A DNA stretch of 64,000 nucleotides. Origin: Solwaraspora sp. WMMD791 (GTDB lineage: Bacteria > Actinomycetota > Actinomycetes > Mycobacteriales > Micromonosporaceae). Shown here in pieces: positions 1-64,000 of the stretch (the stretch's first letter is position 1; every line of letters starts with the position of its first letter). Location: contig NZ_CP120737.1 of assembly GCF_029581195.1 (NCBI RefSeq), positions 6,797,001 to 6,861,000 on the forward strand, given 5' to 3'. The notes beneath the pieces were generated by a model. It was not told the DNA's origin and made no database searches. It saw only the letters and a program-made list of their open reading frames with translations. The position numbers and the translations under genes are program-made.

Positions 1-1354
1 CGCCGATCAACGCCAGGACCAGCGGGTCGACCTCCTCGGACCAGCGCAGGCCGTCGGTCATCGTGACGATCTGCCGGTCCACCGCCCAGCCGTCGTCGCC
101 GATGCTGGCCTCCTGCTGCAGGCGCAACCCGGTGGCCGCCCGGTACCGGGCCGCGAGCAGCCCGTCGGAGTCCCGGTCGCGCAGCCAGTCCTGCCGGGCG
201 AACCACTCGTCGATCCGCTCACCCAGCGGCGGCGTCACCGGCTGGCGCAGCTCCTCGACCCGTACCAGCGGATCGTCGTGTCCGGCCCGGCGCAGCGCGA
301 CCAGGCCGAAACCGATCGCCTCGACCTTCTGGGCGTCGAACCAGTCGAGCCAGGCCGCAGCCCGGTGCGCGTCGGGCCCCTCGCTGGCGTCGGCGAGCCA
401 CAGGTTGACGTAGGCCACCGGGTCGGCCACCTCCCGCTGGATCACCCATCCGTCCATACCGGTGCCGGCGATCCAGCCCGCGACCCGCTCGGTCCAGTCC
501 TCGCCGGCGACGTGCATCCAGTTGGCCAGGTAGAGCATCATGCCGCCGTCGGTGAGCAGCCCGTCGGCCGCCGCCGCCAGCTCGGCGCAGACGCCGTCGC
601 CGACACGCCCGGAGTCCCGGTAGACGTGGGTGGCGGTGCCCGGCCCGACCACGAACGGCGGGTTGCTCACCACCAGGTCGAACCGTCGGTCGGTGACCGG
701 AGCGGTCAGATCGCCGTGCAACAGCTCCCACTGCTGACCGTTGAGCGCGGCGGTCGTCGCCGCGAACCGCAGTGCCCGGACGGACAGGTCGGTCGCGGTG
801 ACCCGGGTAGCGTGCTCGGCCAGGTGCAGCGCCTGCACACCGCAGCCGGTGCCCAGGTCCAGGGCGGCACCGACCGGACGACGGGGGACCGCACCGGCCA
901 GCGTCGTCGAGGAACCGCCGGCCCCGAGGACATGATCGGCGGCGAGGGGTCGCCCCGCCCGCAGATGCGCAGGTACGTCGGAGATCACCCACCAGGCGTC
1001 GCCGTACGGCTCCAGATCGACGCCCTGCCGCAGCCCCGGGCCGTCCGGGGCCGGCTCCACCAGTCCGGCGGTGAGCGCCTCGGCCAGAGGCAGCGGCGCC
1101 AGCGCGGCGGTGACCGCGTCGACCGGCTCCGTCTGCGCGCAGACGAACAACCGGATCAGAGTGGCGAGCGGGTCACCGTCGGCGGTGACCCGCAGCGCGG
1201 CGCGGTAGTCGTTGCGGGAAACGGCCGCGGTGGCCGAGGGCCCGAGCCGTTGCGCGATTCCGGTCGAGGTGAAGCCGGCCGAGGTCAACGCGGTACGGAG
1301 CTGGTCGATCCCGGTCGCGTCGAGCAGTGCGGGAAAGGCGGTGTCGTCGGTCAC
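1..1354 (-). CDS. SAM-dependent methyltransferase with NPPF motif (C-terminal end beyond window)
   Basis: The gene enters from the left edge, so its C-terminus is missing; about 451 codons are visible from a GTG at 1354. The first ~150 residues form a helical region with no motif I recognise. The second part has the Rossmann SAM-binding loop LDLGTGCG near residue 163 and the catalytic-type motif VVSNPPFV near residue 228. N/D-PP-F/Y marks methyltransferases acting on amino or amide nitrogen (PrmC, RsmC and TrmN6 groups); rRNA, tRNA or a release factor are all possible substrates. There is no Shine-Dalgarno site; a CAGGAT element ends 6 nt before the GTG, which suggests a leaderless mRNA. Confidence 0.75.
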   Translation of the reverse strand, partial: MTDDTAFPALLDATGIDQLRTALTSAGFTSTGIAQRLGPSATAAVSRNDYRAALRVTADGDPLATLIRLFVCAQTEPVDAVTAALAPLPLAEALTAGLVEPAPDGPGLRQGVDLEPYGDAWWVISDVPAHLRAGRPLAADHVLGAGGSSTTLAGAVPRRPVGAALDLGTGCGVQALHLAEHATRVTATDLSVRALRFAATTAALNGQQWELLHGDLTAPVTDRRFDLVVSNPPFVVGPGTATHVYRDSGRVGDGVCAELAAAADGLLTDGGMMLYLANWMHVAGEDWTERVAGWIAGTGMDGWVIQREVADPVAYVNLWLADASEGPDAHRAAAWLDWFDAQKVEAIGFGLVALRRAGHDDPLVRVEELRQPVTPPLGERIDEWFARQDWLRDRDSDGLLAARYRAATGLRLQQEASIGDDGWAVDRQIVTMTDGLRWSEEVDPLVLALIG

Positions 1355-1485
1355 CCTGTCATCCTGCCCGGTCGCGCCGACGCGGTCCCGGAGGACCCGC
1401 GACCTTCGTACGGCGGGGGCATGGCCGACGGCGTGGCGCCGGTCGGTCCGGCGGTACCGCTGGCCGGTCCGGCAAGATAAGGCCC

Positions 1486-2061
1486 ATGACACTGTCGTTG
1501 CCGATCGAGGCACAAGCCAACGAGCTGCTGGAACGCAGCCCGCTGGCGCTGCTCGTCGGGATGGTCCTGGATCAGCAGGTGCCGCTGGAGCGGGCGTTCT
1601 CCGCCCCGTACGACCTGACCCGCCGGCTGGGACACGAGCCGGACGCCCGCGAGTTGGCCGAGTTCGACCCTGCGGAGCTGGTGGCGGTCTTCGCCCAGCG
1701 CCCGGCCTTGCACCGGTTCCCGAAGGCGATGGCGGCCCGGGTCCAGCAGGTGTGCCGGGTGGTGGTGGAGCGCTACGGCGGCGACCCCGCCCGGATCTGG
1801 ACCGAGGCGCCGGACGGGGCGACCGCGTTGGCCCGGATCGGTGACCTGCCCGGATTCGGCCGGCAGAAGGCGCAGATCTTCCTCGCGCTGCTCGGCAAGC
1901 GGTTCGGGGTGACCCCGAGCGGTTGGCGCGAGGCCGCCGGCCAGTACGGTGCCGCCGGGGTGTACGTCTCGGTGGCCGACATCGTCGACGAGGACTCGTT
2001 GATCCGCGTCCGGGAGCACAAGCAGCAGATGAAAGCGGCCGCCAGGGCGGCGAAGGCCTGA
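1486..2061 (+). CDS. HhH-GPD-type base-excision repair protein
   Basis: 191 residues from the ATG at 1486; a longer in-frame reading upstream has no start signal and is arginine-rich shadow sequence. The protein has the compact all-helical build of the endonuclease III/AlkA superfamily: LVGMVLDQQVPLERAF near the start, then the helix-hairpin-helix segment IGDLPGFGRQKAQIFLALL near residue 120. Proteins of this size are annotated in actinobacteria as HhH-GPD base-excision repair proteins; the damaged base it removes is not known to me. It diverges from the methyltransferase at 1354. A CAAGAT element lies 7 nt before the ATG and there is only a weak AAGG, so the mRNA may be leaderless. Confidence 0.8.
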   Translation: MTLSLPIEAQANELLERSPLALLVGMVLDQQVPLERAFSAPYDLTRRLGHEPDARELAEFDPAELVAVFAQRPALHRFPKAMAARVQQVCRVVVERYGGDPARIWTEAPDGATALARIGDLPGFGRQKAQIFLALLGKRFGVTPSGWREAAGQYGAAGVYVSVADIVDEDSLIRVREHKQQMKAAARAAKA

Positions 2062-2116
2062 CCCCGGCGACCACGGGGCGGGGGCAGCCGGGGACGGTGC
2101 GGGCAGGCCGACCGGA

Positions 2117-2431
2117 TCAGGCGGCGTCGGGCTGGGTGGCCAGCGCGGCCAGGGCCCGCCGTACGTCGGCCAGCGAGACCGTGGCGGATTCGTCCAGGTC
2201 GGCGAGCCCTGCCTCGATCCACTGGCGCATCAGCGTGGTGACGCCGATCCCGCGCGCCTCGGCGGCGGCGCGGACCCGGTCGTAGGTGGCCAGCGGCAGC
2301 CGGATCGAGCGGCTGACCATCGGCTCGTCGGTGTCCGGGGTGGCTATCTCGGCCGGTGGGCTCTCGTCGATCAACTCGGCGATCCGGTCGCCGCCGTCGT
2401 GGAACTGCTTGATCGCGTCGTCACGGTGCAT
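2117..2431 (-). CDS. Ribbon-helix-helix antitoxin, BrnA-like
   Basis: 104 residues. The middle (about 38-75) reads VSRSIRLPLATYDRVRAAAE followed by RGIGVTTLMRQWIEAGL, the beta-strand plus two-helix pattern of ribbon-helix-helix (CopG/Arc) DNA-binding antitoxins; an acidic N-terminal part precedes it. It starts 11 nt after the stop of the toxin-like gene, with the SD site AGGAG overlapping that stop codon, so the two are cotranscribed and translationally linked. Toxin first and RHH antitoxin second is the BrnT-BrnA order. It would neutralise the toxin and repress the shared promoter; this role comes from the family and the arrangement. Confidence 0.7.
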   Translation of the reverse strand: MHRDDAIKQFHDGGDRIAELIDESPPAEIATPDTDEPMVSRSIRLPLATYDRVRAAAEARGIGVTTLMRQWIEAGLADLDESATVSLADVRRALAALATQPDAA

Positions 2432-2442
2432 GACACGGACTC

Positions 2443-2730
2443 CTATCGTCGCCGGTGGTGCAGCGCCGCGTCGTAGCGTTTCGACTCGGCGTCACTGAGA
2501 TCGCGCGCGGAGAGCACGTCCCAGTCGTTGTCGCTGTGTCGGGACTCGGCCAGTAGGACCGCCAGCCGCCGGCCGGTGCGCAGGGCCGCGTAGACGACCA
2601 TCACGTCGTCACCGAGGTGGCGGATGATCCGGTGCCGGCTGTGCAGCGCCTCCCAGACCTCACCCGGCGTGACTCCGTAGATCGCCAGGTTGTCGAGGGC
2701 CTCGTCGGCGAAGCTGAACCGGTTACCCAC
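2443..2730 (-). CDS. BrnT-like toxin
   Basis: 95 residues. The fold pattern resembles BrnT ribonucleases: an N-terminal FADEALDNLAIYGVTPGEVWEAL stretch (cf. the N..K.GV...E of BrnT), a strand ending in a basic RIIRHLGDD, the GRRLAVLLAE strand, and a C-terminal SARDLSDAESKRYDAA helix comparable to the R-I-I-S-A-R-x-A-T-x-x-E-R ending of BrnT. Similarity is by eye and distant, so the RNase activity is inference. The GTG start is preceded by TACGCT with a 6-nt gap (2737-2742) and no SD site, which fits a leaderless first gene of the toxin-antitoxin operon. RelE-type is the main alternative. Confidence 0.6.
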   Translation of the reverse strand: MGNRFSFADEALDNLAIYGVTPGEVWEALHSRHRIIRHLGDDVMVVYAALRTGRRLAVLLAESRHSDNDWDVLSARDLSDAESKRYDAALHHRRR

Positions 2731-2837
2731 CCTGGCAGCGTAACACGCACGTGGTACGACGGGCCGGCTGTCGACGCCGGCCAGCCGCCGGGCCCGACCA
2801 GGTGCGACGATGGGTGGACGGCGACGAGGAGGAACCG

Positions 2838-3194
2838 GTGAGACGAACAGCTGACCGCCCGACCGTGATCACCGACGCCGAGACCAGCCCGGCGGAGCAG
2901 CTGCGCCGCCGGCAGCGCCGGTACGTCGCCATGATGTCCATCCGTGGCGGCTGTCTGATCGTCGGCGCGGTCCTGGTGACGCTGGAAGCACCCCTGCTCT
3001 GGGTCTGGCTGCCGCTCTGCGCGGTCGGCATGATCCTGGTGCCCTGGCTGGCGGTGCTGCTCGCCAACGACCGGCCGCCGAAGGACAAACACCTGCTGGC
3101 CCGCCGCCGCCGACCGTCGGCGCGGACCCCCACGGCCCTCGGCGCGAACCCGGTGGCGTCACCCGCCGGCCCGGTCATCGACATGGAGCCGTGA
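2838..3194 (+). CDS. DUF3099 family small membrane protein
   Basis: 118 residues from a GTG at 2838 that sits behind GAGGAGGAA with good spacing; the reading frame is open further upstream, but without an SD site. The pattern ITDAETSPAEQLRRRQRRYVAMM followed by two hydrophobic segments (about residues 34-53 and 57-76) and a basic, proline-rich tail matches the actinobacterial DUF3099 family. It is predicted to be an inner-membrane protein with both ends in the cytoplasm. The function is not known. It abuts the convergent psuK stop codon with no intergenic space. Confidence 0.75.
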   Translation: MRRTADRPTVITDAETSPAEQLRRRQRRYVAMMSIRGGCLIVGAVLVTLEAPLLWVWLPLCAVGMILVPWLAVLLANDRPPKDKHLLARRRRPSARTPTALGANPVASPAGPVIDMEP

Positions 3195-4142
3195 TCACCC
3201 GGCACCGGTACTGGTCCCGGTGTCGGTGCCGGCGCTGGTGACCGGCCGGGCGCCGACGACACCCACGGCGGCGGCACCCGCCCGTACGGCGGTCTCGAGA
3301 GCGTCCGCCGGGGCGGCGCCGGACACCCACGCGGCGAGCAACCCGGCCGCGAACGCGTCACCGGCACCCGTCGGGTCGACCACCTGCACCACCGGTGCCG
3401 GTGCCGTCACCGTGCCCTGCGGATCGTGCCAGCTCGCACCGGCCGCCCCCCGTTTCACCACCAGGTGCCGTATCGGCCGCCGCACCGCCGGCGCGTGCGG
3501 CACGCCGAGCACGACGGCCTCGTCGGCGTTGGCCAGCAGCAGATCGGTACCGTGCAGCCAGTCCAGGAACCGGGCCGGGCCGGTCGCGCGCAGCGGCGCC
3601 GCCGACGCCGCGTCGACGCTGGTGGACAGCCCGTTCGCCCGGGCAGTGACCAGCGCGTGCCGGGCGGCGGGCCGGGTCTGCGGGTGCAGCAGCGGATAGC
3701 CCGACAGGTGCAGGTGCGTCGCGTCCGGGAAGCCGGCCAGCGCGGCGTCGACGTCGGCTGTCCGCAGCGACAGGTTGGCGCCCCGGTCGGCCACCATCGA
3801 CCGTTCGCCGGCGTGGGCCAGCACGATCACCGTGCCGGTCGGGGTGGACCGGCACCGGCGTACCGCCAGATCGACCCCGGCCGCGCTGAGTTCGGCCAGG
3901 CGCAGCGCGCCCACGTCGTCGTCACCCACCGTCGCGACCAGGGTGACCGGTACGCCGTGCCACGCCAGCCACGCCGCCGTGTTGGCCGCCTGGCCGCCGC
4001 CGGTGAACCGGATGGCGGCCGGGGTGTCCGAGCCGGCGGCCACCGGCCCGGCCAGCACCGCCACCACGTCGGTGACCAGGTCGCCGACCACGAGGATCCG
4101 CCCCGGTCGGGGGCGCGGTACCGGCCCGACGGGCGGGTTCAC
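3195..4142 (-). CDS. psuK: PfkB-family sugar kinase, probable pseudouridine kinase
   Basis: 315 residues. It has the ribokinase-family signatures: GDLVTDVVA at the N-terminus, [16 protein letters not shown] near residue 47, and the second PfkB signature [15 protein letters not shown] near residue 260 with the catalytic Asp. The GTG start overlaps the stop of psuG by four bases (GTGA), so it is co-translated with the glycosidase. PsuK phosphorylates pseudouridine to pseudouridine 5'-phosphate, the substrate of PsuG. The kinase call is certain; the pseudouridine specificity rests on the neighbour. The C-terminal tail ([13 protein letters not shown]) is low-complexity. Confidence 0.82.
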
Positions 4143-5080
4143 CCGGCAGCGGCGACCGCGATACGGCCGGCCAGGTCGGCGTTGCGCAGGATGATCCGGA
4201 TGTTCACCGCCAGGCTCGCGCCGGCGGTCGCGGAGTGGAAGTGGGCCAGCAGGAAGGGGGTGACGCCCTTGCCGGTGACACCCTGCGCCGCCATCGCGGC
4301 CAACCCGTCGGCCAGCGTCGCGTCGTGCAGCTCCGGGTCCAGCTGCTCCTCGGTCGGCAGCGGGTTCGCCACCACCAGCGCGCCACCGCCGGTGCCGTGG
4401 CGGCGGCGGGCCCGGATGACCTCGGCGACCTGCTCCGGGGAGTCCAGCGACCAGTCCACCTCGTGCCCGCTGTCGGTGATGAAGAAGCCGGGGAACCGGC
4501 GGGACCGGTAACCGGCCACCGCGACACCGAGCGTCTCCAGCCGTTCCAGGGTGGCCGCCACGTCCAGGATCGACTTGACGCCGGCGCAGACCACGGTGAT
4601 CGGTGTGCGGGCCAGCGTCACCAGGTCGGCCGACTCGTCGAAGGTCCGCTCCGCCTCCCGGTGCACCCCGCCGAGCCCACCGGTGGCGAAGACGCCGATC
4701 CCGGCAGCCGCAGCGACCGCGCTGGTCGCGGCCACCGTGGTGGCGCCGTCGACGCCGTTCGCCGCGGCCAGGGCAAGGTCCCGGGCGGAGAGCTTGGCCA
4801 CCGTCTCGGAGTTGGCCAGGTAGGTCAACTGGTCGTCGTCGAGACCAACCACCAGGCGTCCACCGAGCATGCCGATCGTGGCCGGCACCGCACCGGTGGC
4901 GCGTACCGCGGACTCGATGTCCCGGGCCACCCGCAGGTTGTCGGGCCGGGGCAGCCCGTGTGCGATGATGGTGCTCTCCAGGGCGACGATGGCCCGTCCG
5001 TCCCGGCGGGCGTCGGCCACTTCGGCGCCGTACTGGATGTCGTGGTGCAACGGCCCGGTGCGGCCTGCGGAATCTGCCAT
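4139..5080 (-). CDS. psuG: Pseudouridine-5'-phosphate glycosidase
   Basis: 313 residues, full length for the family. PsuG splits pseudouridine 5'-phosphate into uracil and ribose 5-phosphate, allowing salvage from degraded RNA. Diagnostic segments are [17 protein letters not shown] near residue 25, [12 protein letters not shown] in the middle, the catalytic-site [11 protein letters not shown], and the C-terminal [10 protein letters not shown] with N in the ANPLP and SLAVNIR segments. The frame stays open upstream to about 5750, but the ATG at 5080 is chosen because homology begins there and a TACCGT -10 element (5088-5093) lies 7 nt before it: a leaderless start. psuK follows with a GTGA overlap. 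Confidence 0.93.
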
Positions 5081-5170
5081 GATCGCAACGGTACGGGGCG
5101 GTGGACCGGGCCGGAGGTTGGACCCGTACGCCGTGAACTGCCAGACTCTCAGCCGGAGGTGGGAGACGAC

Positions 5171-5389
5171 GTGAGCACCGAGGTTCTGGAGCGTCCTGAG
5201 GTCAAGGACGCGGACACCGGTCCGGAGATGTTCCATTACGTCCGAAAGGACAAAATCGCGGAAAGTGCCGTGATGGGCACCTTCGTGATCGCACTCTGTG
5301 GCGAACGTTTCCCGGTCACCCGAAGCCCCAAGCCCGGGGCGCCGGTCTGCCCCCGGTGCAAGGAGATCTACGAGTCGATGGCCGGCTGA
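5171..5389 (+). CDS. DUF3039 family protein
   Basis: 72 residues from a GTG at 5171 behind a GGAGGTGGGAG purine tract. The body is [26 protein letters not shown] followed by [15 protein letters not shown] and KEIYESM, the signature of the actinobacterial DUF3039 family. One Cys in ALCGE plus the CPRC pair suggests a metal site. The function is unknown. It stands alone and ends at a hairpin terminator at 5404. Confidence 0.85.
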
Positions 5390-5403
5390 GCCGGCACCCG
5401 ATC

Positions 5404-5436
5404 GGCCTTCGCGACCAGCGGCCGCGAGGGCCTTTT
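5404..5436 (+). terminator. Rho-independent terminator after the DUF3039 gene
   Basis: GGCCTTCGCG at 5404-5413 pairs with CGCGAGGGCC at 5423-5432 with one T/G wobble-type mismatch and a 9-nt loop. TTTT follows directly. It lies 14 nt after the stop codon at 5389 and only 40 nt before the helicase start, so the helicase must have its own promoter or depend on read-through. Confidence 0.7.
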
Positions 5437-5474
5437 CGTGGGCGGAAGTAAGCGGACAGCGGAAAGGGGTGCGC

Positions 5475-7199
5475 GTGCCGGCCAGCATGCCGACGGTCGA
5501 CACCTTCCCGGCGCTCCGTGGTTGGCAGCGCCGGGCACTGGTGGAGTACCTGCGCCGGCGCAGCGAGGACTTTCTCGCGGTCGCGACCCCCGGTGCCGGC
5601 AAGACGACGTTCGCACTGCGGATCGCCGCCGAACTGCTCGCTGACGGCACCGTCGAGGCGGTCACCGTCGTCGCCCCGACCGAGCACCTGAAGACCCAGT
5701 GGGCGCTGGCCGCCGGCCGGGTCGGCATCCAGCTCGACGCCGCGTTCCGCAACGCCGACCTGCACTCGTCGGCGGACTTCCACGGCGCGGTGGTGACCTA
5801 CGCCCAGGTCGGCATGGCACCCCAGGTGCACCGTCGCCGCACGATGACCCGCCGCACCCTGGTCATCCTCGACGAGATCCACCACGCCGGCGACTCCCGG
5901 TCGTGGGGCGACGGTGTGAAGTCCGCCTTCGAACCGGCGGTCCGGCGGTTGATGCTCACCGGGACGCCGTTCCGTTCCGACGACAACCCGATCCCCTTCG
6001 TGCGCTACGAGGCCGGCGGCGACGGGCTGGCCCGGTCCCGGGCGGACAGCGTGTACGGCTACTCCGACGCGTTGCGCGACGGCGTGGTGCGCCCGGTGCT
6101 GTTCCTGGCCTACTCGGGGGAGACCCGGTGGCGCACCAGCGCCGGCGACGAACTGGCCGCCCGGCTCGGCGAACCGATGACCCAGGATCTCGTCGCGCAG
6201 GCCTGGCGGACCGCGCTCGACCCGGCCGGCGACTGGATGCCGGCGGTGCTGCGCGCGGCCGACGCCCGACTCGGCGTACTGCGCTCCGGCGGGATGACCG
6301 ACGCCGGCGGCCTGGTCATCGCCAGCGACCAGGCGGCGGCCCGCTCGTACGCGCGGCTGCTGGAGCGGGTCACCGGGGAGAAGGCCGCCGTGGTGCTCTC
6401 CGACGACGTCGGCGCCTCGGCCCGGATCGCCTCGTTCGCCGCCTCCGAGCAGCGATGGCTGGTCGCGGTCCGAATGGTCTCCGAAGGGGTCGACATCCCC
6501 CGGCTGGCCGTCGGCGTCTACGCGACCAGCGCCTCCACGCCGCTGTACTTCGCCCAGGCGATCGGCCGGTTCGTCCGGGCCCGTCGCCCGGGCGAGACGG
6601 CGACGGTCTTCCTGCCCAGCGTCCCGCACCTGCTCGAGCTGGCCAGCGAGATGGAAGCCGAGCGTGACCACGTGCTGGGCGCGGCGAAGAAGCGGGAGGG
6701 CTTCGACGACGACCTGCTCGAGCGCGCCCAGCGCAACGAGCAGGCCAGCGGCGAGCTGGAAAAACGGTTCGAGGCGTTGTCCGCCACCGCCGAGCTGGAC
6801 CAGGTGATCTTCGACGGCGCGTCGTTCGGCACCGGCGCGCAGGCCGGCACGCCGGAGGAGGAGGAGTACCTCGGGCTGCCGGGCCTGCTCACCGCGGACC
6901 AGGTGGCGGTGCTGCTGAACCGGCGACAGGCCGAGCAGGTCGCCGCCGCGCGACGGGCCCGGTCCGAGCAGCAACCGGTGCCCGCCGCCCGCCAGCCGGA
7001 ACGGGCGCCGACCGCAGGGGAGCGGCGGATCGCCCTGCGCCGCCAGCTCAACGCCCTGGTCGCCGCGCATCACCACCGGACCGGACTGCCCCACGGCAAG
7101 ATCCATGCCGAGTTGCGGCGCCGGTGCGGTGGTCCCCCGAGTGCGCAGGCCACCATCGAGCAGCTGGAAGAACGCATCGCGATGGTGCAGACGCTCTGA
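5475..7199 (+). CDS. SF2 DEAD/DEAH-box helicase
   Basis: About 574 residues. It has the superfamily 2 motif set: Walker [12 protein letters not shown] near residue 35, [10 protein letters not shown] (Ia), the DEIHH box near 132, LTGTPFR (III), a second RecA domain with [13 protein letters not shown] and [17 protein letters not shown] (V), and [14 protein letters not shown] (VI). This resembles type I/III restriction-like and RadD-like helicases, but there is no nuclease domain; the last ~130 residues are charged and may bind a partner. The GTG at 5475 is chosen for its spacing from GGAAAGG; GTG 5469 and ATG 5487 are alternatives. The substrate is unknown. Confidence 0.85.
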
Positions 7200-7287
7200 G
7201 CCGGTGCCGGTGCCGGTGCCGGTGCCAGGTGGCGGTGCCGGTCGCCGGCGCGGTCGGTCGGTCGGTCGGCTCAGTCGGTCGGTCGGC
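7200..7287. repeat. Simple-repeat intergenic region between convergent genes
   Basis: This 88-bp spacer between the convergent helicase and SRPBCC genes is made of short tandem repeats: four copies of GGTGCC from 7202, then CGGT tetramers, then two copies of a GGTCGGTCGGCTCAGTC unit about 20 bp apart. It offers no clean hairpin with a T-tract. It probably arose by slippage. Confidence 0.7.
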
Positions 7288-7776
7288 TCAGTCGGCCGCG
7301 AGCAGGTCGTCGAGTGTGGCGTAGCCCTCACGGATGCCGTGCTCCATGCCGCTGGCGAGCATCTGGTCCCGGGCGATCATGTTCTCCACCACCGCGAGTA
7401 CGGTCACCCGGGTGCCGCCGTCGGGCAGGTCCTCGAAGGTGGCGGTCTCCAGACTGACCCCGTCCGGTACGCCGTCGTAGGTGAACGTCTGCACCAGGCG
7501 CTCGTCCGGGCGGACCTCGTGGAACGAGCCGTAGAAGCCGGCGAGCCGCTCGCCGTCGCGCCAGTGGGTGTAGCGGTAGCTTCCGCCGGTGTGCCCCTGC
7601 CAGTGCTCGATGGTCATCTGCACGCTGGCCGGTCCGACCCACCGGGTCGCCAGGTCGGGGTCGATCCAGGCGCGGAACACCCGCGCCCGCGGGGCGGCGA
7701 AGTCGCGGATGATCCGGATGGTCGGCAGGTTCGGGTCGGCTTCGATGCGGGTCTCGTCGCGGGTGGTACTGGTCAT
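7288..7776 (-). CDS. SRPBCC/AHSA1-family protein
   Basis: 162 residues. IRIIRDFAAPRARVFRAWIDPDLATRWVGP near the start, then GGSYRYTHWRDGERLAGFYG and the C-terminal GTRVTVLAVVENMIARDQML with an amphipathic helix, are typical of the Activator-of-Hsp90-ATPase-like (AHSA1) START-fold family. Such proteins bind small hydrophobic ligands; the ligand is unknown. The ATG overlaps the stop of the upstream ArsR gene (TGATG), so translation is coupled and the pair is a two-gene operon, a common arrangement for this family. Confidence 0.85.
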   Translation of the reverse strand: MTSTTRDETRIEADPNLPTIRIIRDFAAPRARVFRAWIDPDLATRWVGPASVQMTIEHWQGHTGGSYRYTHWRDGERLAGFYGSFHEVRPDERLVQTFTYDGVPDGVSLETATFEDLPDGGTRVTVLAVVENMIARDQMLASGMEHGIREGYATLDDLLAAD

Positions 7777-8183
7777 CAGGCAGCTCCTTGTCGGTTCCGT
7801 TGCGCGGGTGCGGTGCGGTCGGCCCGGTCCAGCTCGGCCCGGTCGTTGGTGCCTGACTCGGCCCGGTCCAGGTCGGCCAGTACGGCGTCGAGCCGGCGGA
7901 ACCGCTGCTCCGCCTGCCGGCGGTACCGTTCGATCCACCGTGTGGTCAGGTCGAGGACGTCGGCCTCCAGGTGGCACGGGCGCCGTTGGGCGTCCCGGGC
8001 CCGGCTGACCAGCCCGGCCTCCTGGAGCACCTTGATGTGCTTGGAGACCGCCTGCACCGAGACGTCGTACGGTGCGGCCAGGTCGTTGACGGTGGCGTCG
8101 CCATCGGCCAGCCGGGCGACGATGTCGCGGCGGGTGGGATCGGCCAACGCGGCGAACACCCGGGACAGCTGGTCGTCGGTCAT
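7776..8183 (-). CDS. ArsR-family winged-helix repressor
   Basis: 135 residues from the ATG at 8183, which has GAGG seven bases upstream; a GTG two codons earlier is possible. The sequence VFAALADPTRRDIVARLADGDATVNDLA followed by VSVQAVSKHIKVLQEAGLVSRARDA is the ArsR helix-turn-helix. No CxC metal site of the ArsR/SmtB type is present, so the inducer is unlikely to be a metal. The C-terminal third is charged and rich in D and R. Two identical-core palindromes flank its own promoter (8199-8259), so autorepression is very likely. Confidence 0.88.
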   Translation of the reverse strand: MTDDQLSRVFAALADPTRRDIVARLADGDATVNDLAAPYDVSVQAVSKHIKVLQEAGLVSRARDAQRRPCHLEADVLDLTTRWIERYRRQAEQRFRRLDAVLADLDRAESGTNDRAELDRADRTAPAQRNRQGAA

Positions 8184-8198
8184 CAGCACACCTCATAA

Positions 8199-8259
8199 TC
8201 AACCTATCGGTTGAATACGAGCCTAAGGCTAGGTCGGCCAGCATGCAACCCATTGGTTG
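8199..8259 (-). promoter_or_regulatory. Promoter of the arsR-SRPBCC operon flanked by two palindromic operators
   Basis: Operator 1 is TCAACC-TATC-GGTTGA at 8199-8214 and operator 2 is CAACC-CATT-GGTTG at 8246-8259; both are perfect CAACC/GGTTG inverted repeats with a 4-nt centre, 46 bp apart centre to centre. Between them, on the minus strand, lie TTGCAT (8248-8243) and TAGGCT (8225-8220) with a 17-bp spacer. Operator 2 thus overlaps the -35 and operator 1 covers the start point, an arrangement suited to autorepression by the ArsR protein. Confidence 0.75.
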
Positions 8260-8310
8260 AATAACGAGGTCGCAGTGGTGTCGGCGGCGCGGGGTGGGGC
8301 GCACACGAAG

Positions 8311-8350
8311 CGACGGCCGGGACCCCCGCTGTCGGGGGTCCCGGCCGTCG
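8311..8350 (-). terminator. Strong hairpin terminator after the 76-aa zinc-ribbon gene
   Basis: A perfect 18-bp stem: 8311-8328 pairs with 8333-8350 around a CTGT loop. It begins 20 nt after the stop of the minus-strand gene at 8371. No T-tract follows, as is common for GC-rich actinobacterial terminators. It may also stop transcripts coming from the opposite side. Confidence 0.75.
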
Positions 8351-8370
8351 CTATCGGGTGGTACGCGTCG

Positions 8371-8601
8371 TCAGTTGGCCATCAGATCGGCGCCACGCCA
8401 GGTGAACTCGGGGTCGGCCTTGAACTGCACCGCGATCTTGACGAGATCGTCGGCGTACTTGTTCGCGTGGTGTCCGCAGAACACCAGCTCACTGCCGCCC
8501 GCCAGGGTCACCCGTAGTTTGCCGGCCGCGTTGCACCGGTCGCACCGTTCATCGGCGCCTAGGGCATCCACCGTCTCCGGAGGCGTGAGAGTCGGGGTCA
8601 T
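8371..8601 (-). CDS. Small zinc-ribbon protein, DUF7455-like
   Basis: 76 residues. The start is fixed by GAGGAGGAAGG five bases before the ATG at 8601. After an acidic N-terminal stretch it has ERCDRCNAAGKLRV and ELVFCGHHANKYADDL, that is CxxC and CxHH, a compact treble-clef-like zinc site. Proteins of this form sit next to the principal sigma factor gene in many actinobacteria; I recall the label DUF7455. No function is established to my knowledge. The gene is monocistronic between its own terminator and sigA. Confidence 0.75.
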   Translation of the reverse strand: MTPTLTPPETVDALGADERCDRCNAAGKLRVTLAGGSELVFCGHHANKYADDLVKIAVQFKADPEFTWRGADLMAN

Positions 8602-8843
8602 CGCCTTCCTCCTCTGGTCGTCACCGATGAACACACTCTTCGGTCTGTCACCCATCGTCCAACACCGGCGGGGGTCCCCGCCTTCCCGATGTGCCCCCGG
8701 GGGACCGGGCTCACACCTGGTAGGCACAGTGTGCCGTGCACCAAGGGTGCCACGTCAACGATCACCGCCGGGTAACGCCCTGATGACCTGCGCTTGATAG
8801 ACGCCAAGTGACGAAGGTTACACATTCGGTGGAGTGTCCGGGG

Positions 8844-10547
<1,704 letters not shown>

Positions 10548-10685
10548 GAATGACCTTCCGGAGCGATGAACGAGCACGGCCGGACCGGCCACCGCAGCGC
10601 GGAGCGACGTGCCGGTTGTGATTGTGTGACCCCCGCGACGGCGCACCGGCCGGGCCGGTGAACCGTGGCACGAGGGCAGGCGTGA

Positions 10686-10691
10686 ATTGTA
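10686..10691 (-). promoter_or_regulatory. Putative -10 element for sigA
   Basis: TACAAT on the minus strand, close to the consensus TATAAT, about 140 nt before the sigA GTG. The -35 position has only a weak GGGATG-like hexamer at 17 bp. It is the best promoter match in the 339-bp sigA-suhB intergenic region, which otherwise holds the suhB promoter and no gene. Confidence 0.45.
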
Positions 10692-10770
10692 ACGCCGTTT
10701 GTGGGGATCATCCCGCCACGCGCGAGCCAGCCGCCGGTCGGGGGCCACCGACATGGGACGAACGTGGACT

Positions 10771-10800
10771 TTGACAGGATGTTACCCCTGCCGTACGGGT
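10771..10800 (+). promoter_or_regulatory. Putative promoter of the inositol monophosphatase gene
   Basis: TTGACA at 10771-10776 is a perfect -35 hexamer; 17 bp on is TACGGG(T) at 10794-10800. Transcription would start near 10807, giving a leader of about 80 nt before the ATG at 10887. Confidence 0.55.
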
Positions 10801-10886
10801 CATTGTCGCTGACCGCCCGGGTGATGTGCGGGTTCGGGAAGGGACGCCTGTGCCACCGGGACGGACACCTGCAACGAGGGGGGACC

Positions 10887-11702
10887 ATGGCGGAACCGAC
10901 ACCGGACCCGCAGGATCTGCTGAAGATCGCCGTCGAGGTCGCGCGGCACGCCGCGCGGACCGCCCGCGAGATGCGCCGCGAGGGCGTCTCCGGGTTGGCG
11001 ACCAAGAGCACCGCGACGGACGTGGTCACCGCGGCCGACCGCGCCGTCGAGCGGCAGGTCGGGGCGGCGTTGCGCGAGCTGCGGCCCGCCGACGCGGTGC
11101 TGGGCGAGGAGTACGGCGACGCCGCGCTGGCCGGCCCGGCCCGGGTGCGCTGGATCCTCGACCCGATCGACGGCACCGTGAACTACCTGTACGGCCTGCC
11201 GAACTACGCGGTCTCGCTCGCCGCCGAGGTGGACGGGCAGGTCGTCGCCGGGGTGGTGCACAACGCCGCCACCGGGGCGGAGTGGACCGCGACGATCGGC
11301 GGCGGGGCCTACCGCGAGGGCCAGCGGCTGTCCGGCTCCGGGCGGACCGAGCTGTCCCAGGCGTTGGTGGCCACCGGCTTCGGCTACGACGCCGCCCGTC
11401 GGGTGCACCAGGCCCGGGTGCTGGTCGGTCTGCTGGCCGAGGTACGCGACATCCGTCGGTTCGGGGCGGCGGCGCTGGACCTGTGTCTGGCGGCGGAGGG
11501 CGGAGTCGACGCCTACTACGAAAAGGGTCTCAACATCTGGGACCACGCGGCCGGTGGGTTGATCGCGGCGGAGGCCGGCCTCACGGTGGGCGGGTTGGCC
11601 GGGGCGTCAGCCGGCCCACAGATGCTGGTGGCCGCGCCGCCGGCGCTGTTTCCCGCGCTGACCGAGCACCTGGTCCGGCTCGACGCCGCCGGCGGGCCGT
11701 GA
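10887..11702 (+). CDS. suhB: Inositol monophosphatase family protein
   Basis: 271 residues from the ATG at 10887, which follows GAGGGGGGA. The Mg2+-dependent phosphatase motifs are present: ATDVVTAADRAVE, LGEEYG (metal-binding Glu), WILDPIDGTVNYLYGLPNYAVSLA around residue 90 (the DPIDGT motif), and NIWDHAAGGLIAAEAGL near 220. It hydrolyses inositol 1-phosphate or related sugar phosphates. In actinobacteria this feeds phosphatidylinositol, mycothiol and lipoglycan synthesis. SuhB (Rv2701c) occupies the corresponding position in M. tuberculosis, so I use that symbol; a fructose-bisphosphatase or histidinol-phosphatase role cannot be excluded. Confidence 0.88.
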   Translation: MAEPTPDPQDLLKIAVEVARHAARTAREMRREGVSGLATKSTATDVVTAADRAVERQVGAALRELRPADAVLGEEYGDAALAGPARVRWILDPIDGTVNYLYGLPNYAVSLAAEVDGQVVAGVVHNAATGAEWTATIGGGAYREGQRLSGSGRTELSQALVATGFGYDAARRVHQARVLVGLLAEVRDIRRFGAAALDLCLAAEGGVDAYYEKGLNIWDHAAGGLIAAEAGLTVGGLAGASAGPQMLVAAPPALFPALTEHLVRLDAAGGP

Positions 11703-11730
11703 CCGGCCGGTGCGGTCCGTACGACCGGAC

Positions 11731-11757
11731 GCCGGGTCCGGTCCGTACGGACCCGGC
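11731..11757. terminator. Hairpin between convergent suhB and cei-like genes
   Basis: A perfect 10-bp stem, GCCGGGTCCG at 11731-11740 with CGGACCCGGC at 11748-11757, and a 7-nt loop. It lies 29 nt after the suhB stop. No T-tract follows; it could act in both directions. It contains the first of three copies of CCGGGTCCGGTCC (11732, 11757, 11776), so the hairpin sits inside a small repeat cluster. Confidence 0.55.
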
Positions 11758-11802
11758 CGGGTCCGGTCCATACGGCCGGGTCCGGTCCGGCGGCGCTGCC
11801 GG

Positions 11803-12333
11803 CTACTGTGGCGCGGCGCAGGTCTCCGGCGGCAGGACCGGTTTGCCGAGGGCGGCCAGGGACTGGTTGACCTCGGTGGTGGTGGCCAACTGACGGAACC
11901 CGTTGCCGATCACCACGTCGACGATGTCGTCCTCCCGCGCCGGGTCGTACTCGGTCGTCGCCTGGTCGAGGAAGTAGGCCCGCATCAGGTGTGCCGAGCC
12001 GACCGCCTTGGGGCCGTAGCGCAGCACGGCCACGCCGTCGATGCGCCGACCCTCCGGGTCGTTGGCCGCCTCCTCGATCTGGAAGTTTCGGTTGCCCAGG
12101 TCGTCAGCGACGTTCGTGGCCAGTCCGCTGGTGTCGGTGGCGTTGAAGACGTTGAGCCGGACCTCCTTCGCCTCGCGCAGCGTGACGTCGGCGACCGCCC
12201 AACCCGCCGGGCAGGACGCCGCGGCGGTGTCGCCGCTCTGGCTGTCGCGGACCATCGCGACGACGACGAAGATCAGGGCGAGGACGACCAGGACGCCGAC
12301 GACGACCAGCGCTCGCACGCGCGCAAAGCTCAT
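11803..12333 (-). CDS. LytR_C-domain membrane protein, Cei-like
   Basis: 176 residues from the ATG at 12333, which has AGGGGG upstream. A single membrane anchor (ALVVVGVLVVLALIFVVVAM, about residues 8-27) is followed by an extracellular domain. Its segment VRLNVFNATDTSGLATNVADDLGNR and the later GVAVLRYGP match the LytR_C (CpsA-associated) domain. Two Cys, near residue 38 and at the very end (TCAAPQ), may form a disulfide. Position and architecture correspond to M. tuberculosis Cei (Rv2700), a cell-envelope integrity protein; equivalence is inferred from synteny. Confidence 0.75.
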   Translation of the reverse strand: MSFARVRALVVVGVLVVLALIFVVVAMVRDSQSGDTAAASCPAGWAVADVTLREAKEVRLNVFNATDTSGLATNVADDLGNRNFQIEEAANDPEGRRIDGVAVLRYGPKAVGSAHLMRAYFLDQATTEYDPAREDDIVDVVIGNGFRQLATTTEVNQSLAALGKPVLPPETCAAPQ

Positions 12334-12748
12334 GAGATGGCCCCCTGCAGGTGTGACGGTGCCGGAGTCGGCGCGCCGCACCGGTGACAACCGAGTATGC
12401 CGCCGAGGTTAGCGGTTGTCCGTCCGGCGCGGGAAACAGCGCCGCCCTCCGGCGTGCCGACGATGATCGGTGGCCAGGTACCCCTATCTTCGTGTCGCCT
12501 GAGTCACATTGGGAACAAGTTCCGGCGTCTGGGCGTACATCAATCCCACAAGGGCGGTATACATGCGTCGGCCAGAGGGGGGTAAGGTACCGCGCTCGCG
12601 GGGGGAGTTTCCTGCGGAAACCGCAAACCGGCACAAACCGGCACGAACGCTGGTCTGCGGTCCCAACGAGGGGACCCGCAAGGGAACCGAATTACCGTCG
12701 TCCGGCGTTATCACCGGAAGCGACTGAACGATACGGGAGAGTGAACCG
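12334..12748. other. 415-bp gene-free region upstream of the DUF4193 gene, with palindromes and direct repeats
   Basis: No coding region is supported here. It holds a 12-bp palindrome GGAAC-AA-GTTCC (12512-12523), a TATACA that could be a -10 (12558-12563) without a good -35, a 15-bp palindrome GTTTCC-TGC-GGAAAC (12607-12621), two perfect 10-bp direct repeats CAAACCGGCA (12624-12643), and an imperfect hairpin TGCGGTCCC/GGGACCCGCA (12656-12680). The stretch is less GC-rich than its surroundings. It looks like a long regulated leader or promoter region serving the divergent cei-like and DUF4193 genes. Confidence 0.6.
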
Positions 12749-13045
12749 ATGGCCACCGACTACGACGCTCCGCGTCGAGACGAGGTCGACCTCGGCGAGG
12801 ACAGCCTGGAGGAGCTCAAGGCACGGCGCGTCGACTCACAGTCGGGCGCCGTCGACGTGGACGAGGCCGAGGTGGCCGAGAGCTTCGAGCTGCCCGGAGC
12901 CGACCTGGCGGACGAGGAACTGACGGTGAAGGTGCTGCCGATGCAGTCGGACGAGTTCCGCTGCGCGCGCTGCTTCCTGGTCCATCACCGCAGCCAACTC
13001 GCCGTCGAGCGCAACAACGAGCTGATCTGTCGCGAGTGCGCCTGA
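12749..13045 (+). CDS. DUF4193 family zinc-ribbon protein
   Basis: 98 residues; ATG at 12749 with GGGAGAG upstream. The N-terminal two thirds is acidic. The C-terminus, DEFRCARCFLVHHRSQLAV and LICRECA, carries two CxxC pairs that form a zinc ribbon. This is the actinobacterial DUF4193 family (Rv2699c in the corresponding M. tuberculosis position). The family is conserved and, as I recall, strongly expressed, but its function is unknown; a role as a transcription- or ribosome-associated factor is a guess from the zinc ribbon. Confidence 0.85.
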   Translation: MATDYDAPRRDEVDLGEDSLEELKARRVDSQSGAVDVDEAEVAESFELPGADLADEELTVKVLPMQSDEFRCARCFLVHHRSQLAVERNNELICRECA

Positions 13046-13139
13046 CGGCGTACCGGGGGAGCAGGAGGCGTGCGGCGACCTTGGAGACGAGGTCGCCGCA
13101 GTCACCATTGGTGCCGGTCGACCCGCCGTGGAGGCACAC

Positions 13140-14048
13140 ATGACCGAACCCGACGACGCGACCCGCCCGGACGGGCCGGAACCGGTCCGCCCGGACGGAT
13201 CGGTTCCGACCAGACCCGACGGGTCGGAGCCGGCCCGGTCCGACGAGTCGGCGGCACCGTCGGGCGACCTCGCCCGGCTGCCCGGCACCGACCGCTTCGC
13301 CGCGACCGTCGCCGAGCTCACCGGCGACGGTGTCGACCCCGGTCGGCGCCGTCACCTGCTGCGACGCCTCGTGGGGCAACTGCGGCGGCGGGGTGTGACC
13401 GAGTTGTTCCGGCCCTCGGCGGCGATGCGCTGGTTGGTCGCCGCGGTCGCCGACGTCGCGCCGTACATCCCGATCCGCGACCGGGACACACTGCGCGCCC
13501 ACCACCCCGGCCTGGACGACGAGGAGCTGGCCGAGCGGCTGATCCGCAACGCCAGCCGGGTCAGCGCCGGCATCGGCGCCGCCGGTGGCGGCATCTCCGC
13601 GATCCAGTGGGCCGCCACGCCGACGTTGCTGTCCGCCCCGGTGCTGCTGGCGGCCGAGACCGTCGCGGTCGTGGCAGTCGAGCTGAAACTGGTCGGGGAG
13701 CTGCACCAGGTGTACGGCGTACCGGTGCCCGGCAGCGGCACGGAACGGGCGATCAACATGATCCACTCGTGGGCGAACCAGCGGGGGGTCAACCCGGTGG
13801 TCCCGGGAGTCGGCGTCGGTGCGGTCCTCGGCACCGCCGCCCGTCGGGAACTCGGTGAACTGCTGCTGCGCCGGTTCGGCCGCAACCTGACCACCCTCGG
13901 GCCGTTCCTCACCGGCGCGGCGGTCGCCAGCTACCTGAACCGGCGGGCGACCCGTGCACTCGCCGATCGGGTCCGGGCGGACCTGCGAACCCAGCGGCGG
14001 GCGCTCGGCCTGATGCATCCGCCGCCGCCGCCGGCGATCGGCCCCTGA
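13140..14048 (+). CDS. Uncharacterised protein with hydrophobic core, weakly EcsC-like
   Basis: 302 residues from the ATG at 13140 (GGAGG six bases upstream; an in-frame GTG at 13128 is less likely). The first ~45 residues are a disordered Pro/Asp/Arg stretch with repeated RPDGS. The middle, GIGAAGGGISAIQWAATPTLLSAP and VLLAAETVAVVAVELKLVGELH, forms one or two hydrophobic helices, followed by a basic C-terminal half with FLTGAAVASYLNRRATRALADRV. The hydrophobic block recalls EcsC-family proteins, but I cannot confirm this. It is probably membrane-associated. It meets the convergent DUF3093 gene with no spacer. Confidence 0.6.
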   Translation: MTEPDDATRPDGPEPVRPDGSVPTRPDGSEPARSDESAAPSGDLARLPGTDRFAATVAELTGDGVDPGRRRHLLRRLVGQLRRRGVTELFRPSAAMRWLVAAVADVAPYIPIRDRDTLRAHHPGLDDEELAERLIRNASRVSAGIGAAGGGISAIQWAATPTLLSAPVLLAAETVAVVAVELKLVGELHQVYGVPVPGSGTERAINMIHSWANQRGVNPVVPGVGVGAVLGTAARRELGELLLRRFGRNLTTLGPFLTGAAVASYLNRRATRALADRVRADLRTQRRALGLMHPPPPPAIGP

Positions 14049-14588
14049 TCAGCCGGTCGGGCCCACGGCGTCCGCCGCGGTGGCGGACGTACCGGGTGCC
14101 CGGTCGCGTGCGGCCAGGATCTCGGCCGCCAGCCGGACCGGCTCCCGGCTGCTCACCACCCAATACGGCGTGGGATCGGCCGGGTCGTCGAGGACGATCT
14201 GCACCGCGCCGGAGACCCAGGGGCGTTGGATCACGAACGCCAGCGGGTCGGCACCCACCCCGAGCAGTTCCCGGCGGCCGTCGGCGTCCAACGCGACGAC
14301 GTCGGCGACGTGGCGCAGCGGCAGCCGGGCGTCGTCGACCTGGAACTCCTCCGTCGTGACCCGGACCGGGATCCGGCCGAGCCACCACAGTCCGACGGCG
14401 GTGGCCGGCAACAGCACACTGAACGGCAGCCAGGCACGGACCCCGGAGGTACCCATCCACACCTCGGCGGCGAGGAGGGCGGCCAGGCCGAGGGCGCAGG
14501 CCCAGAGCCACCACGGCAGCCGCAGCCGCTCCCGGTAGGACGCCACGGCCCGGTACGGTGTGTCGCGGTCAGCGGAAACGGCAGCCAC
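14049..14588 (-). CDS. DUF3093 family membrane protein
   Basis: 179 residues. Two hydrophobic segments in [19 protein letters not shown] and [18 protein letters not shown] (about residues 26-70) are followed by a cytoplasmic beta-rich PH-like domain with [16 protein letters not shown] and [17 protein letters not shown]. This is the pattern of DUF3093 (Rv2698 in the syntenic M. tuberculosis position). The function is unknown. The GTG at 14588 is preceded by TAGTCT with an 8-nt gap and lacks an SD site, so the mRNA is probably leaderless. It is divergent from dut. Confidence 0.8.
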
Positions 14589-14712
14589 GCCGTCCGAGAC
14601 TACGCCGTCGCCGGGACCGACCGCCGGCCGACCGGCGGCGAGCCGACCGCGGGCGCCCCCGGCTCACGGGGGCGACGACGGCGCGACGAGGTGCGACGAG
14701 CAAGGAGGAGTC

Positions 14713-15198
14713 ATGTCCGAGCTGGTGCCGGTGCCGGTGCGGCGGCTCGATCCGGGACTGCCGCTGCCGCGGTACGCCCATCCCGGTGACGCCGGTGCGG
14801 ACCTGTTCGCGGCCGAGGACGTGGAGCTGGCGCCGGGGGCCCGGACACTGGTGCGCACCGGGGTGGCGGTGGCCCTACCGAGTGGGTACGTCGGTCTGGT
14901 GCACCCCCGGTCGGGGCTCGCCGCGCGGTTGGGTGTCACCGTGCTCAACGCCCCGGGTACGGTCGACGCCGGTTACCGTGGCGAGATCCTGGTGAACCTG
15001 ATCAACCACGATCCGACGCGATCCGCCACGATCTCGCGTGGTGACCGGATCGCGCAACTTGTGATACAACGCGTGGAAACTGCAGATTTCCGGGCTGTCG
15101 ACGAGCTGCCCGACTCCGCGCGTGGCGCGGCCGGGCACGGATCGACCGGTGGTCACGCCGGACTCTCCGCACCGGCCGCCGACGTCCCGATCGGCTAG
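14713..15198 (+). CDS. dut: Deoxyuridine 5'-triphosphate nucleotidohydrolase
   Basis: 161 residues; start fixed by AAGGAGGAG before the ATG at 14713. All five trimeric dUTPase motifs are visible: DAGADLFA (1), HPRSGLAAR (2), [11 protein letters not shown] (3, catalytic Asp and Tyr), [10 protein letters not shown] (4) and the glycine-rich [11 protein letters not shown] (5). Motif 5 usually reads RGxxGFGSTG; here His replaces the Phe that stacks on uracil, as in some actinobacterial enzymes. It hydrolyses dUTP to dUMP and PPi, keeping uracil out of DNA and supplying thymidylate synthesis. Confidence 0.95.
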
Positions 15199-15309
15199 CA
15201 CCCCCGGGACGGACCCCGACCGTCGCGGCGGTCCGTCGACAGCCCATACTCCGCTGTACGCGGCCCGTCACGGCCGGGACAGCGACTCGCACAACGGAGG
15301 GTTGGCATC

Positions 15310-15996
15310 GTGGTCTTCTCCCGCGGCCGTGGGCGCGGCCGGCACGCCAAGGACGAGCAGGCGCAGCACGACACGATCGAGGCGCAGCCGTCGTCCGGGC
15401 CGGCGATCGGGCCGTACGACGTCTCCGAGGCGCCGACCGGGGTCCGTCGGCTGGACCTGGGCAGCCTGCAGATCCCCGCGATCGAGGGCGTCGAGGTGCG
15501 GGTGCAGGCCAATCCCGACGGGGTGATCCAACAGGTGGTGCTCGCGAACCGGGGCAGCGCCCTGCAGTTGGGGGTCTTCGCCGCACCCCGCAGCGAGGGC
15601 ATCTGGGACGAGGTACGTGCCGAGATCGCCGAGTCGCTGCGCCGCGACGGTGCCACCGTGCAGGAGACGACCGGCGACTACGGTCCCGAGCTCGTCGCCC
15701 GGGTGCGCACCCCGGAGGGCCACACCCACCTACGGTTCGTCGGGGTCGACGGACCGCGTTGGATGGTGCGGGGCCTCTACCAGGGGGCGGCGGCGGATCC
15801 GGCCGCCGCCGGGCCGCTCGCCGAGGCGCTCCGGGGCCTGGTGGTCGACCGTGGCCAGGAAGCGAAACCGGTACGGGAACCGCTGCCGCTGCGGCTGCCC
15901 CGGGAGATCGCCGACCAGGCCGGCCAGGCGCCGGCCGCCCAGGCCTCGGCATCTGCGGCACCGGCTGTCCGGTTGCCTGGCTCTCCGACGCCGTAG
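15310..15996 (+). CDS. DUF3710 family protein
   Basis: 228 residues from a GTG at 15310 with GGAGGG upstream. A basic N-terminus (FSRGRGRGRHAKDEQ) precedes the conserved body: GPYDVSEAPTGVRRLDLGSLQIPA, QQVVLANRGSALQLGVFAAP and GPRWMVRGLYQGAAA, characteristic of DUF3710. The last ~50 residues are Ala/Pro-rich. It is conserved next to dut in actinobacteria (Rv2696c) and heads a run with the OB-fold and DUF3159 genes. No function is known. It is probably cytoplasmic. Confidence 0.85.
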   Translation: MVFSRGRGRGRHAKDEQAQHDTIEAQPSSGPAIGPYDVSEAPTGVRRLDLGSLQIPAIEGVEVRVQANPDGVIQQVVLANRGSALQLGVFAAPRSEGIWDEVRAEIAESLRRDGATVQETTGDYGPELVARVRTPEGHTHLRFVGVDGPRWMVRGLYQGAAADPAAAGPLAEALRGLVVDRGQEAKPVREPLPLRLPREIADQAGQAPAAQASASAAPAVRLPGSPTP

Positions 15997-16147
15997 CGTC
16001 GGCGGTCGCCCCGACGCCGCAAAGGTCGGCGTCGCCCCCGTCGACGGGGGCGGCCAGCGGGGCGGAGCACGGCGTACCCTGGACGGGTTGGACGCGACGG
16101 GGTGCGGCCGCGGCGGCACCGGCGACGGCAGGAGGGGGCGCACGGCC

Positions 16148-16528
16148 ATGGCGATCGACGAGCGCCGTCCATCGTTGCGTCGGTTCCTGCGTCGGCTGGC
16201 CGCCACCGAGGACGAGTTGGACGCCGAGCAGCTGCAGCGCTCCAGCGCCGAGTGCGGTTCGGTGCCCGCTGGGCAGTGTCACCGTGGCGAGCTGGTCTCG
16301 GTGTCCGGTCGGCTGCGTACCGTCGTCTACTGTCCGCGGACGAACCTGCCGACCCTGGAGGCCGACCTCTACGACGGCAGCGACGTCGTCACGCTGGTCT
16401 GGCTGGGGCGGCGGCGGATCGCCGGCATCGAGCCCGGACGCCAGCTCACCGCCCGTGGCCGGGTCGCGGTACGCGACGACCGCAAGGTGATCTACAACCC
16501 GCACTACGACCTGGAATCCCCCAGGTGA
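16148..16528 (+). CDS. OB-fold nucleic-acid-binding domain protein
   Basis: 126 residues from the ATG at 16148; the frame is open far upstream, but only this start has GGAGGGG behind it and matches homologues. After a short helical region (LRRFLRRLAATEDELDAEQL) comes an OB-fold: RGELVSVSGRLRTVVYCP, LEADLYDGSDVVTLVWLGRR, LTARGRVAVRDDRKVIYNPHY. It is the Rv2694c-type protein found between DUF3710 and DUF3159 in actinobacteria. It probably binds single-stranded nucleic acid; direct evidence is lacking. Confidence 0.82.
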   Translation: MAIDERRPSLRRFLRRLAATEDELDAEQLQRSSAECGSVPAGQCHRGELVSVSGRLRTVVYCPRTNLPTLEADLYDGSDVVTLVWLGRRRIAGIEPGRQLTARGRVAVRDDRKVIYNPHYDLESPR

Positions 16529-16595
16529 GCCGGCCGGCGACCGTCGGCCCGGTCGACGCCGCAGGACGGTCGGCGAGGACAGGAGACGGTGGGCG

Positions 16596-17342
16596 ATGAC
16601 GTTCGGGCAGCAGGGTGCCGGTCCGGCGGCGCGGCGCGACGACGTACCGCGGACCGACCGGCCCACGGCGGCGTCGGCGCCGGCGGCGACCGACCCCGAC
16701 GAGGCCGACGAACGGCTGCCGAGCATCACCGAGCAGATGGCCGAGCAGCTGGGCGGCTGGCGTGGCCTCGTCGAGTCCAGCGTGCCGATCGCCGTCTTCG
16801 TGATCTGCAACGTGATCTGGGACCTGTCGGTCGCCCTGATCGCGGCGGTCGGCGTCGCGGTCGGCATCGCCGTGGTCCGGCTGGCGCAGCGGCGCCCCAT
16901 CCGGCATGCGGTCAACGGGCTGTTCGGCATCGGCATCGGCGCGCTGCTGGCCTGGCGCACCGGCGAGGAACGTGACTTCTACCTGCCGGGCATCCTGTAC
17001 GGCATCGGCTACGGCCTGGCCCTGCTCGGCTCGGTGGTGATCCGCCAACCGTTGGTCGGCTGGATCTGGTCGGTGCTGGCCGCCGGCGGCCGCTCCGAAT
17101 GGCGTACCGACCCGGTGTTGATCCGCACCTTCAACCGGCTCACCGTGCTCTGGGGCGTGGTCTGGCTGCTCAAGGTCGGGATCCAGGCCGGCTTCTACGT
17201 CGCGTCGATGGAGACCGCCCTGGGAGTGTCCCGGCTGCTGCTGGGTTATCCGCCGTACGCGGTGCTGCTGGCGATCACCATCTGGGTGGTCCGGCGGGTG
17301 AACCGGCAACGTCAGACCGCCGAGCCGCTGCCGGCGACCTGA
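16596..17342 (+). CDS. DUF3159 family membrane protein
   Basis: 248 residues. After a ~45-residue disordered N-terminus and ITEQMAEQLGGWRGLVESSVPIA comes a polytopic membrane domain with about six helices: FVICNVIWDLSVALIAAVGVAVG, GLFGIGIGALLAW, LYGIGYGLALLGSVVI, LTVLWGVVWLLKVGIQ and YAVLLAITIWVV. This fits DUF3159 (Rv2693c position). A role as an intracellular-septation-A-like or transport protein has been suggested by fold only. It starts 67 nt after the OB-fold gene and belongs to the same transcription unit. Confidence 0.82.
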   Translation: MTFGQQGAGPAARRDDVPRTDRPTAASAPAATDPDEADERLPSITEQMAEQLGGWRGLVESSVPIAVFVICNVIWDLSVALIAAVGVAVGIAVVRLAQRRPIRHAVNGLFGIGIGALLAWRTGEERDFYLPGILYGIGYGLALLGSVVIRQPLVGWIWSVLAAGGRSEWRTDPVLIRTFNRLTVLWGVVWLLKVGIQAGFYVASMETALGVSRLLLGYPPYAVLLAITIWVVRRVNRQRQTAEPLPAT

Positions 17343-17400
17343 CCGTCCCGGCCACAGCCGCCCGCCGGACACTCCGACGGCTCGACCCGGCCGGGTCACG

Positions 17401-17449
17401 GCGGCTACTCGCCCCGGCGGGGTCAGGGCGGCTACTCGCCCCGGCGGGT
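17401..17449. repeat. 27-bp tandem duplication covering the ceoC stop codon
   Basis: GCGGCTACTCGCCCCGGCGG occurs at 17401 and again at 17428, a period of 27 bp with about 21 identical bases. The second copy contains the end of ceoC (codons for RRGE and the TAG stop at 17434-17432). The first copy is therefore a relic of the gene end beyond the present stop. Confidence 0.8.
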
Positions 17450-18121
17450 CCGTTCCACGCTGTCGGCGCCGAGGACCACTGCCCGTACGTCGTCCTCCAC
17501 GTCGGCGGTGCAGACGAAGACCAGCTCGTCACCGGGCTCCAGCGGGTCGTCCGGGCCGGGTGTCAGGACCCGCTTGCCCCGGACGATCGCGACCAGCGCG
17601 CAGTCCCGTGGCAGCGGCACCGTGTGCACCGCGTGCCCGACGTGCGGGGCGTCGGCCGGCAGGGTGATCTCCACCAGGTTCGCCTCACCCTGACGGAAGG
17701 TCATCAGCCGGACCAGGTCGCCGACGGTCACCGCCTCCTCGACCAGCGCCGCCATCACCCGTGGCTTGCTGACCGCGACGTCGACCCCCCACTGCTCGGT
17801 GAACAGCCACTCGTTCTCGGCCCGGTTCACCCGCGCCACCACCCGGGGCACGCTGAACTCGGTCTTGGCCAGCAACGACACCACCAGGTTGACCTTGTCG
17901 TCGCCGGTGGCGGCGACGACGACGTCGTAGGCGGCCAGTTCGGCGTCCTCCAGGCTGGCCACCTCGCAGGCGTCGGCGAGGACCCACTCGGCGTCCGGCA
18001 CCCGTTCGCGGCGGACCATCGCCGGGTTGCGCTCGAAGAGGGTCACCTGGTGTCCGTTGTCGATCAGTTCCTGGGCGATGGATCGGCCGACGTTGCCGGC
18101 CCCGGCGATGGCGACCCGCAT
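17432..18121 (-). CDS. ceoC: TrkA-family potassium uptake regulator, second copy
   Basis: 229 residues: an N-terminal RCK/TrkA-N Rossmann domain (MRVAIAGAGNVGRSIAQEL, with GxGxxG and the acidic FERN that selects NAD(H)), VVVAATGDDKVNLV, and a C-terminal TrkA-C domain (ANLVEITLPADAP, EPGDELVFVC). These cytoplasmic subunits gate K+ channels or transporters by binding NAD(H). It starts one base after the stop of the other TrkA gene, the ceoB-ceoC pair of M. tuberculosis (Rv2691-Rv2692). No TrkH/TrkG membrane partner is in the window; the APC permease diverging from the pair may be their partner. Confidence 0.88.
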   Translation of the reverse strand: MRVAIAGAGNVGRSIAQELIDNGHQVTLFERNPAMVRRERVPDAEWVLADACEVASLEDAELAAYDVVVAATGDDKVNLVVSLLAKTEFSVPRVVARVNRAENEWLFTEQWGVDVAVSKPRVMAALVEEAVTVGDLVRLMTFRQGEANLVEITLPADAPHVGHAVHTVPLPRDCALVAIVRGKRVLTPGPDDPLEPGDELVFVCTADVEDDVRAVVLGADSVERTRRGE

Positions 18122-18122
18122 G

Positions 18123-18788
18123 TCACCGCGCTCCTTCCGGCAGGCTGCTCGCGGTCAACGTGACCGCGTCCGCGATGTCGTCGGTGACCAGCATGAACAC
18201 CTGGTCGCCCTCCTGCAGCACGGTCGTCGGACCGGGCAGGGTGCCGATGCCGAACCGCATCAGGTACGCCGCGCGGGTCCGGGTGGCGGCCTCCAGCGCC
18301 GCCAACGGCCGACCGATCCACTCCCGGTGCACCGGCACCTCGATGATCGACACGGTGCTCGTCGGGTCCCGGAAGATCTCCACGTGACCCTCCGGCACGA
18401 GATGGCGCAGCATGCGGTCCGCCGCCCAGCGCACCGTCGCCACGGTGGGGATGCCCAACCGTTCGTAGACCTCCGCCCGGCGCTGGTCGTAGATCCGCGC
18501 CGCGACCCGGGACACGCCGAACGTCTCCCGGGCCAGCCGCGCCGAGATGATGTTGGAGTTGTCGCCGCTGGAGACGGCGGCGAAGGCGTCCGCCCGCTCG
18601 ATCCCGGCCGCCGTCAGCACGTCCCGGTCGAACCCGGTGCCGGTGACGGTGCTGCCGGCGAAGTCGGCCGGCAGCCGGCGGAACGCGGTCGGATCCTGGT
18701 CGATCACGGCGACCGAGTGACCACGGTCCTGCAGGTTGTGGGCCAGGGTCGCACCGACCCGGCCACAGCCCATGATCACGACGTGCAC
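18123..18788 (-). CDS. ceoB: TrkA-family potassium uptake regulator, first copy
   Basis: 221 residues from the GTG at 18788, nine bases after GGGAGGA; the frame continues upstream, but only as shadow. HVVIMGCGRVGATLAHNL gives the NAD-binding GxGxxG, followed by SVAVIDQDPTAFRRLP and AFAAVSSGDNSNIISA. The C-terminal domain has STVSIIEVPVHREWIGRPLAAL and LQEGDQVFMLV. It is the TrkA-N/TrkA-C architecture, encoded just ahead of ceoC and transcribed with it. It shares a 173-bp divergent control region with the permease at 18962. Confidence 0.88.
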   Translation of the reverse strand: MHVVIMGCGRVGATLAHNLQDRGHSVAVIDQDPTAFRRLPADFAGSTVTGTGFDRDVLTAAGIERADAFAAVSSGDNSNIISARLARETFGVSRVAARIYDQRRAEVYERLGIPTVATVRWAADRMLRHLVPEGHVEIFRDPTSTVSIIEVPVHREWIGRPLAALEAATRTRAAYLMRFGIGTLPGPTTVLQEGDQVFMLVTDDIADAVTLTASSLPEGAR

Positions 18789-18961
18789 CTGAGTCCTCCC
18801 GCAGGCGAAGGGTCGGGCGCGTACCGGGGCGGACCCGCGCCCGTCTGCCAGCCTGCCATGACACGGCCGGTGACGCCGCCGACCGTACCGTGCCGGTGCC
18901 CGGTGGCGCTGATCAGCCACCCGGATTCGCCAGGTGGCGGGCCACCGTACCCTTAGCGGTT

Positions 18962-21016
18962 GTGGCCAGTCCCACCTCCTTGATCAAGCGCCTGCTGCTG
19001 GGCCGGCCGTTCCGATCCGACCGCCTGCAGCACACCCTGCTGCCCAAGCGGGTGGCGCTGCCGGTCTTCTCCTCCGACGCGCTGTCGTCGGTGGCGTACG
19101 CGCCCGACGAGATCCTGCTGACCCTGTCGATCGCCGGCGCGGCGGCGTTCGTCTACTCGCCGTGGGTGACTCTCGCGGTCGCCGTGGTGATGGTGACCGT
19201 GGTCGCCAGCTACCGGCAGAACGTGCACGCCTACCCGTCCGGCGGTGGCGACTACGAGGTGGCCAGCGTCAACCTGGGGCCGCGCTTCGGGGTCGGGGTG
19301 GCCAGCGCGCTGCTGATCGACTACGTGCTCACCGTCGCGGTCTCGGTCGCCTCCGGGGTGGCCAATCTCGGTTCGGTGCTGCCGTTCGTCGCCGAACACA
19401 AGGTGGCGGTGGCGGTCGGCGCGGTGGTGCTGCTCACCGCCCTGAACCTGCGTGGGGTCCGCGAGTCCGGGCGGATGTTCGCCGTCCCGACGTACGGGTT
19501 CGTCATCGTGATCGGGGCGGTGATCGCCACCGGCCTGATCCGGATCTTCGTTCTCGGCCACGATCTGCGGGCGCCCAGCGCCGATCTGGTGATCAGCGCC
19601 GAGTGGGTCGACCTGAGCGCCTTCGCGATGGTGTTCCTGCTGCTGCGGGCCTTCTCGTCGGGCTGCGCCGCGCTGACCGGGGTGGAGGCGATCTCCAACG
19701 GCGTACCGGCGTTCCGGCCGCCGAAGAGCCGCAACGCCGCGACCACCCTGCTGCTGCTCGGCACCTTGTCGGTGGCCATGATCGGCGGGATCATCTGGCT
19801 CGCCCAGCTGACCGGCCTGCAGTTCGTGGAGAACCCGGCGCGGCAGATCGAGTCCGGCCCGCCCGGGTACGTGCAGAAGACCGTGGTCGCCCAACTGGGC
19901 GAGACCGTCTTCGGGTCGGGGCTGCTGCTGTTCCTGGTCGCCGGGGTGACCGCGCTGATCCTGTTCCTCGCCGCGAACACCGCGTTCAGCGGTTTCCCGG
20001 TGCTCGGGTCGATCCTCGCCCAGGACCGCTACCTGCCCCGCCAACTGCACACCCGGGGTGACCGGCTGGCCTTCAGCAACGGCATCCTGTTCCTGGCCGC
20101 CTTCGCGATCGTGCTGCTGGTCGTGTTGCAGGCCGAGCTGACCCGACTGATCCAGCTCTACATCGTCGGGGTCTTCGTCTCGTTCACCCTGTCCCAGGCC
20201 GGCATGCTGCGGCACTGGAACCGGCGGCTGCGTACCGAGCGGGATCCAGCGCGGCGACGGCGGATGCAGCGGTCCCGGGCGATCAACGGGTTCGGCATGA
20301 CGCTGACCGGCGCGGTGCTGGTCGTCGTCCTGGTCACCAAGTTCGCGCTCGGCGCGTGGATCGCCATCGCCGCGATGGCGTGCGTCTACGCGGTGATGCT
20401 GGGAATCCGCCGGCACTACGACACGGTCGCCCGGGAACTGACCCCGGCCGAGGGCCGGCCGGTGCTGCCCGCCCGTAACCACGCGATCGTCCTGGTCAGC
20501 AAGGTGCACCTGCCGACGCTGCGGGCGGTCGCCTACGCCCAGGCCACCCGGCCGGACACGCTGGTCGCGTTGACCGTGCGGGTCGACGACGCCGACACCC
20601 GCGCGGTGCGGGCCGAGTGGGACCGGCGGGAGTTGCCGGTGCCGCTGACCGTGGTCGACTCGCCCTATCGGGAGATCACCCGGCCGATCATCGACTACGT
20701 CAAGTCGGTCCGCCGGGACGCGCCGCGTGACGTGGTGACAGTCTTCATTCCGGAGTACGTGGTCGGCCACTGGTGGGAGAACCTGTTGCACAACCAGAGT
20801 GCGTTGCGGCTCAAGGGCCGCCTGCTGTTCGAGCCCGGGGTGATGGTGACCAGCGTGCCGTGGCAGTTGGCGTCGAGCGCCGCCCGTGACCTCGACCGTT
20901 ACGACGAGACGCTGAGCCGGACCCCGGCCCGGGGCCCGCGCCCGTCGGTCGACGACGACGCCGGTCCGGCCGACGGGGGTCCTGTCGACACGGGTTCCGG
21001 GCGGGCGGAGCAGTGA
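18962..21016 (+). CDS. APC-superfamily permease with C-terminal cytosolic domain
   Basis: 684 residues. About 12 membrane helices occupy residues 40-490 (VFSSDALSSVAYAPDEILLTLSIAG at the first, with the APC-type unwound SSV...P segment); a soluble C-terminal ~190 residues (NHAIVLVSKVHLPTLRAVAYA to EYVVGHWWENLLHNQSALR) resembles the cytosolic tail of KimA/KUP-like K+ transporters. Together with the divergent TrkA pair this points to potassium import, although amino-acid transport is the usual database label. The GTG at 18962 has TACCCT seven bases before it and no SD site: a leaderless start. Its stop overlaps the next gene (GTGA). Confidence 0.82.
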   Translation: MASPTSLIKRLLLGRPFRSDRLQHTLLPKRVALPVFSSDALSSVAYAPDEILLTLSIAGAAAFVYSPWVTLAVAVVMVTVVASYRQNVHAYPSGGGDYEVASVNLGPRFGVGVASALLIDYVLTVAVSVASGVANLGSVLPFVAEHKVAVAVGAVVLLTALNLRGVRESGRMFAVPTYGFVIVIGAVIATGLIRIFVLGHDLRAPSADLVISAEWVDLSAFAMVFLLLRAFSSGCAALTGVEAISNGVPAFRPPKSRNAATTLLLLGTLSVAMIGGIIWLAQLTGLQFVENPARQIESGPPGYVQKTVVAQLGETVFGSGLLLFLVAGVTALILFLAANTAFSGFPVLGSILAQDRYLPRQLHTRGDRLAFSNGILFLAAFAIVLLVVLQAELTRLIQLYIVGVFVSFTLSQAGMLRHWNRRLRTERDPARRRRMQRSRAINGFGMTLTGAVLVVVLVTKFALGAWIAIAAMACVYAVMLGIRRHYDTVARELTPAEGRPVLPARNHAIVLVSKVHLPTLRAVAYAQATRPDTLVALTVRVDDADTRAVRAEWDRRELPVPLTVVDSPYREITRPIIDYVKSVRRDAPRDVVTVFIPEYVVGHWWENLLHNQSALRLKGRLLFEPGVMVTSVPWQLASSAARDLDRYDETLSRTPARGPRPSVDDDAGPADGGPVDTGSGRAEQ

Positions 21017-22332
21017 CGGCCGGCTTCGCGGCGGCGGCTGACTCTGCGGCGGCGGCTGACTCTGCGGTGGCGGCCGACTCTGCGGCGGCGGCCGACCGGG
21101 ATCCGTTGGCCGAGGGCGACCGGGTCACGGTCCGGGTGAGCGCGCCGGCCCACGGCGGTCACTGCGTGGCCAGGTTCAACGGTCAGGTGATCTTCGTCCG
21201 GCACGCCCTGCCCGGCGAACTGGTCACCGTCGACGTCACCGAGGTCCACCGGGGCTACCTGCGCGCCGACGCGGTGGCGGTGGCCGAGCCGGCGCCCGAG
21301 CGGGTCGAGCCACCCTGCCGGTACGCCGGACCGGGCCGCTGCGGCGGGTGTGATCTGCAGCACGTCAGTGTCGCCGGGCAGCTGGACTGGAAGGCCGCGG
21401 TGGTCCGCGAACAGCTGCTGCGGCTGGCCGGGCTGACCACCGCCGAGGTCGACGCGCTCGACGTACGGGTCCGGGCGTTGCCCGGCGGCCCGCTGGGCTG
21501 GCGGACCCGGGTCCGGTACGCGGTCGACGCCGCGGACCGCGCCGGCCTGCTCAGGCACCGCTCACACGAGGTGGTGGCCGTGGACCGCTGCCTGATCGCA
21601 CACCCGGCCATCCAGGTGCCGGCGGCTCTGCCGTCGCCAGCCCTGGTGTCCTCGGCCGACGGACCGCGCTGGCCCGGGGTCGACGCGGTCGAGGCGGTCG
21701 CCTCCGGTGCCGGTGACGTCGTCGTCATCCCGACCCCTGGTGGCAGCGGCGACGTACCGGTGACGGAGACCGCCGGCGGACGGCGCTTCGACCTGCCGGC
21801 CGGGGCGTTCTGGCAGGTGCATCCGGCCGCCGCCGACACACTGTCCGCCGCCGTGCTGGAGTTGCTGGAGCCGGCGGCGGGGGAGTCGGCATGGGATCTG
21901 TACGGCGGCACCGGACTGTTCGCCGCCGCCCTGGCGACCCGGACCGGGCCGACCGGCCGGGTCACCCTGGTCGAGTCGGCCGGTCCCGGTGTCGCTGCGG
22001 CCCGGCGCAACCTGGCCGACCTGCCGCAGGTCGAGGTGGTGGCGGCGCGGGTGGAGCAGGCGCTGGCCCGACGCCGGATCACCGGACCGGTCGACCTGGT
22101 GGTACTCGATCCGCCCCGCGCGGGCGCCGGGGCGCAGGTGGTGGGCCCGATCGCCGCCGCCACCCGCCGGGCGGTCTGCTACGTCGCCTGCGATCCGGCC
22201 GCACTCGCCCGTGACCTGCGGACCTTCCGCGACCTCGGCTGGAGGTTGACCGGACTGCAGGCCTACGACTGCTTCCCGATGACCGGGCACGTCGAGTGCG
22301 TGGCCCTGCTCACCCCGGTGCCGTCCCGATAG
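21013..22332 (+). CDS. TrmA/RumA-family RNA 5-methyluridine methyltransferase with TRAM domain
   Basis: 439 residues. After an odd Ala/Asp/Ser repeat (residues 6-29) comes the TRAM domain (GDRVTVRVSAPAHGGHCVARFNG; LPGELVTVDVTEVHRGYLRA). PPCRYAGPGRCGGCDLQHV carries the CxnCxxC iron-sulfur ligands of RumA. The SAM domain has WDLYGGTGLFAAAL; the nucleophile motif YVACDPAALARDL and C-terminal DCFPMTGHVECVALL complete the family set. It methylates C5 of a uridine in rRNA or tRNA; which one is unknown. The start overlaps the permease stop (GTGA). Position matches Rv2689c. Confidence 0.88.
   Translation: MTAGFAAAADSAAAADSAVAADSAAAADRDPLAEGDRVTVRVSAPAHGGHCVARFNGQVIFVRHALPGELVTVDVTEVHRGYLRADAVAVAEPAPERVEPPCRYAGPGRCGGCDLQHVSVAGQLDWKAAVVREQLLRLAGLTTAEVDALDVRVRALPGGPLGWRTRVRYAVDAADRAGLLRHRSHEVVAVDRCLIAHPAIQVPAALPSPALVSSADGPRWPGVDAVEAVASGAGDVVVIPTPGGSGDVPVTETAGGRRFDLPAGAFWQVHPAAADTLSAAVLELLEPAAGESAWDLYGGTGLFAAALATRTGPTGRVTLVESAGPGVAAARRNLADLPQVEVVAARVEQALARRRITGPVDLVVLDPPRAGAGAQVVGPIAAATRRAVCYVACDPAALARDLRTFRDLGWRLTGLQAYDCFPMTGHVECVALLTPVPSR
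21028..21099 (+). repeat. 18-bp in-frame tandem repeat, four copies
   Basis: Four consecutive 18-bp units (first copy GCGGCGGCGGCTGACTCT) encode AAAADS, AAAADS, AVAADS and AAAADR at residues 6-29 of the TRAM methyltransferase. The units differ at only a few bases, so the expansion is recent. It lengthens the N-terminal tail ahead of the TRAM domain. Confidence 0.9.
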
Positions 22333-22434
22333 ACTCGGCGGTCATGGGCGGACGCCGCGCGGGCCGAAGCGCGCATCGCCGCCGGATGACGTCCCGCGTG
22401 CCGACGACGGCACGCAGGGCAGTTGGGAGCGAAA

Positions 22435-24435
22435 TTGAGCCGAGCAGAGGCAGGAACCGACGGCCGCTTGCTGGCCACCGTACGCACACCACAGGACGTC
22501 AAGCGGCTCTCCGCCGAGGAGTTGACGCTGCTGGCCGCCGAGATCCGCGACTTCCTGGTCGCCAAGGTCTCCCGCACCGGCGGCCACCTGGGGCCGAACC
22601 TCGGCGTGGTCGAGTTGACCATCGCGATGCACCGGGTCTTCGACTCGCCCCGGGACCGGTTCCTGTTCGACACCGGTCACCAGGCGTACGTACACAAGAT
22701 CCTCACCGGCCGGCAGGCCGGTTTCGACCAGCTCCGCCAGCGTGACGGCCTGTCCGGCTACCCGAGCCAGGCCGAGAGCGAGCACGACCTGATCGAGAAC
22801 TCGCACGCCTCCACCGCCCTGTCCTACGCCGACGGTCTGGCCAAGGCGTACGCGCTGCGGGGCGAGGCGCGCAGCGTCGTCGCGGTGGTCGGCGACGGCG
22901 CGCTGACCGGCGGCATGTGCTGGGAGGCGTTGAACAACATCGCCGGGGCGCGTAATCCGCTGGTCGTCGTCGTCAACGACAACGGCCGGTCGTACGCGCC
23001 GACCATCGGCGGGCTCGCCGACCACCTGGCCGCGTTGCGTCTCAACCCGGGCTACGAGAAGGTCCTCGACCTGGTCAAGGAGTCGCTGGGGGCGACGCCG
23101 CTGGTGGGCCGGCCGATGTACGAGGTGCTGCACGCGGTCAAGAAGGGCATCAAGGACGCGGTCGCCCCGCAGACCATGTTCGAGGATCTCGGCATCAAGT
23201 ACGTCGGCCCGATCGACGGGCACGACCTCGCCGCTGTCGAGTCGGCGCTGCACCGGGCCAAGACCTTCGGCGCGCCGGTGATCGTGCACGTGGTCACCCG
23301 CAAGGGGTACGGCTACCGGCCGGCCGAGGAGGACGAGGCCGACTGCCTGCACGGTCCGAGCAGCGCCTTCGACGTGGAGACCGGCAAACTGCTGGCGGCG
23401 CCGGCGGTCAAGTGGACCCACGTCTTCGCCGACGAGCTGGTGGCGATCGCCGACGAACGCCCCGACGTCGTCGGAATCACCGCGGCGATGGCCGAGCCGA
23501 CCGGGATCGCCTCGCTGGCCCGCAAGTACCCGCAGCGTGTCTACGACGTCGGCATCGCCGAGCAGCACGCGGCGACGTCGGCCGCCGGGCTGGCGATGGG
23601 CGGGCTGCATCCGGTGGTGGCGGTCTACGCGACCTTCCTCAACCGGGCGTTCGACCAGGTGCTGCTGGACGTGGCGATGCACAAGCTGCCGGTCACCTTC
23701 GTTCTGGACCGGGCCGGGGTGACCGGACCGGACGGGCCCAGCCACTACGGCATCTGGGACATGTCGGTCTTCGGTGTGGTGCCGGGGCTGCGGATCGCCG
23801 CGCCCCGCGACGCCGCCACCCTGCGGGAGGAGCTACGCGAGGCGGTCGCCGTCGACGACGGCCCCACCGTCGTGCGGTTCCCGACCGGATCGGTCGCCGC
23901 GGACCTGCCGGCGGTCCGCCGGGTCGGCCCGGTCGACGTACTGGTCGAGTCCGACCGTGCCGACGTGCTGCTGGTGGCGGTCGGTGCGTTCGGGACACTG
24001 GGCGTCGACGTCGCCGCCCGGGTCGCCGAGCAGGGGTACGGGGTGACCGTGGTCGACCCCCGCTGGGTGCGTCCGGTCGCCGACGAGCTGGTCACCCTCG
24101 CCGCCGGGCACCGGCTGGTGGTCACCGTCGAGGACGGGGTACGTACCGGCGGGGTCGGGGACGCCCTCGCCAAGGCGCTGCGCGACGCCGACGTCCGGGT
24201 ACCGCTGCGTGACCTCGGCGTACCGGCCGACTGGCACCCGCATGGCAGCCGGGCACAGATCCTCACCGATCTGCGGCTGACGGCCCAGGACGTGGCGCGT
24301 GACGTGACCGGCTGGATCTCCGGGCTGGACGACCCGGACGGCACCTCGGCCCCCGGCGCCGGCCTGGTCGCCGACGTCGGTGACGCCGACGAGCCGGGCC
24401 GGCGGGCCACCCGACGCGGCGCCGGCCGCAGCTGA
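22435..24435 (+). CDS. dxs: 1-deoxy-D-xylulose-5-phosphate synthase
   Basis: 666 residues from a TTG at 22435 (GGGAG five bases upstream); a TTG at 22423 is also in frame. Dxs condenses pyruvate and glyceraldehyde 3-phosphate to DXP, the first step of the MEP isoprenoid pathway and a precursor of thiamine. Visible motifs are [33 protein letters not shown] near 78, the thiamine diphosphate site [17 protein letters not shown] near 153, the pyrimidine-binding [15 protein letters not shown] and the C-terminal transketolase domain. The last ~40 residues are a Gly/Ala/Asp tail beyond the usual end. Position matches Rv2682c. Confidence 0.95.
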
Positions 24436-24472
24436 CCGGGTCTCGCCGGCCGGGAGCGTGCAGGAGTCGCCG

Positions 24473-25831
24473 GTGACCGCTGTCATCGACCTCGGTGAGG
24501 TCGGGCGTCGGCCACCGGAGCCCGGGCTGCCTGCCGGCCGGCGGTTCGGCCGCCGGCCGGCCCGGCCGTGGCTGGCCGGGCTGCTGGTCGTCGTCGTCCT
24601 GGCGACCGTTGCCGCCGCGCCCCCTCAGCTGCCGGAGCCGGTCCACCTCGGGTCCGGCTTCGAGGCCCAGTCGCTCATCGCCGGCGACCTGCTGTTCGTC
24701 ATCGACGCCGGCGACGACGCGGACGTTGACGGCAGGCCCCCCGCCAACGCCGGTGACGACACCGGCGGTCGGACGATCGCCGCGTACACGCTGCCCCGGG
24801 GCGAGCTGCGCTGGCGCGTGCCGGTCCCGCAGCCCGGCGATGGTCGGCTGGGCCGGACCCTGACCGGCCTCCAACACGTCGCCGATCTGCTGCTGGTCGG
24901 CTTCTTCGACCGGGCAGGTGCTCCGGGTACCACCGCCGTCGACATCGCCGACGGGTCGGTGCGTTGGTCGGCCGACGGCTTCCTCGTGGGCGCCGTCGCG
25001 GACGACGCGATGGCGCTGTGGATGCCACGCAGTGAGATCGACCCGCGCACGCGGGAGTGGGTTCCGTCCGGGGTCACCCTGCGGGTCGTCGAGGCCGGCT
25101 CCGGGCGTACCCGCTGGACCGTGTCGACCTCGGCGCAGGCGGAGCTCCACTACCGGCTCGACGGCGACCTGCTCACCGACGTGGTGGAGGTCGAGCTCGG
25201 TGGTCGGGTCCGGGTCCGCGACGCCCGGACCGGCCAGCTGCGCACCGACGGGACGACCGGGCGGCCGATGGAACCGGGCCCTACCTGGGTGGTGGCCGAC
25301 CTGCTCGTGACGATGACCGACGACGCCCTGTGGAGCGTCGACCTGGCCACGCTGACCCCGCGCTGGTCGGTGCCGGTGCCACTGGTCGGCGGCCTCACCC
25401 CGTGCGCGCCGCTGCTGTGCCTGACCCAGCCCGCTGGCGGAATCCGTGCGCTGGACCCGGCCGACGGCACCGTACGGTGGTCCCACGACGAGTGGATCCT
25501 CAACTCCGAATTCGGCCGCTACCTGCTGATCACCTCTCCTCGTCAACCGGACCGACCGTCGGCGCAGCTGGTGGTCGACCCGGCAACCGGCGAACCGGTC
25601 GCGGCCGATCCGTACTGGACGCCGTTCGCGGCCACCGCCGACGGCTGGCTCGGCCTGCGGTACGACCCCTACCAGTCGGCGGTGTGGGTGGCCAGGATCA
25701 CCCCGGACGGCTCGCCGCCCCGGGTGCTGCTGCGACTGGCCGACGTGGTCGACAACTGCCAGGCCGGCGCCGACGTCGTGGTCTGCCGACGGGTCGGTGG
25801 CGGGCTCGGCGTCTCGGCACTACCCGACTAG
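24473..25831 (+). CDS. Membrane-anchored PQQ-like beta-propeller protein
   Basis: 452 residues from a GTG at 24473 with AGGAG upstream. A basic N-terminus and one hydrophobic anchor (PWLAGLLVVVVLATVAAAP, about residues 31-49) precede an extracellular beta-propeller of PQQ/WD-like blades: GELRWRVPVP, DGSVRWSADGF, SGRTRWTVS, TLTPRWSVPVP and DGTVRWSHDEW each show the xxG-x-x-R/W-W-S blade ending. The catalytic residues of quinoprotein dehydrogenases are not evident, so a scaffold or sensor role is more likely. It precedes the two-component genes by 81 bp and may feed them a signal. Confidence 0.7.
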   Translation: MTAVIDLGEVGRRPPEPGLPAGRRFGRRPARPWLAGLLVVVVLATVAAAPPQLPEPVHLGSGFEAQSLIAGDLLFVIDAGDDADVDGRPPANAGDDTGGRTIAAYTLPRGELRWRVPVPQPGDGRLGRTLTGLQHVADLLLVGFFDRAGAPGTTAVDIADGSVRWSADGFLVGAVADDAMALWMPRSEIDPRTREWVPSGVTLRVVEAGSGRTRWTVSTSAQAELHYRLDGDLLTDVVEVELGGRVRVRDARTGQLRTDGTTGRPMEPGPTWVVADLLVTMTDDALWSVDLATLTPRWSVPVPLVGGLTPCAPLLCLTQPAGGIRALDPADGTVRWSHDEWILNSEFGRYLLITSPRQPDRPSAQLVVDPATGEPVAADPYWTPFAATADGWLGLRYDPYQSAVWVARITPDGSPPRVLLRLADVVDNCQAGADVVVCRRVGGGLGVSALPD

Positions 25832-25870
25832 TTTCAGCGTCGACCCTGCGGTTTCACGCAGGCTTAACAC
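25831..25870 (+). promoter_or_regulatory. Direct repeats and hairpin before the response regulator gene
   Basis: GTTTCAGCGT at 25831 and GTTTCACGCA at 25851 form direct repeats exactly 20 bp apart, followed by CTTAAC at 25863. The second repeat lies in a small hairpin CCTGCG-GTTTCA-CGCAGG (25845-25862). Tandem half-sites two helical turns apart suit an OmpR/PhoB-type regulator such as the next gene product; autoregulation is inferred. Confidence 0.4.
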
Positions 25871-25912
25871 CCGGGCACGCAGGGTGGGTACCGACGGTGA
25901 CAGGAGGCGGTC

Positions 25913-26605
25913 GTGCGGGTGCTGGTGGTCGAGGACGAACGGCACCTCGCCGACGCGATCGTGCGTGGGCTGCGGCGGCAGGGGATGGCGGTCGACGTTG
26001 CCTACGACGGCACCGTCGGCCACGAGATGGCCTTCGTGACCCGCTACGACGTGGTGGTGCTCGACCGGGACCTGCCCGGCGTACACGGCGACCAGATCTG
26101 CGCCGACCTGGTCAGCTCCGGGGCGCTCACCCGGGTGCTGATGCTCACCGCCAGCGGCGCCGTCGCCGACCGGGTCGAAGGGCTGCAGCTGGGGGCCGAC
26201 GACTACCTGCCGAAGCCGTTCGCCTTCACCGAACTCGTCGCCCGGGTGCAGGCCCTCGGTCGGCGGGCCACCCCGCCGGCCCCGCCGGTGCTGGCCGTGG
26301 GCAACCTGACCGTGGACCCGGCCCGGCGGGTCGCCACCCGCGACGGTACGCCGGTCGACCTGACCCGCAAGGAGTTCGGTGTCCTGGAGGAGCTGGTCAA
26401 GGCACGCGGCGCGGTGGTCTCCAGCGAGGAACTTCTGGAGCGGGTCTGGGACGCCAACACCGACCCGTTCACCACGACCGTACGGGTGACGGTGATGACG
26501 CTGCGTCGCAAGCTCGGTGATCCGCCGTTGATCGAGACGGTGGTCGGCGCGGGTTACCGGGTCACCGGAGTGGACACCCCGGCCGGGGCCGAGGTGCACC
26601 GGTGA
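25913..26605 (+). CDS. OmpR/PhoB-family response regulator
   Basis: 230 residues; GTG at 25913 behind CAGGAGG. The receiver domain has the acidic pair VVEDER, the phospho-acceptor Asp51 in VVLDRDLPG, the T in LMLTAS and the Lys in LPKPFAF. The C-terminal winged helix (LTRKEFGVLEELVKARGAVVSSEELLERVWD; FTTTVRVTVMTLRRKLGD) is the OmpR DNA-binding domain. The stop overlaps the histidine kinase start, so the pair is coupled. Confidence 0.93.
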   Translation: MRVLVVEDERHLADAIVRGLRRQGMAVDVAYDGTVGHEMAFVTRYDVVVLDRDLPGVHGDQICADLVSSGALTRVLMLTASGAVADRVEGLQLGADDYLPKPFAFTELVARVQALGRRATPPAPPVLAVGNLTVDPARRVATRDGTPVDLTRKEFGVLEELVKARGAVVSSEELLERVWDANTDPFTTTVRVTVMTLRRKLGDPPLIETVVGAGYRVTGVDTPAGAEVHR

Positions 26606-27912
26606 CCCCGCCCGGCGGCGGCGTACCGCCCGGCGGCGCACCGGCGGTCGGTGCCGGCGTGCCCGACCGGGCGGGCACGGAACACCCCCGGTGGCGGCAG
26701 TTGCGCGCTGGTCTACGCTCGCCCCGGCCGACGCTGCGGCTGCGGCTCACCCTGTTCAACGGGGTGCTGCTGGTCGGCGCGCTGTCGGCCTTCGTGCTGC
26801 TCTCCTGGTTGCTGGTGACCGACGCGCTGCGGCCGGCCGAGCACCTGGCCCCGGGTACGGTGGTGGTGCTCACCGACGGGCGGGAGCTCGACGCCGCCAC
26901 GTGGCAGGACCAGATCGCCGACCAGGCTTCCCGGGAACTGCTGGCCAAGGCCCTGGTCGCGTTGGTCGCGATCAGCGCGGTCGGGGTGCTCGGCGCGTAC
27001 GCCGTGGTCGGCCGGGCGTTGCGTCCGCTGCAACAGGTGACCTCGACCGCTCGCCGGCTCGGTGAGCAGACGTTGGACCAGCGGATCCGCTATGCCGGTG
27101 CCGGGGACGAGGTGGCGGAGCTGGCGGCGACCTTCGACGACATGCTGGACCGGCTCAGCGCGGCGTTCGAGGCGCAGAAACGGTTCGTCGCCAACGCCTC
27201 CCACGAGCTGCGGACACCGCTGGCCGTGATGCGTACCGAGGTCGACGTGACGATGGCCGACGACACCGCCGACGTGGCCGAGTACCGGCGGATGGCCACG
27301 GTGGTGCGCGACGCCTCCGAGCGGGCCAACGGGCTGGTCGACGCGTTGCTGGTGCTGGCCAGCAGCGAGGCGCAGTCCGGGCGGCGGCTGGTCCGCAAGG
27401 TGCCGGCGGACCTGTCCGACGGGGTCTGCGCGGCGTTGTCGGCCATGCAGGTGGAGACCCGCCGGCTCAAGCTGGACGTGCGGACCGCGCTGGATCCGGC
27501 GGTGGTCGTCGGGGACCCGAGTCTGCTGGAGCGGCTGGCCGGCAACCTGATCGAGAACGCGGTCCGCTACAACCACCTGCACGGGCGGCTGTGGGCCCGC
27601 ACCGGCAGCCACGGACCGCACGTGTACCTGCTGGTCGGCAACACCGGATTCGAGGTGGACCAGGCTGACGTACCGGGCCTGTTCGAGCCGTTCCGGCGGG
27701 GTGGTCGGGAGCGCACCGGAGCCCGCGGCTCCGGGCTGGGGCTGTCGATCGTCCGGGCGGTGGCGGCCGCGCACGGTGGCACGGTGTCGGCAGTGGCCCA
27801 GCCCGGCGGCGGCCTGGAGGTCACGGTGACCCTGCCGGCCGCCGACGACGCGCCAGGCATGGCTGGCGCACCGGGTGACGCCGCCGGCCCCCGGGCGGTG
27901 CGCGCCGGCTGA
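26602..27912 (+). CDS. Sensor histidine kinase
   Basis: 436 residues; its GTG overlaps the response regulator stop (GTGA). It has two membrane helices (LFNGVLLVGALSAFVLLSWLLV, about 52-73, and ALVALVAISAVGVLGAYAVVG, about 115-135) with a short ~40-residue external loop, then a HAMP domain (ALRPLQQVTSTARRLG), the HisKA dimerisation helix with phospho-acceptor His201 in FVANASHELRTPL, and a HATPase_c domain with N-box NLIENAVRYN and SGLGLSIVRAVAAAHGG. The small external loop suggests it senses membrane state or a partner such as the upstream beta-propeller protein rather than a soluble ligand. Confidence 0.92.
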   Translation: MTPPGGGVPPGGAPAVGAGVPDRAGTEHPRWRQLRAGLRSPRPTLRLRLTLFNGVLLVGALSAFVLLSWLLVTDALRPAEHLAPGTVVVLTDGRELDAATWQDQIADQASRELLAKALVALVAISAVGVLGAYAVVGRALRPLQQVTSTARRLGEQTLDQRIRYAGAGDEVAELAATFDDMLDRLSAAFEAQKRFVANASHELRTPLAVMRTEVDVTMADDTADVAEYRRMATVVRDASERANGLVDALLVLASSEAQSGRRLVRKVPADLSDGVCAALSAMQVETRRLKLDVRTALDPAVVVGDPSLLERLAGNLIENAVRYNHLHGRLWARTGSHGPHVYLLVGNTGFEVDQADVPGLFEPFRRGGRERTGARGSGLGLSIVRAVAAAHGGTVSAVAQPGGGLEVTVTLPAADDAPGMAGAPGDAAGPRAVRAG

Positions 27913-27963
27913 TCGGCGTCGCGCCTTGGCCGGTCCACCGGTGGCGCCGGCGGGCTGATCGTC

Positions 27964-28000
27964 GCACCGCCGGCGCGACGGGTGGTCGCACCGGCGGTGC
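27964..28000. terminator. Bidirectional hairpin between the histidine kinase and fadB
   Basis: GCACCGCCGG at 27964-27973 pairs perfectly with CCGGCGGTGC at 27991-28000 over a 17-nt loop. It lies between two convergent stop codons (27912 and 28051). There is no T-tract. Confidence 0.5.
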
Positions 28001-28050
28001 GGCGGCACGGCGGCGGGTCGGGTGTGGCCCGCGCCGTACGGCGGGTGGGG

Positions 28051-30120
28051 TCAGGCCGGCAGGCTGGCCACTCCGGCCGGCAGGAACCGGCGGCCGGTGA
28101 CCCGTTCGGCGGTGCCGGTGCGGTCCAGGTACGGGGTGATACCGCCGAGGTGGAACGGCCATCCCGCACCGAGCAGCAGACACAGGTCGATGTCGTGTGG
28201 TTCGGCGACGACGCCCTCGTCGAGCATCAGCCGGACCTCCTGCGCCAGCGCGTCCAGTGCCCGCTGCCGGACCTGCTCGGCCTCCAGCGGCTGCGACCCG
28301 ACCACCAACAGCTCGGCGATCGCCGGGTTGATCTCGTCGTCGACCATCAGCGGCAGCCCGGACTCGGCGATCCGCCGCAGGTTGTCGCTGACCGCGAACC
28401 GGTCCGGGTACGCGGCGTGCAGCGTACCGGCGACGTGGTGGGCGACCGGCGGGCCGACCAGTTGCAGCAGGGCCAGTGGCCGCATCGGCAGCCCGAGCGG
28501 GTCCAGCGCGCTGTCGGCGACGGCCGGCGGGGTGCCGGCGTCGACGGCGGCGAAGATCTCTCCCAGGAACCGGGTCAGCAACCGGTTGACGACGAACGCT
28601 GGCGCGTCGCTGACCAGGACGCAGGACTTGCGTAGCTGCTTGCCGACGGCGAACGCGGTGGCGAGGGTGGCGTCGTCGGTCCGCTCGCTCCGGACGATCT
28701 CCAGCAGCGGCAGTACGGCGACCGGGTTGAAGAAGTGGAAGCCGACGACCCGCTCGGGGTGGGCCAGCTCGGCCGCCATCTCCGAGACCGACAGCGACGA
28801 GGTGTTCGTCGCCAGGATCGTCTCCGGGGAGACGATCGCCTCCACCTCGGCCCACACCTGCTTCTTGACCTTGAGGTCCTCGAAGACGGCCTCGATGACG
28901 AAGTCGGCGTCGGCGAAGGCGGCCTTGTCGACCGAGCCGCTGACCAGGGCCAGCAGCTTGGCGGCGGTCCCGGTGTCCATCCGCCCCTTGCCGACCTGCT
29001 TCTCGATCTCAGCGTGCACGTAGCCCACGCCGGCGTCGACCCGGGCCTGGTCGAGATCGGTGAGGACCACCGGCACCTGCAGCCGCCGGGCGAACAGCAG
29101 CGCCAGTTGGGACGCCATCAGGCCGGCACCGACAATGCCCACCTTGGTCACCGGCCGGGCCAGCTCCGCCGACGGTGCACCGGCCGGCCGCTTCGCCCGT
29201 CGCTGGACCAGATCGAAGGCGTACAGCCCGCTGCGCAGCTCCGGGGAGACGATCAGGTCGGCCAGCGCCTCGTCCTCGGCGGCGGTGCCATCGGCGAACG
29301 GGGTCTCCTTGGCCAGGGCGAGCAGGTCCAGGGCCCGGTACGCGGCCGGCACGGCGCCGTGCAGCCGCTGGTCGAGCTGGTGGCGGGCAAAGTAGAGCAC
29401 GCCGTCCCACATCTCCCGGTCGATCTCCGGGCGGGTGACGGTGATCTCGTCGCGGACGACGGCCGCCGCCCACTCCAACGAGCGCTCCAGGAAGTCCGCC
29501 GGTTCCAGCAGGATGTCGGCGATGCCCATGTCGGCGGCCTGCTTCGGCTTGAGCATCTTGTTCTGCATCAGCGGGTTCTGGATGATCACCTGCGCGGCGG
29601 CCGGGATGCCGATCAGGTTCGGCAGCAGCTGGGTGCCACCCCAGCCGGGGATCAGTCCGAGGGAGACCTCCGGCAGCGCCAGCGCGGCGGCGCCACCGGA
29701 CAGCGTCCGGTAGTGGCAGTGCAGGGCCAGCTCCAGGCCCCCGCCCATGGCGGCGCCGTTGACGAAGGCGAAGGTCGGCACCGCACTGTCGCGCAGCCGG
29801 GCGAAGACCTGGTGGCCGAGGCGGCCGATCTGCAGGCCCTGGTCGCGGCTGGTGACCATCGGCATGGCGGTCAGGTCGGCGCCCACACAGAAGATGTACG
29901 GCTTGCCGGTGATCGCGACGAAGGCGGGTTCGCCGGCCAGCGCCTCGGTGATCGCGGCGTCCAGGCTGGCCAGTCCGGCCGGCCCGAGGGTGTTGGGCTT
30001 GCGGTGGTCCAGGCCGTTGTCCAGGGTGATCAGCGCGGCCGGTCGGTCCAGGCCGGGTACCCTCACCTGGCGTACCAGGGCCTTGGTGACCAGTTCCTGG
30101 GGGTTCTCCAACGCCGCCAT
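28051..30120 (-). CDS. fadB: Fatty-acid oxidation multifunctional enzyme: enoyl-CoA hydratase/3-hydroxyacyl-CoA dehydrogenase
   Basis: 689 residues, the size of FadB/FadJ alpha subunits. The N-terminal crotonase part has FVAITGKPYIFCVGADLTAM (oxyanion hole) and FAFVNGAAMGGGLELALHCHY, and PEVSLGLIPGWGGTQLLP with the catalytic Glu. The dehydrogenase part starts near 323 with KVGIVGAGLMASQLALLFA (NAD site; usual GxGxMG reads GAGLMA) and has LATNTSSLSVSEMA and VGFHFFNPV with the catalytic His. It performs steps 2 and 3 of beta-oxidation. The ATG overlaps the thiolase stop (TGATG). Confidence 0.93.
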   Translation of the reverse strand: MAALENPQELVTKALVRQVRVPGLDRPAALITLDNGLDHRKPNTLGPAGLASLDAAITEALAGEPAFVAITGKPYIFCVGADLTAMPMVTSRDQGLQIGRLGHQVFARLRDSAVPTFAFVNGAAMGGGLELALHCHYRTLSGGAAALALPEVSLGLIPGWGGTQLLPNLIGIPAAAQVIIQNPLMQNKMLKPKQAADMGIADILLEPADFLERSLEWAAAVVRDEITVTRPEIDREMWDGVLYFARHQLDQRLHGAVPAAYRALDLLALAKETPFADGTAAEDEALADLIVSPELRSGLYAFDLVQRRAKRPAGAPSAELARPVTKVGIVGAGLMASQLALLFARRLQVPVVLTDLDQARVDAGVGYVHAEIEKQVGKGRMDTGTAAKLLALVSGSVDKAAFADADFVIEAVFEDLKVKKQVWAEVEAIVSPETILATNTSSLSVSEMAAELAHPERVVGFHFFNPVAVLPLLEIVRSERTDDATLATAFAVGKQLRKSCVLVSDAPAFVVNRLLTRFLGEIFAAVDAGTPPAVADSALDPLGLPMRPLALLQLVGPPVAHHVAGTLHAAYPDRFAVSDNLRRIAESGLPLMVDDEINPAIAELLVVGSQPLEAEQVRQRALDALAQEVRLMLDEGVVAEPHDIDLCLLLGAGWPFHLGGITPYLDRTGTAERVTGRRFLPAGVASLPA

Positions 30121-31334
30121 CAGTTGCCGCCCTCCTGCTGCTGCGCCGAACCGGTCCAGGCCGGGTTCTCCCAGATGACCGTGCCGCCCATGCCGATCCC
30201 GATGCACATCGCGGTGACGCCGTAGCGCACCTCGGGGTGCTCGGCGAACTGCCGGGCCAGCTGGGTCATCAGCCGTACGCCGGACGACGCCAGCGGGTGC
30301 CCGATCGCGATGGCGCCGCCCCACGGGTTGACCCGGGGGTCGTCGTCGGCGATGCCGAAGTGGTCGAGGAAGGCGAGCACCTGGATCGCGAAGGCCTCGT
30401 TGAGCTCGAACAGGCCGATGTCGTCGATGCTCAGCCCGGCCAGTCGCAGCGCCTTTTCGGTCGACGGGATCGGCCCGACCCCCATCACCTCCGGCTCGAC
30501 GCCGACGAAGCCGTACGAGACCAGCCGCATCGCGACCGGCAGGCCCAGCTCCCGGGCGACGTCCTCGGCGGCGATCAGGCTGGCGGTGGCGCCGTCGTTG
30601 AGCCCGGCGGCGTTGCCGGCGGTCACCCGACCGTGCGGCCGGAACGGGGTCTTGAGGGTGGCCAGCTTCTCCAGCGAGGTCTCCCGGGGAGCCTCGTCGA
30701 CGGTGGCCAGCCCCCAGCCGGTCTCCGGGTCGCGGATCGCCACCGGGACCAGGTCGGGCTGCAGCTTGCCGTTGGCGTACGCCTTGGCGGTCTTGATCTG
30801 CGAGGCCAGCGCGTACGCGTCGGTGCGCGCCTTGGTGATGCCGGGTACGCGGTCGTGCAGGTTCTCCGCGGTGGCCCCCATCACCAGGGCGGACGGGTCG
30901 ACCAGCTTCTCGGCGAGGATGCGGGGGTTCGGGTCGACCCCTTCACCCATCGGGTGCCGGCCCATGTGCTCGACCCCGCCAGCGACGGCGACGTCGTAGG
31001 CGCCCATGGCGATGCCGCCGGCGACCGAGGTGACCGCGGTCATCGCGCCGGCGCACATCCGGTCGATGGCGAAGCCGGGTACGGTCTTGGGCAGCCCGGC
31101 GAGCAGGGCGGCGGTGCGGCCGATGGTCAGCCCCTGGTCGCCGGTCTGGGTGGTGGCGGCGATCGCGACCTCCTCGACCCGGTCGGGGGGGAGTTGCGGA
31201 TTGCGCCGCAGCAGCTCGCGGATGCAGCGGATGACGAGGTCGTCGGCGCGGGTGTGGGCGTACATCCCGCCGGCCTTGCCGAACGGGGTGCGGACGCCGT
31301 CGACGAAGACGACATCCCGGACTTCACGCGGCAC
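30120..31334 (-). CDS. fadA: Acetyl-CoA acyltransferase (3-ketoacyl-CoA thiolase)
   Basis: 404 residues from the GTG at 31334, six bases after AAGGAGG. Thiolase motifs: the nucleophilic Cys in IDRMCAGAMTAVTSVAGG near residue 90, GVEHMGRHPMGEG, NEAFAIQVLAF with the catalytic Asn, NPWGGAIAIGHPLASSG with the catalytic His, and the C-terminal CIGIGMGGTVIWE carrying the second Cys. It cleaves 3-ketoacyl-CoA, the last step of beta-oxidation, and heads the fadA-fadB operon. A palindrome near 31381 may be the operator. Confidence 0.95.
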   Translation of the reverse strand: MPREVRDVVFVDGVRTPFGKAGGMYAHTRADDLVIRCIRELLRRNPQLPPDRVEEVAIAATTQTGDQGLTIGRTAALLAGLPKTVPGFAIDRMCAGAMTAVTSVAGGIAMGAYDVAVAGGVEHMGRHPMGEGVDPNPRILAEKLVDPSALVMGATAENLHDRVPGITKARTDAYALASQIKTAKAYANGKLQPDLVPVAIRDPETGWGLATVDEAPRETSLEKLATLKTPFRPHGRVTAGNAAGLNDGATASLIAAEDVARELGLPVAMRLVSYGFVGVEPEVMGVGPIPSTEKALRLAGLSIDDIGLFELNEAFAIQVLAFLDHFGIADDDPRVNPWGGAIAIGHPLASSGVRLMTQLARQFAEHPEVRYGVTAMCIGIGMGGTVIWENPAWTGSAQQQEGGN

Positions 31335-31377
31335 GATGGGCCTCCTTGGCGGGCCGGGGTACGCGGGGCAGACCTCA

Positions 31378-31394
31378 ATGCTACTTGTCGGTAA
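31378..31394 (-). promoter_or_regulatory. Possible TetR-type operator overlapping a -10 of the fadAB operon
   Basis: CTACTTGTCGGTAA (31381-31394) is an imperfect palindrome of YTAC-N6-GTAR form, the shape used by TetR-type fatty-acid regulators. It overlaps TAGCAT on the minus strand (31383-31378), a possible -10 placed 44 nt before the fadA GTG. The -35 is weak. Confidence 0.35.
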
Positions 31395-31579
31395 CTATCG
31401 CACGTGGGGCGACCCGGTGTGGTCCGGGCCACACCGGGTGCCCCAGGTGTGGGTCCATCCCACTCGGGTAGCCTGTTGCCACTCGCACGGGCCCAACCGG
31501 ACAGCACGCCCCGATCGTCGCGAACCGGTTGCCGGGGGCGGACCGCCGACCGGCCCGACCGACACGGAGGAGACGCGCG

Positions 31580-32581
31580 GTGAAGGTTCTGATCGCGGGG
31601 GGCGCGGGTTTCATCGGCTCCACGATCGCTTCCGCCTGCCTGGACGAGGGCCATGTGCCCGTGCTGCTGGACAACCTGGTGACCGGGCGCATCGAGTTCA
31701 CCCGCGACCGGATCTTCTACCAGGGCGACATCGCCGACGGGGAGCTGGTCGACCGGGTCTTCGCCGACCACCCGGACATCGACGCCGTGGTGCACGCAGC
31801 CGCGCTCATCGTGGTCCCCGAGTCGGTCGCCGAGCCGCTGCGCTACTACCGCGAAAACGTCGCCAAGTCGATCGACTTCATCGAGCACGTGGTCCGCAAC
31901 GGTGCCCAGCGGTACCTGTTCAGCTCGTCGGCGTCGATCTACCGGCCCGGCGAGGACTTCTCCGTCGACGAGTCCTCGGCGTTGGAGCCCACCAGCCCGT
32001 ACGCCCGGACCAAGGCCGTCATGGAGATGTTGCTGGCCGACTGCGCCGCCGCGCTGCCGCTGCGGGCACTGTCGCTGCGCTACTTCAACCCGATCGGCGC
32101 GGATCCGCAGCTGCGGACCGGGCTGCAGATCCGTCAGCCCACGCACGTGCTGGGGCGGCTGATCACTGCGGTCGAGACCGGTGCCGAGTTCAGCATCACC
32201 GGCGTGGACTGGCCCACCCGCGACGGCTCGGGCATCCGCGACTACATCCACGTCTGGGACCTCGCCCGGGCCCACGTCCAGGCGCTGAACCGGTTCGACG
32301 AGATCCTGCCGCCCGGTGCCGACCAGCGCTACGACGTGCTCAACCTCGGCACCGGCGACGGCACCACCGTCCGCGAGTTCGTCGAGGCGTTCCGCTCGGT
32401 CGTGGACCGGCCGTTGCGGGTCAGCGTCACCGGCCCTCGGCCGGGGGACGCCGCCGGCTCCTACACCCGCAGCGTGCGTGCCCGGCAGCTGCTGGACTGG
32501 AAGCCGGAGCTGTCGATCGCCGACGGAATCCGACACTCGTTGGCCTGGTCGGCCAAGCGTGACGAGGTGCTCGGTAGCTGA
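31580..32581 (+). CDS. galE: UDP-glucose 4-epimerase
   Basis: 333 residues from the GTG at 31580 (CGGAGGAG upstream). An extended SDR enzyme: GGAGFIGSTIASACL at residues 6-20 (NAD site), VVHAAALIVVPESV, FSSSASIYRPGED, and the catalytic Tyr141/Lys145 in SPYARTKAVMEM. LRYFNPIGADP and the C-terminal VTGPRPGDAAGSYT are typical of GalE. It interconverts UDP-glucose and UDP-galactose for cell-wall and exopolysaccharide synthesis. It is transcribed alone, divergent from fadAB. Confidence 0.88.
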   Translation: MKVLIAGGAGFIGSTIASACLDEGHVPVLLDNLVTGRIEFTRDRIFYQGDIADGELVDRVFADHPDIDAVVHAAALIVVPESVAEPLRYYRENVAKSIDFIEHVVRNGAQRYLFSSSASIYRPGEDFSVDESSALEPTSPYARTKAVMEMLLADCAAALPLRALSLRYFNPIGADPQLRTGLQIRQPTHVLGRLITAVETGAEFSITGVDWPTRDGSGIRDYIHVWDLARAHVQALNRFDEILPPGADQRYDVLNLGTGDGTTVREFVEAFRSVVDRPLRVSVTGPRPGDAAGSYTRSVRARQLLDWKPELSIADGIRHSLAWSAKRDEVLGS

Positions 32582-32701
32582 CCGGCCGAGTCGGGCCACT
32601 GACCGGCCGAGTCGGGTCACTGACCGGCGCGGTCCGGGCGACCGGGCCGACCGGCACCGGCGGGTGACCCGTCTACCAACCAGGTCACCCGTGCCGCCAG
32701 G

Positions 32702-34027
32702 TCACCCCTGTGGTACGCGCAGCGCCGTGGTCAGCTCGGCGACGATCAGCGACACCTGCCAGGCGCGGGCGCCGAACCCCCGCAACGTGGCCGCCACCGA
32801 CTCCTCGTCGAGATCCTCCGGCGGGGTCCAGGCCAGCCGGCGGATCGAATCCGGTGCGATCAGGTTCTCCGGCGGCAGCACATGCGCCGCCGCCGTGCGC
32901 ACCACGACCTCCCGGCAGCGCGCCAGCCTGGCCGCCGCCACCGGGTCGCGCTCCGCCCAGCGGTGCGGGGGCGGCGGCCCGTCCAACACGGGGGTCACCG
33001 GCAACGCGTCGTCGGGTAGCTCCCGGGCGGTGGCCAGCGCGTCCAGCCAGATGCGGGCCAGTCGGCGGACCGACCGGCCGTTGAAACCGGACAGCGCCAG
33101 CAGCGCCCGTTCGTCACGGGGATCCAGCTCGGCGGCCGCGACGATCGCCGCGTCCGGCAGCACACGGCCAGGTGCCGAGTCGCGGCGGGCGGCGATCTCG
33201 TCCCGGGCGTACCACAGGGCCCGTACCCGTGCCTGGGCCCGCGCACCGCGGACCCGGTGGATACCGGAGGTACGCCGCCAGGGTTCGGCCCGGACCTTCG
33301 GCGGCTGGCTGCCCCAGGCGACCAGCGCCGCGAACTCCTCGGCCGCCCAGTCCCACTTGCCCTGTCGCCGCAGCTCCGCCGCGAGGACGTCGCGCAGGTC
33401 GGTGAGCAGCTCGACGTCCAGCGCCGCGTAGGTCAGCCAGGACTCCGGCAGTGGCCGGGTCGACCAGTCGGCTGCGGAATGGTGCTTCTCCAGCGAGAAC
33501 CCGAGCAGGGCCTCGGTCAGCGCCGCCAGGCCGACCCGTTCGAAGCCGGCCAGCCGGGCGGCCAGCTCGGTGTCGAACAACCGGCGCGGCCGCAGCCCGA
33601 GATCGGCCAGGCAGGGCAGGTCCTGGCTGGCGGCGTGCAGCACCCACTCGGTGTCGGCGATGGCCGCGTCCAGGGTGGCCAGGTCCGGTAACGGCAGCGG
33701 GTCGATCAGCGCCGTACCGGCTCCGGCCCGGCGCAACTGCACCAGGTAGGCCCGTTGGCTGTAGCGGTATCCGGAGGCGCGTTCGGCGTCGACGGCGACC
33801 GGCCCGGTCCCGGCGGCGAAGCGGTCCACGACCTCGGCGAGGGCGTCGACGGTGGCCACCGGTGCGGGAGTGCCGTCGCGGGGAGCGGTCAGCGGTACGG
33901 GCCCGTCGGTCGGAGCGGAGGGAACCCCTGCGACCTCGGACGCCGCCGGTCGCTCCAGCGGGTGGTGCGGCTCGCTCCCTGCTGGGCGTTGCGCGGTCCG
34001 ACGGCGCAGGGGGGATTCGTCGGTCAC
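32702..34027 (-). CDS. rnd: Ribonuclease D with HRDC domain
   Basis: 441 residues. A disordered ~60-residue N-terminus is followed by a DEDD exonuclease domain: VAVDAERASGYRYSQRAYLVQLR (first D and E), HAASQDLPCLADLG (second D), and WLTYAALDVELLTDL (Tyr and last D, so DEDDy type). An HRDC helical domain follows (WYARDEIAARRDSAPGRVLPDAAIV). It trims 3' ends of tRNA precursors or other RNAs. The GTG at 34027 has TAGGGT six bases upstream and no SD site, so it is probably leaderless. Position matches Rv2681. Confidence 0.88.
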   Translation of the reverse strand: MTDESPLRRRTAQRPAGSEPHHPLERPAASEVAGVPSAPTDGPVPLTAPRDGTPAPVATVDALAEVVDRFAAGTGPVAVDAERASGYRYSQRAYLVQLRRAGAGTALIDPLPLPDLATLDAAIADTEWVLHAASQDLPCLADLGLRPRRLFDTELAARLAGFERVGLAALTEALLGFSLEKHHSAADWSTRPLPESWLTYAALDVELLTDLRDVLAAELRRQGKWDWAAEEFAALVAWGSQPPKVRAEPWRRTSGIHRVRGARAQARVRALWYARDEIAARRDSAPGRVLPDAAIVAAAELDPRDERALLALSGFNGRSVRRLARIWLDALATARELPDDALPVTPVLDGPPPPHRWAERDPVAAARLARCREVVVRTAAAHVLPPENLIAPDSIRRLAWTPPEDLDEESVAATLRGFGARAWQVSLIVAELTTALRVPQG

Positions 34028-34255
34028 CTGACAACCCTAGTGCCCGGCCTGCCGCCGACGACGCCAGGTCCGCCCGGCGCGTCGGCCCGCCGACCGCGGG
34101 CGTCCCCGTCGGCGCCGTGCCGGGCGGTCACCGCGGGCAATCAGGTGATCTCGGCGCACGGGGTGACGACAAATACCGTACTGCCCGGTACGGTCGTATC
34201 GCCGCTTCGGGCGGCAGGTGGGCCGGCTGCCGCAGTGGAGGAGAGGCTGCCAAGG

Positions 34256-35488
34256 ATGACCAGTGGGTACAACGCGCCCTTCGCGCCTGGTCCGGAGTCG
34301 ACGAGTCCGGAGCCGACAACCCCGCAGCTGCCCCGACCGGAGCCGACGAACGCGCCGCTGCCCGGTCCGCGTCACGCCGCACCCGCCACGCCTCCGGCGT
34401 TCGCACCGGGGGAGCCGCTGACGGGTCGGTCAGACAGCACGCCGCTACCGTCACGGGCCGGTCCGCCGCCGTGGCACACCGGCCCGCCCGCCGCCGCCCC
34501 GGACCCGTCGGCCGCGGCAGACCCGCTGACTGCCCCGGGCCGGGCGACCGCACCAGCCCAGCCGGGTGCGCCGCAACCGCCGACCGTACCGGGCTGGTCG
34601 GGCGCACCGGTCACCTTCGCCGCGCCGGCCCCGAGCGAGTTCACCTCGGCGGGCAGCGACAAACCCGGTTCGTGGGCCCCACCGGCGGACCAGCTGCGCC
34701 GGGTCGCACCACCTCGACGTGGCTGGCTGGCCGGCACCGCGCTGCTGCTGACGCTGGCGCTGGCCGGGGCCGTCGGATTCCAGGGCTACCAGATCCACCA
34801 GCTGACCGGTCGGCTCGCCGACGCCGACCAGCGGCTGGCCCAGGCCCAGGGCGCCGACGCCGAGCGGTTCGACCTGGTCGAGTCCCGTACCGGTGAGTTG
34901 GAGCGCGCGGTCGGCGCGGCCTTCAACCCCGAGGCGATCGCCGAGTCGGCGCTGCCCAGCGTGTTCCGCGTCGCCGCCGGCCGGTTCACCGGAACCGCCT
35001 TCGCCGTGGGCCCGGCCGGATCCGACGGCACCGACCTGCTGACCAACTACCACGTCGTCGAGTCGAGCTACCTGGCCGGCAACCGCCGGGTCTTCCTGGA
35101 ACGTGACGGGCAGCGGATCGAGGCGGCGATCGTCGCGGTGGACGACGAGATCGACGTCGCCCAGCTGCGCACCACCGAGTCGTACGCCGGGCTCGAGGCG
35201 GCGGTCGAGCCGGTCCGCTCCGGTCAGCAGATCGTCGTGGTGGGTGCCCCGCTCGGGCTCGCCGACAGCGTCACCATCGGCGTGGTCAGCGCCTACCGGG
35301 AGGCCGACGACGGCTCGGGACCGGTCATCCAGTTCGACGCACCGATCAACCCCGGCAACTCCGGCGGCCCGGTGATCAACAGCAGCAAGCAGGTGGTCGG
35401 CATCGCCACCGCGAAGGCCCGCGACGCCGAAGGGATCGGGCTGGCGGTGCCGATCCAGACCGCCTGCGAGGCGTTCGACCTGTGCTGA
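34256..35488 (+). CDS. Membrane-anchored trypsin-like serine protease, HtrA-related without PDZ
   Basis: 410 residues from the ATG at 34256 (GGAGGAGAGG, then AAGG). About 150 cytosolic residues are Pro/Ala-rich and disordered; a single helix (GWLAGTALLLTLALAGAVGF, near 157-176) is followed by a short coiled coil (LTGRLADADQRLAQAQ) and an extracellular S1C protease domain. The triad is His near 265 in NYHVVE, Asp near 300 in DDEIDVAQL and Ser near 368 in GNSGGP. The chain stops right after the protease domain, so there is no PDZ domain. It probably works in envelope protein quality control. Confidence 0.88.
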   Translation: MTSGYNAPFAPGPESTSPEPTTPQLPRPEPTNAPLPGPRHAAPATPPAFAPGEPLTGRSDSTPLPSRAGPPPWHTGPPAAAPDPSAAADPLTAPGRATAPAQPGAPQPPTVPGWSGAPVTFAAPAPSEFTSAGSDKPGSWAPPADQLRRVAPPRRGWLAGTALLLTLALAGAVGFQGYQIHQLTGRLADADQRLAQAQGADAERFDLVESRTGELERAVGAAFNPEAIAESALPSVFRVAAGRFTGTAFAVGPAGSDGTDLLTNYHVVESSYLAGNRRVFLERDGQRIEAAIVAVDDEIDVAQLRTTESYAGLEAAVEPVRSGQQIVVVGAPLGLADSVTIGVVSAYREADDGSGPVIQFDAPINPGNSGGPVINSSKQVVGIATAKARDAEGIGLAVPIQTACEAFDLC

Positions 35489-35536
35489 TCCGCGTCCGCC
35501 CTGGGCGGGCGCGGGGCATGGCTGGGCAGCTGCCGG

Positions 35537-36109
35537 TCAGGCCGCGCCGGCCGGCCACCGGCCCGGCAGTACGGCCACCCCCGGGGGCGGCAGCCCGGCG
35601 GTGGACGCCAGCAGGTCACACCAGGCCAGCAGGTGGGCGCCGAGCGCGGTGGTGAGCGGGGTCCAGGAGGCCCGGATCTCGATGTCGCCGCCGGCCGGCT
35701 GACCGGCGAGCTCACCGAACCGGGTCGAACAGGTCTGGGTCACGGTGCCGCCGAGCGCGGTGTACGTCGCACCGTGCGCGTCGAGGCCGTCGGTCAACCA
35801 GGTCCATCCGACGCTGGGTAGCAGCGGATCGGCGACCAGGTCCACCTCGAGGTCGGCGGTGACGTAGGTCACCAGCCGCAGCGTGCCCTGCCAGGCGTCG
35901 TGCCCGGCCGGATCGTGCAGCAGGACCAGCCGACCGGTGGCGACCTCCTCGGCCGACCGCAGCACCGTGGCGCTCAGCGCGAACGCGTACGGTGCGAGCC
36001 GTTGCGGCGCACCGACCTCCTCGACCTGGATCTCCTGACGTGGAGTGGCCGCGCGCAGTCCGGCGACGGCGCGGTGGAACGCCTCGGGCAACGCGGTAAG
36101 GGGGGCCAT
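35537..36109 (-). CDS. DUF3000 family protein
   Basis: 190 residues. [62 protein letters not shown], and [10 protein letters not shown] are the conserved blocks of DUF3000, an actinobacterial family found next to hemE and RNase D (Rv2680 position). It is cytoplasmic with unknown function. The ATG at 36109 has TAGGCT six bases upstream (36121-36116) and no SD site: leaderless start. Confidence 0.85.
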
Positions 36110-36163
36110 GACCGCAGCCTAGGCCGAACCCCGCGTCGGATGGGGCCCGGCACGCCGGTACCG

Positions 36164-36258
36164 CGCCGGTGCCACGCCCGATCGCCGGTGCCCCGCCCGA
36201 TCGCCGGTGCCCCGCCCGATCGCCGGTGCCACGCCCGATCGCCGGCGTCGCCGCTGAT
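36164..36258. repeat. 19-bp tandem repeat array upstream of hemE
   Basis: Four near-identical 19-bp units (CGCCGGTGCCACGCCCGAT and the same with a C in place of the A) at 36164, 36183, 36202 and 36221, plus a degenerate fifth at 36240. Each junction makes CGATCG, so the array is a ladder of 6-bp palindromes 19 bp apart. It fills the 180-bp space between the divergent DUF3000 and hemE starts and ends 32 bp before hemE. Confidence 0.9.
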
Positions 36259-36289
36259 CGCCCAGGCAGTCGTGGCACGATTGGCGCCG

Positions 36290-37366
36290 ATGACCACGAC
36301 GACATCGGGCGACACCGCCCCGCACGCCGCGTCCGCCACACCGGCCGACTCCGTCTTCGTCCAGGCCTGCCGGGGCGAACCCGTACCGCACACACCAGTG
36401 TGGTTCATGCGCCAGGCCGGCCGGTCGTTGCCGGAGTACCGCGAACTGCGCAGCGGGACCGGCATGCTGCAGGCCTGCCGGCAACCAGAACTGGTCGCCG
36501 AGATCACCCTGCAGCCGGTCCGCCGGCACGGCGTGGACGCCGCGATCCTGTTCAGCGACATCGTCGTACCGGTGGCGGCGGCCGGCGTCGAGTTGGACAT
36601 CGTGGCCGGCACCGGACCGGTCATCGCCGACCCGGTCCGCAGCGCCGCCGACGTGGGGCGGCTGCGCCGGATCAGCCTCGACGACGTCGGCTTCGTCGAC
36701 GAGGCGGTCCGGCTGCTCGTCGCCGAACTCGGCGCCACCCCACTGATCGGCTTCGCCGGGGCGCCGTTCACCCTGGCGAGCTACCTCGTCGAAGGCGGGC
36801 CGTCGCGGACCCACGCCCGCACCAAGGCACTGATGTACGCCGACCCGGAGACCTGGCACGCGCTCTGCGCGCGGCTCGCCGAGATCACCGTGGAGTTCCT
36901 GCGGGTCCAGGTCGCCGCCGGAGCGTCGGCGGTGCAGCTGTTCGACTCGTGGGCCGGGGCGCTGTCCGAGGCCGACTACCGCCGCTACGTCCTGCCGCAC
37001 TCGGTGACGGTGCTGCACTCCCTCGCCGACGCCGGAGTGCCCCGGATCCACTTCGGGGTCGGCACCGCCGAGCTGCTCGGCGCCATGGCCGAGGCCGGTG
37101 CCGACGTGGTCGGAGTCGACTGGCGCACCCCGCTGGACGCCGCGACGGTGCGCGTCGGCCCGGACCGGTCGGTGCAGGGCAACCTCGACCCGTGCCTGCT
37201 GCTGGCGCCCTGGCCGGTGATCGAGACCGAAGTCCGGCGGGTGCTGGCCGAAGGCCTGGCCGCGCCCGGCCACGTGTTCAATCTCGGCCACGGCGTACTG
37301 CCGGAAACCGACCCCGAGGTGCTGACCCGGGTGGTCGAGCTGGTGCACACCGTGTCGGCCCGCTGA
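36290..37366 (+). CDS. hemE: Uroporphyrinogen III decarboxylase
   Basis: 358 residues from the ATG at 36290. HemE removes four acetate carboxyls from uroporphyrinogen III to give coproporphyrinogen III. Signatures: [18 protein letters not shown] (substrate-binding Arg pair), [11 protein letters not shown] (catalytic Asp), [19 protein letters not shown], and [16 protein letters not shown] (His). There is no SD site; CACGAT ends 8 nt before the ATG, so a leaderless mRNA is possible but weaker than for other genes here. It heads the hemE-hemY-hemQ cluster. Confidence 0.95.
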
Positions 37367-37438
37367 GCGCGGCGCGACAGGTCACAACACGGCAAGGTGG
37401 TCGGCGACCCCGCCGGCCCGGGGTGGCAAGGTGGCGGT

Positions 37439-38869
37439 ATGCAGCAACCGTGGCGGATAGCCGTGGTGGGTGGCGGGATCGCCGGGCTGGCCGCGGTGTT
37501 GCGGCTGCGCGAGCGTTGTCCGGCCGGCACCCGGGTCATGCTCTTCGAACAGTCCGGTGAACTGGGCGGCAAGCTGCGTACCGGGCAGTTCGCCGGGCTG
37601 GCGGTGGAGCGCGGCGCCGAGGCGTTCCTGATGCGCGACCCGGCCGGTGGGGACTCCGCGGCACTGGCACTGGCCCGCCGGGTCGGCCTCGGCGACCAGT
37701 TGGTGCATCCGGCGGTCGGCCAGGCCGCCCTGGCCATCGGTGGGCAGCTGCGCCCGCTGCCGGGCGGGACGCTGATCGGCGTACCCGGTGATCCTGCCGC
37801 CATCGCGGCGGTGGCCCGCGCCGACGAGACCCGCGACCCTGACGACGGTCGGCCGTTGCTCGGCCCGCACGCCGACGTCGCGGTCGGCGAGCTGGTCCGT
37901 CGTCGGCTCGGCGACGACGTCGTCGAACGGCTCGTCGATCCGATGCTCGGCGGGGTGTACGCCGGCCGCGCCGACACGTTGTCGCTGGCGACCACGATCC
38001 CCGGGCTGGCGGCCGCCGCCCGCCGGGAGCACACCCTGCGCGCGGCGGTACGGGCAGCGCTGGCGGCCCGACCGCCCGCCGCCGGCGCACCAATCTTCGC
38101 CAGCATCGACGGTGGACTGAGCCGGCTGGTGGCCGCCGTGGGGCAGGCGGCGACCGTCGACGGCGGCCCGGTCGACGTCACGTTGCGCACCGGTGCCACG
38201 GTGCGGGAGCTGGCGGCGACGTCGACGGGGTGGCGGCTGGTGGTCGGACCGACCCGCGGTGCCGAGCGGATCGACGTCGACGCGGTCGTGCTCGCGGTGC
38301 CGGCCCGGCCGGCCGCCCGGTTGCTCGCGGCGGTCGACGCGGCCGCGGCCGTCGGCGTCGGCGCCCTGGACTACGCCAGCATCGCCCTGGTCACCCTGGC
38401 GCTGCCCGATCCCGACCTGCCCGAGCTGTCCGGTTTCCTGGTGCCGGCGACCGAAGGCACCACGACGAAGGCGGCCACGTTCTTCAGCACCAAATGGGCC
38501 CACCTGCGCCGGGCGGACGGGCTCGCCGTGGTGCGGGCCTCCGTCGGCCGCTACGGCGACGAGCAGCTGCTGCAGCGCGACGACGACGAACTGGTCGCCA
38601 CCGTGCACGCCGAGCTGGGCCGGTTGTCCGGGGCACGGCTGCCGGCCGTCGCGCAGTCGCACGTGCAGCGCTGGGGCGGCGCGTTGCCGCAGTACCCGCC
38701 GGGGCACCTGGACCGGGTCGCGGCGGCCCGGCGGTCACTGCGCGACGCACGGCGGGGGCTCGCGCTGGCCGGTGCGGCCTTCGACGGGATCGGCATCCCG
38801 GTGTGCGTACGGTCCGGCGAGAACGCCGCCGACGAGATTGTCACCACCCTGGAGGGAGTACGCCGATGA
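37439..38869 (+). CDS. hemY: Coproporphyrinogen III oxidase, HemY/CgoX type
   Basis: 476 residues from the ATG at 37439 (AAGGTGG upstream). The N-terminus [17 protein letters not shown] is the FAD dinucleotide-binding fold; [27 protein letters not shown] and the C-terminal [25 protein letters not shown] are flavin oxidase motifs of the protoporphyrinogen-oxidase family. Because HemQ is encoded next, the enzyme should act on coproporphyrinogen III (CgoX) in the coproporphyrin-dependent branch. Its stop overlaps the hemQ start (ATGA). Confidence 0.92.
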
Positions 38870-39570
38870 GCGGCGAGCAGAGCAACGCGGCCCGGCTGCG
38901 GGAGCTGAACGCGACGATCCAGTACACGATGTGGTCGGTGTTCCGCGTCGCCGAGCGGTTGCCGGCATTGCGTGACGGGCTGATCGGTGAGGTCGAGTCG
39001 CTGATCGACGAGCTGACCGCCAAGGGCGTCACGGTACGCGGTACCTACGACGTCGCCGGGCTGCGCGCCGACGCCGACATCATGATCTGGTGGCACGCCG
39101 CCGACAGCGACGACCTGCAGGACGCGTACGGGCGCCTGCGCCGTACCGCACTGGGTCGCCATCTCGTCCCGGTCTGGTCCCAGATGGCACTGCACCGACC
39201 GGCCGAGTTCAACAAGAGCCATGTGCCGGCGTTCCTGGCCGGCGAGGAGCCCCGGCCGTACATCTGCGTCTACCCGTTCGTCCGGTCGTACGAGTGGTAC
39301 CTGCTGCCGGACGCCGAGCGTCGGGCGATGCTGGCCGAACACGGCCAGATGGCCCGCCCCTATCCGGACGTACGGGCCAACACGGTTGCGTCCTTCGCAC
39401 TCGGTGACTACGAGTGGCTGCTCGCCTTCGAAGCCGACGAACTGCACCGGATCGTCGACCTGATGCGGGACCTGCGCGCCTCGTCGGCCCGCCGGCACGT
39501 CCGCGAGGAGGTGCCGTTCTTCACCGGCCGGCGGCGCCCGGTCGCCGATCTGGTGAACAACCTGCCCTGA
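38866..39570 (+). CDS. hemQ: Coproheme decarboxylase
   Basis: 234 residues; the ATG at 38866 overlaps the hemY stop and follows GGAGGGAG. It is a chlorite-dismutase-fold protein: [37 protein letters not shown] (region of the catalytic Tyr), [17 protein letters not shown] (probable proximal heme His), and [24 protein letters not shown]. HemQ/ChdC oxidatively removes two propionates of coproheme to make heme b. The ferrochelatase of the pathway is not in the window. Confidence 0.93.
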
Positions 39571-39687
39571 TCGGGTTGGTGAGCCGGCCACGGTGGGTAC
39601 CAGGAACGTGCCCCCCGAGGTTGGTCGGCCGACCGGGCCGTACCGACCGGACCGGAGAACCACTCATCTGATCCGGAGGAGGGCACG

Positions 39688-40062
39688 ATGAGTACGCAAG
39701 CTCCGACCCGCGACACCGCCATGAACCGGCCGATGATGGACCAGCAGTCCACCACCGCCACCCGGATGGGCGACATGAACGCCGGGATGCGGCCGGCCGT
39801 GGCACCGGGCACCGAGACCAAGTCGGCCTTCAAGAGTACGGAGTTCTACGTCTACCTGATCGCCGTGGTCGGCGTACTGCTGGCTTCCCAGGTCGTCAAC
39901 GCCGACATCGACGGCGTGCAGGGCACGGCCGGTGCCGGGGATCCCTTCCCCGCCAGTACCGCCTGGTGGTACGTGGCGCTGCTGACCATCGGTTACGTCG
40001 TCAGCCGTGGTCTGGCCAAGGCCGGTAGCGCGTGGCGCAACTCCGGCGAGCGGCACCACTGA
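39688..40062 (+). CDS. Small two-helix membrane protein of unknown function
   Basis: 124 residues; start fixed by GGAGGAGGG before the ATG at 39688. A ~48-residue polar N-terminus rich in Met, Thr and Gln is followed by two hydrophobic helices (FYVYLIAVVGVLLASQVV and WWYVALLTIGYVVSRGLA) joined by a short DIDGVQGTAGAGD loop, and a basic tail ending in two His. The layout recalls small holin-like or phage-shock-type proteins of actinobacteria, but I do not recognise a family. It is probably monocistronic. Confidence 0.7.
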   Translation: MSTQAPTRDTAMNRPMMDQQSTTATRMGDMNAGMRPAVAPGTETKSAFKSTEFYVYLIAVVGVLLASQVVNADIDGVQGTAGAGDPFPASTAWWYVALLTIGYVVSRGLAKAGSAWRNSGERHH

Positions 40063-40157
40063 CCCTCGGGTCGGTCCTGCCGAGCAGGGGCCGGCGGCTG
40101 TGGTGGACGGCACCGTCCACCCGGCCGCCGGTCACTCTGCGTGTCGCAGGCCGTACG

Positions 40158-40715
40158 TCACTGCGCGTGCCGCGACCGCCGCCCACCGGGTGGCCGACGC
40201 ATCGGCACGTGCGGGATGCCGTCCTCGACGTACTCCGGGCCCGCGACGACGAATCCGTGCCGGGCGTAGAGGGCGGTCAGATGGGCCTGGGCGTCGAGGA
40301 CACACGGCTGGTCACCGGCGATCGCCAGGGCGGCCTCGATCAGCCTGCCGCCGTGGCCCCGGCCGCGTTCGTGAGCAGCCACCGCCACCCGGCCGATCCG
40401 ACGGACCCGACCACCGCCTGCCGTGCCGTGCGGTTCGGCCGTGCTCGCGTCCGGTTCCGCCGGGCTCGGGTCCGGTTCGGCCGTGCTCGCGTCCGGTTCG
40501 GTCAGCAGGCGCAGGCAGGCGATCACCGCGCCGGCCCGGGCCAGCCACAGCTGCAGGGTCTGCGGCTCGACGTCGCGACCGTCCAGCTCCGGGTATGCGC
40601 ACTCCTGCTCCACGACGAAGACGTCGACCCGGAGTTTCAACAGCTGGTAGAGGGTGACCGGATCGAGCTCGGCGGTATGCGCGACATGCGAGGTCAGGTC
40701 GGGTTCGGCGGGCAC
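40158..40715 (-). CDS. GNAT acetyltransferase, ElaA-like, with repeat insertion
   Basis: 185 residues. TLYQLLKLRVDVFVVEQECAYPELDGRD is the ElaA N-terminal block; the acetyl-CoA loop RIGRVAVAAHERGRGHGGRLIEAAL and the C-terminal ALYARHGFVVAGPEYVEDGIPH complete the GNAT fold. Between strands there is an unusual low-complexity insertion, three heptads of EPDASTA type, encoded by a 21-bp tandem repeat (40432-40501). The GTG at 40715 has TATCAT eight bases upstream and no SD site: leaderless. The acetylated substrate is unknown. Confidence 0.85.
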   Translation of the reverse strand: MPAEPDLTSHVAHTAELDPVTLYQLLKLRVDVFVVEQECAYPELDGRDVEPQTLQLWLARAGAVIACLRLLTEPDASTAEPDPSPAEPDASTAEPHGTAGGGRVRRIGRVAVAAHERGRGHGGRLIEAALAIAGDQPCVLDAQAHLTALYARHGFVVAGPEYVEDGIPHVPMRRPPGGRRSRHAQ

Positions 40716-40735
40716 GCCGAGAGATGATACGCCGA

Positions 40736-40996
40736 TCAGCCGGGTCGGCTGCCGACCGCGTCACGTACCTGCGCGCCGGTCTCCTGGTCCACCGCGCGGG
40801 CGCAGTGCGCACAGCAGAAGAACCGCCCCGACACCTCGACGCCGTGCCCGACGATCTTGCACTGGCAGTGCTCGCAGATCGGTGCCAGAAGCTGGATCGC
40901 GCACTCGAACGAGTCGAAGGTGTAGGTGTCCCCGCTCACGGTCCGGATGTCGAACGCCATCCAGTAGTCGTTGCCGCAGACCTCACAGGTCGCCAT
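40736..40996 (-). CDS. Small cysteine-rich zinc-binding protein
   Basis: 86 residues from the ATG at 40996 (GGGGGA upstream; an in-frame TTG four codons earlier is less likely). Cys motifs are CEVCGNDY, FECAIQLLAPICEHCQCKIVG and FFCCAHCARAVD: at least four CxxC-type pairs for two zinc sites, similar to MYM/TRASH-type treble clefs. Actinobacterial proteins of this kind are unassigned. The stop lies 20 bp from the GNAT start on the same strand, but the GNAT gene has its own -10, so cotranscription is uncertain. Confidence 0.75.
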   Translation of the reverse strand: MATCEVCGNDYWMAFDIRTVSGDTYTFDSFECAIQLLAPICEHCQCKIVGHGVEVSGRFFCCAHCARAVDQETGAQVRDAVGSRPG

Positions 40997-41124
40997 CGTG
41001 TCCCCCAAACGTCGGCCTCCTCGCAGCGTGCGTCATCGGCCGTGGCGGGGCGGTGCAAACCGGGAAAAAAACCCACCGAGCGGCCTCAGACACGTCGGTG
41101 ACCGGCCGCCGGCGGGGGCCGCGG

Positions 41125-41565
41125 TCAGGCCGGCTCGAGCCGCAGCGCCACCGAGTTCATGCAGTACCGGGCGTTCTTCGAGGTGTACCGCTCGCCGTCG
41201 AAGCGGTGGCCCAGGTGCGAATCACAGGTCGCGCAGCGCACCTCGGTACGCACCATGCCGTGCGACCGGTCCTCGATGTAGCGCACCGCGCCGGGCAGCG
41301 CCTCGTCGAAGCTCGGCCAGCCACAGTGCGAGTCGAACTTGGTGTCGCTGGTGAACAGCGGTGCGTCGCAGGCCCGGCAGTGGTACGTACCGACCGTGGT
41401 GGTCTCGACGTACTCGCCCGACCAGGGCCGTTCGGTGCCGGCCTGACGCAGCACCCGGAACTCCTCGGGGTTCAACCGGGCCCGCCACTGCTCGTCGGTG
41501 CGCGGCAGGTCGTCGGTCCGGGGCCGGTCGCCGGGACGGGGCAGGTCAACCTTGTCGTCGGTCAT
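41125..41565 (-). CDS. msrB: Peptide-methionine (R)-S-oxide reductase
   Basis: 146 residues; ATG at 41565 with GGAGGG upstream. MsrB reduces the R form of methionine sulfoxide in oxidised proteins. The two CxxC zinc pairs are CRACDAPLF and CATCDSHLGH; HCGWPSFDEAL and the active-site RYCMNSVALR (nucleophilic Cys) are present. It carries a ~30-residue polar N-terminal extension. Position matches Rv2674. Confidence 0.95.
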   Translation of the reverse strand: MTDDKVDLPRPGDRPRTDDLPRTDEQWRARLNPEEFRVLRQAGTERPWSGEYVETTTVGTYHCRACDAPLFTSDTKFDSHCGWPSFDEALPGAVRYIEDRSHGMVRTEVRCATCDSHLGHRFDGERYTSKNARYCMNSVALRLEPA

Positions 41566-41640
41566 ACCCTCCACGGTACGGCGGTCGCCGCCCGGACGCG
41601 TCGGCTCCCGAACCCGCGCCCGCTGCCTTAAGGTCGGCGT

Positions 41641-42684
41641 ATGGCTGGCACGAGCCGCGGTACCCGGTCGTCGGCGACCACCGTCGAGGTGGCGGGCCAT
41701 CAGGTGCGCCTGAGCAGCCCGGACCGGGTCTGTTTCCCCGGGCCGGGCTACACCAAGCAGGACGTGTTCGACTACTACCTGGCCGTCGGCGACGGGATCA
41801 TGCGGGCGCTGCGGGACCGCCCGACGACCCTGCAACGCTTCCCGGACGGCGTCGACGGGGAGATGTTCTATCAGAAGCGGGTGCCGGCCCGGGGCGTGCC
41901 GCCGTGGCTGCGTACCGCCGAGATCGCCTTTCCCAGCGGTCGGACCGCCGACGAACTCTGCCCTGCCGACCTGGCCCACGTCGCCTGGGCGGCGCAGATG
42001 AGCACCGTGGTGTTCCACCCCTGGCCGGTGCGCGCCGCCGACGTGGACCGGCCGGACGAGCTGCGGATCGACCTCGACCCGCAGCCGGGCACCGATTTCG
42101 TCGACGCGGTCGCCGCCGCGGGCGAGGTGCGTGCCCTGCTCGACGAACTCGGCGCGGTCGGCTACCCGAAGACCTCCGGCGGCCGGGGAGTGCACGTCTA
42201 CCTGCGGATCGTGCCCCGCTGGTCGTTCGCCGAGGTACGCCGGGCGGTGATCGCGTTCGCCCGCGAGGTGCAGCGCCGCCGCCCCGACCTGGTCACCACC
42301 TCATGGTGGAAGGAGGAACGCGGCGAGAAGGTCTTCATCGACTACAACCAGATGGCCCGGGACCGCACCATCGCCTGCGCCTACTCGCTGCGCGCCAACA
42401 GCCGCGCCACGGTCTCCACCCCGGTGACGTGGGACGAGTTGACCGAGGTGGAGCCGGACGACTTCGATCTGCGGACGGTGCCGCCCCGACTGGCCGAGCG
42501 GGGCGACCCGCACGCCGGTATCGACGACACGCCGTGGGACATCGGGCCGCTGCTGGAGTGGGCCGACCGCGACGAGCGGGACGGCCGGGGCGGGGACCTG
42601 CCGTACCCGCCGGACCATCCGAAGATGCCCGGCGAACCGCGGCGGGTCCAGCCCTCGCGGGCCCGGCCGGACCCGGCCGGCTGA
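41641..42684 (+). CDS. LigD-type primase/polymerase domain protein (PolDom)
   Basis: 347 residues, a stand-alone polymerase module of the bacterial NHEJ ligase D (archaeo-eukaryotic primase fold). Visible motifs: DYYLAVGDGIMRALRDRPTTLQRFPDG, FYQKRVP, LRIDLDPQPGTDF with the catalytic DxD, KTSGGRGVHVYLRI with the active-site His, and WWKEERGEKVFIDYNQ with the third acidic residue. It adds nucleotides, often ribonucleotides, at breaks. No Ku, ligase or phosphoesterase domain is fused. TAAGGT lies six bases before the ATG and there is no SD site, so it is probably leaderless. An ATP ligase is encoded 1.7 kb away. Confidence 0.9.
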   Translation: MAGTSRGTRSSATTVEVAGHQVRLSSPDRVCFPGPGYTKQDVFDYYLAVGDGIMRALRDRPTTLQRFPDGVDGEMFYQKRVPARGVPPWLRTAEIAFPSGRTADELCPADLAHVAWAAQMSTVVFHPWPVRAADVDRPDELRIDLDPQPGTDFVDAVAAAGEVRALLDELGAVGYPKTSGGRGVHVYLRIVPRWSFAEVRRAVIAFAREVQRRRPDLVTTSWWKEERGEKVFIDYNQMARDRTIACAYSLRANSRATVSTPVTWDELTEVEPDDFDLRTVPPRLAERGDPHAGIDDTPWDIGPLLEWADRDERDGRGGDLPYPPDHPKMPGEPRRVQPSRARPDPAG

Positions 42685-42744
42685 CCTGCGGCACCGCCCG
42701 GCCGAAACCGGGCCGGCGTGCCGGGACCCGGTCGGGGCGCCGGC

Positions 42745-44343
42745 TCAGGCCGGGCAGCGCAGGCCGTCGGCGGGCACCGTCAGATCGATCAGGTACGCGT
42801 CGACCGTCGCCGCCACACACCGTGCGTGCGGGTACGCGGTGTGCCCGTCACCTTCCCAGGTCACCAGCACGCCGCTGCCCAGCAGCTCGGCGAGTCGAGG
42901 GGCCTGCTCGTACGGGGTCGCCGGATCCCCGATGGTGCCGATCACCAGGATCGGTGGGGCACCGGCCGCCGCGCCGACCGGGTACGGGTCGGCAGCGGTC
43001 GGCCATTGCGCGCAGGCCAGCAGACCGACCGCCAGCGCCGGGCCGAACCGGGGGTGCTCCTGGCGCCACTGCTGCTGCAGCGCGCGGATCTGCGTCGGGG
43101 GCAGCGGCATCTCGGCGTCGGCGCAGTTGATCGCCAGGTTGGCGGCGAACAGGTTGTCGTAGCCGCCGTCGGCGTCCCGGCCGGTGTACCCGTCGGCCAG
43201 GGCGAACACCGGTGCCGGGTCGCCGTCGCGCAGCGCGGCCACCGCACGGGCCAACCGTGGCCAGCCGCTGTCGTCATAGAGCGAGGCGACCACGGCGTAG
43301 AAGATCCATCCGGGGGTCGTCGACCGGCCGTCGACCGACGTCACCGGATCCGTGCGGGCCCGGTCGACGGCGTCGTCGAGCGTGCCGGCGGGATCGGTGC
43401 TGATCGGGCAGGCCGCCGGGGTGGCGGCGCACCACCGGACGAACGCGTCGAAGGCACGTTCGAAGCCGGCGGCCTGGCCGAGTGAGCCGGCCACCGGATC
43501 CTGCTGCGGATCGATCGCGCCGTCGAGAACCAGCGCGCGGACCCGGTCCGGGAACAGGTGGGCGTAGGTGGCGCCCAACAGGCTGCCGTACGAGTAGCCG
43601 AGGTAGGTGAGTCGCTCGTCGCCGACGGCGGCCCGGACCGCGTCAAGGTCCCGGGCGGTCTGATGGGTGGAGAAGGCGGCGAGCCGGTCGCCGTGGCGGG
43701 CCGCGCAGTCGGCCGCGATCCGCCGACTCACGTCGGCGGCGGCGGCGAAGGCGGCATCGTCGTGGGGATCCGGGTCGGCGCCGAAGACGGCGTCCCAGTC
43801 CGCGTCGGCCCCACAGTCGACGCCGGCCGAGCGGGCCACCCCACGCGGGTCGAAACCGACCACGTCGAACCGGTGCATCACCGCGTCGGGCAGGCCGCCG
43901 GAGCGTTCGCCGAGGGCCAGCCGCGCGGCGGCGTCCACCCCGGACACGCCCGGACCACCGGGATTGACCACGAGCGCGCCGATCCGGTCCCGCTGCGCGG
44001 TGGAACGCGCCCGTAGCAGTGCGAGGGGCAGGGTCCCGGCGGCCGGGCCGGCCGCCCAGTCGACCGGTACGTCGAGCGTGGCACAGTCGTAGCGCAGGTC
44101 GTCGCGGACCTCGCCGGACCATTGGCGGGCAATCTCGGGGCAGGGCCGCCAGTGCAGCCCGGTCGTGTCGTCGGCACCCGGTCGGCTCGACCCGGCCGGC
44201 GGTGCCGCGCCAGGGCCGTCGGCCCTGGTGCAGGCGGTGAGCCCGGCCACGACCAGGGTGAGTACGGCGGCGACGACGGGCAGCCGACGGTGGTGCCGAC
44301 GCGGGGGTGGACCCTGACGCGGGGGGTCGGCGCGCCGGGTCAC
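42745..44343 (-). CDS. TAP-like alpha/beta hydrolase lipoprotein (secreted tripeptidyl aminopeptidase family)
   Basis: 532 residues from the GTG at 44343, whose bases overlap the DNA ligase stop (GTGA). A signal peptide with lipobox LTAC near residue 35 makes it a lipoprotein. The alpha/beta hydrolase body has VVNPGGPGVSG (oxyanion loop), VGFDPRGVARS, the nucleophile elbow GYSYGSLLG and the C-terminal TAP-like domain with ILVIGTIGDPATPYEQA (Asp) and WEGDGHTAYPHARC (His). Streptomyces SlpD/SlpE/Tap and M. tuberculosis Rv2672 are relatives. Its substrates are probably peptides or esters outside the cell. Pairing with a DNA ligase is odd. Confidence 0.87.
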   Translation of the reverse strand: MTRRADPPRQGPPPRRHHRRLPVVAAVLTLVVAGLTACTRADGPGAAPPAGSSRPGADDTTGLHWRPCPEIARQWSGEVRDDLRYDCATLDVPVDWAAGPAAGTLPLALLRARSTAQRDRIGALVVNPGGPGVSGVDAAARLALGERSGGLPDAVMHRFDVVGFDPRGVARSAGVDCGADADWDAVFGADPDPHDDAAFAAAADVSRRIAADCAARHGDRLAAFSTHQTARDLDAVRAAVGDERLTYLGYSYGSLLGATYAHLFPDRVRALVLDGAIDPQQDPVAGSLGQAAGFERAFDAFVRWCAATPAACPISTDPAGTLDDAVDRARTDPVTSVDGRSTTPGWIFYAVVASLYDDSGWPRLARAVAALRDGDPAPVFALADGYTGRDADGGYDNLFAANLAINCADAEMPLPPTQIRALQQQWRQEHPRFGPALAVGLLACAQWPTAADPYPVGAAAGAPPILVIGTIGDPATPYEQAPRLAELLGSGVLVTWEGDGHTAYPHARCVAATVDAYLIDLTVPADGLRCPA

Positions 44344-45425
44344 CGTGGACCAGTGGGGTCGCCGGCCAGGACCCGGTCGACGTCGAACCGCACCGGCCGG
44401 ACGAGCTGGTCGTAGCGGCACGAGGCGGGATCGCGATCCGGGCGCCAGCGCAGGAACCGTGCGGTGTGCCGGAACCGGTCGCCCTCCATCGCGTCGTAGC
44501 CGACCTCGGCCACCCATTCGGGTCGCAGCGGCTGCCATTCGAGGTTCTTGCCGCCGCTCCACCGACTCGGTGCTCCCGGCACGCGCTGCCCGGAGGCCTC
44601 GTCACCGCCGACCCATGGATGTTCGGCCGGGGTGGTACGCAGCGGTGCCAGCTCCTCGACCAGCTCGGCCCGCCGAGCCGCGGTGAACGACGCGCAGACC
44701 CCGACGTGGTGCAGCGTGCCAGTGTCGTCGTAGAGACCCAGCAGCAGCGAACCCACCACCGGGCCGGACTTGTGCCAGCGGAATCCGGCCACGACCACAT
44801 CGGCGGTACGCCCGTGCTTGACCTTGAACATCGACCGTTTGCCCGGTTCGTACTGCAGCTCGGCCGGTTTGGCGATCACCCCGTCGAGGCCGGCGCCCTC
44901 GAAGATGTCGAACCACTGCCGGGCGGTCGCCGGGTCGGTGGTGACCGGGGTCAGGTGCATCGGCCCGGTGACGGTGGCCAGGGCGTCGGTCAACCGTTCG
45001 CGTCGGACCCGGAACGGCTCGTCGAGCAGGGCAGTGTCGTCGAGGGCGAGCAGGTCGAAGGCGACGAAGGAGGCCGGGGTCTGCTCGGCGAGCAGCCGGA
45101 CCCGCGACGCCGCCGGGTGGATACGCTGCCCGAGCAGGTCGAAGTCCAGTCGTGACCGGCCCGCGTCCGGGCGGATCACGATCAGCTCACCGTCGACGAC
45201 GACCCGGGGTGGCAACTGGGCCAGTGCCTGGGTGATCACTTCCGGGAAGTACCTGGTCAGGGTCTTGCCGCCACGGCTGGCCAGCTCCACCTCGGTGCCG
45301 TCGCGGAAGATGACGCACCGGTAGCCGTCCCACTTGGGCTCGTAGCTGAGCCCGTCGGCGACGGGTAGCGTGGTGACCGGCCTGGCCAGCATCGGCTCGA
45401 TCGGGCAGGGGATCGGCAGCTTCAC
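44340..45425 (-). CDS. ATP-dependent DNA ligase, LigC-like
   Basis: 361 residues. Nucleotidyltransferase motifs: I in YEPKWDGYRC (Lys that is adenylated), Ia in ASRGGKTL, III in VVDGELIVI, IIIa in FVAFDLLALD, IV in LDGVIAKP, V in MFKVKHGRTADVVV, then the OB domain (VGSLLLGLYDD; WQPLRPEWVAEVGYDAMEGDRFRH). It matches the short ligases (LigC, LigD ligase domain) used as backup repair ligases in actinobacteria. The gene is first in a two-gene operon with the lipoprotein hydrolase. With the PolDom gene it reproduces two of the three LigD activities as separate proteins. Confidence 0.9.
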   Translation of the reverse strand: MKLPIPCPIEPMLARPVTTLPVADGLSYEPKWDGYRCVIFRDGTEVELASRGGKTLTRYFPEVITQALAQLPPRVVVDGELIVIRPDAGRSRLDFDLLGQRIHPAASRVRLLAEQTPASFVAFDLLALDDTALLDEPFRVRRERLTDALATVTGPMHLTPVTTDPATARQWFDIFEGAGLDGVIAKPAELQYEPGKRSMFKVKHGRTADVVVAGFRWHKSGPVVGSLLLGLYDDTGTLHHVGVCASFTAARRAELVEELAPLRTTPAEHPWVGGDEASGQRVPGAPSRWSGGKNLEWQPLRPEWVAEVGYDAMEGDRFRHTARFLRWRPDRDPASCRYDQLVRPVRFDVDRVLAGDPTGPR

Positions 45426-45529
45426 CGGACCAGTGAACCATTCCGGTCCGACGGTCCGGGCCCCGTCGCGGCCGGCGATTCCGGCCGGGCCGTCACCGGC
45501 GGTCCCGTCTCGCGGTCACGGCCGTCTCG

Positions 45530-46543
45530 TCACCGGGAACGCCGCCACACGTCGCGTACCCGCCGGAACACCGGCCGGACCGGACGGGCCAGCCAGGGCA
45601 TCCGGCGGGCGGCCTTGCGGTACATCGGGACGGTGGCGGCGCGCAGTTCCTCCCGTACGGTCTTGAGTTGCCGTTTCGTGCGGTCGAGCTCGGCGCGGCT
45701 GGACCGCAGCTGCTCCTCGAGCTCGCTCAGCCGGGCGGTCGGAATGGTCGACATCGGCTCGTGCTCGAGGATCGGACCGGACTCGCCGTTCTCGCCGCGC
45801 ACCAGCCAGGGTCGGTCGGCGTAGACGTCGACCTGATGTCCGGCGAGCGGTACGTCGGCCTTTTCCCGGGTCGCGGCGAAGTGCTCGGCGAACATCGCCC
45901 GGTACTGCTTGGCCTGCTCCACCGAGGTGGCGAGGACCAGCTTGTTGGGCACCAGGACGGCGGGCACCAGGCTGCCGCCGTGCTCGAGGTACCGGAAGAG
46001 GCCGGTGATCACACCGAGCCAGTGCCGGTTGAGGATGTCGTCGAGGACGACCATTCCTCGCTCGGTGACCGTCTGCTCGGCGATCCGAAGGTCGTTTTCG
46101 GTGATCTCGGTGGTGTGTCCGCCGTCGATGGAAAAGATCCGGAACCGGCGTCCGGGCGTGAGGAATCCGTTCTGTTCCAGCTCCAGGCTGGATGTCTGCA
46201 GGATGTCGACGTTGTCACCGACGCCGTAGGTCGCCAGGTTCTGTTCGAACGTGTCCCGGTCGCCGTACCCGGACTGGTCCACGTTCGCCGACTGGTCGCC
46301 GAACACGTCGATGGCGACCGCCCGCTGGTCCGCCGGCAGGGCGAGCGCGAGACAGAGGAACGACTTGCCGTGGTGGATGCCGATTTCGGCGACATCGCCG
46401 GTGATGCCGTCGGCGCGCTGCGCGGTCTCGATACCGCTCAGGTAGACGGCAGTCGAAGGGTTCAGCCAGCCGTGGACCCGATGGATGCCGGTGCGAAGGT
46501 AATTCGCCTTCGGATCGGGCAGGACCGGTGTGAGCGCCGTCAT
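45530..46543 (-). CDS. Class I SAM methyltransferase with C-terminal coiled coil (TylF/CmcI-like fold)
   Basis: 337 residues from the ATG at 46543. DVAEIGIHHGKSFLCLALAL is the SAM-binding loop (E-I-G form); AVAIDVFGDQSANVD, FRIFSIDGGHTTEITENDL and GMVVLDDILNRHW give the metal-binding Asp pattern of Methyltransf_24/TylF-type enzymes. The final ~60 residues form a coiled coil (ARLSELEEQLRSSRAELDRTKRQL) with a very basic end (RRVRDVWRRSR), as in methyltransferases encoded with cell-surface glycan genes. No glycan genes are adjacent, so the substrate is unknown. The upstream sequence is notably less GC-rich. Confidence 0.75.
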   Translation of the reverse strand: MTALTPVLPDPKANYLRTGIHRVHGWLNPSTAVYLSGIETAQRADGITGDVAEIGIHHGKSFLCLALALPADQRAVAIDVFGDQSANVDQSGYGDRDTFEQNLATYGVGDNVDILQTSSLELEQNGFLTPGRRFRIFSIDGGHTTEITENDLRIAEQTVTERGMVVLDDILNRHWLGVITGLFRYLEHGGSLVPAVLVPNKLVLATSVEQAKQYRAMFAEHFAATREKADVPLAGHQVDVYADRPWLVRGENGESGPILEHEPMSTIPTARLSELEEQLRSSRAELDRTKRQLKTVREELRAATVPMYRKAARRMPWLARPVRPVFRRVRDVWRRSR

Positions 46544-46681
46544 GTTGGGAGACCTTACCGCCAAATGTGGAAACATCAACGGGTCGTTGCGGGCACAATT
46601 CGAGGCGCGTACCGCATCGCGCACCGCCTGTCTCGACTGCTTGTCGACGGTGGCGGCAGGCACCCGAGAAAGGCGGACCGG

Positions 46682-47212
46682 ATGTCAGGTTTCACCTATG
46701 CGCAGACCGGGGCCACCAGCCAGCTGCTGCGTACCGCCGAGGCCGGGCACCGGCACGGGCCGGCCCTGCCCGCCGGCTACCGCCACCTGCGCTACCGGAC
46801 GGCGCTACGACCAGGCACCTTCGACCGCGCGGGCCGGGCCGTGCTCACCTGGCGGATGCACCGGGCCGTTGGGGCCCGGGTCGCCGCCTCGGCACCACGC
46901 GCCGATCCCGGCGTGCAGGTCACGGTCAGCCTCGGCGTGGGTCCGCTGCGGATGACCGCGCCGTGCGCGGTGGTGTGGGCGACCGACACCGCGGACCGGG
47001 CCGGGTTCGCCTACGGCACCCTCGACGGGCACCCCGCCAGCGGCGAGGAGGCCTTCCTGGTGGAGCGGGCCGGCGACCGTGTGTGGTTCTCCGTGGTGGC
47101 GTTCAGCCGACCGGTGGCACCGGCGATGCGGCTCGCCGGCCCGGTCGCGGTGGTGGCCCAGCATCTCTACGCCTGGCGGCTCGGTGTCGCGCTGCGTCGA
47201 CTGACCCGCTGA
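46682..47212 (+). CDS. DUF1990 family protein
   Basis: 176 residues from the ATG at 46682 with AAAGG upstream. FTYAQTGATSQ at the N-terminus, LPAGYRHLRYRTALRPG, MTAPCAVVWATDTADRAGFAYGTLDGHPASGEEAFLVER and WFSVVAFSRP are the conserved parts of DUF1990, a START-like fold family found in plants and actinobacteria. No function is known. It stands alone, divergent from the methyltransferase. Confidence 0.83.
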   Translation: MSGFTYAQTGATSQLLRTAEAGHRHGPALPAGYRHLRYRTALRPGTFDRAGRAVLTWRMHRAVGARVAASAPRADPGVQVTVSLGVGPLRMTAPCAVVWATDTADRAGFAYGTLDGHPASGEEAFLVERAGDRVWFSVVAFSRPVAPAMRLAGPVAVVAQHLYAWRLGVALRRLTR

Positions 47213-47254
47213 TCCGGTGCGGCCGGGCCGCGCCGAGGCCCTCCGCCGACGCGG

Positions 47255-48190
47255 TCAGAACCTCGCGAAGGACCGCAGTGGCGCGCGGGGGCCGAACCGG
47301 GGGGCCGCCAGGCCGGCCAGTTCCAGCAGCAGGCAGACCCGTCCCCGGTGACCACGGAACGGTTCCAGCAGGTCCAGCATCCGCTGGTCGTCGCCGCGTG
47401 CCTCGCCGGCCAGCGCCCAGGCCACCGTGTTCGGCAGGTGGAAGTCCCCGACGCTCACCGCGTCCGCCGCGCCGAAGGCGACCCGGACCACCTCGGCGGC
47501 GGTCCACGGGCCGATCCCGGGAAGGCTCGTCAGCCGACCGGTCGCGGTCGACGCGTCGACGCTGGCCTCCAGCCGGTCTGCCACGGCCGCCGCCCGGCGC
47601 AGGGTCTGCGCCCGGCGCTGTTCGATGCCGAGCGGGTGGAACTTCCAGTACGGGGTCGTCGCGATGACCGCCGGATCGGGGGTGACCCACATGCCGGGTG
47701 CCGGCCCGGGGGCCGGTGTCCCGAAGGCGCGTACGGTGGCGGCGTACCCGCGGTAGGCCTCGACTCCGGTCACCTTCTGTTCCAGGACGGCCCGTAGTAC
47801 CCGGGCGAACACCGCGCCGGTCGCGGGCAGGCGGACCCCGGCGTAGCGGCGGGCCAGGGCGTGCACCACCGGGTGGTGTCGAGCGAGCGCCCGGAATCCG
47901 TCGACGTCGTCGCGGAGCCCGGCGACCGCGTCGGCGATGTCGACGACGTCGGCTGCGCCGGGGCCGTGTCCGGTGGCGATCAGCTCGCCGCCGCGCCGGT
48001 GCAGCGCGAGGGCCGCCGGGCCGCTCGGCGTACGGGCGGTCCACCAGAATGTGTCCGCGTGCCAGCGGGCGCAGGGGTCGTACCGCCCCATCGCCAGCGG
48101 ACGCACGGACATGGCCAGGTGGTAACCGTCCGGTGGCCGCAGGATTCGTTGCCGGCTCGCCGACCTGCCCACCTGCTCGTGCCCGACCAT
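47255..48190 (-). CDS. AlkA-like DNA-3-methyladenine glycosylase
   Basis: 311 residues from the ATG at 48190 (CACAGT seven bases upstream, no SD site; an upstream start at 48250 is possible). The N-terminal ~110 residues are an AlkA-N-like beta domain; the glycosylase part has LRAVLEQKVTGVEAYRGYA, the helix-hairpin-helix LPGIGPWTAAEVVRVAFG and the catalytic Asp in VSVGDFHLPNTVAWAL. It removes alkylated bases. It is the second HhH-GPD glycosylase in the window. Confidence 0.85.
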   Translation of the reverse strand: MVGHEQVGRSASRQRILRPPDGYHLAMSVRPLAMGRYDPCARWHADTFWWTARTPSGPAALALHRRGGELIATGHGPGAADVVDIADAVAGLRDDVDGFRALARHHPVVHALARRYAGVRLPATGAVFARVLRAVLEQKVTGVEAYRGYAATVRAFGTPAPGPAPGMWVTPDPAVIATTPYWKFHPLGIEQRRAQTLRRAAAVADRLEASVDASTATGRLTSLPGIGPWTAAEVVRVAFGAADAVSVGDFHLPNTVAWALAGEARGDDQRMLDLLEPFRGHRGRVCLLLELAGLAAPRFGPRAPLRSFARF

Positions 48191-48257
48191 GACCGCCACT
48201 GTGCCAGCCGGTGTGGTGCGGGTGGTCACCGCCCCGGCGGCCACCCGCACTGGGCAC

Positions 48258-49181
48258 CTACCGGGTGACCAGCACCCGGACCACGTCGAAGGCGGGGATC
48301 TGGTTGGCCCGCTGCATCATCGGCACCCGGTGGGAGCCGTCGCCGGCCCAGGACGCGCACTGCGCCACTCCAGGGCCGGGCAGGCCCGGAACCTCGACGG
48401 TGACCTCGTCGGCATCCGCACCGCCCCGGCCGTCCTCGGTGGCCACGAAGAACGCCGGCACCGGTCCGGGCTGCGGTGCGGTGCGGTTGCTGGTGAGCAT
48501 CCGACAGGCGGTGTGGAAGTGCCCCCTCGTCAGCCCGTCCTCGTTCAGGAACGAACTCTCCAGGTAGTAGCCACCCTGCCCGGCCGGCAGGAACCGGTCC
48601 CGGACCAGGTTGCGGGTGCTGATCCGCAGGGTGAAGGGCTCGTTCGACCGGACCCGGTCAGGCGCCGAAACGATCATGAGCTGGGGGTTGGTGTCGGCGT
48701 CGCCGACCTCGCCGAAGGCGGTGCTCACGCAGCGGTCGCCGACCTGGAATCCGTCGTGCGGCGGCAGGTCGCTGCCGGAGCAGTCGTCGCCGAGGATCTC
48801 CAGTGCTTCGGGGGTCGGCACGGCCGTGGCCGTGCCCTCGGCGGACGGCTGCGGACAGCCGTTTCGGCCGCCGGCCGGGCCCCGCTGGCCGTCGCCCCAG
48901 TGGTGCCGGACCCCGAACTCGTCCACGGTGGTGCCCGTGTCGGCCGGATCGGTCGATGCCGCCGGGTCCGGTGCGCTCTGACAGGCGACGGCACGGTCCC
49001 GTCGGTCCCGGTCGCGGTCCCGGTCCCGGTCGCCACGGGTCCCGGCGGCGGAGATCTGGGTCACGGCGACGACTCCGCCGAAGACCGCGAGCATCATGAC
49101 CACCGCGATTACGCGGGTACGGGTGCTGCCGCGTCGGGCAGGTCGATCGTCGGTACGCCGTCGGCGCGGTGAACTGCTCAC
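48258..49181 (-). CDS. Secreted or membrane-anchored protein of unknown function
   Basis: 307 residues from the GTG at 49181 (GAGGTGG upstream). A basic N-terminus and one hydrophobic helix (VIAVVMMLAVFGGVVAVT, about 24-41) are followed by an Arg-Asp dipeptide repeat (GDRDRDRDRDRRDR) and an extracellular domain with six or more Cys. Conserved-looking blocks are VDEFGVRHHWGD, GYYLESSFLNEDGLTRGHFHTACRML and ASWAGDGSHRVP. Similar actinobacterial proteins are often labelled Pecanex-like, a name I would not rely on. It may be an extracellular structural or ligand-binding protein. Confidence 0.7.
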   Translation of the reverse strand: MSSSPRRRRTDDRPARRGSTRTRVIAVVMMLAVFGGVVAVTQISAAGTRGDRDRDRDRDRRDRAVACQSAPDPAASTDPADTGTTVDEFGVRHHWGDGQRGPAGGRNGCPQPSAEGTATAVPTPEALEILGDDCSGSDLPPHDGFQVGDRCVSTAFGEVGDADTNPQLMIVSAPDRVRSNEPFTLRISTRNLVRDRFLPAGQGGYYLESSFLNEDGLTRGHFHTACRMLTSNRTAPQPGPVPAFFVATEDGRGGADADEVTVEVPGLPGPGVAQCASWAGDGSHRVPMMQRANQIPAFDVVRVLVTR

Positions 49182-49264
49182 GTGATGCCACCTCTTTCAT
49201 CGGACCCCGACGGAGGGCGTCCGGTGCAACGCGTCGGTGCTGCGATGTCTGTTCGCGGAGACCG

Positions 49265-49294
49265 ACCGTACGAAGGTGACTCGATGACAGTCAA
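49265..49294 (-). promoter_or_regulatory. Promoter of the secreted-protein gene
   Basis: On the minus strand, TTGACT (49294-49289) and TACGGT (49270-49265) with an 18-bp spacer. Transcription would begin near 49258, leaving a 77-nt leader before the GTG at 49181. The surrounding 276-bp intergenic region otherwise holds only the terminator of the lipoprotein gene. Confidence 0.6.
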
Positions 49295-49392
49295 CGAACC
49301 TTCCGGCAAATGCGAAACACTTAGGCGGCAATTAATGTCGATTTCAAGATTGCCGATGATGTGGCGTGCCGATGATGTGCGCACACAACGAG

Positions 49393-49435
49393 GCGGCGGC
49401 CGGCCGCGCCCTCCCTGGCAACGACCGGCCGCCGC
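49393..49435 (-). terminator. Hairpin after the secreted-repeat lipoprotein gene
   Basis: GCGGCGGCCGG (49393-49403) pairs perfectly with CCGGCCGCCGC (49425-49435) around a 21-nt loop, 23 nt past the stop codon at 49458. There is no T-tract. Confidence 0.5.
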
Positions 49436-49457
49436 GAATCACGGGCGCCGTGAGGTA

Positions 49458-50156
49458 TCAGTAGTCGTAGTCGCCCGAGTCGCTGTCGGAGTCGGCGTCC
49501 TTGTCCGAGTCCTTGCTGTCGAGGCCCTTGATGTTGTCGCGGCCGTCGCCGTCCGGCACCGCGATCGGCTTCGGCGTGCCCTCCGGCAGGCATTCGAGGT
49601 TCTTCGAGCCGTCCGGCTGGACGACGAACCAGGTGCCACCGACGCCCTGGCCCTTCCAGTCGCCGGGCTTCTCGTCGCCCGCGTAGTAGTAGATCGGCCA
49701 TCCGTCGATGGTCAGCTGCCGGGTGCCGTCGGGCCGGTTCACCGTACCGACCAGCTCCTCGTCCACGCCGGACAGGATCGGGTCGCCGTCGGTCAGGGCC
49801 GGCGGCCAGATCTTGGCGCAGTCGCCCTCGCAGTTCGACGCCGGCGGGTCGTCGGTGTCGTTCTCGAAGCGGTAGAGCAGCCAGCCGTCCTCGTCCGTGA
49901 CGACGTTACCCATCTTGTCGACAGCCTTGCCGACCAGTTCCTTGGTGAGGTCCTCGTCGGCGACGTCGACGGCGACGTCATCGGTCTCGACCGGCTCGGG
50001 CGCGGCCGAAGCCTGCGCCGCGTTCGCCGCGTTGACGACCGGCTGGGCCTGAGCGCCGCCAAAGTCGTCCGGGTTGTAACCTGCCGGGGCGCAACCCGGC
50101 AACACGAGTGCCGCCAGCGCGCCTGCGACTATGACGGTCCGCTTTCCCAGTGCCAC
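49458..50156 (-). CDS. Secreted-repeat lipoprotein (COG4315 type)
   Basis: 232 residues from the GTG at 50156 (GGGAGGG upstream). Signal peptide RTVIVAGALAALVLPGC with the lipobox Cys near residue 21. Two copies of the secreted repeat of COG4315 follow: NVVTDEDGWLLYRFENDTDDPPASNCEGDCAKIWPPAL, with the typical Y-x-F-x-x-D and C-x-x-x-C-A-x-x-W-P-P, and a second ending in GWPIYYYAGDEKPGDWKGQGVGGTWFVV. The acidic C-terminus (KDSDKDADSDSDSGD) is disordered. Such proteins are surface lipoproteins of unknown role, often near ECF sigma genes, as here. Confidence 0.85.
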   Translation of the reverse strand: MALGKRTVIVAGALAALVLPGCAPAGYNPDDFGGAQAQPVVNAANAAQASAAPEPVETDDVAVDVADEDLTKELVGKAVDKMGNVVTDEDGWLLYRFENDTDDPPASNCEGDCAKIWPPALTDGDPILSGVDEELVGTVNRPDGTRQLTIDGWPIYYYAGDEKPGDWKGQGVGGTWFVVQPDGSKNLECLPEGTPKPIAVPDGDGRDNIKGLDSKDSDKDADSDSDSGDYDY

Positions 50157-50257
50157 GTGCCCTCCCTCATTCGTCCACATCGGGCTTCATCTAGAGGTAC
50201 GCACCATCAGCAGGATTGGATCGGCAATAGCGAGTGCACAATTTCACATGTGCTGGT

Positions 50258-50285
50258 TGAACCAGGTGATGCTCGGCTGCGTGTG
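50258..50285 (+). promoter_or_regulatory. Possible SigL-type ECF promoter on the plus strand
   Basis: TGAACC at 50258-50263 and CGTGTG at 50280-50285 are separated by exactly 16 bp; as I recall, the M. tuberculosis SigL consensus is TGAACC-N15-17-CGTgtc. No plus-strand gene follows; the hairpin at 50340-50393 lies about 55 bp downstream, so the product could be a short RNA. Confidence 0.3.
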
Positions 50286-50339
50286 GCCTGCTTCTGCGGT
50301 GCGGTCAGGCGGACCCGGCCGCCTGCCGATAATCAAAAA

Positions 50340-50393
50340 GCCGACAGCTCGTGGGTGTCCGGAGCGAATTCCGGACACCCACGAACTGTCGGC
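50340..50393 (-). terminator. Rho-independent terminator of the ECF sigma/anti-sigma operon
   Basis: A 24-bp stem with one mismatch: 50370-50393 pairs with 50340-50363 around GCGAAT. Read on the minus strand it is followed by CTTTTTGATTAT, a genuine T-tract. It starts 49 nt after the anti-sigma stop at 50442. This is the clearest intrinsic terminator in the window. Confidence 0.9.
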
Positions 50394-50441
50394 GTCACAC
50401 CTGATTCTGTTGTCGATGCGGGAATGGTCGAGACCTCCCGG

Positions 50442-51320
50442 TCAGACCGGTACCGTCACGAGTGCCGTGGCCACGCCGGACTGGTCGACGGCCTGCACCT
50501 GGATCCGTTCGATGTCGTCGCGTGGTGCCGCGGTGGACGTCGTCAGCAACAGTGGGGCGGGCTGTTCGGGCGTGCCGTAACCGGTTTCCGGCACGGCCCA
50601 GGTGGAGAGCACCTCGGCGGTGCCGCTGGCCCGGATGACCACCAGCCGGCACTGCATCGGTCCCGGTACCCTGCGCAGCGCGAAGGACACCTGGGTACCC
50701 CACCCGGCCTCCTCCAGCACCACGTCCGCCTCCACGCCGGTGGTCGGGTCGACGGTGCTGAACTTCTCCCCGGTCACCTCCGGCCCGCCGACCCCGGACT
50801 GTGGACCGAGCGGGGACGGGCCGGCGGTGACCGACGTGCCACCATCGGCCTGCGGCACCGTGGTGGTGTCCGCGCCGAACCACTGCGCGCCGACCAGGAA
50901 CGAGCCGCCGGTCAGGGTCGCCATCAGGACGAACCCGGCAGCGATCTGCGCCGGACGACTGGCCAGCAACCGTCGGCGGGAGCTACGGGCGCGGTCGAGC
51001 GGAAGGACCTGACCGTGGTCGCGGCGCCGGTCGGTGCCGGACTCGCCGCCGGCCCAGGCGGGCGGCGGCACGTCGTCGCCGCTGTCGGTCGCCCCACCAG
51101 GCAGGTCCACACCGGCGGGGCTGTGCGGAGGGAGGGCGGAACTGCCCTCCAGCTGACCGATGTCCACGGTAGACATCAATCCGACGATCGGGATCAGGGA
51201 CTCGAGTTCGGCGGCGCAGGCCCAGCAACCCGCGAGGTGCTCCTCGAAGCGCTCCACGTCGTCGGCGTCGAGCGCGCCGAGGGCGTACGCCCCGACGTCC
51301 CAGTGTGCGGACCGTGTCAT
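50442..51320 (-). CDS. Zinc anti-sigma factor, membrane-anchored
   Basis: 292 residues; its ATG overlaps the sigma factor stop (ATGA). The cytosolic N-terminal domain has HWDVGAYALGALDADD and FEEHLAGCWACAAEL, the HxxxCxxC zinc site of ZAS anti-sigma factors. After a ~60-residue linker there is a membrane helix (QIAAGFVLMATLTGGSFLVG, about 126-145) and an extracellular beta domain (VSFALRRVPGPMQCRLVVIRASG to the end). It should hold the ECF sigma inactive until an envelope or redox signal is received. The arrangement resembles SigL-RslA. Confidence 0.9.
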   Translation of the reverse strand: MTRSAHWDVGAYALGALDADDVERFEEHLAGCWACAAELESLIPIVGLMSTVDIGQLEGSSALPPHSPAGVDLPGGATDSGDDVPPPAWAGGESGTDRRRDHGQVLPLDRARSSRRRLLASRPAQIAAGFVLMATLTGGSFLVGAQWFGADTTTVPQADGGTSVTAGPSPLGPQSGVGGPEVTGEKFSTVDPTTGVEADVVLEEAGWGTQVSFALRRVPGPMQCRLVVIRASGTAEVLSTWAVPETGYGTPEQPAPLLLTTSTAAPRDDIERIQVQAVDQSGVATALVTVPV

Positions 51321-52012
51321 TCCGTTACCCCCCGCTGTTGCAGCGCCGTCCGCAGCGCACGTAGCGCGTAGTAGACCCGCGACTTCGCCGTACCCAGTGG
51401 CAGCCCCAGCTCCTGTGCCGCCTCGGGGACGGTGCGTCCCCGGAAGTACGTCTCGATCAGGATCTCCCGGTGCGGCTGGCTCAACGTCCGCATGGCGTCG
51501 GTCACCGTCATCTGACGCAGCACCTGATCGGTGCCGTCGGACTCGGCGAAACTCTCCAGGTCCCGGTCGTACTCCTCGGTCGGCCGGGCCTTCTCGCTGC
51601 GGTGGTCGTCGATGGCGATCCGCCGGGCGACGGTGACCAGCCAGGGGCGCAGCGACGCCTGCCCCTGGGCACCGAGCCGGTGGGCGTTGCGCCACGCCCG
51701 TAGCAGTGTTTCCTGGACGATGTCCTCGGCCCGCTGCCGGTCCCCCCCGGTCAGCCGGAGCACGAACCCCAACAGGGGTCGGGCGTGTTCGGCATACAGC
51801 GTGCGGACGAGATCGTCCCCGTGGCTGGACTCCGGCGTCCCGGCCTGGTGCCGGCTGCGTGCAGTCCGTGACGTCACCGGCTCATCATCGCGCTCGGCCG
51901 CCCTCCCGTCGATGGTCTGCCAACGTTGCATGGCCCTGATGGCTGGCGACCCGCTGCCGGTCACGCCTGGCCGGACCGTCTCCGCCTGCCAGCCGCTCGC
52001 GACCGCATACAT
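51317..52012 (-). CDS. ECF-family RNA polymerase sigma factor, SigL/SigK-like
   Basis: 231 residues from the ATG at 52012, which has GGAGG seven bases upstream; later ATG 51931 and GTG 51877 lack SD sites, so a ~70-residue N-terminal extension is predicted. Region 2 spans VRTLYAEHARPLLGFVLRLTGG, RAEDIVQETLLRAWRNAHRL and RPWLVTVARRIAIDDHRSEKARP; region 4 has MRTLSQPHREILIETYFRGRTVPEAAQELGLPLGTAKSRVYYALRAL. It directs transcription of an envelope-stress or redox regulon. Overlap with the anti-sigma gene (ATGA) couples their synthesis. Confidence 0.92.
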   Translation of the reverse strand: MYAVASGWQAETVRPGVTGSGSPAIRAMQRWQTIDGRAAERDDEPVTSRTARSRHQAGTPESSHGDDLVRTLYAEHARPLLGFVLRLTGGDRQRAEDIVQETLLRAWRNAHRLGAQGQASLRPWLVTVARRIAIDDHRSEKARPTEEYDRDLESFAESDGTDQVLRQMTVTDAMRTLSQPHREILIETYFRGRTVPEAAQELGLPLGTAKSRVYYALRALRTALQQRGVTE

Positions 52013-52050
52013 CGCAGGACCTCCATCCGACGTCACCTGACGGCCCGCGG

Positions 52051-52068
52051 CTGGGGGCCCACCCCCAG
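52051..52068 (-). repeat. Short perfect hairpin in the sigma factor leader
   Basis: CTGGGGG (52051-52057) pairs with CCCCCAG (52062-52068) around CCCA. It lies between the stop of the spermidine-synthase-like gene (52093) and the sigma ATG (52012), so it could weaken read-through from the upstream gene. Confidence 0.5.
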
Positions 52069-52096
52069 ATACGGAGCCGACCGGCGGACGGATCAA
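52067..52096 (-). promoter_or_regulatory. Possible promoter for the ECF sigma operon
   Basis: On the minus strand TTGATC (52096-52091) and GTATCT (52072-52067) are 18 bp apart. The -10 overlaps the short hairpin at 52051-52068. No copy of the TGAACC...CGT ECF pattern is seen here, so autoregulation by the sigma is not supported by this stretch. Confidence 0.35.
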
Positions 52097-52950
52097 AGCC
52101 CATTCGGAAAAGTTCCGTCGGGTGGTGGCGGCGACGGCGTGGCGGTGGCGTCGTCGATCGGTACCGCCGCCGCGATCAGCTGGTCGAGCGCGGCACCGTG
52201 CACCACCCGGCTGGGGAACCAGTCCCCGGCGGCCCGCCGGGTCAACTCCGCGACCTGCGGCAACGTGCGTGCGGCGACCACCACGAGGTTGCCGTACCGG
52301 CGTTGTCGCAGCACCGCCGCGTCCGCGATCAGGCAGATGCCGGGCAGCACCTTCCGGACCGACGCCAGGTGTCGCCGGGCCCAGTGCAGCGGCGGCCCGT
52401 CGGCGACGTTGGACACCAGCTGCCCGCCAGGGGCGAGCACCCGGGCCACCTCGGTCACGAACTCCACCGAGGTCAGCTCCGCCGGGGTGCGGGCACCGGA
52501 GAAGACGTCCGCGATCACCAGGTCGTAGCTGCCGGTACGGGCCTGCTCGACCGCGCTACGGGCGTCGCCGATCCGGACCCGCAGGTTGCGGTCGGCCGGC
52601 AACGGCAGTTCGCGGCGGACCAGCTCGGTCAGCGCGGAGTCGATCTCCACCACCCGTTGGTGCGACCCGGGCCGGGTCGCCGCCAGGTAGCGCGGCAACG
52701 TCAACGCGCCGCCGCCCAGATGCAGCACCCGCAGCGGTACGCCCGGGTCGGCGGCCAGGTCGACGGCGGCAGCGATCCGCCGGACGTACTCGAACTCCAG
52801 ATGCGTCGGATCGTCCAGGTCGACATGTGACTGTTGGGTCCCGTCCAGCAGCAGGGTGTAGCCCCGGCGGCGGTCCGGATCCGCGACGAGTTGCGCGGTG
52901 CCGGTGTCGACCTGGACCGGCGGCGGTACTGTCCTACGAGCGCGGCCCAC
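52093..52950 (-). CDS. Spermidine-synthase-like Rossmann methyltransferase-fold protein
   Basis: 285 residues from the GTG at 52950, chosen because CATACT ends six bases before it (leaderless pattern). GYTLLLDGTQQSHVDLDDPTHLEFEYVRR is the SpeE gate and N-domain; LRVLHLGGGALTLPRYLAA binds the decarboxylated-SAM-like cofactor; VVEIDSALTELVRREL and YDLVIADVFSG (catalytic-site Asp) follow. Actinobacterial relatives of this length are often not true aminopropyltransferases. It lies just after nurA on the same strand; its function in that context is unknown. Confidence 0.75.
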   Translation of the reverse strand: MGRARRTVPPPVQVDTGTAQLVADPDRRRGYTLLLDGTQQSHVDLDDPTHLEFEYVRRIAAAVDLAADPGVPLRVLHLGGGALTLPRYLAATRPGSHQRVVEIDSALTELVRRELPLPADRNLRVRIGDARSAVEQARTGSYDLVIADVFSGARTPAELTSVEFVTEVARVLAPGGQLVSNVADGPPLHWARRHLASVRKVLPGICLIADAAVLRQRRYGNLVVVAARTLPQVAELTRRAAGDWFPSRVVHGAALDQLIAAAVPIDDATATPSPPPPDGTFPNGL

Positions 52951-53020
52951 GGTGGCAGTATGCCGGTACCGCTCCGGACATCCGGCGGCGGACGGGCTCA
53001 ACGCGCGGCGGCCGACCGGC

Positions 53021-54022
53021 TCATCGCCGGGCGGCCGACAGGCTCAACGCCCGGTGCAGCAGTCGGGCGTCGCCGAGCATCGCCCGCAGCCGCCGCTCCA
53101 GCCCGGCGATCGGCACCAGGTTCTGCGGCGCGCGGGGGTCCTTGTACGGCGTCGAGGCGAACCGGGGCAGCACCGCCAGCGAGAGATCGGCCAGGGCGAT
53201 CGCCGCCTGCGCCGTGATGTCCGGCCGGCACTCCACCCGGACGATGCCGGCCCAGGGAGCCCCGCGTGGCCCGGGCAGCCGCAGGTACCACGAGTAGGTT
53301 CGCCACCGGGTGCCGTGCAGGAACACCGGACTGCGTTCGGCCGGTCGCAGCCCGGTCACCACCGGGAGCAGGTTTGCCGGCAGGTACGTCTTGCTGACCG
53401 ACTTGATGTAGCCGACGGTGTTCGGCAGCTGCCGACCGCGTAGCGGACCGTCCACCACCAGCAGTTCGTCATCGGCGCTGTCGGCACCGGCCCGGGCCTG
53501 CTCGGACACGGCGATCTCCAGCGCGGCCAACGCCGGCTGCACCACCTGCGGCAATGTAGCCGGATCCGGGTGGTCGACCCGCCGCGCCGGGTAGCGGATC
53601 TGCCCGACGGTCAGGTCGGTCGCGGCGGCGCTCGGAGTGAACAGGCCGCGCTCCGGCCGCGCTCCGGCCAACGTCGCCGCCCCTGCGCGCAGGTCGCAGC
53701 GGACCACACCGGCCGCGTACGAGGCGGCGATCGCCGGATAGGACACTCCGTCCGGTTCGTCGCTCCACAACGACGCGTCGATCCGGCGTACCCCGTCGAC
53801 CAACAGCACCACGTCCGGTGCCCGCACGTCGGCGGGCTGCCGCAACGCCTGCCAGGCAGCGGGATCCAGCTCCACCGCGAGATCGGTGGCGTCCGAGCCG
53901 TCGTCGGTCGTGCCCGGCGCCCCCGCTTCGGATGCTTCGAACGACGTGCCGTAGCCGGGCTGCCAGCCCTCGACGAACCAGCGGACACCGCCGCCCGGCT
54001 GCTGAGGCGGCCCGCCGGTCAC
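53021..54022 (-). CDS. nurA: NurA-domain nuclease
   Basis: 333 residues. The RNase H-like NurA core is visible: the first metal Asp76 in VVLLVDGVRRID, LLVVDGPLRGR near 190, GYIKSVSKTYL near 204, YLRLPG and then the acidic IVRVECRPD near 262. NurA is the 5'-3' nuclease that works with the HerA translocase in archaeal end resection. Its GTG overlaps the sbcC stop (GTGA), and herA, sbcD and sbcC precede it in the same operon. The first ~50 residues are Gly/Asp-rich. The family call is from motif reading; context makes it strong. Confidence 0.8.
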   Translation of the reverse strand: MTGGPPQQPGGGVRWFVEGWQPGYGTSFEASEAGAPGTTDDGSDATDLAVELDPAAWQALRQPADVRAPDVVLLVDGVRRIDASLWSDEPDGVSYPAIAASYAAGVVRCDLRAGAATLAGARPERGLFTPSAAATDLTVGQIRYPARRVDHPDPATLPQVVQPALAALEIAVSEQARAGADSADDELLVVDGPLRGRQLPNTVGYIKSVSKTYLPANLLPVVTGLRPAERSPVFLHGTRWRTYSWYLRLPGPRGAPWAGIVRVECRPDITAQAAIALADLSLAVLPRFASTPYKDPRAPQNLVPIAGLERRLRAMLGDARLLHRALSLSAARR

Positions 54023-56559
54023 AGCCCGCTCCGGTGCACCCGCGCGGTCCGGGCGTCCTTGCGGACCTCGAAGCGTACCGGCACCCGCGCGGCGAGCGCC
54101 GGTACGTGGGTGACGATCCCGACCACCCGGTCACCCCGGGCCGCCAACCCTTCCAACGTCGCCGCGACCGTGTCCAACGTGGCCGCGTCGAGGGAGCCGA
54201 AGCCCTCGTCGAGGACGATCGACTCCAGGCTTGCCGCGCTGGTCGACATGCCCGCCAACTGCTCCGACAACGCCAGGGCCAACGCCAGCGACGCCTGGAA
54301 CGTCTCCCCGCCGGACAGGGTGCGCACACCTCGGCGCAGCCCCGCGTCGTGATGGTCGACGACGAAGAACTCACCCGCGTCGTGCACCAGCTCGTACTGG
54401 CCGTTGGACAACTCCTGCAGAATTCGCGACGCCCCGTCCACCAGCAGGTCCAGCGCCTCGACCAGCAGCCACCGCTCAAAGTTGTTCGCCCGCAGGTGCC
54501 CCGCGAGGGTCCGGGCCAGCTGCGCCTGCCGCTCCTGGTCGGCGCGGCGCTGCCGCAGCTCGCCCACCTGGGCGAACCGTTCGACGAGCCGGTCGTGGTC
54601 GCTGCCCGCCCGCTGCACCGCCAGCGCGGCGGCCTGCCGGTAGGCCGCCGGGTCGACCGCCGAGCGGGCACCCGACCCACCGTCGTCGGCGCCGCCGTGC
54701 CGGGCGTCGGGTACCGGCACCGGCTGACCGGCGGCGACGAACAGGGCGTCGATCCGGTCGGCGACGGCGGCGGCCGACTCCCGAGCGTTCGTCAACTCCT
54801 GGTCCGCGCGGATCTGCGCCGCCCGGCGGTCGGTGACCAGCGCGTCCGCCCAGTCGGCCAACTGCGCCCAGGCGCCGGCCAGGTCACCACGTTCGGCGGC
54901 GGGCGGTGCCAGCCGCGCCACCGCGTCGCGGACGGCGTCGAAGTCCCGCCAGGCCGACTGCAGCCGCTGTTCGCTGGCGGCGGCGGCCCGCTGCGCCCGG
55001 CGGGCGGCCTCCCGGGCCTGCCGGACCTGACCGCCGGCGGTGTCGAGCCGGTCCTGCAGCCGGTCGACCGCCGCCAGTTCGGCGTGCAGCGCCTCGCTGC
55101 CGGGCGAGGCGGCCACCTCGCGGTCGAGCTCGGCCAACCGGCCCGCCAGTTGCTCGGTGCGTACCCGGGCGCGGTCGACGGCCCGGTCCACCTCGCGCAG
55201 TGCCTGCTCTGCGTCGGTGACCGCCTGACGGGTCTGGTCGGCGACGGCCCGGGCCGCCAGGCCGGCGGCCTTCGCCTCGGCGACCCGGGATCCGGTCGGC
55301 TCCGGTGGCAGCACCTGCACCGGCTGGGCGCAGACCGGGCAGTCCGCCCCGGCGACGAGGTCGTGGCGCAGCGCGGCGGCCTGGTCGGCGGCCTGCGCCT
55401 GCTGGTACGCGCGGCGGGCCTGTTCCAGCGCGGCGTCGGCTGCCTCGGCGCGGGTCCGGACCGCCCGCAGCGCCGCCTCGCCGGCGGCCTGCTCGGCCTG
55501 CGCGGTGGCGAGCGCCGGAGCCAACTCGGCGATCTCCGCCGCGACCCGGTCCCGTTCGGTGTGCGCCTGCAGCAGCAGCCGCAGGGCGGCCGGATCACCG
55601 GCGGCGGCCAGTTCGGCGCGGACCTTCTCCTCCCGTTCCTCGGCGGCGAGCACCGCGCGGTCGGCGTCGGCGGCGGTGGTCCGTGCCCGGGCCACCTCGT
55701 CGGCGAGGACCGTCGCCGACGCCGGCGGTGTCACGCCGGCCAACAGGTCGATCTCCGCGGCCAGCTCGGCGACCCGGTCGGCGACCGTGGTCACTGTCCG
55801 CTGTGCCTGCTCCAGCTCGGGCAGTACGTCGTCGACCGCGTCCGCCAGCGTCCGCATCGCCTCGACATGTGCCGCCGCGGCGGCCACCGCGTCGGCGTCG
55901 GCGTCGGTCAGCCCGCCGAGCAGGTGGTCGACCGCGGCCATCGCCGCCTCGGCGGCGCCCGCGCGGGCGGTGGCCCGCTCCCGGACCTGCTCGTAGACGT
56001 GCAGCCCGAGCAGGTTGACCAGGATCTGCTGGCGGGTGGCCGGCTTGGCGTGCAGGAAGTCGGCGAACCGGCCCTGGGGCAGCAGCACACAGGTGGTGAA
56101 CTGCTCGTACGGCAGCCCGACCGCCTCCAGCACCGCCTGCTCCATCTCGGCCGGACTGCCGGCGAGCACCTCACCGAGGTCGTCCGGGCTCATCCCGGTG
56201 TCCAGCCGGGTCACGTCGAACCCCGGCGGCATCAGCTGCAGACCGGCGCTGCCGGTCTTGACCGCGCCCCGGGCGTCGCGGCGCACCACCCGGGTGGCCA
56301 CGTAGCGGCTGCCGGCGCTCTCGAAGACCAGCCGTACCCGCGCCTCGGTGGCCGACGGTGCCAGGGCCGAGCCGATGCCCCGGCTGCTGCCCCAGCGGGG
56401 TACCTGGCCGTACAGGGCGAAGCAGATCGCGTCGAGGATGCTCGACTTGCCCGACCCGGTCGGCCCGACCAGGGCGAAGAAGTCGGCGTCGGTGAAGTCC
56501 ACCGTGGTCTCTTCCCGGAACACGGTGAATCCGGCCAGGTCCAGGCGCAGCGGCCTCAC
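54019..56559 (-). CDS. sbcC: Exonuclease subunit SbcC (Rad50-like ATPase)
   Basis: 846 residues. An SMC-like ATPase: Walker A GPTGSGKSSILDAICFALYG near 31, two long coiled-coil arms rich in A/E/R/D, the zinc hook CPVCAQPVQ near 404, the ABC signature LSGGETFQASLALALAL near 750 and Walker B SIVLDEGFGSLD near 780, ending in the D-loop and H-loop region VGIVTHVPALA. It pairs with SbcD to open and trim DNA ends and hairpins. The GTG overlaps the sbcD stop (GTGA). It is shorter than E. coli SbcC (1048), with shorter arms. Confidence 0.95.
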   Translation of the reverse strand: MRPLRLDLAGFTVFREETTVDFTDADFFALVGPTGSGKSSILDAICFALYGQVPRWGSSRGIGSALAPSATEARVRLVFESAGSRYVATRVVRRDARGAVKTGSAGLQLMPPGFDVTRLDTGMSPDDLGEVLAGSPAEMEQAVLEAVGLPYEQFTTCVLLPQGRFADFLHAKPATRQQILVNLLGLHVYEQVRERATARAGAAEAAMAAVDHLLGGLTDADADAVAAAAAHVEAMRTLADAVDDVLPELEQAQRTVTTVADRVAELAAEIDLLAGVTPPASATVLADEVARARTTAADADRAVLAAEEREEKVRAELAAAGDPAALRLLLQAHTERDRVAAEIAELAPALATAQAEQAAGEAALRAVRTRAEAADAALEQARRAYQQAQAADQAAALRHDLVAGADCPVCAQPVQVLPPEPTGSRVAEAKAAGLAARAVADQTRQAVTDAEQALREVDRAVDRARVRTEQLAGRLAELDREVAASPGSEALHAELAAVDRLQDRLDTAGGQVRQAREAARRAQRAAAASEQRLQSAWRDFDAVRDAVARLAPPAAERGDLAGAWAQLADWADALVTDRRAAQIRADQELTNARESAAAVADRIDALFVAAGQPVPVPDARHGGADDGGSGARSAVDPAAYRQAAALAVQRAGSDHDRLVERFAQVGELRQRRADQERQAQLARTLAGHLRANNFERWLLVEALDLLVDGASRILQELSNGQYELVHDAGEFFVVDHHDAGLRRGVRTLSGGETFQASLALALALSEQLAGMSTSAASLESIVLDEGFGSLDAATLDTVAATLEGLAARGDRVVGIVTHVPALAARVPVRFEVRKDARTARVHRSGL

Positions 56560-57707
56560 GACGAGGTCACCTCCTCGTAGAGGGTGTCGAACAGGGCGCG
56601 GACCCCGTCGTCGTCCTGCCCGCGCGCCTCGAGGTAGTCGGCGAACAGCACGCCGGGGTCGCGTCCGGTGCGCTGCGCGGTCCGGGCGGGACCGACCTGG
56701 GCACGGGCGAACTCCGGGTCGATGCGGACCTCCAGGGCCCGGGGCAGCAGCTCCTGCACCTGTTCGCGCAGCCCGGCCCGGGGCACCTCCCGGATCAGGA
56801 CCCGCAGCCAGGCGTCGCCGTGGTCGCCGGCGGCCAGCTCCGCCAGGGTGCCCCGGACGGTACGCAGCGTCGCGGCGGCGGTGACCGGCACGTCGCGTAC
56901 CCGGGCGGCGGTGGTGGCGCTGACGTCGACCAGGCTGACCGACGGTACGTTCTCCTCCTCGCCGAAGTCGACCGCCAGCGGGCTGCCGCTGTAGCGCACC
57001 GGACAGGGCGCCTCCAGCTGCTGCGCCCGGTGCAGGTGGCCGAGAGCGACGTAGTGCGTGCCGGTCGGGAAGACCGTCGCCGGTACGGCGTACCCGAGAA
57101 CGGTGTGCACCTCGCGCTCGCCGCCGCCGGAACGCCCACCGACCACGGTCAGGTGCGCGGTGATCAGATCGACCACGCCCGGTTCACCGGAGCCGTCGGT
57201 GAGCCGGGCCAGCACCCGGGCGACGTGGTCGGCGTAGGTCTGGGTGGCCTCGGCGGCGGTCAGCTGGTACATCTCGGTGGCCCGTACGGCGTACCGCTGG
57301 GACAGGAACGGCAGCGCGACCAGCCGCCACCGTTCGCCGCCGCCGGTGACGCCGGTGACGACGTGCTCGTCCGGGTTGTCGCGGACCGTGCCGCGCAGGG
57401 TGATCCCGGCGGCGTCGGCCCACGGCCGCAGCGCGTCCAGCGCGGCCCCGTTGTCGTGGTTGCCGCCGATGGCCACCACGGCGGCCCCGGTGGCACGCAG
57501 CGCGGTCAGCGCGCGGGTGACCACGCGGGTGGCGTCCGGCCCGGGGGCGGAGGTGTCGTAGAGGTCACCGGCGACGATCACCAGGTCCGGGCGTTCGGCA
57601 CGGGCGATCTCCACCAGCTGGGCGAGCACCTGGATCTGCTCGGGCAGCCTGGGCTGTCCCTTCAGGACCTTACCGACGTGCCAGTCGGAGGTGTGCAGGA
57701 TCCGCAT
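56556..57707 (-). CDS. sbcD: Exonuclease subunit SbcD (Mre11-like phosphoesterase)
   Basis: 383 residues from the ATG at 57707 (AGGAGG about ten bases upstream). The calcineurin-like nuclease motifs are complete: Asp8/His10 in TSDWHVGK, Asp48 in VAGDLYD, Asn83/His84 in GGNHDN, ITAHLTV, and GHLHRAQQ. The C-terminal capping domain ends with FADYLEARGQDDDGVRALFDTLYEEV. It is the Mn2+ nuclease partner of SbcC. It begins 25 bp after herA. Confidence 0.95.
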   Translation of the reverse strand: MRILHTSDWHVGKVLKGQPRLPEQIQVLAQLVEIARAERPDLVIVAGDLYDTSAPGPDATRVVTRALTALRATGAAVVAIGGNHDNGAALDALRPWADAAGITLRGTVRDNPDEHVVTGVTGGGERWRLVALPFLSQRYAVRATEMYQLTAAEATQTYADHVARVLARLTDGSGEPGVVDLITAHLTVVGGRSGGGEREVHTVLGYAVPATVFPTGTHYVALGHLHRAQQLEAPCPVRYSGSPLAVDFGEEENVPSVSLVDVSATTAARVRDVPVTAAATLRTVRGTLAELAAGDHGDAWLRVLIREVPRAGLREQVQELLPRALEVRIDPEFARAQVGPARTAQRTGRDPGVLFADYLEARGQDDDGVRALFDTLYEEVTSS

Positions 57708-57732
57708 CCGGGGGGACCTCCTGAGCCTTGGG

Positions 57733-59481
57733 TCAGAACGGGATGTCGTCGTCGCTGATCGTCGACCGGCTGCCGACCACCGCGAACGGGTCAGCCGACT
57801 GCACGATGGAGCGCAGCGTGCCCGACGGCGCGGCCCCCGCCTCCGACGAGCGGGTGGCCCAGGCCGGAAACGGGAACTCCAGGCAGAGCGGGACCGGGAT
57901 GTCCGGCTGGTTGACGAACATCGTCCCCGGCTTGGCCAGCAGCACCCGTTGGCGCTGCACGGCCGGCAGGAAGCCGTACTCCGGCCGGGACGCCTCGGCC
58001 GGGTCGAGCCGGCCGACGACCCGGATCGCCGAGTTGGTGACGATCCGCCGCTCCACCTCGCTGGCGGTCTGCTGGGCACCGATCAGGATCACCCCGAGGG
58101 AACGGCCCCGCTCGGCGATGTCGAGCAGCACCTCCTTGATCGGTGACGACCCGTCCCGGGGGGCGTACTTGTTCAGCTCGTCGAGCACGACGAACAGCAA
58201 CGGCTTTGCGGTGCCGGCCCGCTCCTTGCGCTCGAACTCGCCCTTGAGCGTGACGCCGACCACGAACCGCTGCGCCCGGTCCGGCAGGTTGTGCAGGTCG
58301 ACCACGGTGACCTGGGCGCTCTCTGCGGTGCTGATCTGGTGCGGGCGACGGCTGGCCAGGTCGCCGCGGATCAGCCGGGCCAGGTCCCGTTTGCTGCCGA
58401 TCAGCCGACGGGCGAAGGCGTTGACGGTGCCCATTCCGACCGCCGACCCGGCCCACGCCGTCCGGGTCTCCTCGTCGCCCAACTGGTCGACGATGTGGTC
58501 CACCAGGTCCGGGTACGAGTGGATCCGGCGCCCGTCGAGGCTGATGCCGCCGTCGGCCGGCTGCGCGTGCCGGTGCAGGTACGCGGTGACCGCGTGCACC
58601 ACCATCGTGTACTGCTGACGTTCGTCGTCGGCGTCGGCGAACACGTACGGCAGCAGCCGCTGGTCGCAGAACTCGGTGACCGTCCAGTAGAAGCTGTCCA
58701 CGCCGGTGAGCCGGCTGGTCACGTCGGGCGTGCCGGAGGCGTCGCCGGCCCGGGGCGGGGCGTAGACCCGCACATCGGGAAAGGCCCCGGCGGGCAGGCC
58801 CAGCTTGGCGTACGCGGCGGTGGTGGCCTCGTCGAGCCGGACGTTGGGATGGTCGAGGAAAAGCAGGTCCTCGCCCTTGACGTTGAAGATCAGCGCTTTG
58901 GCGTTGACCGCGTCACCACCGAGGGTGCCGGAGCGGAACACCGAGTAGAGCAGGAAGGTGGCGAAGCTGGTCTTGGTGGCGACGCCGGAGATGCCGGAGA
59001 TGGACACGTGCGCGCCGCGCTGACCGTCGAGGAAGTCGGCGTTCAGGTAGACCGGCACCCCGTCGCGGCCGGTGCCCATCGGGATCCGGCGCTCCATCCG
59101 GTCGAAGTGCAGGGCGCGGGCCCGGGCGTCGCCCTGGGCCCGCCAGACCGGTGCGCCCGGTGACGGCGGTACGTAGATCTCCGGGTCGACCCGGGTGGCG
59201 GTGACCTCGGCGGCCTCCTGAACCTGGGCGGGCAGGGTGCCGTCGGCGATGGCGAACACGTCGGAGTCGAACTGCGCGCCCTCGTGCCGGGCGCGCACCT
59301 GGGTGACCACCCCGGCGATCGTCACCGGCTCGGCTCCCGGCAGCTCGCGGCGGGTCACCACGACGTCGTCGAGCTGCAGGTAGTTGTGCTCGTCGACCGC
59401 TGTCCAGAACTGCAGCGGGGTGGCGTCGGCGGTGCCGAGCACCCGGCCGACCGGGGTGCCCTCCGGCGTCGCATCACTCAT
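57733..59481 (-). CDS. herA: HerA-like DNA translocase ATPase (HAS-barrel/DUF87)
   Basis: 582 residues; ATG at 59481 with AGGAC upstream. An N-terminal HAS-barrel (about 1-110) precedes a FtsK/HerA-type motor: P-loop SISGISGVATKTSF near 160 (GxxGxxxKT), Walker B LLFVVLDELNKYAPRDG near 436, and the HerA-like LGVILIGAQQTASEVERRIVTNSAIRVVGRLD that carries sensor and arginine-finger residues. HerA forms hexamers that push DNA through NurA during resection. It heads the operon herA-sbcD-sbcC-nurA. Confidence 0.85.
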   Translation of the reverse strand: MSDATPEGTPVGRVLGTADATPLQFWTAVDEHNYLQLDDVVVTRRELPGAEPVTIAGVVTQVRARHEGAQFDSDVFAIADGTLPAQVQEAAEVTATRVDPEIYVPPSPGAPVWRAQGDARARALHFDRMERRIPMGTGRDGVPVYLNADFLDGQRGAHVSISGISGVATKTSFATFLLYSVFRSGTLGGDAVNAKALIFNVKGEDLLFLDHPNVRLDEATTAAYAKLGLPAGAFPDVRVYAPPRAGDASGTPDVTSRLTGVDSFYWTVTEFCDQRLLPYVFADADDERQQYTMVVHAVTAYLHRHAQPADGGISLDGRRIHSYPDLVDHIVDQLGDEETRTAWAGSAVGMGTVNAFARRLIGSKRDLARLIRGDLASRRPHQISTAESAQVTVVDLHNLPDRAQRFVVGVTLKGEFERKERAGTAKPLLFVVLDELNKYAPRDGSSPIKEVLLDIAERGRSLGVILIGAQQTASEVERRIVTNSAIRVVGRLDPAEASRPEYGFLPAVQRQRVLLAKPGTMFVNQPDIPVPLCLEFPFPAWATRSSEAGAAPSGTLRSIVQSADPFAVVGSRSTISDDDIPF

Positions 59482-59583
59482 TGTGATGTCCTGATCGCTG
59501 CATCTCGCGTCGCTTCGTTCCCACGGGTTGCATCCTGCCCCACTGGTACGACTCCGGCCGCATCCGACCCGGGGTCGGGCGCG

Positions 59584-60348
59584 TCAGTCGGGTCGGGTGT
59601 AGCGCAGCAGCAGCATGCCGTCGTCGGCGGCCAGCACCTGGTGCAGCCGCATCGGGCGGACCGGCCCGGACGGCCCGGCGGTGATCCGGCCGGCGCCGGC
59701 GCCGGCGAGCAGCGGCGCGACGGTCAGGCAGAGTTCGTCGACCGCGTCGACGGCGGTCAACGTACCGAGCAGCAGCGGGCCCCCCTCGCAGAGCAGTTGG
59801 CGCAGGCCGCGGTCGCGCAGCGCGTCGAGCCCGGCGGCGAGGTCGACGGTGTGCTCGCCCGCGACGACCAGGTCGGCCACCGGCGCCAGCCGGGTCCGCC
59901 GGTACGCGGGCGCGTCGGTGGTGGTCAGCACGATCGGCCGGACCGGCGCGTCGGCCAGGGCCGGCAGCGCGGGATCCAGATCCAGGGAACCGGAGACGAC
60001 CACCAGGGTGGGTTGGGCCGGTCGACCCTGACGCTGGCGCCAGTCGCGTCGCCGTTCGTCGAGGCGCAGCGGGCGGTACTGCTCCTGGCGCAGCGTGCCG
60101 GCGCCGACCAGCAGCGCGTCGCAGAGCATCCGCAGGATGCCGAAGACCCGCTTGTCGGCGTCACCGGACAGGCCGGCCGAGCGACCGTCGACCGCCACCG
60201 CGCCGTCGGTGCTGGTCACGAAGTTGGCGCGCAGGTGCACGTCGGTGGTGACGGCGTACGCGTCGACGAGCCCCTGGTCGTCGAGCGGGTCGCTGGTGGG
60301 CCCGGGGGAGAGCCGGCGGATCGCCGCCGCTGCCGTGGCGGTGCTCAT
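59584..60348 (-). CDS. RibD-like pyrimidine/dihydrofolate reductase-fold protein
   Basis: 254 residues from the ATG at 60348. RANFVTSTDGAVAVDGRSAGLSGDADKRVFGILRMLCDALLVGAGT is the N-terminal part of the RibD_C (DHFR-like) fold; LVVVSGSLDLDP, the NADPH site LLCEGGPLLLGTL and the C-terminal LRYTRPD fit. M. tuberculosis Rv2671, in the matching position, can supply dihydrofolate reductase activity, so a role in folate or riboflavin reduction is plausible. Its start overlaps the stop of the 39-codon gene upstream (ATGA). Confidence 0.82.
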   Translation of the reverse strand: MSTATAAAAIRRLSPGPTSDPLDDQGLVDAYAVTTDVHLRANFVTSTDGAVAVDGRSAGLSGDADKRVFGILRMLCDALLVGAGTLRQEQYRPLRLDERRRDWRQRQGRPAQPTLVVVSGSLDLDPALPALADAPVRPIVLTTTDAPAYRRTRLAPVADLVVAGEHTVDLAAGLDALRDRGLRQLLCEGGPLLLGTLTAVDAVDELCLTVAPLLAGAGAGRITAGPSGPVRPMRLHQVLAADDGMLLLRYTRPD

Positions 60349-60464
60349 TCGCCGGCCGGACCGGTGACCGGGGGGACCGGGGCGGGGGTACGGTGCTGAC
60401 AATCGCACCAGTTACCGCCTCGACACTTTTCGTGCTGGTGTTCCCGGCACGCACGGCAGATCAT
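60345..60464 (-). CDS. 39-residue zinc-finger peptide
   Basis: A short gene on the minus strand, ATG at 60464 and stop overlapping the reductase start (ATGA). The peptide has the metal-ligand pattern CRACREHQHEKCRGG then NWCDCQH: CxxC, HxH, C and CDCxH within the first 24 residues, followed by a Pro/Val-rich tail. TAGGCT ends seven bases before the ATG and there is no SD site, so it is the leaderless first gene of a two-gene unit with the reductase. I recall similar tiny Cys/His peptides in actinobacteria but no function. A structural zinc peptide or metal sensor leading the reductase mRNA is possible. Confidence 0.65.
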   Translation of the reverse strand: MICRACREHQHEKCRGGNWCDCQHRTPAPVPPVTGPAGE

Positions 60465-60496
60465 GAGTCCGAGCCTAGGCCAGAGAAAGGGCCGGT

Positions 60497-61042
60497 ATGC
60501 CTCGTCAGATCTTCCATCTGCTGGTCACCCTCGCCGAGGTGGCGCCGCCGGTCTGGCGCCGGGTGCAGGTGCCGGGCGGCTACACCCTCGACCGCGTGCA
60601 CCGGGTGATCCAGCACGCCATGGGCTGGCAGGACTGTCACCTGCACTCCTTCGAGATCAACGGCGCGCAGTACGGCGAGCCGGATCCGGACGGCGAGCTG
60701 CTGCTGCGCGACGAACTGGACACCCGGTTGGACGCGGTCGCCAGCAAGGGCACCCGGTTGCGCTACACCTACGACTTCGGTGACTGGTGGGAGCACGACG
60801 TCGTGGTGGAGGACGTCGGCGCGCCCGAACCGGATATGCGCTATCCGTACTGCGCCGACGGGGAGCGGGCCTGCCCGCCCGAGGACGTCGGCGGTGCGTT
60901 CGGTTACGTCGAGTTCGTGTCCGCGATCGCCGATCCGGCGCATCCTCGGCATACCGAGATGCGGGGCTGGGTGGACCGCCGGTTCGATCCGGCCGCTTTC
61001 GACCCGGGCCGGGCCACGACGCTGCTGCGCCGGCTGACCTGA
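60497..61042 (+). CDS. Plasmid pRiA4b ORF-3 family protein
   Basis: 181 residues; ATG at 60497 with GAGAAAGGG upstream. FHLLVTLAEVAPPVWRRVQVPGGYTLDRVHRVIQHAMGWQDCHLHSFEI, LRYTYDFGDWWEHDVVVED and PPEDVGG are the conserved blocks of the pRiA4b ORF-3-like family (PF07929). A second part, YVEFVSAIADPAHPRHTEM, completes it. The family is widespread on plasmids and chromosomes with no established function. It is divergent from the small zinc peptide gene, 32 bp apart, so the two promoters overlap. Confidence 0.9.
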   Translation: MPRQIFHLLVTLAEVAPPVWRRVQVPGGYTLDRVHRVIQHAMGWQDCHLHSFEINGAQYGEPDPDGELLLRDELDTRLDAVASKGTRLRYTYDFGDWWEHDVVVEDVGAPEPDMRYPYCADGERACPPEDVGGAFGYVEFVSAIADPAHPRHTEMRGWVDRRFDPAAFDPGRATTLLRRLT

Positions 61043-61128
61043 GTCCGCCAGCGCCGCCGACCGACTACGCAGCGTACGGATCACTGCGGCACTGGCCACG
61101 CGTCGGCGTCCGAACGGCCGTAACGAAA

Positions 61129-61195
61129 TGGGAACGCTCCCATCGGCCTCTTGACACCTCCGAAACCTGCCGGCAATCTCATGGGAGCGCTCCCG
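61129..61195 (+). promoter_or_regulatory. Promoter of the sugar ABC operon flanked by two CebR-type operators
   Basis: TGGGAACGCTCCCA (61129-61142) and TGGGAGCGCTCCCG (61182-61195) match the CebR box TGGGAGCGCTCCCA of Streptomyces at 13 of 14 positions each. Between them are TTGACA (61151-61156) and CAATCT (61174-61179) with a 17-bp spacer. The boxes are 53 bp apart, five helical turns, with the second at the start point. The 317-bp gap before the binding-protein gene contains this promoter and a ~165-nt leader, and no gene. Confidence 0.85.
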
Positions 61196-61359
61196 GCCGG
61201 GGTGAGTGAGACTGACATCACTTGCTTGTACTCCGCGGAGCGTGGTCGCGCAGTGCCCGCTCCCGGTCGACGGACCCCTTTCGACCCACGCTGTCCCCGC
61301 CGGAGCGGACATCACGTGATCACCCCCCACCACAGAAAGCGACCTTGAGAGGGGTCAGG

Positions 61360-62661
61360 ATGAGCGTCACGCTCCGGCGGTACGCCGCAGTCGCACTCGC
61401 CTCCGCCGTCCTCGTGACGGCGGCGGCCTGCGGCTCCGACGACGCCGAATCGGATCCGGACGGCCCGATCACCCTGGTCGTCGACATCTTCGGCGACGCG
61501 GGTTTCGGATATGACGAACTGATCGAGAAGTACCAGCAGGACAACCCGAACGTCACCGTGCAGCAGCGGGGCAAGGGTCTTGGCCTGGGCGACTACAACA
61601 CCCGCCTCACCCAGCAGATCACCGCCGGCTCCGGTGCCGGGGACGTGGTGGCGATCGAAGAGGGCACGATGTCGCAGTTCTTCGCCCAGGCCGACAAGTT
61701 CGTCGACCTCGGTGAGCACGGCGCCAACGACCTGAAGGACAACTTCCTGCCCTGGAAGTGGGAGGCCGGTGTGCTGCCCGACGGCAAGGTCCTCGGGCTC
61801 GGCACCGACGTCGGCGGTATGGCGCTGTGCTACCGCAAGGACCACTTCGAGGCCGCCGGTCTGCCGACCGAGCGTGACGATGTCAGCGCGCTGTGGTCCA
61901 GCTGGGAGGACTTCATCGAGGTCGGCAAGCAGTTCAAGGCCGCCACCCCGGACAAGGCGTTCGTCGACTCGGCGACCAGCTTCTACAACCTGGTCCTGAG
62001 CCAGATCGCCGGTGCGGGCAGCGGGCACACCTACTACGACACCAGCAACGAGTTCGTGCTGGAGAGCAACCCGGACGTGCGGGCGGCGTTCGACCTGACC
62101 ACCGACATGATCGGTGCCGACCTGTCGAACAACCTGCAGTCGTTCTCCAACGAGTGGAACGCCGGCTTCAAGAACGCCAGCTTCGCCACCATTGCCTGCC
62201 CGGCCTGGATGACCGGTGTCATCGAGGGCCAGGCCGGACCGGAGGCCGCCGGCAAGTGGGACATCGCCAAGGCACCCGGCAACGGTGGCAACTGGGGCGG
62301 TTCCTTCCTCGCGGTGCCGACCTCCAGCAAGCACCAGGCTGCCGCCGCTGAGCTGGTCAAGTACCTGACCAGCCCGGAGGGCCAGATCGCCGCCTTCGAG
62401 GCGGTCGGCAACCTGCCGTCGTCGCCGCAGGCGCTGGCGGACCCGAAGGTCGCCGAGGCGGTCAACGACTACTTCTCCGACGCCCCGACCGGTGAGATCT
62501 TCGCCGCCGGTGCCAGCGAGCTCAAGCCGGTCTACCTCGGCCCGAAGAACCAGGCGGTCCGTACGGCGGTGGAGAACGCGCTGCGTGCGGTCGAGCAGGG
62601 CCAGTCGCCGGAGGCGGGTTGGCAGGACGCCGTCACGAACGGTACGGCCGCCGGCCGATAG
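61360..62661 (+). CDS. Sugar ABC transporter solute-binding lipoprotein, CebE-like
   Basis: 433 residues from the ATG at 61360 (GAGAGGGGTCAGG upstream). A signal peptide ends at the lipobox TAAAC near residue 24. The mature part is a family 1 binding protein: YDELIEKYQQDNPNVTVQQ, NTRLTQQITAGSGAGDVVAIEEG, LGTDVGGMALCYRKDHFEAAGL, and GNWGGSFLAVPTSSKHQAAAAELVKYLTSPEGQ. The CebR boxes upstream suggest cello-oligosaccharides or another beta-glucoside as ligand. It is first gene of an operon with two permeases. Confidence 0.9.
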   Translation: MSVTLRRYAAVALASAVLVTAAACGSDDAESDPDGPITLVVDIFGDAGFGYDELIEKYQQDNPNVTVQQRGKGLGLGDYNTRLTQQITAGSGAGDVVAIEEGTMSQFFAQADKFVDLGEHGANDLKDNFLPWKWEAGVLPDGKVLGLGTDVGGMALCYRKDHFEAAGLPTERDDVSALWSSWEDFIEVGKQFKAATPDKAFVDSATSFYNLVLSQIAGAGSGHTYYDTSNEFVLESNPDVRAAFDLTTDMIGADLSNNLQSFSNEWNAGFKNASFATIACPAWMTGVIEGQAGPEAAGKWDIAKAPGNGGNWGGSFLAVPTSSKHQAAAAELVKYLTSPEGQIAAFEAVGNLPSSPQALADPKVAEAVNDYFSDAPTGEIFAAGASELKPVYLGPKNQAVRTAVENALRAVEQGQSPEAGWQDAVTNGTAAGR

Positions 62662-62681
62662 AGCGGTGCGGCACCCCGTGT

Positions 62682-62720
62682 GAGAGGTGGCGTCGGCAGG
62701 ACCTGCCGACGCCACCTCTC
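62682..62720 (+). terminator. Intercistronic hairpin between binding-protein and permease genes
   Basis: GAGAGGTGGCGTCGGC (62682-62697) pairs perfectly with GCCGACGCCACCTCTC (62705-62720) around AGGACCT. It lies 20 nt after the binding-protein stop and 80 nt before the permease start. As in malE-type operons it could stop most transcripts or protect the 3' end, so that more binding protein than permease is made. Confidence 0.75.
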
Positions 62721-62799
62721 CCGCCGCGTCGCGGTGCCAGCGGCGCGTGGACCCCCTGGCCAACGGCGGCCGGCCGCCGTAGAACCGAAGGACTTCCCG

Positions 62800-63789
62800 A
62801 TGAGCCTGGAGCTTGACACCCCCGCGCCGGCACAGCCGCGCGGTCACCGGGCGGGTCCGGCCGGCGGCGGCGAGAAGGCCCGACGCCTCTCGCTCACCCG
62901 CCTGGACCTCAAAATCTCCCCCTACCTGTACGTCCTGCCGTTCTTCGTCATCTTCGCGATTTTCGGCGTCTACCCGATCGTCTACACCGTCTGGATCGCG
63001 CTGACCGACCGGTCGCCGCTGAACGCCGAGATCAGCTTCGTCGGCCTGGACAACTTCGTCCGGCTGATCACCGACGACCCCCAGTTCTGGAACGCGGTCT
63101 ACAACACTTTCGGCATGTTCGTGATGGCCACCGTTCCGCAGCTGGTGATCGCGATGATGCTCGCCAACGCGCTGAACCGGCGGATCAAGGGACAGACCTT
63201 CTTCCGGATGGCCATCGCCATGCCGATCATCACCTCGACCGCAGTCGTCGCGCTGATCTTCTCGATGATCTACGCTCGCGACTTCGGCCTGGTCAACTGG
63301 CTGCTGTCGGTGTTCGGCGTCGATCCGATCGACTTCCGGGCCAGCAAGTTCGCCTCCTGGTTCGCGATCTCCACGATGGTCGACTGGCGGTGGGTCGGCT
63401 ACAACGCGCTGATCTACCTCGCCGGGATGCAGGCCATCCCCAAGGACATGTACGAGGCCGCCGCGCTCGACGGCGCGTCCCGGATGCGGCAGTTCTGGTC
63501 GATCACCGTGCCGCAGCTGCGTCCCACCATCATCTTCACCCTGATCATCTCGACGATCGGCGGCCTGCAGCTGTTCACCGAGCCCTTGCTGTTCACCAGC
63601 GGACCCGGCGGTATCTCCGGTGGGTCCCAGGGGCAGTTCCAGACGATCACGATGTACCTGCTCGACGTCATGAACCAGCGCTTCCAGTGGGGCTACGCGG
63701 GCGCGGTGTCGCTGCTGCTGTTCCTGCTGATCGCGGGCATGTCGCTCGTCAACTATCTGCTGGCCCGTCGAATCAGCTCGGACAAGTGA
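62800..63789 (+). CDS. Sugar ABC transporter permease, MalF/CebF-like
   Basis: 329 residues from the ATG at 62800. A basic N-terminus is followed by six membrane helices starting with YLYVLPFFVIFAIFGVYPIVYTVW; the cytoplasmic EAA loop is MYEAAALDGASRMRQFWSITVPQLRP, which docks the ATPase. It is a MalF-type first permease of a carbohydrate importer of the CUT1 family. It belongs to the operon with the upstream binding protein and the following permease, six bases away. Confidence 0.92.
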   Translation: MSLELDTPAPAQPRGHRAGPAGGGEKARRLSLTRLDLKISPYLYVLPFFVIFAIFGVYPIVYTVWIALTDRSPLNAEISFVGLDNFVRLITDDPQFWNAVYNTFGMFVMATVPQLVIAMMLANALNRRIKGQTFFRMAIAMPIITSTAVVALIFSMIYARDFGLVNWLLSVFGVDPIDFRASKFASWFAISTMVDWRWVGYNALIYLAGMQAIPKDMYEAAALDGASRMRQFWSITVPQLRPTIIFTLIISTIGGLQLFTEPLLFTSGPGGISGGSQGQFQTITMYLLDVMNQRFQWGYAGAVSLLLFLLIAGMSLVNYLLARRISSDK

Positions 63790-63795
63790 GGCACG

Positions 63796-64000
63796 ATGAG
63801 CACCGCTACCCTGCAACCCGTGGCGCGCACGCCCAAACGCGGCAAGGGCCCGTCGTCGACCTCTGAGCGGCTGTTCAAGGCCAGCCCGCTGACCTGGATC
63901 GGGCTCGTGCTGGGCGTGATCCTGTCACTCTTCCCGTTCTACTGGATGATCGTCATCGCCTCGCGGACCAACGACGCGGCCAACGCCTGGCCGCCGCCGT
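63796..64000 (+). CDS. Sugar ABC transporter permease, MalG/CebG-like (cut by right edge)
   Basis: Only the first 68 codons are in the window. The ATG at 63796 follows the first permease stop by six bases. A ~35-residue polar N-terminus leads into LTWIGLVLGVILSLFPFYWMIVIASRTND, the first membrane helix of MalG-type permeases with the typical FPFYWM. The rest of the protein, and any LacI/CebR regulator or beta-glucosidase gene, lies beyond the window. Confidence 0.88.
   Translation, partial: MSTATLQPVARTPKRGKGPSSTSERLFKASPLTWIGLVLGVILSLFPFYWMIVIASRTNDAANAWPPP

Follow-up and report, generated by a model that had tools for sequence, protein, structure and literature searches.

What does a herA-sbcD-sbcC-nurA operon do in an actinomycete that also carries an AdnAB-like pair? 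The archaeal HerA, NurA, Mre11 and Rad50 genes likewise bring these four functions together in one operon, which according to a passage of a 2021 review is co-induced by UV (PMC8708640), whereas the operon described here, from Solwaraspora sp. WMMD791, has a bacterial-type SbcCD and another kind of candidate promoter site. Archaeal and bacterial NurA-HerA share <20% identity (PMC9960219).

Four adjacent genes encode HerA, SbcD, SbcC and NurA

An open-frame check of the window (the whole stretch of 64,000 nucleotides analysed here) locates the four frames of herA-sbcD-sbcC-nurA at positions 53021–59481, all on the minus strand. The herA-like gene (57733..59481; 582 aa), encoding a DNA translocase of the Deinococcus HerA type, is followed after a gap of 25 bp by sbcD (56556..57707; 383 aa), a Mre11-type nuclease gene with its start placed at MRILHTSDWH inside a longer open frame, the product of which matches NCBIfam TIGR00619 over the cut-off (E 1.1e-49). 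A 4 bp overlap leads to sbcC (54019..56559; 846 aa), encoding a Rad50-type ATPase with a zinc hook (TIGR00618, E 7e-77, with 259 bits lying below the full-length cut-off of 478.5), and a further 4 bp overlap leads to nurA (53021..54022; 333 aa), encoding an RNase H-fold nuclease of the bacterial NurA type. These coordinates bear out the layout given by the first-pass annotation (four minus-strand genes with overlaps and a 25-bp gap), and its observation that they encode HerA, SbcD, SbcC and NurA is confirmed. Of its interpretation as a whole, the gene identities, the conserved unit and the coexistence with an AdnAB-like pair stand, a restriction to Deinococcus/Thermus is too narrow, and a role in defence is not supported.

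The SbcD/Mre11 nuclease with metal motifs that had been read from the window is matched by five phosphoesterase motifs (SDWH at 7, GDLYD at 47, GNHD at 82, AHLT at 184 and GHLH at 223); among 89 homologues DxH, GNHD and GxxH occur in 89/89, GDxxD in 87 and AHLT in 75. SbcC, likewise proposed as a Rad50-like ATPase with a zinc hook, carries Walker A at 32, the CPVC hook at 407, LSGGE at 748 and DEG at 784. Walker A, LSGGE and LDEGFG are found in 87/87 homologues longer than 700 aa and the hook in 86/87, and the window gene gives the one SbcC match in its genome at E 1e-3.

HerA and NurA resemble the Deinococcus radiodurans pair

Judged from homology, both HerA and NurA belong to the solved D. 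radiodurans type (PDB 7f6d; also 7wrw and 7wrx; PMC9960219), with which they share near-full-length similarity and catalytic residues. The HerA family profile matches D. radiodurans HerA (7f6d_B) over a near-full chain (E 1.2e-182, 611 bits), profile positions 7–560 aligning to chain positions 9–609 and covering both the N-terminal HAS barrel and the ATPase domain, and the two proteins show 52.3% identity over 541 aligned positions and share the P-loop GISGVATKTS. D. radiodurans K175, T176, K217, D220, D487, E488, R495, R513 and R552 are all matched and invariant in 33 homologues; the same invariance holds for window residues K170 and T171 (Walker A), D434 and E435 (Walker B), and the catalytic Asp, trans-acting Arg and DNA-moving Arg (D205, R460, R442, R499). 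The P-loop and LDEL motifs noticed earlier are thereby placed at K170/T171 and D434/E435/L436. Mutants of R495 or R552 lose 5′ resection in D. radiodurans, and R96A has no defect (PMC9960219); the equivalents of R154 and R96 are not kept at the aligned positions. A Pfam check for HerA/DUF87, proposed with the first-pass annotation, gives no match near any Pfam cut-off, and the NCBIfam and PADLOC matches of HerA are weak.

In the corresponding check of the 333-aa product against the NurA domain, PF09376 matches over the Pfam cut-off (E 5.9e-5; 23.1 bits, cut-off 21), and the NurA family profile finds 7f6d_H in the PDB (E 6e-38). Foldseek of an AlphaFold2 model (pLDDT 82.4, pTM 0.80; residues 291–303 below 50) returns 7f6d_G as the best match (E 5.5e-18), with 1zup next, and the predicted fold agrees with the RNase H-like D. 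radiodurans type. The Asp/Glu pattern first read from the sequence is retained in orthologues, D76, E169, D191 and E264 being invariant in 13 aligned sequences (the window among them). D53, K201 and R309 of D. radiodurans NurA correspond to D76, K207 and R297 of the window and are invariant in 34 homologues; mutation of D53, K201 or R309 abolishes nuclease activity (PMC9960219). The mapped catalytic residues of HerA and NurA are intact. PF09376 matches 4 of the 13 aligned NurA sequences even at E 0.1, which exposes an annotation gap, most such NurA proteins being missed by the Pfam model; on one Streptomyces plasmid, HerA is labelled ‘ATP-binding protein’ and NurA ‘hypothetical protein’.

The D. 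radiodurans proteins form a 6:2 HerA-NurA assembly that cuts the 5′ strand in an ATP-dependent manner, held by an ionic interface of HerA D78/E80/D81 with basic NurA motifs 1–4 (PMC9960219). In 33 homologues D78 is kept, E80 is replaced by F (F76 in the window, invariant in the 33 aligned) and D81 is mostly A or L. On the NurA side K306 and R336 are kept, K299 is mostly R, and K303, H305, R337 and motifs 1 and 2 are not kept. The window type thus departs from that of D. radiodurans at two of the three acidic HerA interface positions and in NurA motif 2, and PMC9960219 itself reports that interface residues align poorly in other bacteria. The gene arrangement also differs, since nurA and herA of D. 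radiodurans were deleted together ‘as an operon’, whereas in the window they flank sbcDC.

The four genes form a conserved unit in two orders

All four genes are present in the window order in 74/80 named loci, the remaining 6 being cut by a contig end, so the order is not due to chance. Within the family (Micromonosporaceae), nurA is present in 150/150 sampled genomes. Across 246 genomes of the phylum, NurA and HerA occur together in 48, NurA without HerA in 1, and HerA without NurA in 2. In both of the latter the contig ends before the nurA position, and in the NurA-only genome HerA and SbcD give weak matches next to the NurA gene; genome G245 lacks herA and retains nurA only as a broken remnant. 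One HerA search of the 246 genomes gave 48 matches at E 1e-3, of which the 15 below 1e-100 were counted, the others being short and weak. Among 33 loci of other classes, 10 have herA-sbcD-sbcC-nurA and 17 have nurA-herA-sbcD-sbcC, and a single branch of the NurA tree separates these two permuted orders. The quartet, for which the first-pass annotation proposed a neighbourhood survey, stays together wherever nurA had enough surrounding contig, except in a few families with herA apart. Either herA then sits on a different contig, as occurs in both family f49 and family f64, or it is separated from sbcD by 2.8 to 14 kb (f49) or lies 0.4 or 2.8 kb away (f64). The linkage of the four genes is real, and they constitute a conserved unit.

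A spermidine-synthase-like gene downstream of nurA (52093..53001, minus strand; PF01564, E 8.8e-7), which the first-pass annotation left as one that ‘may or may not belong’, lies within 800 bp after nurA in 40/80 named loci; no such gene was found in the 13 loci from other Actinomycetes families (L026–L038), some of these loci stopping a short way from nurA. We reject it as a fifth member and place it probably outside the core unit.

The view that HerA-NurA is confined to bacteria such as Deinococcus/Thermus is too narrow, because the 2021 review names, in the passage concerned, Cyanobacteria, Actinobacteria and Firmicutes as further carriers (PMC8708640). Passages of PMC5448004 place sbcD-sbcC downstream of hepA, a herA homologue, in Oceanithermus profundus, and nurA before hepA in Thermus. 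Oceanithermus may also have nurA before hepA, which would give the order nurA-herA-sbcD-sbcC; it differs from the window, in which nurA is last, and those passages mention no promoter. Already in print, thus, are the archaeal quartet, the placement of sbcD-sbcC after hepA in Oceanithermus, and the occurrence of HerA/NurA in Actinobacteria.

A candidate damage-type promoter site precedes the first gene

A RecA-NDp/PafBC-like promoter site lies 50 nt upstream of the herA start codon (59532..59553, minus strand; AGTCGTAC-8 nt-CAGGAT). Its first T of TGTC is replaced, leaving it one base short of the pattern, and the same replacement is seen in the 6 further genomes inspected from the genus. The family consensus of the candidate site, TGTCGTAC-8-CAnnAT, fits the core and spacing of PafBC/RecA-NDp, for which the consensus is tTGTCRgtg - 8 nt - TannnT (as quoted in PMC5656591). 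The strict pattern occurs in 68/75 other family loci, against 0.37 expected in shuffles that preserve base composition only, and in 12/26 loci of other classes (5/9 and 7/17, with 0.04 and 0.11 expected; L176, with HerA in pieces, excluded); in loci of other Actinomycetes families it is found in 1/11. In both gene orders, a site resembling the PafBC/RecA-NDp promoter of the LexA-independent damage response is thus often found ahead of the first gene, a feature that is new here.

As to spacing, the 12 hits in the 26 loci of other classes all have 8 nt, with none at other spacings from 4 to 12, whereas 73 named family loci give 66 hits at 8 nt, 24 at 11 nt, 5 at 5 nt and 1 at 9 nt; the clean 8-nt result is therefore limited to the other classes. 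The pattern also matches upstream of nurA in 20/80 regions, which represent one conserved coding stretch inside sbcC, and is absent upstream of sbcD (0/74), sbcC (0/75) and the spermidine gene (0/43). A site of the same kind precedes recA in 4/4 family genomes tested, none lies within 400 bp upstream of adnA, and a tandem WYL (PafBC-like) pair, read from coordinates, is present in 12/12 genomes. With up to one mismatch allowed, a search of four genomes finds 104 matches to the pattern and 25 to its reversed form. A Pfam scan of 10 chosen downstream frames, among 30 loci listed, finds RecO twice, PriA and an ATP-dependent DNA ligase, together with EPSP synthase, MFS twice and three frames lacking a Pfam match, so that the one-mismatch pattern is not specific to repair genes. 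Control by LexA was considered and rejected, simple LexA-box patterns occurring in 0/89 herA upstream regions, a number that counts the window twice (itself and L039). No sigma-70 hexamers were found in 51800–60500.

Coexistence with an AdnAB-like pair

The same genome carries a tandem UvrD/PD-(D/E)XK pair, recognised as AdnAB-like from Pfam domains only, and the proposal that the quartet acts in parallel with AdnAB therefore holds at the gene level. An AdnB-like protein is found in 48/63 NurA-positive genomes searched, and 15/63 have no AdnB match at E 1e-30. Mycobacterial AdnAB, like the proposed unit, belongs to end resection in actinobacteria, as stated in a passage of PMC8223512, with motor and nuclease of other families.

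Probable function of the operon

The operon probably encodes a chromosomal DNA-end-processing unit that belongs to the DNA-damage response, is damage-inducible and works beside AdnAB. SbcC-SbcD would recognise blocked, hairpin or protein-bound ends and cut them, after which a HerA hexamer would feed the duplex, starting at the end thus opened, into a NurA dimer; the latter would cut the 5′ strand during translocation, leaving a 3′ single strand for RecA. A candidate PafBC-type, LexA-independent damage promoter before the first gene probably raises transcription, and the unit may work beside AdnAB on ends that AdnAB cannot enter. The activity of the proteins, the hand-over from SbcCD to HerA-NurA with contact between them, and induction by damage are what we infer. 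Against this reading weigh the raised UV and mitomycin C resistance of the D. radiodurans nurA herA double knockout and the description of HerA-NurA effects in Thermus and Deinococcus as controversial (PMC9960219), so that a plain pro-repair role does not match the known phenotype. Further points against it are the partly kept interface and the altered R154 and R96 positions, the base by which the window's own site falls short, the presence of the site in 1/11 loci of other Actinomycetes families, its absence within 400 bp upstream of adnA, and the displaced herA of f49 and f64.

A different division of labour is unlikely yet deserves the most weight among the alternatives: HerA-NurA, a DNA pump with a nuclease, could act at stalled forks or in chromosome segregation and SbcCD could cut hairpins and linked structures, with double-strand-break resection left to AdnAB. 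The presence of an AdnB-like protein in most NurA-positive genomes would suit such a scheme, as would the D. radiodurans nurA herA double knockout, in which resistance to UV and mitomycin C rises ~10-fold instead of falling (PMC9960219). The RecA-NDp-type site common to operon and recA argues against this scheme, as do the genomes that lack an AdnB match. Less likely still is that the four genes share only a repair regulon, with SbcCD and HerA-NurA as separate machines that make no direct contact. The partly kept interface residues and the distant herA of several f49 and f64 genomes point that way, and a passage of PMC4663267 leaves the SbcCD/HerA-NurA connection in D. radiodurans open; against it, the same four genes recur in two permuted orders divided by one branch of the NurA tree, with frequent short overlaps.

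An anti-phage or anti-plasmid defence complex, as the first-pass annotation had also suggested, appears very improbable. Defence HerA proteins exist (MADS mad8, PADLOC HerA and TdpAB, with HerA-Sir2 and others besides) and share with the window a HerA-type ATPase and, in some, a nuclease partner, whereas the window type is not patchy within the family and its profile matches are weak: the best PADLOC match of HerA is mad8 (E 1.2e-8), followed by the HerA model (E 1.8e-5), NurA has no PADLOC match, and TdpAB gives a weak Foldseek fold match to the NurA model. One Streptomyces plasmid carries the quartet beside TIGR02680, TIGR02678 and DUF2397 genes, which we take to be Wadjet parts, and the other gene order occurs on a conjugative cyanobacterial plasmid. 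Mobile elements otherwise give little support to defence: HerA is matched in 2/50,697 phage records at E 1e-10, with coverage of at least 80% in one, and in 6/72,556 plasmid records at E 1e-20. The ubiquity of nurA in the family and the repair-type site in most of its loci likewise speak against defence.

In favour of the damage-inducible end-processing unit, the pair, whose role in bacteria is controversial (PMC9960219), is here found in every sampled family genome, tied to SbcCD in two orders and usually placed behind a damage-type site, and a clear hypothesis of damage-inducible resection beside AdnAB follows from this. In its broadest form, which we put forward tentatively and hold slightly less probable than not, Actinomycetota would have a PafBC-controlled, LexA-independent and damage-inducible SbcCD and HerA-NurA end-resection machine, the bacterial counterpart of archaeal Mre11-Rad50-HerA-NurA, standing beside AdnAB in most carriers, replacing it in lineages without AdnAB, and having a HerA-NurA interface rewired in comparison with that of Deinococcus. 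Micromonospora and Actinoplanes offer culturable hosts for this hypothesis, and a little-understood bacterial repair system thereby becomes testable.

Identity of the four proteins

The four genes are open frames on the minus strand of the window, namely herA (57733-59481), sbcD (56556-57707), sbcC (54019-56559) and nurA (53021-54022), spaced by one 25-bp gap and two 4-bp overlaps in a genome that forms one 6.93-Mb contig. SbcD and SbcC are ordinary members of their families by domain and motif searches, with no second SbcC match found in this genome at E 1e-3. The first-pass annotation had named the last gene nurA, and its product passes the cut-off of the Pfam NurA model, if narrowly. Both outer genes are firmly identified by homologue-built sequence profiles: that of HerA matches Deinococcus radiodurans HerA (PDB 7f6d/7wrw/7wrx; E 1.2e-182), and that of NurA matches the NurA partner in the D. 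radiodurans complex (E 6e-38) as well as T. maritima TM1739 (E 0.0024). An AlphaFold2 model of NurA (39 sequences; pLDDT 82.4, pTM 0.80) retrieves 7f6d_G as the top Foldseek match (E 5.5e-18, TM 0.65), followed by 1zup; residues 291-303, which contain the invariant KDPRAPQNL stretch, have pLDDT < 50. HerA is better conserved than the other three: in comparisons with the named family loci its best segment is 82-89% identical, against 68-78% in SbcD, 57-66% in NurA and, for the most part, 56-67% in SbcC. The window also encodes a sigma-70 family factor at 51317-52096; a frame bearing a zf-HC2 zinc finger comes next (the two span 50442-52096), a layout as in sigma/anti-sigma pairs, and then a Lipoprotein_15 repeat protein (49458-50180).

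HerA aligns with D. radiodurans HerA at 52.3% identity (541 positions), and NurA with its counterpart at 31.1% (280 positions). The two HerA proteins have in common an unusual P-loop, GISGVATKTS, kept across 18 aligned sequences with one variant (GVSGVATKTS). The ATP-site, DNA-moving and nuclease residues named in the excerpted text of PMC9960219 are, where mapped, invariant in 33-34 homologues except for R154; as these catalytic residues are kept, the HerA motor and NurA nuclease are predicted to be functional and should work. In contrast, E80 of D. radiodurans HerA is replaced by F, D81 is mostly A or L in homologues, and R96 (whose mutation gave no defect according to the same excerpts) and R154 are not kept; in NurA, motifs 1 to 4 likewise lack several of the basic residues. 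Because D. radiodurans interface residues are partly lost, the HerA-NurA contact, if the pair binds, would be partly rewired.

Conservation and gene order

All of the best 80 of 515 named NurA relatives belong to Micromonosporaceae, which is on this basis taken to be the host family, and NurA is present in 150/150 sampled genomes of the family (38/38 genera), three copies having one internal stop codon. Of 246 genomes sampled from the class, 16 contain NurA and 15, all within the 16, also contain full-length HerA (E under 1e-100). In the phylum sample (246 genomes), NurA (E 1e-3) is found in 49, HerA (E 1e-30) in 50 and both in 48, a co-occurrence on which we put no probability because the sampled genomes are related and not independent. 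In both genomes with HerA alone the contig stops inside sbcD or sbcC, and the NurA-only genome has a weak NurA-HerA-SbcD row. The sixteenth NurA carrier of the class sample (G245) has a broken nurA; the remnant (16490-16923 of locus L143, with no herA, sbcD or sbcC in the 20 kb covered) comes from a genome with AdnB whose family and genus codes (f17, g46) are shared with full-unit carriers.

The order herA-sbcD-sbcC-nurA is seen in 74/80 named family loci, the other six being interrupted by a contig end, and in 15/16 NurA genomes of the class sample, with all four genes on the same strand. Median spacings between successive genes are 13, -1 and -4 bp. Among the loci of 33 of the 47 NurA-positive genomes of other classes, 10 have this order (one with HerA in pieces) and 17 have nurA-herA-sbcD-sbcC (one with SbcC in two pieces); sbcD-sbcC-nurA with a more distant herA on the same contig accounts for three, and of the remainder one lies where its contig stops, another is weak and a third has nurA without a nearby partner and herA on a separate contig. 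One branch of a quick NurA tree (57 rows; L185, whose order is not visible, assigned to the first order) separates the two orders with an SH-aLRT of 99, and a HerA tree (44 rows, long branches) requires two order changes. Excerpts of PMC5448004 describe hepA with sbcD and sbcC downstream in Oceanithermus profundus.

The quartet is also plasmid-borne. On a Sphaerospermopsis (cyanobacterium) conjugative plasmid it is ordered nurA-herA-sbcD-sbcC (5946-12946 of locus L251), where the 346-aa frame preceding herA matches the NurA profile (E 1e-43), and nurA and herA are annotated as hypothetical. On a linear plasmid of Streptomyces sp. BB1-1-1 (7878-15447 of locus L250) the order is herA-sbcD-sbcC-nurA, with nurA again annotated as hypothetical; it adjoins an ImmA/IrrE peptidase and TIGR02680, TIGR02678 and DUF2397 genes, which we take to be Wadjet parts. 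No PafBC-like promoter pattern was found before this herA.

A promoter-like site upstream

An element TGTCR(T/C)A(C/T)-8 nt-CAnnATG is conserved upstream of herA in 73/76 family loci, including the window (at least 11/15 core letters). Its layout agrees with the LexA-independent damage promoter tTGTCRgtg-8 nt-TannnT, as quoted in part of PMC5656591, which is targeted by PafBC according to excerpts of PMC6789036 and PMC8223512. The fixed pattern TGTC[AG]N3-N8-[CT]AN3T occurs in 68/75 family loci, window left out, against 0.37 expected in shuffles that preserve base composition only, the family loci being related (background 0.0084 per 270 bp), and in 1/11 loci of other Actinomycetes families. 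In other classes it precedes 5/9 loci of the first order (0.04 expected) and, before nurA, 7/17 of the second (0.11 expected); these 26 loci give 12 matches at 8-nt spacing and none at any other spacing from 4 to 12. Family loci have some matches at other spacings also. The window's site, AGTCGTAC-8-CAGGAT (59532-59553), lacks the first T of the pattern, as do six other genomes of its genus, with the remainder kept. A like site precedes recA in 4/4 family genomes tested, and tandem WYL frames resembling pafB-pafC were present in 12/12 genomes searched. In other Micromonosporaceae (loci L211, L221, L219 and L207) the herA-type pattern also lies upstream of priA, of a gene for an ATP-dependent DNA ligase and, in two genera, of recO (in L221 with one mismatch and at a distance of 185 nt). 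This distribution is suggestive of a broader repair regulon independent of LexA; other matches stand before non-repair genes.

Proposed role

From sequence, we infer that the quartet is a damage-inducible end-processing unit, in which SbcCD would open DNA ends, HerA-NurA would resect the 5′ strand by analogy with D. radiodurans, and RecA would load on the 3′ strand. Excerpts of PMC9960219 report 5′-strand resection in vitro by D. radiodurans HerA-NurA, and those of PMC2288612 a Mre11-HerA contact in Sulfolobus acidocaldarius. Counting against this reading, resistance to UV and mitomycin C was raised about 10-fold in the Deinococcus double knockout (PMC9960219, in part). In the window's genome, UvrD helicase and PD-(D/E)XK domains also occur together in each of two adjoining frames, taken as AdnAB; AdnB matches (E 1e-30, some partial) occur in 48/63 NurA-positive genomes, are absent from 15/63, and are found in 7/7 NurA-negative genomes chosen for comparison.

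Our searches of one paper library found no paper joining PafBC with NurA, Micromonospora with NurA, or HerA, NurA and SbcD with Actinobacteria. This kind of system is already known, and what is new here is the reach of the quartet in Actinomycetota, its two gene orders there and, before both orders, a putative damage-type promoter site.
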